This document shows, one piece after another, positions 1 through 50,122 of a stretch of DNA of 50,122 nucleotides. This DNA is from Bacteroidales bacterium (GTDB lineage: Bacteria; Bacteroidota; Bacteroidia; Bacteroidales; F082): positions 1 to 50,122 of the forward strand of contig JAGCFU010000089.1 of NCBI GenBank assembly GCA_017649945.1, given 5' to 3'. The position numbers were made by a program, and so were the translations under genes. Each line of letters begins with the position of its first letter. Position 1 is the stretch's first letter. The notes under the pieces were generated by a model. It saw only the letters and a list, made by a program, of their open reading frames with translations. It was not told the origin of the DNA and searched no databases.

Positions 1-96
1 GTCACCGTCGGTCCATTTGAAGAAAGTATCACTCTGTGCGTTGGCGGCAAAACCCATTGTCATTATAATTGCGATTGCGAATAATATCTTTTTCAT
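1..96 (-). CDS. N-terminal fragment of a secreted protein, cut by the window edge
   Basis: Thirty-two codons are visible, starting at ATG on the minus strand (base 96) and running off the left edge. The product begins with two lysines and a hydrophobic stretch ending in A-N-A-Q, a good type I signal peptide with cleavage after Ala-Asn-Ala. About eleven mature residues (S-D-T-F-F-K-W-T-D-G-D) follow, too few to name a family. The start is well supported by an AGGAG box nine bases upstream. The gene begins 20 bases after the stop of the giant T9SS protein on the same strand, so the two are probably co-transcribed. Function unknown. Confidence 0.75.
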   Translation of the reverse strand, partial: MKKILFAIAIIMTMGFAANAQSDTFFKWTDGD

Positions 97-103
97 TTTA
101 TTT

Positions 104-110
104 CTCTCCT
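104..110 (-). promoter_or_regulatory. Strong Shine-Dalgarno site before the edge gene
   Basis: On the minus strand the bases read AGGAGAG, with nine bases between AGGAG and the ATG at 96. This is unusual here, because most genes in the window have only A-rich leaders. It fixes the start of the truncated gene. Confidence 0.7.
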
Positions 111-116
111 ATTATT

Positions 117-3100
117 TTATCTTACAACAATTTTCTGTGTCTTATCATTTAATCTGAAGATGTAAACACCCTGTGATTTCACGTTGACGGTTTCCACTCC
201 ATTCACACGCTGTCTTGAAACCATGCGTCCCATGACGTCGAAAATCTGCAGTTCGCCTTCGCCGCTGACAATGATGTCGTTGCCGCTCTGGTATGCGAAG
301 ATGTCGCTCGTGCCATCGCCGTTAGCGTTTCTGAATACAATCTTGAATCTCGCCATTCTGTCGGCAGGTGAGCCGATGAAGGTGTAGCTCGGGTTGACGC
401 TGAGGTCGATTTCCTCTTCCGCCAGAATATCGATGAGGTAGATTCCGTTGAGGCTCATCTCATCGCCTGCGAAGCTGATGGTGTAGGTTCCTGTTTCATT
501 CGCCTTGAAATACAGCGGTACGTCGCCTTGACGGTCGGAGAACACAATCGAATATTCCTCATCGTCTTGAGGGATGAAGAGTTTCGTATTGCTGCCAATC
601 ATGTTGAATTTAGGCATACACTTGCTTTCTTTGAAGCTTACAACGGCGTTGTCGACAACCTTTGTAGAAACATCGCCTCTTGAGGTGATTGTCTTTGCTA
701 ATGTCATCTGTAACGAGTTGTTGTTGCTTGGAGCGACAGCATCCTGTGTTGCAGCTTTGGTGAATGTAACTTCAGTTCCTGCATTGCCATACACTGCAAT
801 ACCTTGGCAAGGATTGATAACGCTATTAGCTTCTTTGTTTGTGACCGCAGAAGCATTTACTAACTCGCTAAATGCGCAATCAACTGTGACCTTGCAAGTA
901 AGCGGGTTGCCGATGAGGTTCCAGCCGTCGTTTGCAAGAGTTACGGTTGCAGTGTTATCATTCGACAGAGGCTGAATGACACCTGCCACGCTGATGGTAT
1001 TACCCTCTTTGCTTGCGTAGAGATAACCTGTGCCGCGCTGGAAACCTGCTTCTAACAACGAACTATTGTCCGAATGCTGGAGATTGAGCCATTTGTTATT
1101 AGCCCAGTCTAATTTGTAAATATCTTGATCATTAATAGAGCCGGTTGGGAATGCTGCACCATTTACAGGTGATGCGACGAAGTACCATTGATCGGACGTA
1201 TACGTATATAGTGTACCCCAATCTGCAGCTTGTTCAATATTCTTTTTCACTGTGGCATTTACACCTGATGACTTTGTGATAAGTTGACCACCGTCTTCGA
1301 TAACGAGGTTGGCAGCAGTACCGTTATTGGTTAAAGCCTCTGAGACTTCAAGGACCTGGCCGCTTTCAACGGTGTAGGTCTCATTATTTGCAATAGTTAA
1401 TGACTCGAGTGTTGTCGGGCTGTGGAATTCGAGATCGGTGTCGCCATCTCTAACATAGAGATATACTGCACTTTGACCACTGGAATAACATGTGAATCGT
1501 GGGCTGCCAGTATTATATCTAAACATATTTTTGGTATTAGTACCTTGAGCGGTTAAAGTTACTGCAGACCCATCCATTGATAGAGCCCATTTCCCATTAG
1601 CATCATTGCTCGTTTGCATTCCGACATCATTACTTGAACTGCTTGTTGCACAAATATATTTTGAGTTCTTGACATCATACATTGTCCATTTATTAGTATT
1701 ATCACCACTGAGCACAACCTCATACAAACCATTAACTTCTGTAAATGTGTTGGAAGTTACTTTTATATGTACAGTATCTCTTACAGCTCCGTTTTGCTTA
1801 CCCATTGCAGGAATTTTTCCATTTGTTCCACTTGCAATGATATAATGCTTTCCTGCCTCTAATGTTACAGTTGAGCCATCAACTAAAGTATATGTGTGCT
1901 GCACTCTGAATGTTGCGCTTACTGTAACATCATAACCTGGCATTGTGAATGTGTTGTTGTTAATAGTGATTTTTGTTGAAGTGTCGTCTGTTTTGTAAAC
2001 ATCCCATGAATCCAACATGTAGCCACTGCTTGGTGTCGCCGTTAGAGATACAGTTTGACCTTCATAAGCACTTGAAGGAGTTGCTTCAACACTGCCATTC
2101 GTTATACCAGTTGCAATTGCCACTGAATGTTTGCTTCCAACAGCTTTTTTATACAATGTGTTTGCAGTTCCTGATCCATAACATGCCCAATATGTACCAC
2201 CATCTCTTAATATGGCATTAACCGATTGTGCAGTGTTGTATTTACTTACAATAGTATATGTCGCTGTTCCTGAAACCGAGAACAAACATTTATCATCCGA
2301 ATTATCTCCTAATTCTATTTGACTTGCAGTTCCAGTACTTACAGCATATTGTTTTTTAGCTGCGTTATATATAGTCCAGTAATCTCCGCTTGAGGCAATG
2401 TGCCATAAATAAGCGGAAGCATCTGCTACAATAATCCGGTTATTCGAAGGAGATATTGATTGTCTATTAAATCTTTTTGAATTAAGAGTATTTAGCATTG
2501 CATAACTTCCATTTGCAATGATATAATCACCTTCTGTAAGTTCACCTGAATATTGGAAGAACAATTCCGCCACTTGTCCGCCAATTGTAATGGCATATGC
2601 CGGAACAGTAAGAACATCACCATTCAAAACATCGTCGGTGACATCTGAGTTATCAGATTGTTTTTTAACGCTCCAGATAAATACCTTGCCTGCAGTAACA
2701 TTTGTTGCACTCAAAGTGATTTCGGTGCCATAGGCGACATCGGCATTGGCTCCTGCTTCAATCTCTTCTTCGTCACCATATGATGCCAATAAATCGACAT
2801 TAGCAACTGAACTTAACGCAACGTTGAATGATTGTGCTCCCCATTGAGCATATAAAGTTGTGTCGGCATTAATAAGAAATTCATCATCAGGATCATAATA
2901 GTCGCCGCTGCCATCCGATTTTGTATTCCAACTGCTGAATTCATATCCCTCACGTGTAAACTCATTATCTAGTACCGTAACTGTTGAACCTGAAATGTAA
3001 GGGCTATTAGGGTCGCTCATTTCGCCAGTGCCACCGTTGGCATTGTATGTAACCGAATATGCCTCAACAAAAGTAGCGCTAACGGTTACATTTTTCGAAG

Positions 3101-6100
3101 GCATTGTGAATGTCGCTGGATTTGTTTTCGCATCTGGACTTAATGAAACATTTCCCTCATCGGCATCTTTAACGCTGAAAGTACTGAATCTGTATCCATC
3201 ATCGGCAGTTGCTGTAATTGTAACCGTTTCGCCTGCCACTGCCGCATTAACAGTTGCCGCACTTATTGTCGCATTGACAGAGCCGTTTTCGATGCTTCCA
3301 CTAATTGTAATAGTCTGTTTAACTGTACCAGTAAGAGCAATCTCTTTGTCATCTGCTCCATCTGATGATACTGTGATTTTGCCATTGTATGTGTTGCTTG
3401 ACAAACCAGATTTGAGACGTACGTAAATCGTTGTTGCCGACACTGTTCCGCTTCCTTTACTAATAGTTATGTCTGATGTTTGCCAGTTGCTGTTATCTGA
3501 TGAAATCTCGAAGTTGGCACTGTTAGTGGCAACTGAGATGTTCGCTGTGAGGTTTGCTCCACTTACTGTAAATGATTTACTATCTGGACCGCCACCATAA
3601 TTATATGTGAAGTCTGAAATTGAAGAGACTGAAGTTGTCACACCTGGAGCCACGACAATATCTGATGAACTACGAGGTAATATCTCTTTCTTATTGCCAT
3701 ATTGCAAATAAACGCCGGTAACATTATAAGTTTCACCATTGGTAAAACTCATTCCTGAATATAATTGATTATATGGCTGAATTGAGTCAGTTCCATCCGA
3801 CAAGTATTTTGAAGTGCTGTTGTATTTCAAACCGCCTAATGTATACACACCACCAGTGCACACTCCTGACAAATCTGCAATGGTTTTGTTGGTTATTGGG
3901 GTAATTGTTCCGCCTGTATTAACAGTAATGTTAGTTGTACTTGTAGTGAGGTTTGTAAATTCAGCGGCACCGTTATATAGTTTCAAACTCGCCTGTACCG
4001 TATTACTTAAAATATTTCCGACCGCGAACCCGGGTTTACTTCCGTAATATGTTATAAAACCTTTACCTGAACCATCAGTCACGTATGCTGTTTTTTCGTC
4101 GGTGGAAACTCCAGACACCACCCAATTGCCAAGAGTTACATACTTGTTAGTCGCAGTGCTTCCAGCTGTTGTCGCAGCTGAGAAAATTTGATCCATTGTG
4201 GTTAATGGGTTCACGACAGTGTAATTAGCTGTAGCCACCGAACTGCTAATGTTGTATTTTACAGCAATTGCTTTGATTGTTGTGGTTTCGTCAACGGTAA
4301 TACCTTCATCTGGGTCATACACTGAGCTTGAAGTCGTTGGAGTAGCTGGATTTTCACCTATTGTATAATAGATGGTTGCTCCTGTTGTATCACTTTCCAA
4401 CAGCACGACATATTCATTTATGATGACAGTGCCGCTTTCCGGGTCAAATGATGGAGCAGGAAGTGTGAATGCAGACTGGGTTATTGTTATGACATCTGAT
4501 TTCACGCTGCCAGACTCAACTTTGAAGTATGCGGTACGTGGGGAGCTTGTTTTATTTTGTTTTACTGCAACGACCAACTCGTCGTCATCATATAATATGT
4601 CTCCAATCCAGTCCGGCTTGGTTGTCGAGGTCGTTCCTGCAGATGAGGTATAAAACACCGTCGGATTAGAAGCCAAAGTCTGGTCGGTGTCAATTGAGAA
4701 AGCAATATTTTGCGCAGCGCAAGATGGGGTGGCTAATGTTGGGGAAACGGTGATATAACCGCTTGATGCCACGAATGTTGCTGTAACCGTTGTAGGAGCC
4801 GACCCCATAGTTAATGTCGTAGGGTTATTGCTTGTGCTACCTAAAGATGCACCTGTTTCAGAAACCGACCATCCACTAAATGCATATCCAGAACTTGGTG
4901 TCGCAAATAATGTTATAGTTGAACTTGGTTCAATTGCATCGCCACTGTTTACTGTATTGCTGCCTGCATCTTGTCCTGCAATGCTGCCGTTTATAGCTGA
5001 ATATGTAATTGTAGGCCAGAAATTTGCCGTAACTGTTGCATCTTCAGTTCCCATCGTGAATGTGGTTGTTGCATCATCTTCATCTACTACAGAAGCTCCC
5101 GTTCCTGAAACAGTCCAGTTATGGAATCCCCATCCGCTGCTGGCTGTTGCTTCTATATCTGTGGTTGCACCATTAATTAATGAAGTTGTTTCAATTGTCA
5201 CTTCTCCACCAGCTTCAGGACTTGCAGCACCAGTTACTGTATGCGAAATAGCTTCAAGGGTCAGTTTTATAGAAGTAAATTGAGAGTTGTATGAGTTTGT
5301 AACATTCACTGAAAGTGCAGAAGATTGATAAGTTGAATTAATACTATACTCATAATCTTTATCTTTTGTTTCCCATGTTTGAGCTGCCGATGCAGTATAA
5401 CTACCACTAACAATGCTAACAGACACTTTCGTTGAATGACCTGTAGAAGAGTGTATTGTAACTTTTGTAATTTTATATCCTGAAAATGTTGGAAGGCTTA
5501 TCTGTGCGCCACTTTTTCCCAACAAAAAATAGCCTGAAGAAGCGTCACTAAAATATCTGCTAGTACCTGATGCCACAAAAGATTTACCATCACTATAATA
5601 AATCGTGCCAACATTGTTGCCACTTCCAGTATTTGGATGCGTGGTCAAGTTTGAATCGGTATAAAAATTATTCGCACCAGCAAAATTATATGTTTTGGTC
5701 TCAGTCCCACTACCACCACCTGAATAGTTGACAGTAATTGACTCAACCCAAATATATTTTGAACTATTTAATTGTATATATGTAATAGGAGAAGTTATAG
5801 TAAAAGTATAATTATTAAAACTAGATGAATTTGAAACTGTTTGAGCTGTAGCACCATTCACACTTAATGTTGCTGAATTAGATGTATTATATCTTTTTGC
5901 ACTAACAACAATTGAAGTTGGCGTAACCTGCCCACTTGCTGATAAATTCATTTTTAAAACGCCAGCATTACTACTTGTACCAAGTTTTAAGCCATTGGCA
6001 CCATTATAATATGCATTTGTTGCAGTAACTACATTCCCAGACAAATAATCAGCTCCAGACGAAACGATAGTACTGCAAGCCGTGGAAGTAGTAACACCTG

Positions 6101-6233
6101 TGCCATCACCAGAATTCTTTTTGAACGAAATAGTATAATCACCTCTCGTTTGTCCCCACAACCTCACCGGTTGCAGCATAATAGCAAGCAGCATAACCGC
6201 TGCTGCAATTAAGATTGTAAATCTTTTTTTCAT
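117..6233 (-). CDS. Giant T9SS-secreted multidomain surface protein
   Basis: A 2038-residue protein with an N-terminal signal peptide (about residues 1-28, ending W-G-Q) and a C-terminal T9SS type A sorting tail (F-D-V-M-G-R ... N-D-K-T-Q-K-I-V-V-R). It should cross the outer membrane through the type IX system and be released or anchored at the surface. No catalytic domain is recognisable. The body is a chain of beta modules. Divergent InlB-type repeats (G-Y-x-F-S-G-W pattern) lie at about 330-490, a BACON-like segment at 495-590 and a chitobiase C-terminal-like module at 593-673. An OB-fold-like region (about 678-848) and a classical Listeria-Bacteroides repeat (about 1061-1131) follow, with more InlB-like repeats after that. 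The last 430 residues form a module shared with the giant protein at 40427-46495. An adhesin or glycan-binding role is inference. A long leader of about 135 nt precedes the start. Confidence 0.85.
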   Translation of the reverse strand: MKKRFTILIAAAVMLLAIMLQPVRLWGQTRGDYTISFKKNSGDGTGVTTSTACSTIVSSGADYLSGNVVTATNAYYNGANGLKLGTSSNAGVLKMNLSASGQVTPTSIVVSAKRYNTSNSATLSVNGATAQTVSNSSSFNNYTFTITSPITYIQLNSSKYIWVESITVNYSGGGSGTETKTYNFAGANNFYTDSNLTTHPNTGSGNNVGTIYYSDGKSFVASGTSRYFSDASSGYFLLGKSGAQISLPTFSGYKITKVTIHSSTGHSTKVSVSIVSGSYTASAAQTWETKDKDYEYSINSTYQSSALSVNVTNSYNSQFTSIKLTLEAISHTVTGAASPEAGGEVTIETTSLINGATTDIEATASSGWGFHNWTVSGTGASVVDEDDATTTFTMGTEDATVTANFWPTITYSAINGSIAGQDAGSNTVNSGDAIEPSSTITLFATPSSGYAFSGWSVSETGASLGSTSNNPTTLTMGSAPTTVTATFVASSGYITVSPTLATPSCAAQNIAFSIDTDQTLASNPTVFYTSSAGTTSTTKPDWIGDILYDDDELVVAVKQNKTSSPRTAYFKVESGSVKSDVITITQSAFTLPAPSFDPESGTVIINEYVVLLESDTTGATIYYTIGENPATPTTSSSVYDPDEGITVDETTTIKAIAVKYNISSSVATANYTVVNPLTTMDQIFSAATTAGSTATNKYVTLGNWVVSGVSTDEKTAYVTDGSGKGFITYYGSKPGFAVGNILSNTVQASLKLYNGAAEFTNLTTSTTNITVNTGGTITPITNKTIADLSGVCTGGVYTLGGLKYNSTSKYLSDGTDSIQPYNQLYSGMSFTNGETYNVTGVYLQYGNKKEILPRSSSDIVVAPGVTTSVSSISDFTYNYGGGPDSKSFTVSGANLTANISVATNSANFEISSDNSNWQTSDITISKGSGTVSATTIYVRLKSGLSSNTYNGKITVSSDGADDKEIALTGTVKQTITISGSIENGSVNATISAATVNAAVAGETVTITATADDGYRFSTFSVKDADEGNVSLSPDAKTNPATFTMPSKNVTVSATFVEAYSVTYNANGGTGEMSDPNSPYISGSTVTVLDNEFTREGYEFSSWNTKSDGSGDYYDPDDEFLINADTTLYAQWGAQSFNVALSSVANVDLLASYGDEEEIEAGANADVAYGTEITLSATNVTAGKVFIWSVKKQSDNSDVTDDVLNGDVLTVPAYAITIGGQVAELFFQYSGELTEGDYIIANGSYAMLNTLNSKRFNRQSISPSNNRIIVADASAYLWHIASSGDYWTIYNAAKKQYAVSTGTASQIELGDNSDDKCLFSVSGTATYTIVSKYNTAQSVNAILRDGGTYWACYGSGTANTLYKKAVGSKHSVAIATGITNGSVEATPSSAYEGQTVSLTATPSSGYMLDSWDVYKTDDTSTKITINNNTFTMPGYDVTVSATFRVQHTYTLVDGSTVTLEAGKHYIIASGTNGKIPAMGKQNGAVRDTVHIKVTSNTFTEVNGLYEVVLSGDNTNKWTMYDVKNSKYICATSSSSNDVGMQTSNDANGKWALSMDGSAVTLTAQGTNTKNMFRYNTGSPRFTCYSSGQSAVYLYVRDGDTDLEFHSPTTLESLTIANNETYTVESGQVLEVSEALTNNGTAANLVIEDGGQLITKSSGVNATVKKNIEQAADWGTLYTYTSDQWYFVASPVNGAAFPTGSINDQDIYKLDWANNKWLNLQHSDNSSLLEAGFQRGTGYLYASKEGNTISVAGVIQPLSNDNTATVTLANDGWNLIGNPLTCKVTVDCAFSELVNASAVTNKEANSVINPCQGIAVYGNAGTEVTFTKAATQDAVAPSNNNSLQMTLAKTITSRGDVSTKVVDNAVVSFKESKCMPKFNMIGSNTKLFIPQDDEEYSIVFSDRQGDVPLYFKANETGTYTISFAGDEMSLNGIYLIDILAEEEIDLSVNPSYTFIGSPADRMARFKIVFRNANGDGTSDIFAYQSGNDIIVSGEGELQIFDVMGRMVSRQRVNGVETVNVKSQGVYIFRLNDKTQKIVVR

Positions 6234-6375
6234 TTTGTTTGTTTAGTTTTAGTTTAGTTATTTTTGTTTTGTTTGAATTTACGCCTTTAATATGGCAATT
6301 TTATTTGATTATTTCTATCCATTTCACGCTATCTCCTTGATAATCAAATATGTTCAATCACAGCTGTTTGCACTG

Positions 6376-6383
6376 CAAAAATA
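6376..6383 (-). promoter_or_regulatory. Promoter -7 box for the giant T9SS gene
   Basis: The minus strand reads TATTTTTG, an exact match to the Bacteroidetes TAnnTTTG element. Transcription would start near 6369 and leave a leader of about 135 nt before the ATG at 6233. The leader is A-rich, with AACTAAA repeated just before the start. No clear -33 element is seen. Confidence 0.45.
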
Positions 6384-6460
6384 TAAAAGAAAATCCAAAT
6401 ATTAAAAAAAAATTAACATATTTTTTTTGCACATCAACTTAAAATATTTTAAGAAAAAAA

Positions 6461-6475
6461 TTGCTTGACAAGCAA
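6461..6475. promoter_or_regulatory. Perfect 15-bp palindrome, candidate operator
   Basis: TTGCTTG-A-CAAGCAA is a perfect inverted repeat (7-bp arms, one central base). It covers the TTG that sits at -33 distance from the -7 box at 6488. A protein bound here would cover the promoter of the ORF6N gene, so repression, possibly autorepression, is a reasonable guess. Confidence 0.5.
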
Positions 6476-6487
6476 GGTTTTATAACG

Positions 6488-6495
6488 TAATTTTG
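6488..6495 (+). promoter_or_regulatory. Promoter -7 box for the ORF6N gene
   Basis: TAATTTTG, with a TTG at 6465-6467 and a 20-bp spacer, fits the Bacteroidetes vegetative promoter. It lies 26 bases before the ATG at 6522. Confidence 0.6.
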
Positions 6496-6521
6496 CATCA
6501 AGATTCTAAAAATTTGAATTT

Positions 6522-7502
6522 ATGAAAAACAAAAGTTTGTCATTGTCTGATGAAAATTATTTGAGATCTAAGATTTATATCATCAGAGGGGTTCAGGTTA
6601 TGCTGGACGCTGATTTGGCGGAAATTTATGGGTATGAAACAAGGTATTTTAACCGTCAAGTTAACAATAATATTGAACGATTTGACTTGGATGCAAGATT
6701 CCAGCTCACAAAAGAAGAGTTTCAAAACTTGATGTGCAAAAATTTCACATCAAGTTGGGGCGGCACGCGAAAACTACCCTACGCTTTCACAGAATTAGGA
6801 ATTTACATGCTCATGACTGTGCTTAAAGGCGATCTCGCCGTAAGCCAAAGTAAGAAACTTATCAAACTTTTCAAGCAAATGAAAGATTTCATCATACAGC
6901 TGCAAAACGTTTTGCCTGCTTCAGAAGTCAGGATGCTTGCAATCCAAACTCACAACAACACCGATGATATTCGTCAGCTAAAGCAGCAGATGGTTACTCG
7001 TGATGAGTTGTCATTAGTCATCAAAGATTTTACGAATCCTAACATTAAAAAGGATTACCTTTTCTTTAACGGACAAACAGTTGAAGCCAATATGGCCTAT
7101 TCAGAAATATATTCATACGCAAAGAAAACCATACATATAGTCGATAATTATATAAGCTTGAAAACTCTGGTTCTTCTTAAATCAGTGGCACGAGGTGTGA
7201 AAGTGATAATTTTCAGCGATAACATTAACAACGGTCTCCATCAGACTGAATTAGCTGATTTCAAAAACGAATATCCTAATGTGGACGTAACACTGGAACC
7301 CACTGGTGGTATTTATTACGACCGATACATTTTTATTGATTATAGCACCACAAATGAAATGATATTTCATTGCGGAGGCTCATCTAAAGACGGCGGTCGG
7401 CGAGTTACATCAATTACAAAAGTTGAAGATGTGAATCTTTATCGAAACATCGTCAGCACTCTTTCGTCGCGTTGTCAAGCTTCTTCATCATCGAGAACAT
7501 GA
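6522..7502 (+). CDS. ORF6N-domain protein with PLD-like C-terminal region
   Basis: A 326-residue protein. Residues about 12-100 match the ORF6N domain, a DNA-binding module known from phage antirepressors and common in Bacteroidetes (I-R-G-x-x-V-M-L-D-x-D-L-A-x-I-Y-G, then F-N-R-Q-V and an F-x-L-T-x-E-E-F segment). A helical linker follows (about 120-175). The C-terminal half (about 185-315) has an I-H-I-V-D-N-Y-I segment and a D-R-Y-I-F-I-D-Y ... H-C-G-G-S-S-K-D-G-G segment that resemble a phospholipase-D/HKD fold with degenerate catalytic motifs, so it may sense or bind rather than cut. The gene stands alone, has its own promoter and palindrome, and its last 16 codons lie antisense over the end of the transporter gene, which suggests the 3' end has been altered. 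Its role is unknown; a transcriptional or stress switch is the likeliest guess. Confidence 0.8.
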   Translation: MKNKSLSLSDENYLRSKIYIIRGVQVMLDADLAEIYGYETRYFNRQVNNNIERFDLDARFQLTKEEFQNLMCKNFTSSWGGTRKLPYAFTELGIYMLMTVLKGDLAVSQSKKLIKLFKQMKDFIIQLQNVLPASEVRMLAIQTHNNTDDIRQLKQQMVTRDELSLVIKDFTNPNIKKDYLFFNGQTVEANMAYSEIYSYAKKTIHIVDNYISLKTLVLLKSVARGVKVIIFSDNINNGLHQTELADFKNEYPNVDVTLEPTGGIYYDRYIFIDYSTTNEMIFHCGGSSKDGGRRVTSITKVEDVNLYRNIVSTLSSRCQASSSSRT

Positions 7503-9135
7503 AGACCGCGGAGATGACGCAGAGGATTATCAAAACTCCCCATATCATCACCAGCGAGAGGCCGGTGTTCCAGATGGAGCTGATGACAGAAGTGAGATAG
7601 TTGCCGATGGCTGTGGCGCCAAACCAAAGTCCCATCATCAGGCCCTTGAGCTTCGGAGGTGCCACCTTTGAGACGAACGAGATTCCCATCGGGCTGAGCA
7701 ACAGCTCTCCGAATGTCAGCACCAGATAAGTGCTAATCAGCCAGTTAGGCGACACCAGCACGCCGCTCACGCCGCCTGTCGCCGACAACTCCTTCGGTGA
7801 AGGCAGTCCGAACGACGCCGCTGCCATCACGCAATATCCCAAGGCTGCCACAAGCATTCCAAACGCAATCTTACGCGGTGCCGACGGCTCCTTGCCTCTC
7901 TTCGCGAGAGCACTGAACAACGCCATCGAGACCGGCGTCAGAGCCACCACGAAGAACGGGTTGAAATGCTGGAAAATCTGAGGGAGAATCACCACATACT
8001 TGTCGACATTCAGAGCCTTATACCACACGCCTGCGACGCAAGCCGCCAACAGCAGTCCCGACAACGTCTTGCCGCGTTTCGTGTCACTCTGGAACACTCC
8101 GAACAAAGCATACACGCCCACTGCTATCATCGCCAAGGTGAACACGTCGAAGCCTATGCGTGTCCAGCCTGTCGCCACAGATGCTGTGTAGTCGCGCGCG
8201 AAGTATGTCAGCGTCAGGCCGGCCTGCTGGAACGCCATCCAGAAGAAGATGACGACGGCAAACACGAGGCACAACGCCACCACGCGTTCCTTGGTCTGTT
8301 TCGGCGTGAGCTCTACGACCTTCTCCTCATTCGCCGCCTTCTCGCCTTTGCGCACGTCGACGTGCTTGAACGACTTGCGGAAGCCGAAGTAGATGGCTAT
8401 CGAGAGTATCAGCGAGATGCACGCGACGCCGAAGCCGTAGCTATAAGCCACCGACAATGAGTCGATATAATTCTGGCAGAACGCCGTCATGTCGCCTGTG
8501 AAGCTGCTCTGTGCCGATGCCAGCGTCTCGAGGCGCGTCATGCCGTCGGCAGTGATGGTGCCGTCGAGAAACTGGTGCGCCAGCGAAGGGATGTTTGCTT
8601 CGTAAGTGAAACCGTTCTTGCCGAGAAACATGTTGGTAACCGCTGTCGCCGTGGTGGGCGCGAACATCGAGCCGATGTTGATGGCCATGTAAAAGAGGCT
8701 GAATCCGCCGTCACGTTTCGCGGCATATTTCGCGTCATCATAGAGGTTGCCCACCATCACCTGCAGGTTGCCTTTAAACAGTCCTGTTCCTATGGCGACA
8801 CACAGCAAGGCGAGAATCATCATGGTGAACGCCATGCCACCTGAAGCGTCTTTCTGCGTGAACAGAAGCAGATAGCCAGTGAACATCACCAGGATACCTG
8901 TCACGACAGTCCTTCCGAAGCCCCAGAACTTGTCAGCGATATATCCGCCAAGGATAGGCATGAAATAGACCGCGGCGAGGAAGATACCGTAAAACTGACC
9001 TGCCGTCTGTGCGGTGAGACCGAACTTAGCCTGCAAAAACAACACGAAGATTGCAAGCATGGTGTAATAGCCGAAACGCTCGCCTGTGTTGGCTAAAGCG
9101 AGGGCGTACAAACCTTTGGGATGACCTTTAAACAT
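7453..9135 (-). CDS. POT/PTR-family proton-coupled oligopeptide transporter
   Basis: A 560-residue inner-membrane protein of the major facilitator superfamily, expected to import di- and tripeptides with protons. The N-terminus has the POT signature G-E-R-F-G-Y-Y (residues 18-24), and G-G-Y-I-A-D-K-F-W-G follows near residue 63. Some fourteen hydrophobic segments are visible, as in the bacterial DtpT type. In the classic ExxER motif the first Glu is replaced by Asn (N16), while E19 and R20 are kept, so proton coupling may differ from model transporters. It follows the beta-galactosidase gene by 5 nt and is probably co-transcribed. Its 3' end overlaps the convergent ORF6N gene by 50 nt. Family assignment is firm; substrate is inferred from the family. 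Confidence 0.9.
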   Translation of the reverse strand: MFKGHPKGLYALALANTGERFGYYTMLAIFVLFLQAKFGLTAQTAGQFYGIFLAAVYFMPILGGYIADKFWGFGRTVVTGILVMFTGYLLLFTQKDASGGMAFTMMILALLCVAIGTGLFKGNLQVMVGNLYDDAKYAAKRDGGFSLFYMAINIGSMFAPTTATAVTNMFLGKNGFTYEANIPSLAHQFLDGTITADGMTRLETLASAQSSFTGDMTAFCQNYIDSLSVAYSYGFGVACISLILSIAIYFGFRKSFKHVDVRKGEKAANEEKVVELTPKQTKERVVALCLVFAVVIFFWMAFQQAGLTLTYFARDYTASVATGWTRIGFDVFTLAMIAVGVYALFGVFQSDTKRGKTLSGLLLAACVAGVWYKALNVDKYVVILPQIFQHFNPFFVVALTPVSMALFSALAKRGKEPSAPRKIAFGMLVAALGYCVMAAASFGLPSPKELSATGGVSGVLVSPNWLISTYLVLTFGELLLSPMGISFVSKVAPPKLKGLMMGLWFGATAIGNYLTSVISSIWNTGLSLVMIWGVLIILCVISAVFMFSMMKKLDNATKEC

Positions 9136-9140
9136 ATTCT

Positions 9141-12392
<3,252 letters not shown>

Positions 12393-12412
12393 TTAAGCTA
12401 CAAAAAAATTAT

Positions 12413-12420
12413 TATCTTTG
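12413..12420 (+). promoter_or_regulatory. Promoter -7 box for the ligA operon
   Basis: TATCTTTG is an exact match to the Bacteroidetes -7 consensus and lies 24 bases before the chosen ATG at 12445. A TTG-initiated reading from 12418 would overlap this box, which argues for the ATG. Confidence 0.6.
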
Positions 12421-12444
12421 CGAGTTAATCATAACATTCATCTT

Positions 12445-13476
12445 ATGAAAGAAAAATTACTTTTTTTCAGCATAAAGCATCCTCTGTTGTATATTTTGCC
12501 GCTGGCCATTATTGTAAAAATCTTGGCTGCGATATTCACTGACGGATGGCTTACAGACATACAGTTCAACGGGTTCAACAATTACACAATACCGGAATCA
12601 TGGATGACAAATCCTTGGATTGTCTATATTTCACGACTGGTTCTCGGAGCTTTTTCGCTGCTAATCATCACGTTAGCGTATAGAATTACAAAAATCATAG
12701 CCGACAAGACGACAGCTTTGGAGATAGCCGTGTTCGGAGCGTTCCTCTGGGCTGTTCCTTACGTTACCGTGCATCCGTTCGCATCAATAGTCTCGCTTCC
12801 GTTTCTGCTTTACGGCACTTTGCTTATAATAAAACAGCACAACTTATTGGATAACAATGAGATAGAAAAGTTTCACCACACCTCTTTCATCATAGCCGGA
12901 TTAGTTCTCGGACTCGGATTCGCTGTCTATTACCATAGTTTGATATATTACATCGGAATCTTGGCGACGCTTTTCATCCTGAAAAACTGGAAAGGCGCTC
13001 TGATGACCTTGATTGGCTATGTCGTCGCCGTAGTAATCACACAAACCGTTGTCGACCTTGTGATTTACCATAGGCCATTCGTTGCGATAACAGCATTTTT
13101 CAATGATTTATGCAGTGGTTTCAGTTACTCATCCGATATTGAGGATAATCTTATCACAACAGCCGTACTCTTGCTGGTGTTTCTTGTTCCACCGATGTCA
13201 TTTATGCTGGTTTTCGGATTTTTTAGAGTGTTTCGCAAATATATCCTGCTGGTTTTACCGACATTATTATCGTTTATCTACTCCATTTTGGTGTTAAATG
13301 ATTTGAATATTGTGTTGATGACAATACCGACCTACTTAATTGCAGGTTATGTCGGATGGAAAGAGTTTTACAAACAATCGGCTTTTTGGGCCAAAAATAA
13401 ATGGTTATTGCTGACCTGCTACATCGTTTTTGCATTGTTAAACACAGCCTTGCTGGTTACAACCTTTTTTATATAG
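12445..13476 (+). CDS. Multi-pass inner-membrane protein of unknown function
   Basis: A 343-residue protein with about nine or ten hydrophobic segments and short loops. The reading frame is open from a TTG at 12418, but that codon is part of the promoter, so the ATG at 12445 is chosen. The first loop (F-T-D-G-W-L-T-D-I-Q, near residue 25) and the general layout recall GT-C-type glycosyltransferases of the mannosyltransferase/PMT kind that use lipid-linked sugars, but no decisive catalytic motif is visible, so this stays a guess. It is the first gene of a four-gene operon and its stop is 3 nt before ligA. Co-transcription with a DNA ligase is probably housekeeping rather than functional coupling. 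Confidence 0.7.
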   Translation: MKEKLLFFSIKHPLLYILPLAIIVKILAAIFTDGWLTDIQFNGFNNYTIPESWMTNPWIVYISRLVLGAFSLLIITLAYRITKIIADKTTALEIAVFGAFLWAVPYVTVHPFASIVSLPFLLYGTLLIIKQHNLLDNNEIEKFHHTSFIIAGLVLGLGFAVYYHSLIYYIGILATLFILKNWKGALMTLIGYVVAVVITQTVVDLVIYHRPFVAITAFFNDLCSGFSYSSDIEDNLITTAVLLLVFLVPPMSFMLVFGFFRVFRKYILLVLPTLLSFIYSILVLNDLNIVLMTIPTYLIAGYVGWKEFYKQSAFWAKNKWLLLTCYIVFALLNTALLVTTFFI

Positions 13477-15540
<2,064 letters not shown>

Positions 15541-15544
15541 AACT

Positions 15545-17038
15545 ATGTTAAAAAAACTACGAGTATTATTAGCGACTATAAGTCTAATACTTATAACGCT
15601 GCTTTTTCTTGATTTCTCCGGAGCGCTTCATGCTTATTTCGGCTGGATGGCGAAGCTGCAGTTTGTGCCGGCCATGCTCGCTTCGAGTTTCGTTATCGTC
15701 ATCGCAATCGTTGTGATAACATTGCTTTTCGGCAGAATCTACTGTTCCGTCATCTGCCCTCTCGGCATCTATCAGGACTGCATCGCACACGTGGCGGAGA
15801 AACGGAAAAAGAACCGCTACAGTTTCAAGCGAAGCAAGAGATATCGTTATTACATAGGCTTGGCTTTCTTTTTGCTGATTGCCTTCGGGTTCACCTCCAT
15901 CGCCATCTTCATTGAGCCTTACAGCATCTTCGGACGTTTCGCATCCAACCTCTTCAGTCCCGTTTATCGCTTGATTAACAATATGTTGGCATATTTCGCC
16001 GAACGTTGGAACAGCTACGCGTTCTATCACGTCGATGTTTATATCAAGAGTCTGCCGATGTTCATCATAGCAATAGCTTACTTCTTGATAATCACTGTAT
16101 TAGCATTAGTAAACGGACGTTGGTATTGCAACAGCATCTGTCCTGTTGGAGCGTTGCTGGGCTCCTTGTCAAAATTTTCTGTTTTAAAACCTCGTTTCGA
16201 TGAGAAAAAATGTATCAGTTGCGGTCTGTGCGAGAAAAACTGCCGCTGTTCGGCTATAGACGCTAAAAATCATGTCATCGATTACACAAAATGCGTAACC
16301 TGTTTCAACTGCGTGAGCAAATGCAACAAAGGCGCGATGAGATATGGGATTAATAAGGAGGTTAAGAGCGTTAAAGACATGAATGGCTTTAATGATGATA
16401 ACGAGGGAAAGACGTCGCGCAAGACTTTCCTCACCACGATGGCTGTTTTGGCGACTGCATCCACACTCAAAGCTCAGGAAAAGGTTGTTGACGGCGGTTT
16501 AGCCACCATTGTGAAGAAGAAAGCTCCGAAACGCCAGACGCCATTGAAACCTGCCGGCTCAGAGAGTTTTGACAACTTCACGTCACGTTGCACCGGATGC
16601 CAACTGTGTGTGCAGTCGTGCCCTAACGATGTCTTACGTGCCTCCACACGTCTCGAAACCCTGATGCAGCCTGAGATGTCATACGAGCGAGGCTACTGCC
16701 GTCCGGAATGCACCGCATGCTCGGAAGTATGCCCGGCAGGCGCAATCAAAAAGGTGACACGCGAGGAAAAGACCTCAATACAAATCGGCCATGCTGTGTG
16801 GGTCGGACAAAATTGCGTGCCGCTGCACGACGGCGTGGAATGCGGCAACTGTGCGAAACATTGTCCGTCAGGCGCAATCACCATGATGCCGTACGACCCG
16901 GATGACGCTACATCACCGAAAATACCTATCATCAACGAGGAACGCTGCATCGGCTGCGGAGCCTGCGAACACGTGTGTCCGGCAAGACCGTTCTCGGCAA
17001 TATTCGTTGAAGGTAATGTTGTACATCGTAATATATAA
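15545..17038 (+). CDS. NapH/NapG-like membrane polyferredoxin fusion
   Basis: A 497-residue iron-sulfur protein. The first half (about residues 1-215) is a NapH/NosR/CcoG-type membrane domain with four or more membrane helices and two C-P-hydrophobic-G cysteine motifs on the cytoplasmic side (C-S-V-I-C-P-L-G and C-N-S-I-C-P-V-G). Two ferredoxin clusters follow (C-I-S-C-G-L-C and C-V-T-C-F-N-C). Then S-R-K-T-F-L plus a hydrophobic stretch near 296-318 looks like an embedded Tat-type signal. The C-terminal third is NapG-like, with four more four-cysteine clusters. It looks like a NapH-NapG fusion carrying electrons between the quinone pool and a partner outside the cytoplasm. No nitrate reductase is nearby. 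The likely partner is the ferredoxin-aldo/keto reductase encoded 3 nt downstream. Fusion and clusters are seen; electron direction is not known. Confidence 0.85.
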   Translation: MLKKLRVLLATISLILITLLFLDFSGALHAYFGWMAKLQFVPAMLASSFVIVIAIVVITLLFGRIYCSVICPLGIYQDCIAHVAEKRKKNRYSFKRSKRYRYYIGLAFFLLIAFGFTSIAIFIEPYSIFGRFASNLFSPVYRLINNMLAYFAERWNSYAFYHVDVYIKSLPMFIIAIAYFLIITVLALVNGRWYCNSICPVGALLGSLSKFSVLKPRFDEKKCISCGLCEKNCRCSAIDAKNHVIDYTKCVTCFNCVSKCNKGAMRYGINKEVKSVKDMNGFNDDNEGKTSRKTFLTTMAVLATASTLKAQEKVVDGGLATIVKKKAPKRQTPLKPAGSESFDNFTSRCTGCQLCVQSCPNDVLRASTRLETLMQPEMSYERGYCRPECTACSEVCPAGAIKKVTREEKTSIQIGHAVWVGQNCVPLHDGVECGNCAKHCPSGAITMMPYDPDDATSPKIPIINEERCIGCGACEHVCPARPFSAIFVEGNVVHRNI

Positions 17039-17041
17039 TGT

Positions 17042-18427
17042 ATGGAAAATAAAAATATATCAAGAAAAGAATTCCTGCAGGTCATCGGTGCCACCACAGC
17101 AGTGTCAGCCATCGCATTAAGCGGTTGCAAATCAGAACATTATGATAAGGAAACAACATATTCTTTGGGCGACATCCCGAAGGATAAGATGACATACCGC
17201 GTCAACCACAACACCGGCGACAAGGTGTCGATTCTCGGCTACGGCATGATGCGACTGCCGTTTAAGAACGAGGCCATCGACCAGGAGATGGTCAACAAGT
17301 TGGTGGACTACGCCATGGAACACGGCGTGAACTACTACGATACCTCCCCTGTTTACTGTCGCGGCAACTCTGAGGCAGCCACAGGCATAGCGTTGAGCCG
17401 TCATCCTCGCGAGAGCTATTATCTCGCCACGAAGCTGTCGAATTTCGCGCCGCAGTTTTGGAGCCGCGAGGCCTCGATAAAGATGTATCACGACTCGTTC
17501 GAGAAGCTGCAGACTACATATTTCGACTATTATCTGCTGCATTCAGTGGGTAACGGCAGCAAAGGCGCCACAGGATGGGACACTTTCCAGCAACGTTACA
17601 TCGAAAACGGCATGATTGACTTCGTGCAGGAAGAGCGCAAGGCAGGACGCATCCGTAACCTCGGTTTCTCGTTCCACGGCGATCAACGCGTCATCGAATG
17701 GCTCTTGGACAACCACGAAAAATATCACTGGGACTTCGTGCAGATAGAGATGAACTATGTCGACTGGGAACACGCACACGACCTCAGCGCCAGCAACGTC
17801 AACGCCGACTATCTCTACAAACGTCTGACGGATCTAAATATCCCTGTCGTCATAATGGAGCCGTTGCTTGGCGGCAGATTGGCCAACCTTCCGGATGTTT
17901 TGGCGAACACTTTGAAACAGCGTACTCCGCAAAGCAGCGTGGCATCGTGGGCGTTCCGTTTCGTGGGCACCTACCCTAACGTGCTCACCGTCTTGAGCGG
18001 CATGACATACATGGAACATCTGCAGGATAACCTGAGGACTTACTGTCCGTTGCAGCCATGCACCGAAGAGGAACTGTCGTTATTGATGAATATCGCGAAC
18101 GCCTATCTGGAACATCCGTTGATTCCGTGCACAGCGTGCCAGTACTGCATGCCGTGTCCTTATGGCATCGACATCCCGACGAACTTCGGATTCTACAACA
18201 AATGCGTCAACGAAGGAAGTATCATTGAGGATTCACAGTCAAAGGATTACAGAAAAATGCGCCATCGTTTCCTCATCGAATACAACCGCCAGCTGGAGGC
18301 CGACCGTCAAGTGGAGCACTGCATAGGATGCAAGCAATGCGTCTCGCACTGCCCTCAGCACATAAACATCCCTGAGCAACTGACGAGAATCAACGACATA
18401 GTGGAGAAGCTTCTAAGGAACTCTTAA
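17042..18427 (+). CDS. Exported aldo/keto reductase with C-terminal ferredoxin domain
   Basis: A 461-residue protein. The N-terminus carries S-R-K-E-F-L followed by a hydrophobic stretch and a lipobox-like L-S-G-C (about residues 6-29), so it may be exported by Tat or Sec as a lipoprotein. Residues about 50-335 form an aldo/keto reductase barrel with the Asp/Tyr pair in Y-Y-D-T-S-P-V-Y, a Lys in A-T-K-L-S and a His in Y-L-L-H-S. The C-terminal 100 residues contain two clusters, C-T-A-C-Q-Y-C-M-P-C-P-Y-G-I-D-I-P and C-I-G-C-K-Q-C-V-S-H-C-P. The pairing with the polyferredoxin suggests that iron-sulfur centres, rather than free NADPH, supply or take the electrons. Its substrate is unknown. It is the last gene of the ligA operon and its stop codon overlaps that of the convergent symporter gene. 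Confidence 0.85.
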   Translation: MENKNISRKEFLQVIGATTAVSAIALSGCKSEHYDKETTYSLGDIPKDKMTYRVNHNTGDKVSILGYGMMRLPFKNEAIDQEMVNKLVDYAMEHGVNYYDTSPVYCRGNSEAATGIALSRHPRESYYLATKLSNFAPQFWSREASIKMYHDSFEKLQTTYFDYYLLHSVGNGSKGATGWDTFQQRYIENGMIDFVQEERKAGRIRNLGFSFHGDQRVIEWLLDNHEKYHWDFVQIEMNYVDWEHAHDLSASNVNADYLYKRLTDLNIPVVIMEPLLGGRLANLPDVLANTLKQRTPQSSVASWAFRFVGTYPNVLTVLSGMTYMEHLQDNLRTYCPLQPCTEEELSLLMNIANAYLEHPLIPCTACQYCMPCPYGIDIPTNFGFYNKCVNEGSIIEDSQSKDYRKMRHRFLIEYNRQLEADRQVEHCIGCKQCVSHCPQHINIPEQLTRINDIVEKLLRNS

Positions 18428-19896
18428 CGTTGAGTCTTTTTTCTTCCAATCAAGCAGCATAAAACCGAGCCGGCGAGACCGACATAAATGGAGTCGACGG
18501 GCAACGCTACGATTTCGGCTAAGATAAGACAGGCTGTGCCGAAAACGATGGAGAAAAACACCCATTTCGGCTTGAATTGCCCAGGATAAAACAACGCCAA
18601 CGTCAACGGAACGAAGGTCGCAGTAGTACGCAATCCCATCGAGAGGAATCCCAAATCGTTGATGTAACTACCTGAGAATGAAGCCGCTATGGTGATGGCG
18701 ATAATCTGTATCCCGACAATCGTCAGACGCGAAATCAACAGTTTGTTTTGAGGCTTGAAGACGTCTTTCACCAAGATTGTGGAAGCACCTAAAGTCAATC
18801 CGGAGCCGCCGATGACGATAGTTATCAATAATGTGCCGAGCACTATTCCTCCAAGGAACTTAGGCATGTGAGTGACCACAAACATCGGGAAGGCCTGAGC
18901 CGAACTCGTCATCACGCCGAGACCTTCAGGGATGTCTTTTCCCATGAGCGTCAACGCATTAAGCTCATCAGCAGTGATATAGTTGGCTCGCATGTACATT
19001 CCCACCATCACGCAGGCGAAACCAATCGGGATGGAAATCAAAGCTGAAATCAAAGCACCTTTGCGTGCGATGCTGTCGCTTCTCCCCGACCAGATTCCCT
19101 GAGCGTAAGTCTGCGTCGAAAGCACACCCAATATCACGGAGATGCATGAGCCGACGTCCTTCGAGACGCCTCTCGCAAACGGATATTGATACCGTAAATT
19201 AACATCTTTGACGGTTTCAAAGCCGCTGACAGACTGTAAATCAGTGCTTAACAAAACATATTTAATCGATTCAATCAAGCCGGAATAGCCTTTTGTCAGG
19301 ACTAAAACTATCGCGCCTGCCGCCAATGCCGAGAGACATAAAAGTATGATTTTCACCACGCCGCCGATGCCAGCGCTCCACAAGCCGCCGAAAACGACGT
19401 ACAATGTCATTATTATTGCAGAAATGATTGCGGACACCCAGAACGGGATGCTAAACAGCGTCATCATCAAGGCCGATGCCGACAAAACCTGAGCCACTAT
19501 GCTGATGAACATGCCGAACGAACACAGCAGCGAGCCTGTGATCTCAGCTTTTCTTCCATATTCCTTGCGCACTATCTCAAGTAACGTAGTGCTGCCGCTA
19601 CGCCTCAGGGGCACTACATATCCTATTGCCAATGCCACACACCCGAGAGCCATTCCCATCGTGAACCACCACGCCGAGATGCCGAAACTGAACGCCAGTT
19701 GCGCCGTTCCCACCGTCGACTGTCCGCCCACCAACGTTCCTATTATCGTTCCCGTGACAACCCACGTGCCGGCCTTACCCCCTCCGGTGTTGAAGTCGCT
19801 CTCGTTCTTCACCTTCCTAACCGACATGATACCAACGACTTCGATGAGAAGTATCGACAAAACCAAACCTAAAATATGGTAAAAAGATATCGCCAT
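18424..19896 (-). CDS. Sodium:solute symporter (SSS family)
   Basis: A 490-residue inner-membrane protein with about thirteen hydrophobic segments and the LeuT-like layout of the SSS family. Typical features are the early G-T-W-V-V-T-G-T-I-I-G-T-L-V-G-G-Q-S stretch (helix 1-2), the A-L-G-C helix and the S-G-S-Y-I-N-D-L-G region late in the protein. It imports a small solute with Na+. The substrate cannot be read from the sequence; in gut Bacteroidetes relatives are annotated for sialic acid, sugars or amino acids. The frame is open from a TTG at 19902, but the ATG at 19896 is preferred. It diverges from fusA and has its own promoter. Its stop overlaps that of the convergent reductase gene in the four bases TTAA. 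Confidence 0.85.
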   Translation of the reverse strand: MAISFYHILGLVLSILLIEVVGIMSVRKVKNESDFNTGGGKAGTWVVTGTIIGTLVGGQSTVGTAQLAFSFGISAWWFTMGMALGCVALAIGYVVPLRRSGSTTLLEIVRKEYGRKAEITGSLLCSFGMFISIVAQVLSASALMMTLFSIPFWVSAIISAIIMTLYVVFGGLWSAGIGGVVKIILLCLSALAAGAIVLVLTKGYSGLIESIKYVLLSTDLQSVSGFETVKDVNLRYQYPFARGVSKDVGSCISVILGVLSTQTYAQGIWSGRSDSIARKGALISALISIPIGFACVMVGMYMRANYITADELNALTLMGKDIPEGLGVMTSSAQAFPMFVVTHMPKFLGGIVLGTLLITIVIGGSGLTLGASTILVKDVFKPQNKLLISRLTIVGIQIIAITIAASFSGSYINDLGFLSMGLRTTATFVPLTLALFYPGQFKPKWVFFSIVFGTACLILAEIVALPVDSIYVGLAGSVLCCLIGRKKTQR

Positions 19897-19916
19897 TTTC
19901 AATTAAAAAAACGGTG

Positions 19917-19924
19917 CAAAAATA
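19917..19924 (-). promoter_or_regulatory. Promoter -7 box for the symporter gene
   Basis: The minus strand reads TATTTTTG, 20 bases upstream of the ATG at 19896, so the leader would be very short. It lies back to back with the fusA promoter, 30 bp away. Confidence 0.5.
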
Positions 19925-19954
19925 ATAAAAAGACTTTAATTAAAATAATTTTCT

Positions 19955-19962
19955 TATATTTG
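19955..19962 (+). promoter_or_regulatory. Promoter -7 box for fusA
   Basis: TATATTTG matches the Bacteroidetes -7 consensus. Transcription should start around 19969, which puts the hairpin at 19969-19987 at the very 5' end of the message. No clear -33 TTG is visible. Confidence 0.5.
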
Positions 19963-19968
19963 CGACTC

Positions 19969-19987
19969 AAAACACGAAAGGTGTTTT
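19969..19987 (+). promoter_or_regulatory. 5' leader hairpin of the fusA message
   Basis: AAAACAC, loop GAAAG, GTGTTTT gives a perfect 7-bp stem with a 5-nt loop, between the -7 box and the start codon. It could protect the 5' end or serve as a regulatory element. No U-tract follows it, so it is not a terminator. Confidence 0.45.
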
Positions 19988-20012
19988 CAATTGAATTGCA
20001 AATTAGGAAAAT

Positions 20013-22082
20013 ATGAGTCAAAATATCTCAAAGCTTAGAAACATCGGTATCGCCGCACATATTGATGCAGGCAAGACTACCGTTTCGGAACGTATTTTGT
20101 TTTTTACAGGCGTGAACCGCAAACTTGGCGAGACACACGACGGTCAGGCTACAATGGACTTCATGAAACAGGAGCAGGAACGTGGCATCACCATCGCGTC
20201 GGCAGCAATCACGGCACACTGGAACGACTATCAAATCAACCTCATCGACACTCCCGGTCACGTCGATTTCACTGTGGAAGTCGAGCGTTCGTTGAGAGTC
20301 ATCGACGGCATGGTGGCTGTGTTCTGCGCCGTGGGAGGCGTGCAGCCGCAAAGCGAGACAGTGTGGAACCAGGCCGACAAATACCGCGTGCCACGTATAG
20401 CATTCGTCAACAAAATGGACCGCACCGGAGCCGATTTCAACGAGGTGGTGAGCCAGATGAACAAATATCTCGGTGCCAATGCGGTGCCGCTGCATCTGCC
20501 AATAGGTGTGGAAAACGACTTTGAAGGCATGATCGACCTCGTCAACATGAACTCGGTGATTTTCAAGGAGAAAGAACGCATCGTAGGCCCTATTCCGGAG
20601 AATATGATGGAACAGGCTCAGGCGGCACGACAGAACCTCATAGAACATGTCGCCGACTTCGACGATGACATCGCTGAGCTGTATCTCGCCGAAGAAGAGA
20701 TACCGTTAGACATGCTGAAATCAGCCATCCGCAAGGCGACCATCAAACTGATGATGGTGCCGGTATTGTGCGGCTCGGCATATAAAAACAAAGGAATCCA
20801 GCTCTTACTCGACGCCATCGTCGACTACCTGCCTTCACCGAAAGACCTCGGTGCAATCATCGCGCACGACCCTTACGACGAGGAGAAGACATGCCAGAGA
20901 AACCCTGTCGAAAACGAGCCTCTGTCAGCGTTAGCGTTCAAGCTCATCAACGACCCTTATGTCGGTCAGCAGACGTTCATACGCGTGTTCAGCGGCAAGC
21001 TCACCAACGGCATGAGCGTTTACAACACCAACAAAGGCAAAAGCGAGCGCATCGGACGTATCTTCCGCATCAAGGCAAAGGAACGCGAGGAGATTCAGGA
21101 GGCAAGCGCAGGCGAAATCGTGGCTCTCGTGGGAATGAAGATAACACGTACAGGCGACACCCTGTGCGACGAGAATGCACCACTGTTGCTCGAAAATATC
21201 CACATCCCACCGGCGGTCATCGAGATGAAAGTCAACCTCGAAGACAAGAAAAACCGTAACAAACTCGGTGAGGCGTTGGCAAAACTATGCAACGAAGACC
21301 CTTCGTTCCGCGCTCATTTCGATGAGGAGACAGAAGAGACCATCATCGCAGGCATGGGCGAGCTGCATCTCGAGATTATCGTCGACCGTCTGAAAGACGA
21401 ATTTAAAGTTCCAGTGACTGTAGGTGCGCCTTCGGTGTCGTTCCGCGAGACTATCACCTCACCGTTTGAATGCAACTACCGCTTCGTGAAACAGACCGGT
21501 GGCAAGGGACAGTTTGCGCATACCGTGATACGTTTTGAGCCTAATCCAGGCAAGGGATTCGAGTTCATGGACATCACCAAGGGCGGCGTGATACCTAAAG
21601 AGTTCATCCCATCTGTGGAGAAAGGTCTGCAGGCCGCGATGAACAAAGGCCCGTTCGCAGGCTATCCTGTCGTGGACGTGAAATGCGTGCTCGTCGACGG
21701 TAGCTCCCACCCTGTCGACTCATCCGACATGGCATTCCAGCTCTGCGCACAGATGTGTTTCAAACAGGCATTCATGAAGGCTAACCCGGTGCTTCTCGAG
21801 CCTCAGATGAAGGTAGAGGTCAACACCCCTGACGACTATATCGGTAACGTGACCGGCGACCTCAACAAACGTCGCGGACGTATCGAAGCAATGCGCCGTT
21901 TCCGTAAAGGCTCTCAGAAACTCGACGCCTTCGTGCCGCTGATGGAGATGTTCGGATACGCCACAGCTCTGCGTAACATCACATCGGGAAGAGCAAATTA
22001 CTCTATGGAGTTCAACAACTACACTCCGATGCCGAAAGACAAACAGGAGGAAATCGTCAAAGAACGCAACAAAGACAAATAA
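20013..22082 (+). CDS. fusA: Elongation factor G (probable non-str-operon paralogue)
   Basis: A 689-residue translational GTPase that drives tRNA-mRNA translocation and helps ribosome recycling. The GTP-binding motifs are complete: A-H-I-D-A-G-K-T-T (15-23), the switch [17 protein letters not shown] and a G-S-A-Y-K-N-K-G pocket. Domains II to V follow, including G-M-G-E-L-H-L-E-I and a domain IV beginning [11 protein letters not shown], and F-G-Y-A-T lies near the end. No rpsL, rpsG or tuf is adjacent, and a Na+/H+ antiporter gene lies 25 nt downstream, so this may be a second EF-G (EF-G2-like) rather than the str-operon copy. That is inference from context. An A-rich TAGGAAA stretch 7-8 bases before the ATG may serve as ribosome site. 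Confidence 0.93.
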
Positions 22083-22100
22083 TGGTTTGAAAGCAACTCA

Positions 22101-22118
22101 ATGATGGATGAAAAATAA
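22101..22118 (+). other. Five-codon mini-ORF overlapping the antiporter start
   Basis: ATG-ATG-GAT-GAA-AAA-TAA begins 18 bases after the fusA stop and overlaps the antiporter ATG (22108) in another frame. Ribosomes starting here would stop within the first codons of the antiporter, so it could tune its translation. It may be chance. Confidence 0.3.
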
Positions 22119-23766
22119 AAAAGCTGTTATAATAGTTGTAGCAGCCATTCTTGTCTGTTTGGCGTTACTGTATCATTGTGTCCCGATCGAGAGTCCTATG
22201 CCGTTATGGCTCTCGGTGTTGCCGCCTATCATAGCAATCGTGATGGCACTATTCCTGAAAGAGGTGATATCAGCGCTGTTTCTCGGCGTGCTCTCAGGCA
22301 CCTTCATCATGGCATTGTTCAACGGGCAAGAACCGGGGACGGCATTAGGCAGCGGATTATTACGAGTTGTCGACACATATATCACAGGCTCACTCTTCGA
22401 CTTCGACCATGTCACCATCATCGTTTTCACACTGACAATAGGCGGAATGGTGAAGATCATCTCGGCAAACAGAGGCATGCAAGGTATCGTAAACTGGCTG
22501 CTGCGACGTGCCAAAGGGCCGCGTTCCGGACAGATCATGACGTTCTTCATGGATATATGCATCTTCTTCGACGACTATTCAAACACTTTGATGGTCGGAA
22601 ACACCATGCGACCCGTTGCCGACAAACTGAAAGTGTCGCGTGAGAAACTTGCTTACATCGTCGACTCCACATCAGCACCAGTGGTCGCCATCGCTTTCGT
22701 CACCACTTGGATTGGCGCGGAGCTGAGCTACATCCAGGAAGGCATCGACGTCATCGGGATCGACGCATCGGCTTATTCCGTGTTCTTCCACTCACTAAAA
22801 TACAGTTTCTACCCTCTTCTCACCCTCGCGTTCGTCCTGATGATAATACACAGCGGTCGCGACTTTGGGCCGATGCTGAAAGCGGAAAGAGACGCACGTT
22901 TAAAAGAAGATTTTTGTTCGGAAAAATCTGATAACGTAGAGCAACCTGCTCACAGCATTGACGCATTAGTTCCTTTATTGACTTTGATTTTCGGAACCAT
23001 CCTCGGACTTTTCGCGACAGGCTACGATGCCTCGGTTTGGCATGATTCCAACCTCGACTTTTTCGCAAAACTCTCGACAACAATAGGCAATGCCAATTCT
23101 TACACCGCTTTGATATGGTCGTCGCTCCTATCTCTGCTCTCCGCAATAATAATGACATTGCTACGTGGCTCACTCGAGTTCGGCAAAATCATGGAAGAGA
23201 TGATCGAAGGCTTCAAAATGATGTTCAACGCTGTTCTGATTCTCACGATGGCTTGGTCTATCGCATTGGTTACCAAAGACATGCACACGGCAGAGTTTGT
23301 GTCGGAAATACTGCTGAAGCTTTCGCTCTCACCTGTCATCGTTCCGGCTTTGACATTCATTTTAGCCGCCTTGATAGGTTTCTCGACAGGTACTTCATGG
23401 GGCACGATGGCGATATTATATCCGTTGATTTTACCTGCATCATGGATGCTTTGTCAAGACCAAGGATTTAGCGTCGCGGCCACCATGCCGTTGTTTTACA
23501 ACGTTGTAGCCTCGGTGATGGCCGGCGCCGTCATGGGTGACCACTGCTCGCCAATATCCGATACCACCATCATGAGCTCGATGGCCTCTGGATGCAACCA
23601 CCTGCAACACGTCAAGACACAGATGCCTTACGCACTGACAGTGGGTTCAGTAGCTTTGTTAATTGGAGTTTTGCCAACAGCGTTAGGATTGCCTTCGTGG
23701 CTGGCGTTTGTGGTAGCGATAGCAACGTTAGTGATTGTTGTAAGGTTCGTCGGAAAGAAAGTCTAA
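22108..23766 (+). CDS. NhaC-family Na+/H+ antiporter
   Basis: A 552-residue inner-membrane protein with about twelve hydrophobic segments. Family marks include the early P-x-I-x-A-I-V-M-A-L-F-L-K-E-V segment, an F-F-D-D-Y-S-N-T-L-M-V-G stretch (near residue 152), F-S-T-G-T-S-W-G-T and the late G-A-V-M-G-D-H-C-S-P-I-S-D-T-T motif. It exchanges Na+ for H+ or a related substrate (some members swap malate or amino acids). The first helix starts at about residue 4. It follows fusA by 25 nt with no promoter of its own, so it is probably read from the fusA promoter. Its stop overlaps the stop of the convergent threonine aldolase gene. Confidence 0.85.
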   Translation: MKNKKAVIIVVAAILVCLALLYHCVPIESPMPLWLSVLPPIIAIVMALFLKEVISALFLGVLSGTFIMALFNGQEPGTALGSGLLRVVDTYITGSLFDFDHVTIIVFTLTIGGMVKIISANRGMQGIVNWLLRRAKGPRSGQIMTFFMDICIFFDDYSNTLMVGNTMRPVADKLKVSREKLAYIVDSTSAPVVAIAFVTTWIGAELSYIQEGIDVIGIDASAYSVFFHSLKYSFYPLLTLAFVLMIIHSGRDFGPMLKAERDARLKEDFCSEKSDNVEQPAHSIDALVPLLTLIFGTILGLFATGYDASVWHDSNLDFFAKLSTTIGNANSYTALIWSSLLSLLSAIIMTLLRGSLEFGKIMEEMIEGFKMMFNAVLILTMAWSIALVTKDMHTAEFVSEILLKLSLSPVIVPALTFILAALIGFSTGTSWGTMAILYPLILPASWMLCQDQGFSVAATMPLFYNVVASVMAGAVMGDHCSPISDTTIMSSMASGCNHLQHVKTQMPYALTVGSVALLIGVLPTALGLPSWLAFVVAIATLVIVVRFVGKKV

Positions 23767-24785
23767 ACCAACTTCTTCAGCGCATCCACAAAGTTATTGA
23801 TATCCTCTTCCGTCGTGTCAAACGAGCACATCCAACGGACAACGTCTTTATCCAAATCCCAGTCGTAGAAGAAATACTGTTTCTGCAACTCGGTCCACAC
23901 CGTTCGCGGAAGCTGTGCAAAGACTCCGTTGACTTGAACAGGATAAACGACTTTCACCTGAGGGATATCTTTTACCTTATTATATAACAGCTGCGCCATT
24001 TTGTTGGAATGCTCGGCATTTCTGCGCCAGAGCTCATCCTTGAAATATGCCTCGAACTGCACAGCCAGAAATCTCATCTTCGAGCAGAGCTGAAGTCCTT
24101 GTTTGCGGCGGTATTTGTAGTCTTTCGCCAACTCATGATTCAGAAACACCACCGACTCGCCTATCATCAGACCGTTTTTGGTGCCGCCGAATGAAACGAC
24201 ATCGACACCGGCGTCAGTAGTCATCTCCTTGAACGTGCAGTTCAACGCCACCGCTGCGTTTGCGAGACGTGCGCCGTCCATGTGCAGATACATGTTATGC
24301 TCATGCGCCAACTTCGCCAACGCCTTGATTTCACTGATAGTATAAAGCGTCCCAAGCTCCGTCGATTGCGTTATCGTGATGGCTTTGGGCTGCGAATGAT
24401 GCTCGAAACCGAAGCCGTGCATGCGTGTCATCACCAGCTCAGGAGTAAGTTTGCCATCAGGTGTGTCGACAGTCAAGAGACGGCATCCTACGATACGCTG
24501 CGGCGCTCCGCATTCATCCACGTTGACATGCGCTGTCTCGGCACAAATCACCGCCTCATGCGAACGTACCATAGCATCAATGGCCATGGTGTTGGCACCG
24601 GTACCGTTAAACACAAACGACACGACAGCCTGCTCGCCAAAATGTTGCTTGAACAATTTCTCAACGCGAGCGCAATATTCATCGTCGCCATACGCCAAAG
24701 CATGTACCACATTGGCATCGGCTATAGCCTTCAAAACCTCAGGACTGATGCCCGAATGGTTGTCACTTCCGAATCCTCGTTTCAT
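23763..24785 (-). CDS. ltaE: Low-specificity threonine aldolase
   Basis: A 340-residue PLP enzyme of fold type I that splits threonine or allo-threonine to glycine and acetaldehyde. It begins M-K-R-G-F-G-S-D-N-H-S-G and has H-M-D-G-A-R-L-A-N-A in the cofactor-binding region. The Schiff-base lysine lies in S-F-G-G-T-K-N-G near residue 200. Length is typical. The ATG follows the stop of the HdrD/E-like gene by a single base, so it is the last gene of the six-gene redox operon. A direct chemical link with that complex is not obvious: the aldolase itself makes no redox equivalents, though glycine and acetaldehyde can feed redox steps. The gene symbol is by homology. Confidence 0.9.
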   Translation of the reverse strand: MKRGFGSDNHSGISPEVLKAIADANVVHALAYGDDEYCARVEKLFKQHFGEQAVVSFVFNGTGANTMAIDAMVRSHEAVICAETAHVNVDECGAPQRIVGCRLLTVDTPDGKLTPELVMTRMHGFGFEHHSQPKAITITQSTELGTLYTISEIKALAKLAHEHNMYLHMDGARLANAAVALNCTFKEMTTDAGVDVVSFGGTKNGLMIGESVVFLNHELAKDYKYRRKQGLQLCSKMRFLAVQFEAYFKDELWRRNAEHSNKMAQLLYNKVKDIPQVKVVYPVQVNGVFAQLPRTVWTELQKQYFFYDWDLDKDVVRWMCSFDTTEEDINNFVDALKKLV

Positions 24786-24786
24786 A

Positions 24787-26538
24787 TTATTTTTTTAATT
24801 TTTCACAAACAATTTCTGCGATGTCCTGAACCTGCACCGGCGATTTTCTCGCGAATGTCTTGAGGCACAACGGACACGCTGTCACAATCTCATCAGGGTG
24901 GTTGAACATCAGGTCGTTGACCGAATTTTCTGTTATCTCATCGCGTTCCTGCTGTGTCAGATTGAAACTGCCCAGACTTCCGCCGCAGCAGATGCTCAAC
25001 TCTTTCTCCGACTTCGCTTTACGCAGATTGCCAACGCTTTCGATGACTTCACGAGGCTCGTCGTAAACACCGAAGGCTCTTCCGAGCTCGCACGGATCGT
25101 GATAAACATAGTTCACGTCACCCTTGTCGACTTGCAACTTGCCACTTTTTATCAGCTCGTCGATATACTGCGTATGATGTTGAATCTCAATTCCTTCAAG
25201 ATGATATTCCTCTTTGAAAACTTTATAGCAGATCGGACAGGAAAGCACCAATTTCTTAGCTCCCGATTTCTTAATCAGTTCGGTATTTTTCTCAATCATT
25301 GCCTTGGCTTCAGCCGTCTTTCCACTGAGCAACATCGGCCGGCCGCAACAGATACCACCGTCTTTGTCAATAAACTCGTAATCCTCGCCTGCCGCCTCCA
25401 TGATTTGCTTCATCGCACGCATTATTTTAGGCGTGAGTTGGGTCATACAGCCGGCGAAATAGAGGACGTGTGGGTTATTGACGGAGATTTCTCCACTACG
25501 CTGCGCTTCGGTCGAAATGACGTCTAGGTAAGAATGGTCGCTATTAATATTATAAGGTGTAGCCGCTCTCTGGCTGAATTTGATGTCGCACGATTCGATG
25601 CTGACTGGACAAACCATAACACATTTGCCGCACATCAAGCAGGTCTCCGCGATACGTTGTGCTTCCTCAGAATCTTTGTTTCTAAGTTTCTTCATGAAAT
25701 ATGCCGAAGTGTTGTCGCTCATCTTATCATTGACGCTCATCGGGCAGGCGTCGATACACAGACCGCATGAAGGACATGAATAAATCTGCGCCAGAGCGAA
25801 TCCTTTACGAGGCTCACGAGCCTTCAGTCCGGCATGTCTTAACAAGATAAACAGCGCCTCTGTCGGGATGTGCATGTAACGCGTAAACGGCAGCAGACAC
25901 ATAAAAATCATCAAATCGATGGAATACAGCCACCAAAATGCCATGATATTGGTCTTTTCCGCAACCAATCTGAACGGGAAAATCGTCCACAAAGCGAAAC
26001 GAATCATATTATCGGCGAAACCGAACTTCGTTACACGCTTCACTCCCACCATCCCTGAGTAGATCTTCTTCACCACAGCGATGAAAATGCCAGTGATAAT
26101 CACGATGAGGAAGAAATCCATCAGGAAGGCGAACACCGGAGTCTCAGTCGCGAAATGTTTGTAGAAAATCGGGTAATAACAGTTCGTGAATGTGCGCTCA
26201 AAACCCTGAACGTCAACACCTTCGAGCGGTTTGAGCGTAAACAGCATCACGTGACCGATGGCGATAAGCATAAACCAGCCGAACGCAATGGACGAATGCA
26301 TGTAACCGAGAATCGGGTTGCGTTTCCAAATCTTCACATGGAAGAGGCAGTCGCCAAACAGGTCGCGGATGTTAGCCCATGCTGTCTTTGGCGTCACCAA
26401 AGAGCGCCAGAACTGTTTCCGGTCGTCCTTCGGTAGCTGAGCAATGATTCTCAAAAGCCCCACGAGGCAGTACGTCAGCACAAAAGCCATGCCGAGTACA
26501 AACGGGAGCACAAATGGATGGAAAATATACTGGTTCAT
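24787..26538 (-). CDS. HdrD/HdrE-like membrane fusion (NarI-type domain plus CCG iron-sulfur domain)
   Basis: A 583-residue protein. The first 230 residues form a NarI/DsrM-like membrane domain of about five or six helices. H81 and H96, fifteen residues apart, are candidate haem b ligands. Two ferredoxin clusters follow (C-P-S-C-G-L-C-I-D-A-C-P and C-L-M-C-G-K-C-V-M-V-C-P). Then come two complete CCG domains: A-G-C-M-T ... I-C-C-G-R with C-P-I-C, and H-D-P-C-E ... I-C-C-G-G with C-P-L-C. This is the layout of HdrD fused to a quinone-facing cytochrome, as in DsrMK-type and HdrDE-type enzymes. It probably passes electrons between the quinone pool and the soluble HdrABC-like subunits. The start overlaps the previous stop (ATGA), showing translational coupling. 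Family is firm; substrate unknown. Confidence 0.88.
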   Translation of the reverse strand: MNQYIFHPFVLPFVLGMAFVLTYCLVGLLRIIAQLPKDDRKQFWRSLVTPKTAWANIRDLFGDCLFHVKIWKRNPILGYMHSSIAFGWFMLIAIGHVMLFTLKPLEGVDVQGFERTFTNCYYPIFYKHFATETPVFAFLMDFFLIVIITGIFIAVVKKIYSGMVGVKRVTKFGFADNMIRFALWTIFPFRLVAEKTNIMAFWWLYSIDLMIFMCLLPFTRYMHIPTEALFILLRHAGLKAREPRKGFALAQIYSCPSCGLCIDACPMSVNDKMSDNTSAYFMKKLRNKDSEEAQRIAETCLMCGKCVMVCPVSIESCDIKFSQRAATPYNINSDHSYLDVISTEAQRSGEISVNNPHVLYFAGCMTQLTPKIMRAMKQIMEAAGEDYEFIDKDGGICCGRPMLLSGKTAEAKAMIEKNTELIKKSGAKKLVLSCPICYKVFKEEYHLEGIEIQHHTQYIDELIKSGKLQVDKGDVNYVYHDPCELGRAFGVYDEPREVIESVGNLRKAKSEKELSICCGGSLGSFNLTQQERDEITENSVNDLMFNHPDEIVTACPLCLKTFARKSPVQVQDIAEIVCEKLKK

Positions 26539-26846
26539 CGTGTAATGTCTAACAAAATCTTACGAATATTGATGCCGCGCGGACACACCAAAGTGCATTT
26601 GCCGCAAAGCATGCATTTCTGAATCATTTTCTTGGCCTGTTCTTCCTTGCCTCTCTGAAGCATCAGAAGAATCCTGCGGAAGCTCATCTCGGTGAAGTTT
26701 CCGGCAGTGCAAGTCGCTGTGCATGAGCCACAAGCGATGCAGGTGTTGATGTCAGGATTTGTCTCCTTAAGACTGTTGAACGTCGTCAGGTCGACACTGT
26801 CCATCTTGACATGCGAGCTTGGTGATAAACAGAATCCGAAATCCAT
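26535..26846 (-). CDS. Short HdrC-like ferredoxin subunit
   Basis: A 103-residue protein with two four-cysteine clusters, C-I-A-C-G-S-C-T-A-T-C (near residues 38-48) and C-M-L-C-G-K-C-T-L-V-C-P (near 81-92), the spacing typical of HdrC. It lacks the C-terminal half seen in the larger HdrC-like gene of the same operon. It should carry electrons between the flavoprotein and the membrane-bound HdrD/E-like protein. It starts 2 nt after the HdrA-like stop and its own stop overlaps the next start by four bases. No signal peptide is present, so it is cytoplasmic. Confidence 0.85.
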   Translation of the reverse strand: MDFGFCLSPSSHVKMDSVDLTTFNSLKETNPDINTCIACGSCTATCTAGNFTEMSFRRILLMLQRGKEEQAKKMIQKCMLCGKCTLVCPRGINIRKILLDITR

Positions 26847-26848
26847 AA

Positions 26849-27859
26849 CTACCTGTTGTTTATGTAGTTAAACACTTCAACTGCCACTGAGCGTGCCTCT
26901 GCTATGGTGTCGGGCAACGACTTCGGTGCTGTGCAGGTACCGGCGACGAAAACACCATCCTTTGCAGTGTCGTTCATGCCGAGATATGTGTCTTTAATCT
27001 GCATGAAACCGTCGCTGTTGTTGGCAACGCCGAGCTTCTGCTGTATCGCGTCGATGCTCTTGTTCTTCTCCATGCTGCACATCAACACAAGCAAGTCAAG
27101 GGTCATTTTCAATGGCTTACCAAACAAGGTATCCTCCGCCTTGATGACAAGGCGTCCGTCCATGTCCTCCGAGACCTCGCAAACCCTGCCGCGTACACAT
27201 TTCACGTCAAAATCCTTTTGCGTGCGCAGATAAAGGTCTTCGTAACCCGGACCGAACATACGCAAATCCATATAGAATGTGTAAACCTCAGCATCCGGAA
27301 ACACTTCCTTCATCTCGCAGGCTTGCTTCAACGCCGTTGTGCAGCAGACTTTAGAACAATAAGTATTGCACACCTTCACGTCACGGGCGCCTACGCAGTG
27401 CACGAAACCTATTTTCTTCGGGTTGTTGATGCGCTCGTCCTTGCCTGTCCTGAAAAACTTCTCGAGTTCGAGGCTTGTTATCACGTTGTTATATATTCCG
27501 TAGCCGTATTCCTGTTTTCTCTCCGCATTGAAAAGGTCAAAACCCGTCGCAAGCACCACAGCCTTAGCATCGATGGTGGTGTTATCGCTCAAAACGGCCT
27601 TAAAACCATTCTCATTACGTTGAATATCAGCCACTTCGGTATTCATACGGACATCCACTCCTTTCACGTTGGCGAGCATCTGCTCCACCACGTCTTTGGC
27701 AGGATGAAACGCCGGGAACAGCCTGTCCCATTGTGCCACGTGACCGCCGAGGGCGTTGCTTTTCTCAATAATAATAGGTGTCTGCCCGAGCTTCTGCAGC
27801 TGCGTGGCGGCTTCCATTCCGGCGGCTCCGCCGCCGATGATCAATATATTCTCTTTCAT
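26849..27859 (-). CDS. HdrA/QmoA-like FAD protein, short form
   Basis: A 336-residue flavoprotein. An FAD dinucleotide fold opens the protein (I-I-G-G-G-A-A-G-M-E-A-A) and a second nucleotide motif A-T-G-F-D lies near residue 108. The hallmark HdrA iron-sulfur insertion, H-C-V-G-A-R-D ... C-N-T-Y-C-S-K-V-C-C, lies at about 153-175. It lacks the N-terminal and the C-terminal ferredoxin extensions of full-length methanogen HdrA (around 650 residues), so it resembles the core or QmoA. Whether it can bifurcate electrons is open. The frame is open from a TTG at 27874 overlapping the upstream stop, but the ATG at 27859 (11-nt gap) is preferred. It sits between the HdrB-like and short HdrC-like genes. 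Confidence 0.87.
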   Translation of the reverse strand: MKENILIIGGGAAGMEAATQLQKLGQTPIIIEKSNALGGHVAQWDRLFPAFHPAKDVVEQMLANVKGVDVRMNTEVADIQRNENGFKAVLSDNTTIDAKAVVLATGFDLFNAERKQEYGYGIYNNVITSLELEKFFRTGKDERINNPKKIGFVHCVGARDVKVCNTYCSKVCCTTALKQACEMKEVFPDAEVYTFYMDLRMFGPGYEDLYLRTQKDFDVKCVRGRVCEVSEDMDGRLVIKAEDTLFGKPLKMTLDLLVLMCSMEKNKSIDAIQQKLGVANNSDGFMQIKDTYLGMNDTAKDGVFVAGTCTAPKSLPDTIAEARSVAVEVFNYINNR

Positions 27860-27870
27860 AACGTTGATTT

Positions 27871-28941
27871 TCAAACTGATTTAATACATGACGGGCACAT
27901 CGGCTGACCTAAGTCCTTGCCGTTCACACCCTGATATTTCTTTTTCGGGTCGTATGGTATTCCCATCTTCTCAAGCAGCGGCTCGATGGCGACCTGATGC
28001 ATCTGCAAGCCGAGGTCCCACGGGTCGTAACCCATCACCAAGCCTGCCACCTCCTCGTATGTCAAGGCCGGGATACCGTAGCCGTTCTTGCCGTATGTCT
28101 TGCCGGTCTGCTCCGCAATGACATATTGCCATCTGTCTAAGAAATACGGGCATCCCGGACAGTTGGTGATAATCAAATCCGGCTCGTAAGGTTCCATCGA
28201 CTCGAATTTCTTGTGCGTGTTCGACTCAGAATAGCCTCTGTTGGCCTGCACGAAATACTGACGGAAACCGAATCCGCAGCAATGACGGCGCTCAGGATAA
28301 TCGACGACCTCGCCGCCCCATGCCTCAATCATTCCGACGAGGACATGCGGATACTCAGCGCCACCGAAGCCCTTCGACGGAAACATCTTCGAGTAGTGGC
28401 ATCCAATATGTTCGACAACCTTCAAAGGCTTGCCTGTCTTGACATTCACGAGTTTGAACTTAGCTTGTTTTGCAATCTCAAACCTGAATTTATATATAAG
28501 GTCGCTGGCATGTGCAAGATATTTCGGCTTTACGAACTCTTTCTTGCAGGAATCCCACAGATATTGGCGTATTTTCGCCTCGAGTTCAGGATATTCGTGC
28601 CATGTTTCAAGAGTCTCGGTGTAGCATCCGAACGATGTGATACACGAGCACACGTAGTTTTCGTAACCGCTCTCCTTCATCAGCGCAAACTGACGCGCAA
28701 TGATTGTCATCGCCGTCTCCTGCGGTATTGTGTCGCTGTGATAGGCAATGCCGCCACATGTTGTATGATATGGGTTCTCGTAAAAATCCTTGCCAAGTTT
28801 ATTCCTCGTGATGTCCAAAAATGTCACCTCCGAACCAGGCCAAAACGCCTGACGTATGCAGCTTCTCACATAAAAATAATGGTCATCGGGAATGTCTTTC
28901 TGATAATCAGCCCAGATCTTCTGTTTTCCTTCAATAATCAT
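27871..28941 (-). CDS. HdrB-like CCG-domain subunit
   Basis: A 356-residue cytoplasmic protein. The C-terminal CCG domain is complete: I-G-C-H-Y, then H-C-C-G-F-G-F, then N-C-P-G-C-P-Y-F. In HdrB this type of cysteine set holds the unusual noncubane iron-sulfur clusters where disulfide chemistry occurs. The N-terminal half keeps only a partial set: C28, C62 in T-T-C-G-G where a C-C-G would be expected, then C98, C100 and C106. One of the two active-site clusters may therefore be changed or lost. It follows the HdrC-like gene by 29 nt and precedes the HdrA-like gene. The product is probably the catalytic or disulfide-handling part of the complex; the substrate is unknown. Confidence 0.85.
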   Translation of the reverse strand: MIIEGKQKIWADYQKDIPDDHYFYVRSCIRQAFWPGSEVTFLDITRNKLGKDFYENPYHTTCGGIAYHSDTIPQETAMTIIARQFALMKESGYENYVCSCITSFGCYTETLETWHEYPELEAKIRQYLWDSCKKEFVKPKYLAHASDLIYKFRFEIAKQAKFKLVNVKTGKPLKVVEHIGCHYSKMFPSKGFGGAEYPHVLVGMIEAWGGEVVDYPERRHCCGFGFRQYFVQANRGYSESNTHKKFESMEPYEPDLIITNCPGCPYFLDRWQYVIAEQTGKTYGKNGYGIPALTYEEVAGLVMGYDPWDLGLQMHQVAIEPLLEKMGIPYDPKKKYQGVNGKDLGQPMCPSCIKSV

Positions 28942-28945
28942 TTTA

Positions 28946-28975
28946 TATTCAAAGATTTAATATTCAAAATTTAAT
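28946..28975. repeat. 15-bp tandem duplication between hdrC- and hdrB-like genes
   Basis: TATTCAAAGATTTAA is followed at once by TATTCAAAATTTAAT, two nearly equal units that fill most of the 29-nt gap and touch the stop of the upstream gene (28971). It is probably slipped-strand duplication. Confidence 0.5.
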
Positions 28976-29684
28976 GATTTAAGTGTTTTTCCCAGTCGTT
29001 TTCAGTATACACTTTCATGAAATATTCCTCATCGGAAAGATGTTCCTTTTCCGCCTCTTGATGTGCGTCGTTCAACACCTGCTCCATCAACTCGGTGGCA
29101 CCTGTCACGTCGAAAATGTTTTTCAGCTGGTCGAGACTTTCCTTCGGAATCTTACGCAGTCCGCCTGGACCATCGCCGTCGAGGTTAGAACCCATGCGTG
29201 CATGCAAGTCATCCAAATTGTCGTTAATCCACTTACCGACAGGACCGAATTCCTTGTGAGTCTCAAATGCAAAAGTGCGCGGATAAACGCAATAACCGTA
29301 GTTTAAGATATTACTACATAAATCTTTAACCACGATATACTGCTGGCGGCCTTTCTCCGACTGCATGTAAAGCCCGCTTCGCATCGAGAGCTTACGCAAC
29401 GCCATGATGACCAATCCTGGAGCATTAGCTCTTGGACAACGTGTCACGCACGACATGCACTCTCCGCAGTACCAAATCTGATCGCTCTTTAAGAGGTCTT
29501 CCAAATCATCCTCGTTTTTGCGAGCCACAATGTTCACTATGTTTTTGGGATTGTATTTGTAGAACTCCGCGGCCGGACAAACAGCCGTGCACACGCCGCA
29601 GTTCATGCAAGCCTTCATTCCCTCCTTAATCCTGTAATCCTTATATAATTCCTCTACAAGATGTCCTTTGAATCTATATTCCAT
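28971..29684 (-). CDS. HdrC-like iron-sulfur subunit, long form
   Basis: A 237-residue protein with two ferredoxin clusters near the N-terminus: C-M-N-C-G-V-C-T-A-V-C-P (about 26-37) and C-G-E-C-M-S-C-V-T-R-C-P (about 73-84). The remaining 150 residues form a helical extension of the kind seen in HdrC and QmoB/C-type partners. It is the first gene of the six-gene redox operon and has an exact -7 box about 45 bases upstream. It would carry electrons between the HdrA-like flavoprotein and the HdrB-like protein. It is cytoplasmic. The family is clear; the physiological donor and acceptor are not. Confidence 0.87.
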   Translation of the reverse strand: MEYRFKGHLVEELYKDYRIKEGMKACMNCGVCTAVCPAAEFYKYNPKNIVNIVARKNEDDLEDLLKSDQIWYCGECMSCVTRCPRANAPGLVIMALRKLSMRSGLYMQSEKGRQQYIVVKDLCSNILNYGYCVYPRTFAFETHKEFGPVGKWINDNLDDLHARMGSNLDGDGPGGLRKIPKESLDQLKNIFDVTGATELMEQVLNDAHQEAEKEHLSDEEYFMKVYTENDWEKHLNH

Positions 29685-29701
29685 AAAAGTAAATTAGTAT
29701 A

Positions 29702-29719
29702 TAGTAAATCATTTTACTA
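29702..29719. promoter_or_regulatory. Palindrome copy 1 upstream of the redox operon
   Basis: TAGTAAA-TCAT-TTTACTA, a perfect inverted repeat with a four-base spacer. It lies between the predicted transcription start (about 29721) and the start codon at 29684, where a bound protein would block RNA polymerase. Confidence 0.6.
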
Positions 29720-29727
29720 ACAAGGTG

Positions 29728-29735
29728 CAAAAATA
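29728..29735 (-). promoter_or_regulatory. Promoter -7 box for the redox operon
   Basis: The minus strand reads TATTTTTG, an exact match. A second exact copy lies at 29751-29758, so there may be tandem promoters. Palindrome copy 1 is just downstream and copy 2 just upstream. Confidence 0.5.
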
Positions 29736-29761
29736 GCAAATTTTCAATATCAAAAATACTT

Positions 29762-29779
29762 TAGTAAAAAATTTTACTA
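29762..29779. promoter_or_regulatory. Palindrome copy 2 between the redox operon and glmS
   Basis: TAGTAAA-AAAT-TTTACTA has the same arms as copy 1, exactly 60 bp away. It sits upstream of the redox-operon promoter and about 14 bp upstream of a possible glmS -33 TTG, so one regulator could act in both directions. Confidence 0.6.
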
Positions 29780-29810
29780 TTTTTTTTAACAGTTGTATTT
29801 CAGAAAAATT

Positions 29811-29818
29811 TATCTTTG
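29811..29818 (+). promoter_or_regulatory. Promoter -7 box for glmS
   Basis: TATCTTTG, 41 bases before the ATG at 29860. A TTG at 29793-29795 could be the -33 part, though the 15-bp spacer is short. The leader is too short for a glmS ribozyme. Confidence 0.5.
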
Positions 29819-29859
29819 CAGTTTGGAATAATAATTTTGAATCTTAAATTCTGAAAAAA

Positions 29860-31704
29860 ATGTGCGGAATAGTAGCATACATTGGAAAAAGAGACGCTTA
29901 TCCGATTCTTATTAACGGTTTGAAACGCCTTGAATATCGTGGATATGACAGCGCCGGAGTGGCTCTGCTTAACGCGAACGACGAACTCAATATTTACAAG
30001 ACAAAAGGCAAAGTGTCTGATTTAGAGGTCTTTGCAAAAGACAAAGATATCAGCGGACATATCGGCATCGCCCACACTCGCTGGGCTACACACGGCGAGC
30101 CTAACGACATCAACGCACATCCGCACTTGTCACGTTCGGGTAATCTCGCATTGATTCACAACGGCATCATCGAGAATTATCTCACCGTGAAGAAAGAATT
30201 GCAAAAACGCGGCTATAAGTTCCATTCGAGCACCGACACCGAGGTTTTGGTGAATCTCATTGAAGACGTTCAGCTCACACAGAAAGTCGACCTTTTCGAG
30301 GCGACACGTATAGCCCTGAACCACGTCAACGGCGCTTATGCCATCGCTTTGATAGAAAAAGGTCATCCCGACACATTGATTGCAGCGCGTAAAGGCAGTC
30401 CAATGGTCATCGGCATAGGCGAAGGTGAGTTTTTCATCGCATCCGACGCCACACCTATCGTCGGAATGACAAAGCAGGTGGTTTACATTGAAAATGAAGA
30501 GGTTGTGAAGGTAAAACTCGGCGAGGAACTGAAACTCAAGACCATCGACGACGTCGAGATGACACCTTATATTCAAGAGCTCCAGCTGAACCTCGAATCG
30601 ATAGAGAAAGGCGGCTTCGACCATTTCATGCTGAAGGAGATTTACGAACAGCCTACGACAGTGCGCGACACCATGCGCGGACGTCTGCATACCGATATAG
30701 GTAAGATAACACTTGGCGGCATCTTCGATTACGAAAAGAAGATTCTCAACGCTCGCAATATCATCATCGTGGCTTGCGGAACATCATGGCACGCCGCTCT
30801 CGTCGGCAGCTACCTCATCGAGCTGTACGCAGGCATCCGCGTGAAAGTTGAATATGCATCTGAGTTCCGTTACCGTACCCCTGTCATCTTCCCTGATGAC
30901 GTGGTCATAGCCATATCGCAGTCAGGCGAGACGGCTGACACCCTTGCAGCCATTGAGATAGCCAAAGAAAAAGGCGCCACAGTGCTCGGAATATGCAATG
31001 TCATCGGCTCATCGATTTCACGCGTCACCGACGCCGGCGTCTACACTCATGCAGGCCCTGAAATCGGTGTGGCGTCAACAAAAGCATTCACTGCTCAGGT
31101 CACGGTGCTGACAATGCTCGCAATCCATCTCGCAGAACTCAACGGACATATGCCGAAATCAAAAATCATGGAACTCATCCACGAGCTCGACATGATTCCT
31201 GAGAAAATCCAGACGACATTGGAAAGAAGCGCCATCGTGAAAGACATCGCAAATGAGATGAAAGACTGCCACAACGCCATATATCTCGGCCGTCTGCAGA
31301 ACTTCCCGGTCGCTCTCGAAGGCGCACTGAAGCTGAAAGAGATTTCTTACATCCACGCAGAAGGCTACCCTGCCGCTGAGATGAAACACGGCCCTATCGC
31401 GTTGATAGACAAGGACATGCCTGTCATATTCATCGCCACAAACAAGTCGACTTATGAGAAAGTGGTATCCAACGTTCAGGAAGTAAAGGCTCGTCACGGA
31501 AAGATTATCAGCGTGGTGACCGAAGGCGACGTCCTCGTGAAAGAAATGTCGGACTACGTCATCGAAATCCCTGATACTGAATGCACCTACGCTCCGTTGT
31601 TGGCTACAATACCGCTGCAGCTCCTCGCCTATTACATCGCTGTACTTCGCGGCTGCAACGTCGATCAACCTCGTAACCTGGCAAAATCAGTGACAGTAGA
31701 ATAA
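29860..31704 (+). CDS. glmS: Glutamine-fructose-6-phosphate aminotransferase
   Basis: A 614-residue cytoplasmic enzyme that makes glucosamine-6-phosphate from fructose-6-phosphate and glutamine, the first step towards UDP-GlcNAc for peptidoglycan and lipid A. The start M-C-G-I-V gives the N-terminal nucleophile Cys after Met removal. The glutaminase domain runs to about residue 240, with G-Y-D-S-A-G and H-T-R-W-A-T-H-G. Two SIS sugar-isomerase domains follow, with S-Q-S-G-E-T-A-D-T in the first. The C-terminal tail ends N-L-A-K-S-V-T-V-E, the usual end for GlmS. Length is standard. It has its own promoter, and the DUF5686 gene follows after 2 nt. Confidence 0.98.
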   Translation: MCGIVAYIGKRDAYPILINGLKRLEYRGYDSAGVALLNANDELNIYKTKGKVSDLEVFAKDKDISGHIGIAHTRWATHGEPNDINAHPHLSRSGNLALIHNGIIENYLTVKKELQKRGYKFHSSTDTEVLVNLIEDVQLTQKVDLFEATRIALNHVNGAYAIALIEKGHPDTLIAARKGSPMVIGIGEGEFFIASDATPIVGMTKQVVYIENEEVVKVKLGEELKLKTIDDVEMTPYIQELQLNLESIEKGGFDHFMLKEIYEQPTTVRDTMRGRLHTDIGKITLGGIFDYEKKILNARNIIIVACGTSWHAALVGSYLIELYAGIRVKVEYASEFRYRTPVIFPDDVVIAISQSGETADTLAAIEIAKEKGATVLGICNVIGSSISRVTDAGVYTHAGPEIGVASTKAFTAQVTVLTMLAIHLAELNGHMPKSKIMELIHELDMIPEKIQTTLERSAIVKDIANEMKDCHNAIYLGRLQNFPVALEGALKLKEISYIHAEGYPAAEMKHGPIALIDKDMPVIFIATNKSTYEKVVSNVQEVKARHGKIISVVTEGDVLVKEMSDYVIEIPDTECTYAPLLATIPLQLLAYYIAVLRGCNVDQPRNLAKSVTVE

Positions 31705-31706
31705 AA

Positions 31707-34265
31707 ATGAAACGATTTTTCCTGCTCATACTGATAACCATCGCCAGCCTGACGGCGTTTTCGCAGCATACCGTTGTGAAAGGCAAGGTTACTGATATCG
31801 CAACAGGAGAAACGTTGCCGATGGCAACAGTGCATTATGTCTCAAACGGCCAGACTTACGGCACGACAACTGATATCAACGGCAACTACCGACTCGAATC
31901 TGACAAGATTTTCGACTATGTGACATTCCAGTTTGCAGGATACAAGCCTTACACTGTGGAAATCAACCGTTTCACTACGCAGACTATCAACGCTAAACTG
32001 GAATCAGAGGTGGTGTCGCTGCCTAAAGCTGAAGTCAAGGCGAAACGACGGATCAAAGAACGTTACAAACGTAAAGGCAATCCCGCCGTCGAACTCATAA
32101 AGAAGGTTCATAAAAACGCCGAACGCAACAGCCTCACCGGCTTCGACTACTACCAATACGACGAATACAGCAAACTCGAAATGGGACCGTCAAACCTCAG
32201 CGACAGCTTGGCAAACAAACGGTTCATGAGGAGCATCAGCTTCGTATGCGACAACATCATCCCGTCTGAACTGACAGGCAGGAACTACCTTTCGATGTAT
32301 TTCGTGGAGACGCTTTCCAAGACTTATTACCGCAAAAACCCTCGCGTGCTGACAATCGAAGTCACCGACACTAAAGACGTGCTGCTCAGCAAATTCCTTG
32401 ACTTCAACTCAATGGAGTCAATCATCGACAACTGGATAGGCTTCGTCGACGTGTACCAGCGTAACGTCCGACTGTTCAACAACGAGTACACATCACCTAT
32501 GTCGCCTGTCGCCATCGCGTTCTATCATTATTATATCGTCGACACCGTCGATTATGACAATGAAAACTGCATAGTGCTGGCTTTCACGCCGTCAAACCAG
32601 ATGGACCTGGGTCTATGCGGAAGCCTCTGGATCACAAACGACTCGTCGTATATGGTTAAGAAAGTACAGCTCCAGCTGCCGAAACAATCAGGAACGAACT
32701 TTGTGGAAGCCATGATGTTCGAGCAGGAATACGAGAAAGTCGACTCTGTGATGTTCCCTACCAGATACAGCCTCGTAGCCGATCTCTTTTACCTCGGACT
32801 CGCAATTCATGGCAAACGTTCTGGCGTGTATTCCAATATCGAAATAAACAAGCCAATGCCCGACGATTTCTATGTCGGCAAGACCGAAAAAACACGCAGC
32901 AAGAACTTCTACGAGCACCGCAACGACGATGCATACTGGGAAGCACGACGTACCGACAGCCTCTCGGAACACGAAAGACGCATAGCCGAAGATAACGAGA
33001 AACTGAAAAAAGTATGGACGTTCCGTCTGATATCAGAGTCTATCTTCGCTATAGGTTACAACTACATCGACTGTGGCCCTATTGATATAGGTCCGATATA
33101 CAACATGTTGAGCCATAACGAGATAGAAGGCTGGAGATTGCGTTTCGGAGCTAAAACGAACACAAGATTCCACAAGCATATTTTCCTCGAAGGCTTCCTC
33201 GCATACGGTACCTACGACGAGAAACCCAAATTCCGAAGTCAGGTGATGTATTCGTTTAACGACAAGGTAAACAACCAATGGGAATTCCCGATGAACCTGC
33301 TCACCATGTCGTATGAGCACAACACCGACATCCCAGGCAGGGACATCTTCGGCTTTAATTTCAAAAACGAATACGACGCTCTCGGAAGATCGTTAAACCG
33401 ACAAGCGAATACGAGAATGGTGTTCAACGATAAGTTGAAACTGATGTATGATTATGAATTCCAATATCAGATAGGCGTCAAGCTTTTCGCAGAATATCAG
33501 GAACAGAGGTCGTTGGGCGATATGACTTATCAAACAGTCGGCGGCAAGGTCTACAACCCGTTCACTACAAATTCCGTAGGCTTTGAAGTGAGATACGCCC
33601 ACAACGAGCGCGTACAGCAGATCCATCAATACCGCTACCCTCTCGCCACATCCGTAGCACCTGTCTTCACCATCGGATACACCTATGGAGGAAACATCCT
33701 CGGCTCCGACTACGAATACCATAAAATCCAGGGAATGTTCAGCAAACGCTGGTTCCTGAGCGTCCTCGGTATCGCCGACATCAAAATCTCATGCGGAACA
33801 ATCATCGGCGACGTCCCGTTCCCACTGCTGTTTGTACATCGCGGCAATCAAGAGCTGTATTTCGACGAAAGTGGCTTTAACCTCATGAATTATAATGAAT
33901 TCGTCAGCCAATACTACATTCAGGGCATATTCGACTATACCTTCAACGGATTTCTCCTCAACAGAGTTCCTCTGCTCGGCAAGCTCAAGCTACGTGAAGT
34001 ATTCTCACTGAAGAGCGTCTGGGGCGAGGTGTCAAGTAGCTGCAACCCGGCTAACGGCAACCCTAAACTTTTCATCTTCCCTACCGGTCCCAACGGAGAA
34101 AGCCAGACTTACACTTTAGAAGACAAGCCTTACATCGAAGGCAGCATCGGCATTGCCAACATCTTCAGCATACTTAGAATCGACTACGTCAGACGTTTCA
34201 ACTACCTCGACCACCCCGATGTCGATGAATGGGGTATCTTTTTCTCTCTTAAAGTGAAATTCTGA
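31707..34265 (+). CDS. DUF5686 family outer-membrane protein with carboxypeptidase-regulatory-like domain (copy 1)
   Basis: An 852-residue protein with a signal peptide (about residues 1-20, ending F-S-Q). Residues 21-105 form a CarboxypepD_reg-like beta sandwich (V-K-G-K-V-T-D ... G-T-T-T-D-I-N-G-N-Y), which in TonB-dependent proteins sits in the periplasm. The rest is DUF5686, whose C-terminal half alternates aromatic and charged strands and ends K-V-K-F, consistent with an outer-membrane beta barrel. The molecular role is unknown. It starts 2 nt after glmS, so it is co-transcribed with cell-envelope precursor synthesis, which fits an envelope function. It is paralogous to the gene at 34988-37435. 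Confidence 0.82.
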   Translation: MKRFFLLILITIASLTAFSQHTVVKGKVTDIATGETLPMATVHYVSNGQTYGTTTDINGNYRLESDKIFDYVTFQFAGYKPYTVEINRFTTQTINAKLESEVVSLPKAEVKAKRRIKERYKRKGNPAVELIKKVHKNAERNSLTGFDYYQYDEYSKLEMGPSNLSDSLANKRFMRSISFVCDNIIPSELTGRNYLSMYFVETLSKTYYRKNPRVLTIEVTDTKDVLLSKFLDFNSMESIIDNWIGFVDVYQRNVRLFNNEYTSPMSPVAIAFYHYYIVDTVDYDNENCIVLAFTPSNQMDLGLCGSLWITNDSSYMVKKVQLQLPKQSGTNFVEAMMFEQEYEKVDSVMFPTRYSLVADLFYLGLAIHGKRSGVYSNIEINKPMPDDFYVGKTEKTRSKNFYEHRNDDAYWEARRTDSLSEHERRIAEDNEKLKKVWTFRLISESIFAIGYNYIDCGPIDIGPIYNMLSHNEIEGWRLRFGAKTNTRFHKHIFLEGFLAYGTYDEKPKFRSQVMYSFNDKVNNQWEFPMNLLTMSYEHNTDIPGRDIFGFNFKNEYDALGRSLNRQANTRMVFNDKLKLMYDYEFQYQIGVKLFAEYQEQRSLGDMTYQTVGGKVYNPFTTNSVGFEVRYAHNERVQQIHQYRYPLATSVAPVFTIGYTYGGNILGSDYEYHKIQGMFSKRWFLSVLGIADIKISCGTIIGDVPFPLLFVHRGNQELYFDESGFNLMNYNEFVSQYYIQGIFDYTFNGFLLNRVPLLGKLKLREVFSLKSVWGEVSSSCNPANGNPKLFIFPTGPNGESQTYTLEDKPYIEGSIGIANIFSILRIDYVRRFNYLDHPDVDEWGIFFSLKVKF

Positions 34266-34267
34266 TT

Positions 34268-34900
34268 CTACAGCAAGATATCCTCTAATCTCACCTTCGG
34301 CACGTAATGCACGCCGTCGATACGGTAATATGCACGGCTCTCCTCAACGGAAATCTGTTTCAGTTTGATGTTTTCCGCGCCCTTACCGACAGCAAGAATC
34401 GCCAAAGGCTCGCATTGCAATTTGAAATGTTCCATGATGTTAGCCTTGTTGAAAGCACATATCATCACACAGTTCAGTCCCATCTCGGTGGCTTTCAGCG
34501 ACATGCTCTGCAACGAGATGCCCAAGTCTATATCAATTATTTTGGTCTCTGGCGCTGAGGTACAAACTATGATAAACGCCTCAGGTTCAGTGCCTTCGTA
34601 TGGCAGATGGAGTTCCGGGAGCATACCGCCCAACTTGATGTTACCTAACACGAAGTCAGCGTCGGCACCTTTTGTGACGAGCTTGAAACGCAGCACTTGC
34701 TGGTTCTTCCCCGACGCGATCTTTGTGTTCACATTCACAATACGCTCAAGCATGTCACGCTTCACCACAAAATCCTTTTTATATCCGCGATAGCTGCGGT
34801 TTCTCTCAAACAAAGTGTCCAACGAGACATGTTTCGCCGCCGGTTTCCTTACACCCGACGAGAACTCTTCCATCCTTTTTTCCAAATATCCGTCTGCCAT
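34268..34900 (-). CDS. Nitroreductase-family flavoprotein
   Basis: A 210-residue FMN-binding protein of the nitroreductase superfamily. The N-terminus has R-S-Y-R-G-Y-K (near residue 35), the usual FMN-phosphate motif, followed by a helix with I-A-S-G-K-N-Q-Q. The C-terminal I-D-L-G-I-S-L-Q-S-M-S-L-K-A-T-E-M-G-L-N segment and the A-V-G-K-G pattern are typical. It reduces nitroaromatics, quinones or similar acceptors with NAD(P)H; the natural substrate is unknown. The frame is open from a TTG at 34924 that lies in the promoter, so the ATG at 34900 is chosen. It lies convergent to the first DUF5686 gene and divergent from the second. Confidence 0.85.
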   Translation of the reverse strand: MADGYLEKRMEEFSSGVRKPAAKHVSLDTLFERNRSYRGYKKDFVVKRDMLERIVNVNTKIASGKNQQVLRFKLVTKGADADFVLGNIKLGGMLPELHLPYEGTEPEAFIIVCTSAPETKIIDIDLGISLQSMSLKATEMGLNCVMICAFNKANIMEHFKLQCEPLAILAVGKGAENIKLKQISVEESRAYYRIDGVHYVPKVRLEDILL

Positions 34901-34921
34901 AATTAGTATTGTATTTTGTCG

Positions 34922-34929
34922 CAAAATTA
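34922..34929 (-). promoter_or_regulatory. Promoter -7 box for the nitroreductase gene
   Basis: The minus strand reads TAATTTTG, 21 bases before the ATG at 34900. It is back to back with the promoter of the second DUF5686 gene. Confidence 0.5.
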
Positions 34930-34961
34930 ATGATAATTTCGTTAATTCTTACATTTTTTAT

Positions 34962-34969
34962 TATTTTTG
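34962..34969 (+). promoter_or_regulatory. Promoter -7 box for the second DUF5686 gene
   Basis: TATTTTTG, 18 bases before the ATG at 34988. The leader is very short. No clear -33 TTG is seen. Confidence 0.5.
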
Positions 34970-34987
34970 CACATTAAATTAATTGAA

Positions 34988-37435
34988 ATGAAAATCAGAA
35001 ATATCATACTTTTCTTAGCTCTATTTCTTATCAAACTGACCGTCAACGCACAGGTTTTCAACGTCAGCGGCACCGTGATTGACAGCATCACCAAAGAAAA
35101 ACTTGCATTCGTCAACATCATCGTCAACGAGGACCGCACCTATGGCACCACTACCGACATCGACGGCAATTTCAACATGAAAAGTAAGAATGAAATCAAA
35201 GAACTGACTTTCTCATACGTCGGATACAAGAAAAAAACTCTTCCGGTCGATTTTTTCAGCGACAGAAAAAATAAAGTCACACTATCACCGGAAAGCATTG
35301 AGCTACAGGAAGTTGTGGTGCATGCCGGTGAGAATCCGGCTCACAGGATCATCGATAGCATAGTGAAACATCGCAAACGCAACAACCCTGAGATGCTCGA
35401 TTCTTACTCCTACACCATCTACGACCAGATGATTATCACTTTCGACACCACACAAATCAACGACACATCCTTAATCAACCTGAACAAGTTGGTGCGCGAC
35501 AACGACATCATGGTGATGGAGACGGTATCTGAACAATATCATAAAAGACCCAATAAAAACAAACGTGAAATAAAGGCGAACATCATCGCCGGACTCCAAA
35601 ACCCGATGTATTTCTTTGTCCTCGACGGCCTGCAAAGTACCAGTTTCTACGAGGATTTCATCACCGTTTACGAGAAAAACTACGTCAACCCGATAACGCC
35701 AGGCAGTAAATCGCGCTATTTCTTCGGGCTTGAGTCGGTGATGCCTACAGCTGGAGGCGACTCCTTATATACAATATCGTTCAAACCACGCCGTGGCACC
35801 GCTTTTGAAGCCCTCAAAGGCGTCATGACGATCACTTCCGACGGATGGGCTATCGTCAACGTCAAAGCTGAAGCCGCCGACAAATCCAACACCCTCGACG
35901 TTAAAATACAGCAGCTATACTCGAAAATCAACGATTCCGTGTGGTTCCCCGTGCAACTCAACACCGACATTGTTTTTCTGCGAATGCTCGCTTATGACAA
36001 TGCGATAGAAATTGGCGTAGGCTCTCCTGAGAACACCAACACCTCGCTCAATGGCATCGGAAAAAGCTATATCAGCAACATAAAAATCAATCCGCAAATC
36101 GATAACAAAGTGTTCGGCTCCACCGACATCGACCTGGCGGAAAACTCAAGTCATCACGATGACGAATTTTGGAAATATTATCGCAACGACAGCATCAACG
36201 AAAGAATACTGCACACCTACCGGTTCATCGACACCATTATCGCAAACGAAAAAATCGATGTGGATAAAATAATGAACACCATGACGACCATGCTGTCAGA
36301 AGGCTCCATACCGATGGGATATTTCAATTTGGGCTTATCCGAAATCCTCAATTATAATATCGCAAACAATTTTTACGTAGGCCTCGGGATGACAACCAAT
36401 GAAAAATTGTCGAAACATTTACGTTTTGGAGGCTACTTCGGCTATTGGTTCGGTCCGAAACACGTTAATTACGGAGGCAATATCGACCTGAAATTCAACA
36501 GAAAACTCGATTTAGGCTTGCAACTAAACTACGACCACATCTATAAAGCCGTCGGCGATTACGGTTTCATCAACGGCACTTACAATGTCTTCGACGACAG
36601 CTTTTTCAAATACTATTACATCAAATGGACCACATTAAACACGTCCGCATCGGCTGAATTATACACGCGCTTTGCCAAGGTCTGCAAGGGATTCGTGAAT
36701 TTCTCCATCAACGACAAGGAAATGTACGACTGGTATAACTTCAATTCAAACGGCACTATATACAATGGCAAATTCCGCACCGCGACCCTCGGATTCAAAA
36801 TGAGAATCGCTTTCGGCGAACGGTACATGCTGTCGCCCAAAGGCCTCGTCACGATAACACCGGGCAAACCTGTCCTTTGGCTGTCATACCAGAAAGGACT
36901 GAAAGACGTTTTTGAAAGCCCGTTTGATTTCGACAGACTCCAGATGCAGCTATCACATTCCTGGATGATGCCTTACATAGGAAAATCAAAAATGGTGCTC
37001 CAGGCCGGCTGCGTGTTTGGCGACGTGCCACTCATGGAGACGTTTAACATCTTCGCAAACAATGAAGGCTTCGGACTTTATGCTACCGAAAGTTTCGCCA
37101 CAATGCAGCCCAACGAATTCTTATGCGATAAATTCGTGCTTCTTTTCCTTAACCATAACTTTGGTAAGTTCTTCAAAACCAAGCACTTCAGTCCTGATTT
37201 CATAATCGAGACAAATATGGGCTGGGGCGACATCAGCGACGTCTACAAACACGCCGGCTTGGAACTGAAAAGCATGAAAGACGGCTACTTTGAAAGCGGC
37301 CTCGTTATCGACAACATCCTAAGGGTGACATTTACAAAAATAGGTTTCGGAGCATTCTACCGTTACGGAGCTTACTCCAACGAAAAAGGCATCGACAACT
37401 GGGCTTTCAAATTGAAAATCTCATTCAAATTATAA
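34988..37435 (+). CDS. DUF5686 family outer-membrane protein with carboxypeptidase-regulatory-like domain (copy 2)
   Basis: An 815-residue paralogue of the protein at 31707-34265. It has a signal peptide (about residues 1-21, ending V-N-A-Q), a CarboxypepD_reg-like domain (about 22-105, with V-S-G-T-V-I-D-S and G-T-T-T-D-I-D-G-N-F) and a DUF5686 body with a beta-strand-rich C-terminus ending L-K-I-S-F-K-L. An outer-membrane location is expected; function unknown. A TTG at 34967 extends the frame, but it overlaps the promoter, so the ATG at 34988 is used. Unlike copy 1 it has its own promoter. Its stop overlaps that of the convergent kinase gene by six bases. Confidence 0.82.
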   Translation: MKIRNIILFLALFLIKLTVNAQVFNVSGTVIDSITKEKLAFVNIIVNEDRTYGTTTDIDGNFNMKSKNEIKELTFSYVGYKKKTLPVDFFSDRKNKVTLSPESIELQEVVVHAGENPAHRIIDSIVKHRKRNNPEMLDSYSYTIYDQMIITFDTTQINDTSLINLNKLVRDNDIMVMETVSEQYHKRPNKNKREIKANIIAGLQNPMYFFVLDGLQSTSFYEDFITVYEKNYVNPITPGSKSRYFFGLESVMPTAGGDSLYTISFKPRRGTAFEALKGVMTITSDGWAIVNVKAEAADKSNTLDVKIQQLYSKINDSVWFPVQLNTDIVFLRMLAYDNAIEIGVGSPENTNTSLNGIGKSYISNIKINPQIDNKVFGSTDIDLAENSSHHDDEFWKYYRNDSINERILHTYRFIDTIIANEKIDVDKIMNTMTTMLSEGSIPMGYFNLGLSEILNYNIANNFYVGLGMTTNEKLSKHLRFGGYFGYWFGPKHVNYGGNIDLKFNRKLDLGLQLNYDHIYKAVGDYGFINGTYNVFDDSFFKYYYIKWTTLNTSASAELYTRFAKVCKGFVNFSINDKEMYDWYNFNSNGTIYNGKFRTATLGFKMRIAFGERYMLSPKGLVTITPGKPVLWLSYQKGLKDVFESPFDFDRLQMQLSHSWMMPYIGKSKMVLQAGCVFGDVPLMETFNIFANNEGFGLYATESFATMQPNEFLCDKFVLLFLNHNFGKFFKTKHFSPDFIIETNMGWGDISDVYKHAGLELKSMKDGYFESGLVIDNILRVTFTKIGFGAFYRYGAYSNEKGIDNWAFKLKISFKL

Positions 37436-38275
37436 GCTCCTGTAAAAGTCCACCAGTCCATCCATCGGATTTTTGAGGATTTTAGAGCATTTAATATCAT
37501 GATTTTCAAGCACTTGCAAGAGAATATCTTGAAAGACAAATGCTATGGAACCCACGAAACCGACAGCTGGAGATTTCTCGGCTTCACTTCGTTCCGCTCG
37601 AAATGACGAGGAAACAAATGCTTCAAAACAATCGCCCACAATATATCTAATATATTGATTATCAATATTTTCCGATGCAAATTTCGTAAACTCCGCCAAA
37701 TACCTCGACGGCTGCTCTCCCTGATAAACGCGCTTCAAAAACCGTTCCCTGTCAAGATGATATTTTTCATCAAATTTCATGCGCAGATTCTCAGGCATGA
37801 TACCTAAAAAATAATCGTGCACAATGCGCTTCCCGATATGGCATCCACTCCCCTCATCCCCTATCATAAACCCAAGCGACGCAACACTTTGCGTGATTTT
37901 CTCCCCATCGTAAACACATGCATTTGAGCCAGTTCCCAAGATGCACGCGATGCCGGAATCTTTGCCAAACAAAGCATGACAAGCGCCCAAAGTGTCAGGA
38001 TAAACTTCTATATCATTTATTTTGAATTCAATGGCAAAAATCATCGCTACTTTTATCTTGTTAGCCTCACTGCCACATCCGGAACCGTAAAAGAATACCT
38101 TTTCAACATCCTGATTATCAATAAAATTCTTTGCCTCGTTTACAATACCTTTAATAGTCTCATTGTCAGTAAAATTCGGATTAAAACCGTTGGTAATGAA
38201 ACGTTTAGCAACATTATCACCATCTAAAAGCACCCATTCGGCTTTCGTCGAGCCACAGTCACAAATCAGTATCAT
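37430..38275 (-). CDS. BadF/BadG/BcrA/BcrD ATPase family protein, probable N-acetylglucosamine kinase
   Basis: A 281-residue ASKHA-fold protein. It begins with the phosphate-1 motif I-C-D-C-G-S-T-K-A-E-W. A G-T-G-S-N-A loop lies near residue 117, and G-D-E-G-S-G-C-H-I-G-K follows near 139, which is the pattern of N-acetylglucosamine kinases of the NAGK type. It would phosphorylate an amino sugar with ATP in the cytoplasm. The CoA-reductase activator members of this family keep a cluster-binding Cys pattern that is not seen here, so sugar kinase is favoured. A role in amino-sugar recycling would suit the nearby glmS, but they are not co-transcribed. Confidence 0.8.
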   Translation of the reverse strand: MILICDCGSTKAEWVLLDGDNVAKRFITNGFNPNFTDNETIKGIVNEAKNFIDNQDVEKVFFYGSGCGSEANKIKVAMIFAIEFKINDIEVYPDTLGACHALFGKDSGIACILGTGSNACVYDGEKITQSVASLGFMIGDEGSGCHIGKRIVHDYFLGIMPENLRMKFDEKYHLDRERFLKRVYQGEQPSRYLAEFTKFASENIDNQYIRYIVGDCFEAFVSSSFRAERSEAEKSPAVGFVGSIAFVFQDILLQVLENHDIKCSKILKNPMDGLVDFYRSL

Positions 38276-38290
38276 TTTGAATTTTTTTGC

Positions 38291-38298
38291 AAAGATAT
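38291..38298 (-). promoter_or_regulatory. Promoter -7 box for the kinase gene
   Basis: The minus strand reads TATCTTTG, 15 bases before the ATG at 38275, leaving an almost leaderless message. The 22-bp-period repeats lie immediately upstream. Confidence 0.45.
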
Positions 38299-38336
38299 AA
38301 GATTTAAAGATTTGAAATTTAAGATTTAAAGATTTT
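38299..38336. repeat. Two perfect copies of a 16-bp repeat, 22 bp apart
   Basis: TAAGATTTAAAGATTT occurs at 38299-38314 and again at 38321-38336 with a six-base spacer, next to the kinase promoter. Spacing of about two helical turns would suit side-by-side binding of a protein, but the low complexity also fits slippage. Confidence 0.5.
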
Positions 38337-38379
38337 TTCGTTTCGATTAAAAAAAGTTGATACCTATTAATATTATTCC

Positions 38380-38387
38380 TATTTTTG
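38380..38387 (+). promoter_or_regulatory. Promoter -7 box for speA
   Basis: TATTTTTG with a TTG at 38357-38359 and a 20-bp spacer, one of the better promoters in the window. It lies 51 bases before the start codon. Confidence 0.6.
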
Positions 38388-38438
38388 CACTGTAAAATAA
38401 TGTTTAACTTAAAATTAGCATAGCTAATTCATATCACT

Positions 38439-40352
38439 ATGGGAAGAAGTATGAGAAAATGGCGTGTTGAGGACTCTGCTGAGCTCTACAACATCAACAA
38501 CTGGGGCATTAACTATTTCTCTATCAACGAGAAAGGCAACGTGGTGGTGACGCCGCGCGAAGGCTGTGCTTCCGTTGACCTTCGTGAACTTGTCGATGAG
38601 CTCCAGCTCCGTGACGTGTCGGCTCCAATGCTGATCCGTTTTCCTGACATCATCGACACCCGTATCGAGAAAATCGATTCCTGCTTCAAAGAAGCTGCCA
38701 AGGAATACGATTACAAGGGCAAGAATTTCATCGTTTTCCCTATCAAAGTCAACCAGATGCGCCCAGTGGTCGAGGAAATCGTTAGCCACGGCAAGAAATT
38801 CAACATCGGTCTGGAAGCCGGTTCAAAACCTGAGCTTCACGCAATCATCGCATCCAACACCGATAGCGAGTCACTTATCATCTGCAACGGCTACAAAGAC
38901 GAGAGTTTCATAGAGTTGGCGCTTCTCGCACAAAAGATGGGACGCACCATCATCATCGTTGTTGAGAAGATGAACGAGCTCCGTCTCATCGCCAAGTTGT
39001 CGAAACAGCTGAAAGTGACTCCAAAGATTGGCATCCGCATCAAGTTGGCAAGTTCTGGAGCAGGCAAATGGGAAGACTCGGGTGGTGACGCCTCGAAGTT
39101 CGGCCTCTCTTCTTCCGAATTGCTTGAAGCCCTCGAATATCTTGAGAAAAACAACATGATGGAATGCCTCAAGCTGGTGCATTATCACATCGGCAGCCAG
39201 GTGACAAAAATCAGAAGCATAAAAATCGCCCTCAAAGAAGCCGCACAGTTCTACGTTCAGCTTCATAAGATGGGCTTCAACGTTGAGTTTGTCGACGTTG
39301 GCGGCGGTCTCGGTGTCGATTACGACGGAACACACTCCGCAAACAGCGCCAGCTCTGTCAACTATACCATCCAGGAATACGTCAACGACGCGATATTCTC
39401 AATCGTCGACGCCTGCGATAAAAACGGTCTGCAACACCCTAACGTCATCAACGAATCAGGTCGCGCCTTGACTGCACATCACTCCGTTTTGATTATGGAA
39501 GTGCTTGAAACAGCGTCACTTCCTACATGGGACGATGAGGCGGAAAAGGTCGAAGACGACGACCACGAGTTGATCCACGACCTTTATGAGACTTGGGATA
39601 ACCTCACCAGCAAACAGTCATCGATGCTTGAGACGTGGCACGATGCACAGGAGATACGTGAGGAAGCCCTCGACCTGTTCAACATGGGTCTTCTCGACCT
39701 CAAGACACGCGCAAAGATTGAGCGTATCTTCTGGTCTGTCGCATTGGAAATCAACCAGTTGGCATCACAGCAGAAACGTGTCCCCGATGAGTTGCTCGCA
39801 CTGCCTAAGCTGCTGGCCGACAAGTATTTCTGCAACTTCTCAATGTTCCAGTCGCTCCCTGATGCTTGGGCAATCGACCAGGTGTTCCCTGTCATGCCTA
39901 TCCATCGTCTGAACGAATATCCTGACAGAGAAGCCACTTTGCAAGACATCACCTGCGACTCCGACGGCAAGATGACAACTTACGTTACAGGCCACAGCCT
40001 GTCGCATAACCTTCCGGTGCATTCGCTGACAAAGAACGAACCTTATTATATAGGTGTGTTCCTTGTGGGCGCATATCAGGAGATCTTGGGCGACATGCAC
40101 AACCTCTTCGGCGACACTAACGCGGTGCACGTCTCTGTCGACGAGAAAGGCTATTACATCGACCAACTCATTGACGGTGAGACAGTTGCAGAGGTTTTGG
40201 AATACGTCCAATACAGCCCTAAGAAGCTCGTCCGTACCGTCGAGTCATGGGTCACGAGCTGCGTGAAAGCCGGAAAGATCACCGTTGAAGAAGGTAAAGA
40301 GTTCTTATCAAATTACAGGTCAGGACTTTACGGATACACGTACCTCGAATAA
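38439..40352 (+). CDS. speA: Biosynthetic arginine decarboxylase
   Basis: A 637-residue PLP enzyme of the alanine-racemase fold (group IV decarboxylases) that makes agmatine from arginine, the entry to putrescine and spermidine synthesis in bacteria without ornithine decarboxylase. The Schiff-base lysine is K103 in F-P-I-K-V-N-Q. H-Y-H-I-G-S-Q is near residue 248, and the glycine-rich V-D-V-G-G-G-L-G-V-D-Y phosphate-binding loop follows at about 286. A C-terminal catalytic Cys region with G-V-F-L-V-G-A-Y-Q-E lies near 530. Length and order match the SpeA family. It stands alone under its own promoter. No agmatine deiminase gene is next to it. Confidence 0.96.
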   Translation: MGRSMRKWRVEDSAELYNINNWGINYFSINEKGNVVVTPREGCASVDLRELVDELQLRDVSAPMLIRFPDIIDTRIEKIDSCFKEAAKEYDYKGKNFIVFPIKVNQMRPVVEEIVSHGKKFNIGLEAGSKPELHAIIASNTDSESLIICNGYKDESFIELALLAQKMGRTIIIVVEKMNELRLIAKLSKQLKVTPKIGIRIKLASSGAGKWEDSGGDASKFGLSSSELLEALEYLEKNNMMECLKLVHYHIGSQVTKIRSIKIALKEAAQFYVQLHKMGFNVEFVDVGGGLGVDYDGTHSANSASSVNYTIQEYVNDAIFSIVDACDKNGLQHPNVINESGRALTAHHSVLIMEVLETASLPTWDDEAEKVEDDDHELIHDLYETWDNLTSKQSSMLETWHDAQEIREEALDLFNMGLLDLKTRAKIERIFWSVALEINQLASQQKRVPDELLALPKLLADKYFCNFSMFQSLPDAWAIDQVFPVMPIHRLNEYPDREATLQDITCDSDGKMTTYVTGHSLSHNLPVHSLTKNEPYYIGVFLVGAYQEILGDMHNLFGDTNAVHVSVDEKGYYIDQLIDGETVAEVLEYVQYSPKKLVRTVESWVTSCVKAGKITVEEGKEFLSNYRSGLYGYTYLE

Positions 40353-40384
40353 AGTTTGGAGTTATTTACAATCCACTTGTTATC

Positions 40385-40392
40385 TATTTTTG
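40385..40392 (+). promoter_or_regulatory. Promoter -7 box for the GH2-T9SS giant gene
   Basis: TATTTTTG, 34 bases before the ATG at 40427. No -33 element at the usual distance is seen. No terminator separates it from speA, so read-through is possible. Confidence 0.45.
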
Positions 40393-40426
40393 TAAGTTCA
40401 ATCAAGTTTATTTTAACTAATTGACA

Positions 40427-43400
40427 ATGAAATTTTTTTATAGATTTTTACGATGCGCCGCTCTGATGGTCATGATGATGCCTTTAATGGTGTTGGGACA
40501 GATTACCCCTACAACCGACACCAATGGGAACGGCACAATTGAAGATAATGAGAAAAATCTCTATCTGATTCAGACGAATCAGTTCGAGAGTTTCTATATA
40601 GCGCCTAATGGTAGCAATCTTAATACCGCGAACCTTCCTCACGCTAGTATGCTGTGGTATTTTTTGGAAGCGGAATATGACGAAGTCAATGAAATCCAAT
40701 ACTACTACATTATCAATAATTCCACCAATAAATACATGTGCCACGGTGGTGGTACATCAAACACCACAGATAGCAGAGGTGTCACGCTAGTTGACAAGGA
40801 TGCGTCCAATGAGGAGAGATGTAAGTTCAAATTTGTTGAAGACAACTCTAATGAAACGGACGGTTTTTACAATATAGATGTTAAAGGTAATCCCACTTAT
40901 TTTGCATTGAACAAGCAAAGTGGTAATGTATCCACTAATAATATCAGATTGACTGATAACCAATACGTTCATAACACAAACTCCAAATGGAAGTTTATTC
41001 CTTACGATGGGACTTTAGTTTGGCCAAATCCACCATTTACTGTATCAACAGATATAGTTAAGCATTACTATAAGATACATAACAAGAATGCTAATACATA
41101 CTATATTTCCACAAACCCTTCCACAAGTAAGGTAACATACTCCAGCACGGAAAGCGATTATATGACTTGGTATTTCAAAGAGGCTCCTTCCGGTGGCTTG
41201 ATGAAATACTATTACATCATTAATCCAGCATCTGGAGACAAATACATGTACTTTGACGGAGACACAGGTACCGGCAATCAAACCGATGCAATAAGCCTAA
41301 AAGGCATAAACGAAGCCAATGTCGTAGCTGACAGATTCATGTTTGTCATTGTGCAAGCAGCAGTAATTGGCAATAACGATACTCCTATAAATGGGTATTA
41401 TATGATTGTTCCAAAACTGTTAATTGGCAATCTTTGGAATAGCAACAGTCTTGGGAATAACTCACCGTCAAACGGCAGTAATATGGGAATCATACCAGGT
41501 AGAGGTGCTGACGTTTACTCGCATTGGTCTTTCGAGGCAACGAATGATTGCTCGACACCTACAATCACTTATTCAAGCGCAACAGGTAAAATAACTATCA
41601 CTACTATTCCAGTTGATGCTGATATCCATTATACAACAAACGGAGATGAGCCATCCTCCAGTGTTGGAGAACTCTATAATGATCCGTTTGTGGTATCTTC
41701 TCCAGTGACCATCAAGGCCATTGCCACCAAAACAGGTTTTTCTGATTCAGGGATAGCGACGAAATCTTTCGATCAAGTTGCCACACCTGATTTTGAAATG
41801 ACAGACGATGGAACAGTAAGGCTGACTTGTGCCACTGACGGAGCTAGCATCTATTATGAGATGGGCTCCACACCAAGCGATCCAACCACATCAAGCACAC
41901 ATTATGCTGGTTTTATCAAAAACGCAGCTGGTCAACATATCAAAGCCATTGCGGTGAAAGATGGGTTGATAAATTCCGCCATATTGGAAACCGGACAGAT
42001 TACATTTACCTGCGCCACACCAGTCATCAGAGAAACTTCGCCCACAACGTTTTCCATCATATGCAGTTATCCTACCAGCGGAGTCACTATCCGATACAAC
42101 AAAGGAATCAATCCTGATGACCCTACACCAGAATCAGGTACCATATATAACGGCCCCGTGACTTTCAATGAGTCTGAAACCGTCAAAGCCATCGCTTATG
42201 CTACGAATTATACCCCTTCCGATGTGGTGACATGGCCTCATGATTACTCACAGGATTATCTGACATTCAGAGTATTGACTGGTGGTACAATTGGATGGAA
42301 AGCTTATGAAGGTCTTACCAAAACAATTCAATATAGTATAAATGATGGAGATTGGACTGTTTGGACATCCACTTCTGATGGAGCAACTATTTCCGTTCAA
42401 GCAGGAAATCTTGTAAGACTTAGAGGAACTGCGTATCCGTATGCTACAAGTAAAGATGCATACTCCGGATTCGAAGGTGGGACTGCCACGTATGAAATTG
42501 AAGGCAATATCCATAGCTTGATATACGGAGATGATTTTGCAGGAAACAACACAATGCCGGACAACACTTATATGTTCTGTTCATTGTTCAAAAAGTCAAA
42601 AGCAACCTCTGCCGAGAACTTGATTCTTCCAGCTACCACTCTTAGAAATTATTGTTATAGAGCATTGTTCAGCTATGCAACCAGTTTAGTGAAACCTTGT
42701 GCTCTTCCAGCTACAACACTTGCAACCGGTTGTTATTGGTATATGTTTGAAAGATGTGCAATAACTGCGGCTCCAGAACTTAACGCTACAACTCTTGTTA
42801 ACGAGTGTTACGGTCACATGTTTAATTTGTGCTCAAACCTTAGTTATATAAAATGTACAGCTGTAGATGGATTTTCAGCTTCAAAAGCATTAGAAAACTG
42901 GGTTTCTGACGTAGCATCTTCTGGTGTGTTCGTGAAAAATTCAAATAAGACATGGCCTTCCGGAATTTCTGGAATACCATCCGGTTGGACAATATATAAT
43001 GACTATCTCTTATATAGTCCAGAAATCAGTTGTGATGGTGAATATATAACAATAACTTGTACTACACCAGAAGCATCTATATATTATAGATTGAATCAAA
43101 CAGGAGACTTCTCAGAGTATAGCTCTCCTATACCTTTTAATGAAACTGCAACTGTTGAAGCATATTCAACTAAAGACAACAATACAAGCAGTACCGAAAT
43201 TATTACATATGAAAAATATGACTCTCCATTAGATGAATCCACAAGATTGTTGGATTCTTGGACTTATGGTGGCAACCAAGTCACATTACCATACTCCGTA
43301 AATTGCGAAAATGGACATTCGTCAAGTTATTCAAAAGGATCATATACATTTGAGACAACAGCCACTTTATATAGACGTCAGCCTACTTATTTGTGGTTCC

Positions 43401-46400
43401 AGCATGCCGACCAATCAGCAGACATTTATGTTGATGATGTATTTGTGACCACTCACTGGGGTGGCTACAATGCTTTCTTTGTTGATATAAGCAATTATGT
43501 ACATCAAGGAACAAACCAAATCAAAGTTGTACTGAACAACACAACAAGAGATGTATTAGCACCTAATGCCGGTGACTTCAATTTCAATGCCACTCTTGGT
43601 AAGGTTAAATTGTTGACAAGTCCGGTGTTGCCATCAATTGATTATGGATATGATGGATTCCATATCACATCAACAGTGACATCGCAAGAAGCAACCATAA
43701 CAGTAAAAACAGCTGTTCCAGCAGAAGCAACTGTCATCTGTTCTATAAATGGTGACAACTGTGAATATTCAAACACCCAGATAAGTACAGGTGAAGAAAT
43801 CACATTCGAGACAACCATCAACAATCCGCATCTTTGGAATGGTATATCGGATCCATATCTATATGATGTGACACTCACCATTAAAAAAGATGATGTAGTA
43901 TATCATCAATTCGAGAGAGGATATGGTCTCAGGTTCTATGAATATGTCATCAATAAAACTGTTGGCAATGAAAACTACACAGGATTCCTTCTCAATGGCT
44001 CGCCTTATCTTTTAAGAGGTGTTTGTACGCACCATGATTTGGAAGGAAAGGCCAATGCCCTTACTGATGAAGATATTGCCAATGACTTTGCCATAATTCA
44101 AGAACTTGGATGTAATTTCGTTCGTCTCGCACACTATCCACATCCTAAAGAAGTTTATGACTGGTGCGATAGGCTTGGAATCATTGTCCAAACCGAAGTT
44201 CCTTGTGTAAACAGATTCCAAAATACATTACCACAGGATTATTATGACCATCTATATATTCAATATGAGGATATGGTAAGACAGCATTACAATCATCCTT
44301 GTATTATGTTCTGGGGACTTTTCAATGAGGCAACTACTGATGATACTTCAATTGCCAAACCAAGACTTGAAGATTATAGGACATATATTAAGAATATTGA
44401 TCCGGAACGTTGGGTTGGTTATGTTGTAAGTCATAGTTCGTCAAATCCAAGTAGTTTGATGGGCAATCCTAATATGGATTGGTTTGGATGTAATATTTAC
44501 GTTGGTTGGTATATTAGCCCAGATATAAATGACCCAACATACCAATTGAATACACGTAAAACTAACATCATTACGAACTTACATAAACCATTGGCATTTT
44601 CTGAATATGGTTGCGGTGGCACACAAAGCTGTCACTCTGATGACTTTATGACAACAACAACAAGGGGTAACAACCCAAGACACGACATTGAATATCAGAT
44701 GTGGTTGCATGAAGGACATATTGCTGCTATTAAGAATTTTCCGGAACTTTTGTTCACATCTCAATGGCAATTATTTGATATAGCAGTGTCTAGTAGAAGA
44801 GAAGGATATACAATATGCCTTGATGGAGAAAGCACATATGAAGATAATAATTTAAAATATTTGAACAATAAGGGACTTGTTGAAAGAGACCACAAGACAA
44901 AGAAGGATCCATTCTATTTGTACAAGGCTTGGTGGAACCAGACAGACAAATTTGTACACATTTGCGGAAAGGATTATGAAAAGTTAAATGGCAGAGCAAT
45001 AAAGTGCTATACAAACGATGGTGATAAATTGACACTTTTTGTAAATAATGTAGAGATTCAAACTGTCACAGTTGAAAACAATATTGCGACATTCACGGCA
45101 AGAGATTTCAATCAAAGTGATGTGATTAGAGTAAATGGCGCAACAACATACGATGCATTTACTTTAACTAATGACTTCATAACCGATGGCAATTGGGACG
45201 TGGCCACCAACTGGAACGGTCATGCGGTACCTACTGCTGGCAGCGATGTGATCATCAGAGCTGAATGTACAATTCCGAATGGAGTTGTAGTCCAAGCCAA
45301 CCATATCACTATTGGTGAAAACGGTAGCCTCACTATTGCCGAAGGCGGTCAGCTCATCCACAGCAACGAAGGTGTTGTTGCTACTGTTGAGAAGGACATC
45401 ACAGCCTACACGGTAATCCAAAATCAAGGCGAGGAATTTACCGACGGCTGGTATTTCATCGCCTCGCCCATCACGGACGACTACACACCCACAGGCAGCA
45501 TGGTTGAAAACACCTACGACTTGTATCGCCTCAACAACACCACTTGGGAGAACTACAAACAATCGGGTGATCACTATCATTTCAACCTTGAATCAGGCCG
45601 TGGTTATCTTTACGCAAACAGCGAAGACATAACGCTTCAGTTCACTGGAACCCTCAAACCATACGCGGCAAGCGAATCCGTAAACGTCAGCACAGGCTGG
45701 AACCTCATCGGCAACCCATTCGCTTACAATGTTTACGCCAACCGCGCATTTTATAAGATGAATGATGACAAGACAGGTATTGAGGCCGTTTCAGCATTCA
45801 GCACAAGTCCTATCGCCCCCTGCACAGGCATCGTGGTCGAAGCCGAAACAGATGGCGACGTAATCTTCAGTAAGGAAGCACCCGCGCAAAGCCAAGGCAG
45901 CAACGGCAGTTTGCTGATTGCATTGAAAAAAGCCAACGCACGCAACAATGCCTTGTTAGACAACGCCATCGTGAGCTTCAATGAAGACGGCCAGCTTGGC
46001 AAGTTCTACTTCGGCACACAGAACGCCAACATCTACATCCCGCGAAATGGCAAGGAATATGCTATAGCATTTTCCAACTGTCAAGACGACATTCCATTGA
46101 ATTTCAAGACAGCAGAAACTGGCATCTACACCATCAGTTTTGAAGGCGAAGAGATGTATCTCAATAGCATTTATCTCATTGATATGCTAACAGGTCAAGA
46201 AATCGACCTGAGCTTCAACCCGAGCTACACCTTCTTGGGCTCAGCTGCTGATCGTTCTGAGAGATTCAAGATTGTGTTCAAAACAGGCTTTGAGAATGCT
46301 CCGAGCGATATCTTCGCATACCAGAACGGCAACGACATCGTCGTCAGTGGCGAAGGCGAACTCCAGATCTTCGATGTGATGGGGCGCTTGGTCTCGACAC

Positions 46401-46495
46401 ATCACATCAGCGGTGTGGAGAGGTTCAACGTCAAGACACAGGGTGTTTACATCTTCAAATTGAATGATAAGACACAGAAAATCGTGATAAGATAA
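40427..46495 (+). CDS. Giant T9SS-secreted protein with GH2 catalytic domain
   Basis: A 2022-residue protein. A signal peptide (about residues 1-24, ending V-L-G-Q) is followed by two copies of a lectin-like module (about 25-377) and chitobiase C-terminal-like modules (about 378-604). A BspA-type repeat region rich in A-T-T-L and Cys lies at about 731-811. A full GH2 enzyme follows: jelly roll (938-1064), immunoglobulin-like domain (1065-1178) and TIM barrel (1181-1481). E1301 in F-W-G-L-F-N-E is the acid/base and E1393 in A-F-S-E-Y-G is the nucleophile. The last 450 residues are the module shared with the giant protein at the left end, ending in a T9SS sorting tail. It is probably a surface or released beta-glycosidase with several adhesion or carbohydrate-binding modules. 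Sugar specificity is unknown. A TTG at 40421 would add two residues, but the ATG is chosen. Confidence 0.88.
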   Translation: MKFFYRFLRCAALMVMMMPLMVLGQITPTTDTNGNGTIEDNEKNLYLIQTNQFESFYIAPNGSNLNTANLPHASMLWYFLEAEYDEVNEIQYYYIINNSTNKYMCHGGGTSNTTDSRGVTLVDKDASNEERCKFKFVEDNSNETDGFYNIDVKGNPTYFALNKQSGNVSTNNIRLTDNQYVHNTNSKWKFIPYDGTLVWPNPPFTVSTDIVKHYYKIHNKNANTYYISTNPSTSKVTYSSTESDYMTWYFKEAPSGGLMKYYYIINPASGDKYMYFDGDTGTGNQTDAISLKGINEANVVADRFMFVIVQAAVIGNNDTPINGYYMIVPKLLIGNLWNSNSLGNNSPSNGSNMGIIPGRGADVYSHWSFEATNDCSTPTITYSSATGKITITTIPVDADIHYTTNGDEPSSSVGELYNDPFVVSSPVTIKAIATKTGFSDSGIATKSFDQVATPDFEMTDDGTVRLTCATDGASIYYEMGSTPSDPTTSSTHYAGFIKNAAGQHIKAIAVKDGLINSAILETGQITFTCATPVIRETSPTTFSIICSYPTSGVTIRYNKGINPDDPTPESGTIYNGPVTFNESETVKAIAYATNYTPSDVVTWPHDYSQDYLTFRVLTGGTIGWKAYEGLTKTIQYSINDGDWTVWTSTSDGATISVQAGNLVRLRGTAYPYATSKDAYSGFEGGTATYEIEGNIHSLIYGDDFAGNNTMPDNTYMFCSLFKKSKATSAENLILPATTLRNYCYRALFSYATSLVKPCALPATTLATGCYWYMFERCAITAAPELNATTLVNECYGHMFNLCSNLSYIKCTAVDGFSASKALENWVSDVASSGVFVKNSNKTWPSGISGIPSGWTIYNDYLLYSPEISCDGEYITITCTTPEASIYYRLNQTGDFSEYSSPIPFNETATVEAYSTKDNNTSSTEIITYEKYDSPLDESTRLLDSWTYGGNQVTLPYSVNCENGHSSSYSKGSYTFETTATLYRRQPTYLWFQHADQSADIYVDDVFVTTHWGGYNAFFVDISNYVHQGTNQIKVVLNNTTRDVLAPNAGDFNFNATLGKVKLLTSPVLPSIDYGYDGFHITSTVTSQEATITVKTAVPAEATVICSINGDNCEYSNTQISTGEEITFETTINNPHLWNGISDPYLYDVTLTIKKDDVVYHQFERGYGLRFYEYVINKTVGNENYTGFLLNGSPYLLRGVCTHHDLEGKANALTDEDIANDFAIIQELGCNFVRLAHYPHPKEVYDWCDRLGIIVQTEVPCVNRFQNTLPQDYYDHLYIQYEDMVRQHYNHPCIMFWGLFNEATTDDTSIAKPRLEDYRTYIKNIDPERWVGYVVSHSSSNPSSLMGNPNMDWFGCNIYVGWYISPDINDPTYQLNTRKTNIITNLHKPLAFSEYGCGGTQSCHSDDFMTTTTRGNNPRHDIEYQMWLHEGHIAAIKNFPELLFTSQWQLFDIAVSSRREGYTICLDGESTYEDNNLKYLNNKGLVERDHKTKKDPFYLYKAWWNQTDKFVHICGKDYEKLNGRAIKCYTNDGDKLTLFVNNVEIQTVTVENNIATFTARDFNQSDVIRVNGATTYDAFTLTNDFITDGNWDVATNWNGHAVPTAGSDVIIRAECTIPNGVVVQANHITIGENGSLTIAEGGQLIHSNEGVVATVEKDITAYTVIQNQGEEFTDGWYFIASPITDDYTPTGSMVENTYDLYRLNNTTWENYKQSGDHYHFNLESGRGYLYANSEDITLQFTGTLKPYAASESVNVSTGWNLIGNPFAYNVYANRAFYKMNDDKTGIEAVSAFSTSPIAPCTGIVVEAETDGDVIFSKEAPAQSQGSNGSLLIALKKANARNNALLDNAIVSFNEDGQLGKFYFGTQNANIYIPRNGKEYAIAFSNCQDDIPLNFKTAETGIYTISFEGEEMYLNSIYLIDMLTGQEIDLSFNPSYTFLGSAADRSERFKIVFKTGFENAPSDIFAYQNGNDIVVSGEGELQIFDVMGRLVSTHHISGVERFNVKTQGVYIFKLNDKTQKIVIR

Positions 46496-46507
46496 CAAAA
46501 CTGACAT

Positions 46508-46540
46508 AAAAAAAGAGACGTCAGATGGCGTCTCTTTTTT
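46508..46540. terminator. Bidirectional terminator
   Basis: AAAAAAAGAGACG, an eight-base loop, then CGTCTCTTTTTT. The 7-bp GC-containing stem is extended by A-T pairs and flanked by A and T tracts. It lies just after the GH2 giant gene and would also stop the minus-strand tRNA transcript. Confidence 0.85.
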
Positions 46541-46543
46541 GTG

Positions 46544-46618
46544 TCGGGGTAGCAGGATTCGAACCTGCGACCCCCTGCTCCCAAAGCAGGTGCGCTAGCC
46601 GGACTGCGCTATGCCCCG
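46544..46618 (-). tRNA. tRNA-Pro, anticodon TGG
   Basis: The minus strand folds as a tRNA: acceptor C-G-G-G-G-C-A, anticodon stem C-C-T-G-C with loop T-T-T-G-G-G-A, T arm G-C-A-G-G with T-T-C-G-A-A-T, and discriminator A. CCA is not encoded. The acceptor stem has one C-A mismatch (sixth pair), tolerable but worth noting. It reads CCA and probably other Pro codons. Confidence 0.95.
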
Positions 46619-46627
46619 ATATTCCGG

Positions 46628-46715
46628 CGGAGAAGGGGGGATTCGAACCCCCGGTAGCCTTAGGGGCTACGACAGTTTAGCAAACTGTTGGTTTCAGCCA
46701 CTCACCCACCTCTCC
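46628..46715 (-). tRNA. tRNA-Ser, anticodon GCT
   Basis: The minus strand gives acceptor G-G-A-G-A-G-G pairing with C-T-T-C-T-C-C, anticodon loop T-T-G-C-T-A-A, a long variable arm typical of serine tRNA and discriminator G. It reads AGC/AGT. It lies 9 bases from tRNA-Pro on the same strand and is probably co-transcribed, ahead of it. Confidence 0.95.
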
Positions 46716-46825
46716 AGTTTTCTGTGGCTTTGTGGCTGCAAAAATACAACATTTTTTAATACAACCAAACATTTTTTGAAAAATTTTTTATTTAATGTTT
46801 TTGTTGCTGATAATCAGAATTTTAT

Positions 46826-46833
46826 TACCTTTG
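46826..46833 (+). promoter_or_regulatory. Promoter -7 box for the alkaline phosphatase gene
   Basis: TACCTTTG with a TTG at 46804-46806 and a 19-bp spacer fits the Bacteroidetes promoter. The ATG at 46850 is 16 bases downstream. No PhoB-like box is evident. Confidence 0.55.
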
Positions 46834-46849
46834 CAGCAAATATTTTACC

Positions 46850-47926
46850 ATGAAAACACGTAGATTTTTATCATTTTTACTCATTACGGCAACCTTATTT
46901 TCAGCTTTAAGTTGCTCAAACAATGAGAAACAGGCTCCTAAGACAGCTAAAAACGTCATCTTACTCATCGGCGACGGCATGGGGCCGGCACAAGTTTATT
47001 CACTCATACTCACAAGTTCTGAAAAAACAGCTTTTGAGCGCTTCCCATATTCAGGCTTCTCCATAACGAAGTCAGCATCAAACGAGATAACAGACTCAGC
47101 AGCCGGCGGTTCGGCCATCGCAAACGGCACAAAATCAAATAACGGTTGCGTTGGAATGACCGCCGACAGCATCCCAATGCCAAGCATGCTCGACATCTTT
47201 GCCGAACAAGGCAAGAAGACAGGTGTCGTAGTGACATGCGCAGTGACACACGCCACACCGGCCGATTTCTTAGCACACAACATAACACGTAAAAATACCG
47301 AAGAAATAGCACTCGAAATCTCAAAAAAGGAAAAGCTTGATGTGCTTTTCGGCGGAGGTAAGAAATATTTCACAGAACGCAAGGATGGCCTTGACCTCAT
47401 CGGCAAGATGTGGGAAAACGGATGGAACATCTACGACTCACTCCCACAAATCGAAAACAACAACGCCAGAACCATGGTGCTGACATGCCGCAAACATCCT
47501 GTCAAAGCTCCTGAACGCGGCGATTTCCTGCCACAAGCCACTGCTAAAGCCATTGAGATGCTCGACAATGAAAACGGTTTCTTCCTCTTGGTCGAAGGCT
47601 CACAGATTGACTTCGCCTGCCATGACAACGACTCGGCCACTCTCGTGGAAGAGATGCGCGACTTCAACAAAACCCTTAACGTGGTGCTCGATTTCGCAGA
47701 AAAAGATCAGAACACACTGGTCATAGTCACAGCTGACCATGAAACAGGCGGACTCACTTTCATCGACCCGGATGGCAAATACACACGCACCGATTTCAAA
47801 TGGAGCACAGGAAGCCACTCCGCAATATTTGTCCCGGTATTCTCATACGGCCCTGGCGCCGAGAGATTCTCCGGCATCATGGACAACACCGACATTATCA
47901 AAAAGATAATGGACATCACAAAATAA
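46850..47926 (+). CDS. Alkaline phosphatase, lipoprotein
   Basis: A 358-residue member of the alkaline phosphatase superfamily. The N-terminus is a lipoprotein signal with C22 in S-A-L-S-C, so it is anchored in a membrane outside the cytoplasm. Metal- and phosphate-binding motifs are present: I-G-D-G-M-G-P-A-Q, the catalytic serine in T-D-S-A-A-G-G-S-A, E-G-S-Q-I-D-F-A-C-H-D-N-D and the late T-A-D-H-E-T-G-G-L. It removes phosphate from monoesters in the periplasm. Short, without the insert loops of E. coli PhoA, it resembles the compact Bacteroidetes type. The motif reads A-A-G-G instead of the commoner A-A-S/G-A-T. A strong terminator follows. Confidence 0.93.
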   Translation: MKTRRFLSFLLITATLFSALSCSNNEKQAPKTAKNVILLIGDGMGPAQVYSLILTSSEKTAFERFPYSGFSITKSASNEITDSAAGGSAIANGTKSNNGCVGMTADSIPMPSMLDIFAEQGKKTGVVVTCAVTHATPADFLAHNITRKNTEEIALEISKKEKLDVLFGGGKKYFTERKDGLDLIGKMWENGWNIYDSLPQIENNNARTMVLTCRKHPVKAPERGDFLPQATAKAIEMLDNENGFFLLVEGSQIDFACHDNDSATLVEEMRDFNKTLNVVLDFAEKDQNTLVIVTADHETGGLTFIDPDGKYTRTDFKWSTGSHSAIFVPVFSYGPGAERFSGIMDNTDIIKKIMDITK

Positions 47927-47957
47927 AAAAAAGTCGGCAGTGATGCCGACTTTTTTT
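47925..47957. terminator. Bidirectional terminator
   Basis: An A tract, GTCGGCA, loop GTGA, TGCCGAC and a seven-T tract. The perfect 7-bp stem with A and T tracts on either side serves the convergent alkaline phosphatase and DUF3332 genes. Confidence 0.9.
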
Positions 47958-47973
47958 AGCTAATAATAATCAA

Positions 47974-48474
47974 TTACTTTGCCATTTCTGAGCGGAAACT
48001 ATCTACGCCAGCCTGTGAAAGCTCAACGATTTTTGTTGTCTCACCCATGTTGAGGCAAATGTGATTGTCGTCCACATAACGGAACATTTCAACTTTCTGG
48101 TCGCCTTGGTTCACATACCATACGCCGTTCTCGTTGATGAACTGTACAGTCTCATCACCTTTGGTGATTGTGTAACCGTTTTCATTTGACTCCACTAAAT
48201 ACTTACCGTTTTCGGTATCGATGACTTCTGTCTTGCTTGCAACAGGATTGCTGCCTGTCCAGAATTCAATCGAATTGAGAACCAACATATCAGCAAGCAT
48301 ACATACAGGATAAACCGGGATAGGCCATGAGAAGAAGAAAATGATTTCGTTGACAAACTTGTTGCTTACCGATTCATTCCACTCATGATACTTGTTAGTC
48401 AATCCAAAAGAGCCGATGCATGATGACAAGAACAATGTTGATGCCAATGCGAGTGATAAAAATACTTTTTTCAT
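47974..48474 (-). CDS. DUF3332 family lipoprotein
   Basis: A 166-residue protein with a lipoprotein signal (L-S-S-C, Cys at 19). Near residues 27-80 it has the N-K-x-x-x-W-N-E ... F-F-F-S-W-P-I-P-V-Y segment and the N-S-I-E-F-W-T-G stretch typical of DUF3332, which includes a membrane-embedded hydrophobic segment. The C-terminal half is a small charged domain rich in glutamate and lysine. Function is unknown in the family. It is monocistronic, with an exact -7 box upstream, and lies convergent to the phosphatase gene. Confidence 0.85.
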   Translation of the reverse strand: MKKVFLSLALASTLFLSSCIGSFGLTNKYHEWNESVSNKFVNEIIFFFSWPIPVYPVCMLADMLVLNSIEFWTGSNPVASKTEVIDTENGKYLVESNENGYTITKGDETVQFINENGVWYVNQGDQKVEMFRYVDDNHICLNMGETTKIVELSQAGVDSFRSEMAK

Positions 48475-48519
48475 TTTTTTAAAAAATTATGTTAAACAAT
48501 AAGTTTTCTGATAACACTG

Positions 48520-48527
48520 CAAAATTA
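48520..48527 (-). promoter_or_regulatory. Promoter -7 box for the DUF3332 gene
   Basis: The minus strand reads TAATTTTG, 45 bases before the ATG at 48474. Confidence 0.5.
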
Positions 48528-48591
48528 ATAAAATTTTTTAAATATTTTCAAAAAAATTTAATTTATTCATATTTATTATAAAATATATTTA

Positions 48592-48599
48592 TATCTTTG
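48592..48599 (+). promoter_or_regulatory. Promoter -7 box for the RRM gene
   Basis: TATCTTTG, 54 bases before the ATG at 48654. The leader includes a six-codon mini-ORF (48614-48634) and a small hairpin. Confidence 0.55.
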
Positions 48600-48613
48600 C
48601 AAATTGTAATATT

Positions 48614-48634
48614 ATGCCATTAAAAGGCTTATAA
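48614..48634 (+). other. Six-codon leader ORF with small hairpin
   Basis: ATG-CCA-TTA-AAA-GGC-TTA-TAA encodes M-P-L-K-G-L, and the bases GCC-ATTAAAA-GGC can form a short stem-loop. It lies in the leader of the RNA-binding protein gene and may be a translational control element or chance. Confidence 0.25.
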
Positions 48635-48653
48635 AATAACAAATATCTCATAT

Positions 48654-48914
48654 ATGAAGATTTTTATTGCTAAATTATCTCCACGGACGACCGTAGACGA
48701 CGTGAAGCGCCTGTTCGAACGTTTCGGCACCGTTTCATCGTGCAAAGTCATCATGGATCATGAGACGAAACGCTCAAAATGCTACGGCTTCGTCGAAATG
48801 CCATATGACAATGAGGCTTACGTCGCTGTTGTTGAGACAAACGAAATTGACTTTATGGGCAGCGTTATCAACGTCAAAAAGTCAAAGCCGCAACCGCCTA
48901 CAGGAAAGAAATGA
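48654..48914 (+). CDS. Small RNA-binding protein, single RRM domain
   Basis: An 86-residue cytoplasmic protein made of one RNA recognition motif. RNP2 is I-F-I-A-K-L near the N-terminus and RNP1 is K-C-Y-G-F-V-E-M near residue 42, both with an aromatic residue for base stacking, and a short lysine- and proline-rich tail follows. Proteins of this type in Bacteroidetes bind single-stranded RNA and act as global or cold-response RNA chaperones; which holds here is unknown. It has its own promoter. Confidence 0.9.
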   Translation: MKIFIAKLSPRTTVDDVKRLFERFGTVSSCKVIMDHETKRSKCYGFVEMPYDNEAYVAVVETNEIDFMGSVINVKKSKPQPPTGKK

Positions 48915-48993
48915 TTTTAAATCATTGAAAGACAACTATTTACAAGATACAAATAATTTTTTGTATTTTTGCTTACATTTTATAAAAATTTTG

Positions 48994-49001
48994 TAATTTT
49001 G
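48994..49001 (+). promoter_or_regulatory. Promoter -7 box for tRNA-Arg
   Basis: TAATTTTG, 17 bases before the tRNA. The 16 bases 48993-49008 are identical to 49805-49820 before tRNA-Lys. An upstream TTTTTG stretch at 48966-48971 may supply the -33 part. Confidence 0.6.
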
Positions 49002-49018
49002 CAGTCGCGAAATGCAAT

Positions 49019-49092
49019 GGTCTGGTAGCTCAGCTGGATAGAGCAACAGCCTTCTAAGCTGTGGGTCTTGGGTTCGAATCCCAACCGGATCA
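49019..49092 (+). tRNA. tRNA-Arg, anticodon TCT
   Basis: Acceptor G-G-T-C-T-G-G pairs with C-C-G-G-A-T-C with two G-T wobbles. The anticodon stem is A-C-A-G-C with loop C-T-T-C-T-A-A, the T arm is T-T-G-G-G with T-T-C-G-A-A-T, and the discriminator is A. CCA is not encoded. It reads AGA. Confidence 0.96.
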
Positions 49093-49099
49093 CGCAAGC

Positions 49100-49129
49100 A
49101 AACGCCCAGCCAACAGGCCGGGCGTTTTT
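49100..49129 (+). terminator. Terminator after tRNA-Arg
   Basis: AACGCCC pairs with GGGCGTT, followed by a T run. An inner GCC-AACA-GGC stem makes the hairpin longer. Confidence 0.8.
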
Positions 49130-49152
49130 GATGCAAACAACAATAAAGACAT

Positions 49153-49764
49153 ATGTTTTTAAAACTTCATTCTGAAAATCCCAACCAGCGTCATGTCAAA
49201 ATGATAATCGACTGTCTCGAGGATGACGGCGTTATCATATTTCCTACCGACACCATTTACGGCATCGGCTGCAGTGTAAAAAGCAACAAAGCGTTTGAAC
49301 GAATCGCCCAAATCAAAGGCATTAAAAAGGAGAAGGCTGTTTTTTCATTCATTTTCAATGATTTAAGCCAACTTTCAGAGTTCACCAAGCCGATAAACAA
49401 CGATGTCTTCAAAATGATGAAGAGAAATCTTCCGGGCGCCTTCACATTCATCCTTGAGGCGAACAACAATATCCCGAAAATTTTCCAGAGTAAGCGCAAA
49501 ACCATCGGTATCCGTATTCCCGACCAGCCCATCATCACCAATATAGTCAAAGAGCTCGGGTGTCCGATAATGACTACATCAATCCTTGATGAAGATGAAA
49601 TTTCGGGCTTTTTGACAGACCCGGAGGAGATAAATGAGCGCTATAAAGACCGTGTAGACATAATCATCGACGGCGGCGTTGGCGACAATCAAGAGAGTAC
49701 CATCGTGGACTGCACTGATAATGAGATACTTATAACTCGCCAAGGCAAAGGAATCCTGGAATGA
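49153..49764 (+). CDS. yciO: YciO-family protein (Sua5/YrdC/YwlC superfamily)
   Basis: A 203-residue protein. It opens with L-K-L-H-S-E-N-P-N-Q-R-H-V, then F-P-T-D-T-I-Y-G-I-G-C, K-R-K-T-I-G-I-R-I-P and a late D-P-E-E-I, the layout of E. coli YciO rather than TsaC. The superfamily fold binds ATP and threonylcarbamoyl-AMP. TsaC makes this intermediate for the t6A modification of tRNAs that read ANN codons, while YciO is a poorly understood relative with weak or reversed activity. It sits between tRNA-Arg(TCT) and tRNA-Lys(TTT), both ANN readers. No -7 box was found just upstream, so it may depend on read-through. Family is clear; the choice of YciO over TsaC is moderately sure. Confidence 0.85.
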   Translation: MFLKLHSENPNQRHVKMIIDCLEDDGVIIFPTDTIYGIGCSVKSNKAFERIAQIKGIKKEKAVFSFIFNDLSQLSEFTKPINNDVFKMMKRNLPGAFTFILEANNNIPKIFQSKRKTIGIRIPDQPIITNIVKELGCPIMTTSILDEDEISGFLTDPEEINERYKDRVDIIIDGGVGDNQESTIVDCTDNEILITRQGKGILE

Positions 49765-49805
49765 AATTTTTTGAAAATTTTTGTTGCAGGTATTGAAAAA
49801 TGTAG

Positions 49806-49813
49806 TAATTTTG
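49806..49813 (+). promoter_or_regulatory. Promoter -7 box for tRNA-Lys
   Basis: TAATTTTG with a TTG at 49784-49786 and a 19-bp spacer. It shares its surrounding 16 bases with the tRNA-Arg promoter. Confidence 0.65.
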
Positions 49814-49840
49814 CAGTCGCAATTGAACGCATAGTTCAAT

Positions 49841-49913
49841 GACTTGGTAGCTCAGCAGGTAGAGCATCACACTTTTAATGTGGGGGTCCTGGGTTCGAGC
49901 CCCAGCCAGGTCA
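49841..49913 (+). tRNA. tRNA-Lys, anticodon TTT
   Basis: Acceptor G-A-C-T-T-G-G pairs with C-C-A-G-G-T-C. The anticodon loop is C-T-T-T-T-A-A, the T arm is C-T-G-G-G with T-T-C-G-A-G-C, and the discriminator is A. CCA is not encoded. It reads AAA/AAG. Confidence 0.96.
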
Positions 49914-49923
49914 CAAAGATTTT

Positions 49924-49963
49924 AGCCTTAAAGTATTGGTAATCAGTATTTTAAGGCTTTTTT
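49924..49963 (+). terminator. Terminator after tRNA-Lys
   Basis: AGCCTTAAA pairs with TTTAAGGCT around a 17-base loop, followed by a T run. Confidence 0.7.
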
Positions 49964-49982
49964 AATGGGTAAAATTGACCAG

Positions 49983-50051
49983 TTTTTGGCGTGCAAAATG
50001 CGATTTTTGGCGTGATAATTTTCATTTTTGGCGTGCTAGCTTTTTTGCGTG
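49983..50051. repeat. Array of TTTTTGGCGTG repeats, 21-bp period
   Basis: TTTTTGGCGTG occurs at 49983, 50004 and 50025, each exactly 21 bp apart. A shorter copy lacking one G (TTTTTGCGTG) follows at 50042. The array lies just past tRNA-Lys and its terminator. Two helical turns between units suit a DNA-binding array such as integrase arm sites or iterons. The period is also seven codons, so decayed coding sequence is possible. No intact gene covers it. Confidence 0.7.
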
Positions 50052-50114
50052 TTAGTTAGTGTGGACAACTGACTATAAGTGACAGCAAATGAAATGGATT
50101 TGGAAATTTGGTTG

Positions 50115-50122
50115 CAAAAATA
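50115..50122 (-). promoter_or_regulatory. Possible leftward -7 box at the window edge
   Basis: The minus strand reads TATTTTTG in the last eight bases. Transcription would run left over the repeat array towards the tRNA-Lys terminator. The -33 part, if any, is outside the window. Confidence 0.35.

Follow-up and report, generated by a model that had tools for sequence, protein, structure and literature searches.

A conserved five-gene sHdr-like operon in Bacteroidales and its possible role in supplying sulfite for sulfonolipid synthesis

The window analysed here is a 50,122-nucleotide stretch of a Bacteroidales genome (contig JAGCFU010000089.1). Between positions 23763 and 29684 it carries six ORFs, all on the minus strand and arranged head to tail, with junctions, from 5' to 3', of +29, -4, +2, -4, and +1 nt. 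An earlier note had described a redox operon of HdrC-, HdrB-, HdrA-, HdrC-, and HdrD/E-like genes with junctions of -4 to +29 nt; the ORFs, their domains, and the spacing agree with that description. The first five ORFs form the operon HdrC1-HdrB-HdrA-HdrC2-HdrDE (24787-29684, minus strand), and a sixth follows it:

28971..29684, minus strand: HdrC1 (sHdrC1-like), 237 aa, a predicted soluble 2x[4Fe-4S] electron carrier with Fer4 domains
27871..28941, minus strand: HdrB (sHdrB1-like), 356 aa, with a CCG domain
26849..27874, minus strand: HdrA of the sHdrA type, 341 aa, with an FAD/Rossmann domain (Pyr_redox_2) and a 4-Cys motif
26535..26846, minus strand: HdrC2, 103 aa, a small 2x[4Fe-4S] protein (Fer4_9/Fer4_17)
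24787..26538, minus strand: HdrDE (HdrE-HdrD fusion), 583 aa, with an N-terminal membrane domain, a Fer4 dicluster, and two intact CCG motifs
23763..24785, minus strand: PLP-dependent aldolase/beta-eliminating lyase family protein (PF01212), 340 aa, +1 nt behind HdrDE

The operon had been proposed to contain six genes. All six ORFs are co-directional, but the conserved unit comprises five, and the PLP aldolase was rejected as a member: a relative was found in one other of 104 order-wide stretches (L262, some genes past HdrDE) and, at over 100 bits, in none of 80 named loci. The conservation of the operon exceeds what chance would give. The full set of five Hdr genes was recognised in 74 of the 80 named loci, which are the best 80 of at least 569 relatives and close kin; five of the six incomplete loci end at the locus edge, and L158 lacks a recognised HdrC2 only. 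One locus, in an uncultured Bacteroidales MAG, encodes a 99%-identical HdrB, which supports an origin in Bacteroidales. Such genes had been said to occur in other Bacteroidales, and the HdrA class of the operon (HdrA1, called at ≥376 bits, the next group scoring ≤282) was indeed found in 104 of 295 sampled genomes of the order. Of these 104 loci, the window's included, 81 have all five genes on one strand and no more than 6 kb from HdrA. Taken singly, HdrB was found in this range in 101, HdrDE in 99, HdrC1 in 95, and HdrC2 in 86; these counts include loci truncated by the end of a contig, and some copies of the short HdrC2 may have escaped recognition. Three loci of family f41 (L249, L253, and L258) have HdrB-HdrA without HdrC or HdrDE, and three others (L181, L195, and L236) have HdrA without a nearby HdrB.

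The cofactor motifs are well preserved. The eight Fer4 cysteines of HdrC1 are kept in 94 of 95 homologues, the eight cysteines of HdrC2 in 86 of 86, and the 4-Cys motif of HdrA (C160, C173, C177, and C178) in 104 of 104. In HdrB, the C-terminal CCG site is intact (C181, C221, C222, C261, and C264, from conservation across 101 homologues). Alignment to 5ODC chain B shows the N-terminal CCG site reduced to three of five cysteines (C28, C62, and C100), with serine at the position of the bridging cysteine (C81 of HdrB in 5ODC); HdrB of methanogen or bifurcating HdrABC has two complete noncubane sites, whereas one is present here. The incomplete N-terminal CCG site of HdrB counts against the sulfite reading given below. 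In HdrDE, 18 Cys and three His are conserved in 97 to 99 of 99 homologues; these include all ten CCG cysteines and His67, His81, and His223, which are candidate haem-b ligands. With its hydrophobic stretches and conserved histidines, HdrDE looks like a haem- and quinone-type membrane arm. It resembles archaeal HdrDE, a membrane domain with His and a two-CCG HdrD, although the archaeal form consists of two chains.

The closest kin of the HdrA subunit lie among the sHdr (sulfur-oxidising heterodisulfide-reductase-like) systems, which yield sulfite. Its best PDB profile match is 6TJR, over the full length. In a midpoint-rooted HdrA tree of 242 columns, HdrA1 was monophyletic (support 0.932) and formed one clan (support 0.995) with sHdrA of Hyphomicrobium (6TJR) and the proteins of L088 and L089, two syntenic, type-II-like sHdr loci that are included in the HdrA profile used to select members. 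HdrA1 is the sister of sHdrA and is not nested inside it; 9SFI HdrA and the remaining sampled HdrA-like proteins fall outside this clan. The gene order C1-B-A-C2-(D) and the length of HdrA also match sHdr, and HdrB shares its 3-Cys N-terminal motif with the sHdr-type HdrB of L088 and L089. Known systems are of type I, shdrC1B1AHC2B2, or type II, shdrC1B1AHB3 with etfAB, as given in the available part of PMC11582611; in published work, sHdr-LbpA function was detected through sulfite formation (PMC10332631). In the operon described here, membrane-bound HdrDE stands in place of HdrB2/B3, and neither an H gene nor etfAB was found in the operon, elsewhere in the window, or among the recurrent neighbours inspected. 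No LbpA, essential to known sHdr, was identified, and the window encodes no GcvH-family protein. Of 36 genomes, 34 encode one full-length GcvH-family protein and two, G211 and G418, encode none, compared with 28 of 36 having one in the comparison group, GcvH and LbpA not being distinguished; TusA was found in 8 of 36 versus 14 of 36 and had no match in the window's genome. These counts do not support the lipoyl carrier LbpA or TusA as general partners.

In Alistipes, Odoribacter, and related bacteria, sulfonolipids are under study as bioactive metabolites of the gut. As had been noted, what is seen within the window does not identify a substrate, and a survey of conserved neighbours across Bacteroidales had been suggested. 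In that survey the five-gene unit recurred, with genes of the sulfonolipid (capnine) pathway (cysteate synthase, SulA/CapB, and CapC) adjoining or lying near it in some relatives; gene names in several neighbourhoods are taken from one scanned representative per cluster. Cysteate synthase, assigned by similarity, lies immediately downstream of HdrDE in 34 of the 69 named loci, close kin drawn from the 80, that have at least 1.4 kb of downstream sequence; two representatives scored 485 and 465 bits with TIGR03844 (cut-off, 324.9). Order-wide, the gene follows HdrDE in 3 of 104 loci, all of family f48. This adjacency is clade-specific. In L255 and L261, from two other families, genes for SulA and a ThrC/cysteate-synthase-like protein run into HdrC1; the SulA matched 7U7H, the A. 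finegoldii SulA structure, with 614 bits and serine palmitoyltransferase with 211. L245 and L251 carry SulA, a ThrC/cysteate-synthase-like gene, and an SDR upstream of the operon and in its orientation, and the latter two genes occur in L244. Tight linkage to cysteate synthase or SulA recurs in four families.

Co-occurrence was examined genome-wide, with SulA called at E ≤ 1e-100 and (P)APS reductase (CysH) by TIGR02055 at E ≤ 1e-8. The latter threshold gave 181 genomes, of which 155 exceed the family cut-off; the weak rows G283, G435, and G436 were dropped. SulA was present in 100 of 104 HdrA1-positive and 116 of 191 HdrA1-negative genomes (p = 9e-13). The association was confined to the 117 genomes without CysH (36/37 versus 16/80; p = 1.7e-16) and was absent from the 178 with it (64/67 versus 100/111; p = 0.26). 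Phylogeny was handled solely by sampling one genome per family, which for CysH-negative genomes gave SulA in 14 of 14 HdrA1-positive and 8 of 25 HdrA1-negative genomes (p = 2.5e-5); this sample, G198-G305, takes handle order to follow family labels, which holds for the rows listed and is an assumption for the remainder. Other HdrA-like proteins, used as a control, showed no association with SulA (p = 0.41 and 0.76). TIGR03844 by itself was likewise not significantly associated with the operon (36/104 versus 50/191 over all genomes; p = 0.14), so the case rests on SulA, the CysH split, and synteny. Both SulA and cysteate synthase were found in the window's genome, and a search of it for (P)APS reductase gave no match. 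Sixteen genomes have SulA with neither HdrA1 nor (P)APS reductase, among them G373, a 99% complete genome of the window's genus that also has cysteate synthase; another sulfite source must therefore exist. Since 64 genomes combine HdrA1, SulA, and CysH, the complex is no simple substitute for (P)APS reductase. Four HdrA1-positive genomes have no SulA match.

Because of the gene neighbours and the genome-wide co-occurrence, sulfonolipid synthesis is pointed to as the partner process, with which the role of the operon ceases to be open-ended. On balance we lean towards an anaerobic, membrane-anchored, quinone-linked sHdr-like complex that would supply sulfite for sulfonolipids. We infer complex formation, the coupling to haem and quinone, the direction, the sulfur donor, and sulfite as the product. 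HdrC1-HdrB-HdrA-HdrC2 would form a soluble core for sulfur handling and flavin, and HdrDE would take the place of the sHdrB2/B3-EtfAB-EMO output, passing electrons from its Fe-S clusters via haem b into the pool of (mena)quinone. In vivo, and without oxygen, sulfane sulfur that is reduced or bound to a carrier would be converted to sulfite, offering a second route beside that of (P)APS reductase. Cysteate synthase requires sulfite; it would consume it with phosphoserine to give cysteate, which SulA would convert to 3-ketocapnine for sulfonolipids. The context would then be anabolic, whereas sHdr serves dissimilatory sulfur oxidation. We give about an even chance to this being a third sHdr form, a membrane-bound, ETF- and LbpA-free, oxygen-independent sulfur-to-sulfite complex that acts on the quinone pool for biosynthesis in gut and rumen Bacteroidales unable to reduce sulfate. 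If so, a widespread unassigned operon gains a role and the sHdr family an anaerobic, anabolic branch. In the literature searched, we found no description of the sulfite source of anaerobes without (P)APS reductase, and no paper with "sulfonolipid" and "heterodisulfide reductase" together. The parts available of PMC9304779, PMC11211663, and PMC10191378 mention neither an Hdr complex nor the origin of sulfite, and the main text of the first two, which are key enzymology papers, does not contain the word "sulfite".

A general quinone-linked thiol/disulfide oxidoreductase for redox balance (EMO/HdrDE-like), working in either direction, is a rather unlikely alternative; the SulA link would then reflect lineage or habitat. 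Both CCG motifs of HdrDE are complete, as in Hdr-type proteins, and 96 of the 104 fetched stretches (≤20 kb each, some short) have no sulfonolipid gene, the remaining 8 having one. Against this, the SulA association is confined to (P)APS-reductase-negative genomes and holds at one genome per family, other HdrA-like proteins lack it, and the tight linkage is repeated in four families. It is unlikely that the complex acts in sulfonolipid or sulfonate metabolism without making sulfite, for example by oxidising cysteine or a different thiol straight to the sulfinate or sulfonate level, or by supplying or removing electrons elsewhere in the pathway. Synteny and co-occurrence would fit equally, and 47 genomes with SulA and HdrA1 have neither TIGR03844 over the cut-off nor a sub-cut-off relative (down to ~89 bits) among the matches listed. 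The kinship to sHdrA, however, suggests conversion of sulfane sulfur to sulfite, and the known later steps, as far as the available parts of the sources describe them, can do without a membrane redox complex: SulA depends on PLP (PMC9304779), and NADPH was used in assays of the ketoreductase (PMC11211663).

Compared with these, a Qmo-like or bifurcating HdrABC with a ferredoxin, hydrogenase, or formate dehydrogenase partner is highly improbable. It would account for the HdrA, HdrB, and HdrC homology. QmoABC, which goes with dissimilatory APS reductase, combines an HdrA-family flavoprotein with a quinone-type membrane subunit, as does the operon, which differs in having HdrB plus HdrD and one HdrA-type gene only. 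All five proteins score far under the NCBIfam equivalog cut-offs, among those listed, for true Hdr/Qmo subunits, the best listed Qmo score being 45 bits for qmoC against a cut-off of 300. The short HdrA has, by Pfam, flavoprotein domains only and lacks the ferredoxin domains that bifurcating HdrA has; the recurrent neighbours inspected included no gene for MvhD, a hydrogenase, or FDH. With these scores, the short HdrA, and its grouping with sHdrA, we rejected this candidate; the earlier note's "Qmo-like" is not supported, and of its "quinone-linked or bifurcating" the first half looks right for HdrDE, and the second, ferredoxin-linked half is not supported. An ETF:quinone oxidoreductase (EMO/EtfD) module of the kind found in type-II sHdr and fed by EtfAB is very doubtful: HdrDE shares the single-chain EtfD architecture of a membrane domain, 2x Fer4, and 2x CCG (PDB 9OJN; PMC13083937, in the part available), but it is encoded with HdrABC rather than ETF, no etfAB was seen among the recurrent neighbours inspected, and the candidate was rejected on Cys398 and Ile436, where EtfD carries Thr539 and His583 (the CCG1 pattern), HdrDE having an Hdr-like Cys set.

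The Hdr-like genes of the window form a compact series:

23763-29684, minus strand: six ORFs, encoding HdrC1, HdrB, HdrA, HdrC2, an HdrE-HdrD fusion (HdrDE), and a PLP aldolase-family protein

The earlier note described tightly packed Hdr-like genes with junctions of −4 to +29 nt; remeasurement returned the same series, with junctions of +29, −4, +2, −4, and +1 nt. The host is an uncultured Bacteroidales, and its draft genome (1.98 Mb, completeness 84%) holds the HdrDE gene in single copy; many of the nearest named loci, among the matches listed, are from ruminant-gut MAGs. Elsewhere in the window is a further, unassigned redox pair (15545-18427, plus strand), in which a polyferredoxin gene (Fer4_5 and Fer4) precedes one for a ferredoxin-domain-bearing aldo/keto reductase. 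The window also has a giant ORF with InlB-type repeats (117-6233, 2038 aa) and another that encodes a GH2 glycosidase carrying Fn3-associated domains (40421-46495, 2024 aa).

The operon is real and widely conserved. Strong HdrB homologues are widespread across the order Bacteroidales, bearing out the earlier claim that such genes occur in other members; in a sample of 198 genomes from the phylum, HdrB matches elsewhere were only distant (22 to 34% identity). The operon's HdrA forms a compact class in profile searches (376 to 539 bits, 104/295 genomes), with a gap to the remaining HdrA-like proteins, none of which exceeds 282 bits with the same profile. The complete five-gene set is present in 74 of the 80 named loci, the best of at least 569 relatives, and within 6 kb in 81 of the 104 order-wide loci. 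Four loci (L244, L245, L251, and L259) have the order C1-C2-DE-B-A, three of family f41 (L249, L253, and L258) show HdrB-HdrA only, and L181, L195, and L236 have HdrA without HdrB nearby. Within the window's family, HdrDE proper was found only in some members of the genus to which the window belongs. An aldolase relative was found at one other order-wide locus only (L262), not directly behind HdrDE. A second HdrC1-HdrB pair without HdrA occurs in the Bacteroidales loci L075, L077, L079, L081, and L083 (HdrB 60 to 64% identical), adjoining DUF134, NifX-like, and Mrp/ParA-ferredoxin ATPase genes in varying combination (L077 scanned, others by clustering); beside it are also a Cys/Met-metabolism PLP enzyme in L081 and L083 and a pyridine-nucleotide-disulfide-oxidoreductase-family flavoprotein in L083.

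The top solved relative of the HdrA profile was 6TJR (337 bits, whole length), which we take to be sHdrA of Hyphomicrobium, from the sulfite-forming sHdr system; the HdrA of 9SFI scored lower (324 bits, two stretches). In a 54-sequence tree, the Bacteroidales HdrA class is monophyletic (support, 0.932) and forms one clan (support, 0.995) with 6TJR and two loci from another lineage of the phylum, outside the class Bacteroidia (L088 and L089); 9SFI and every other sampled HdrA-like protein fall outside this clan. The L088/L089 cluster encodes C1, B, A, an HdrD-like B3, two ETF subunits, and EMO-like, GcvH-family, and DsrE-family proteins. By context the GcvH-family protein is LbpA, the lipoate-binding sulfur carrier, and the cluster is a type-II-like sHdr, after the type definition in PMC11582611. 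Judged from these sequences, the operon is by descent a sister of sHdr.

A survey of conserved neighbors across Bacteroidales, suggested in the earlier note, yielded cysteate synthase and SulA genes next to the operon in some relatives. Directly behind HdrDE in named loci is a 428-aa gene, two representatives of which are cysteate synthase, a sulfite user (NCBIfam equivalog, 485 and 465 bits; cutoff, 324.9). By similarity it is present in 34 of the 69 named loci with enough downstream sequence (from the best 80 of at least 569), and in L112, L113, and L124 a co-directional SulP-family permease gene (scanned in L112) comes next; order-wide, the 428-aa gene lies behind HdrDE in 3/104 loci, every one from family f48. 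In L255 (f77, with an SDR behind HdrDE) and L261 (f137), HdrC1 comes immediately after SulA and a ThrC/cysteate-synthase-like gene. In L245 and L251 (single genus, f114), the stretch upstream of HdrC1 carries, on the same strand, SulA, the ThrC-like gene, an SDR, and an ORF of the glyoxalase/dioxygenase superfamily. The operon-linked gene is identified as SulA from its scores: 614 bits against 7U7H, which is the SulA structure of A. finegoldii, and 535 bits against 28EH, a cysteate-C-fatty acyltransferase, compared with 211 bits for serine palmitoyltransferase. The ThrC-like gene, also beside or near SulA in L278, L284, and L290, scores below the TIGR03844 cutoff (108 to 120 bits). Pathway genes are close to the operon in 4/36 operon-positive families of the one-per-family sample, for which a rough post hoc Poisson estimate, assuming that a 3-Mb genome holds 3 pathway genes and counting within ±8 kb, gives a chance of 0.003. 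By context, the operon is tied to sulfonolipid synthesis. In 11 loci (L182, L217, L238, L241, L247, L260, L262 to L265, and L267), the operon is preceded on its own strand by genes for a sensor kinase (∼320 aa) and a NarL/MctR-like regulator; the pair is divergent in L224, and L192 has the regulator alone. This two-component system is a possible signal for regulation of the Hdr operon.

SulA, scored as present at E ≤ 1e-100, was found in 216/295 Bacteroidales genomes: 100/104 with the operon's HdrA versus 116/191 without (odds ratio, 16; P = 9e-13). The usual sulfite-forming step is (P)APS reductase, scored in 178/295. Among reductase-negative genomes, SulA is present in 36/37 operon-positive versus 16/80 operon-negative genomes (P = 1.7e-16), and among reductase-positive genomes in 64/67 versus 100/111 (P = 0.26); when each family is represented by a single genome, the values are 14/14 versus 8/25 (P = 2.5e-5) and 21/22 versus 41/47 (P = 0.42), respectively. 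Other HdrA-like proteins showed no such association with SulA (P = 0.41 and 0.76). The operon HdrA and/or the reductase occurs in 200/216 SulA-positive versus 15/79 SulA-negative genomes. The window's genome, like its relatives G288 and G442, is positive for SulA, cysteate synthase, and the operon and negative for the reductase; G373, from the window's genus, keeps SulA and cysteate synthase without operon or reductase. Cysteate synthase itself was not enriched with the operon over all genomes (P = 0.14). We lean toward the supply of sulfite for sulfonolipid synthesis as the best-fitting role of the operon. No prior description of this operon or role was found in the literature searched, which covers a minority of subscription papers.

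In the mechanism we propose, carrier-borne sulfane sulfur would be oxidized at HdrB and/or HdrD, HdrC1/HdrC2 and the HdrA flavin (FAD) would relay the electrons to HdrDE and onward into the quinone pool, and the released sulfite would be fixed as cysteate. Anaerobic sulfur-to-sulfite oxidation should be feasible, given potentials of about −0.12 V for sulfite/sulfide, −0.07 V for menaquinone, and +0.03 V for fumarate. A GcvH-family search of the 36 operon-positive, SulA-positive, reductase-negative genomes did not identify LbpA: a single full-length GcvH-family protein is present in 34 and none in 2 (comparison group, 28/36). TusA occurs in 8/36 versus 14/36 of the comparison group, and the sulfur carrier is therefore the main gap of the mechanism; LbpA is essential in known sHdr, according to PMC10332631.

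Four Cys of HdrA are invariant in 104/104 sequences, and a domain scan of the window's HdrA found no ferredoxin domains. HdrB has a complete C-terminal CCG motif and an N-terminal site with three of five Cys, a pattern common to the sHdr-type HdrB of L088 and L089; Ser aligns with the bridging Cys81 of methanogen HdrB, the role of which, with that of Cys234, is treated in PMC13083937. In HdrDE, three His, eight Fer4 Cys, and ten CCG Cys are kept in 97 to 99 of 99 sequences, and a simple hydropathy window gave ∼4 hydrophobic stretches (helices in EtfD, five). Cys398 and Ile436 replace EtfD Thr539 and His583, which places HdrDE closer to the Hdr pattern than to the ETF-oxidizing one. A membrane-domain stretch of ∼30 residues (GGxFLT...), present in the other aligned Bacteroidales, L073 among them, is absent from HdrDE of the window and of L072.
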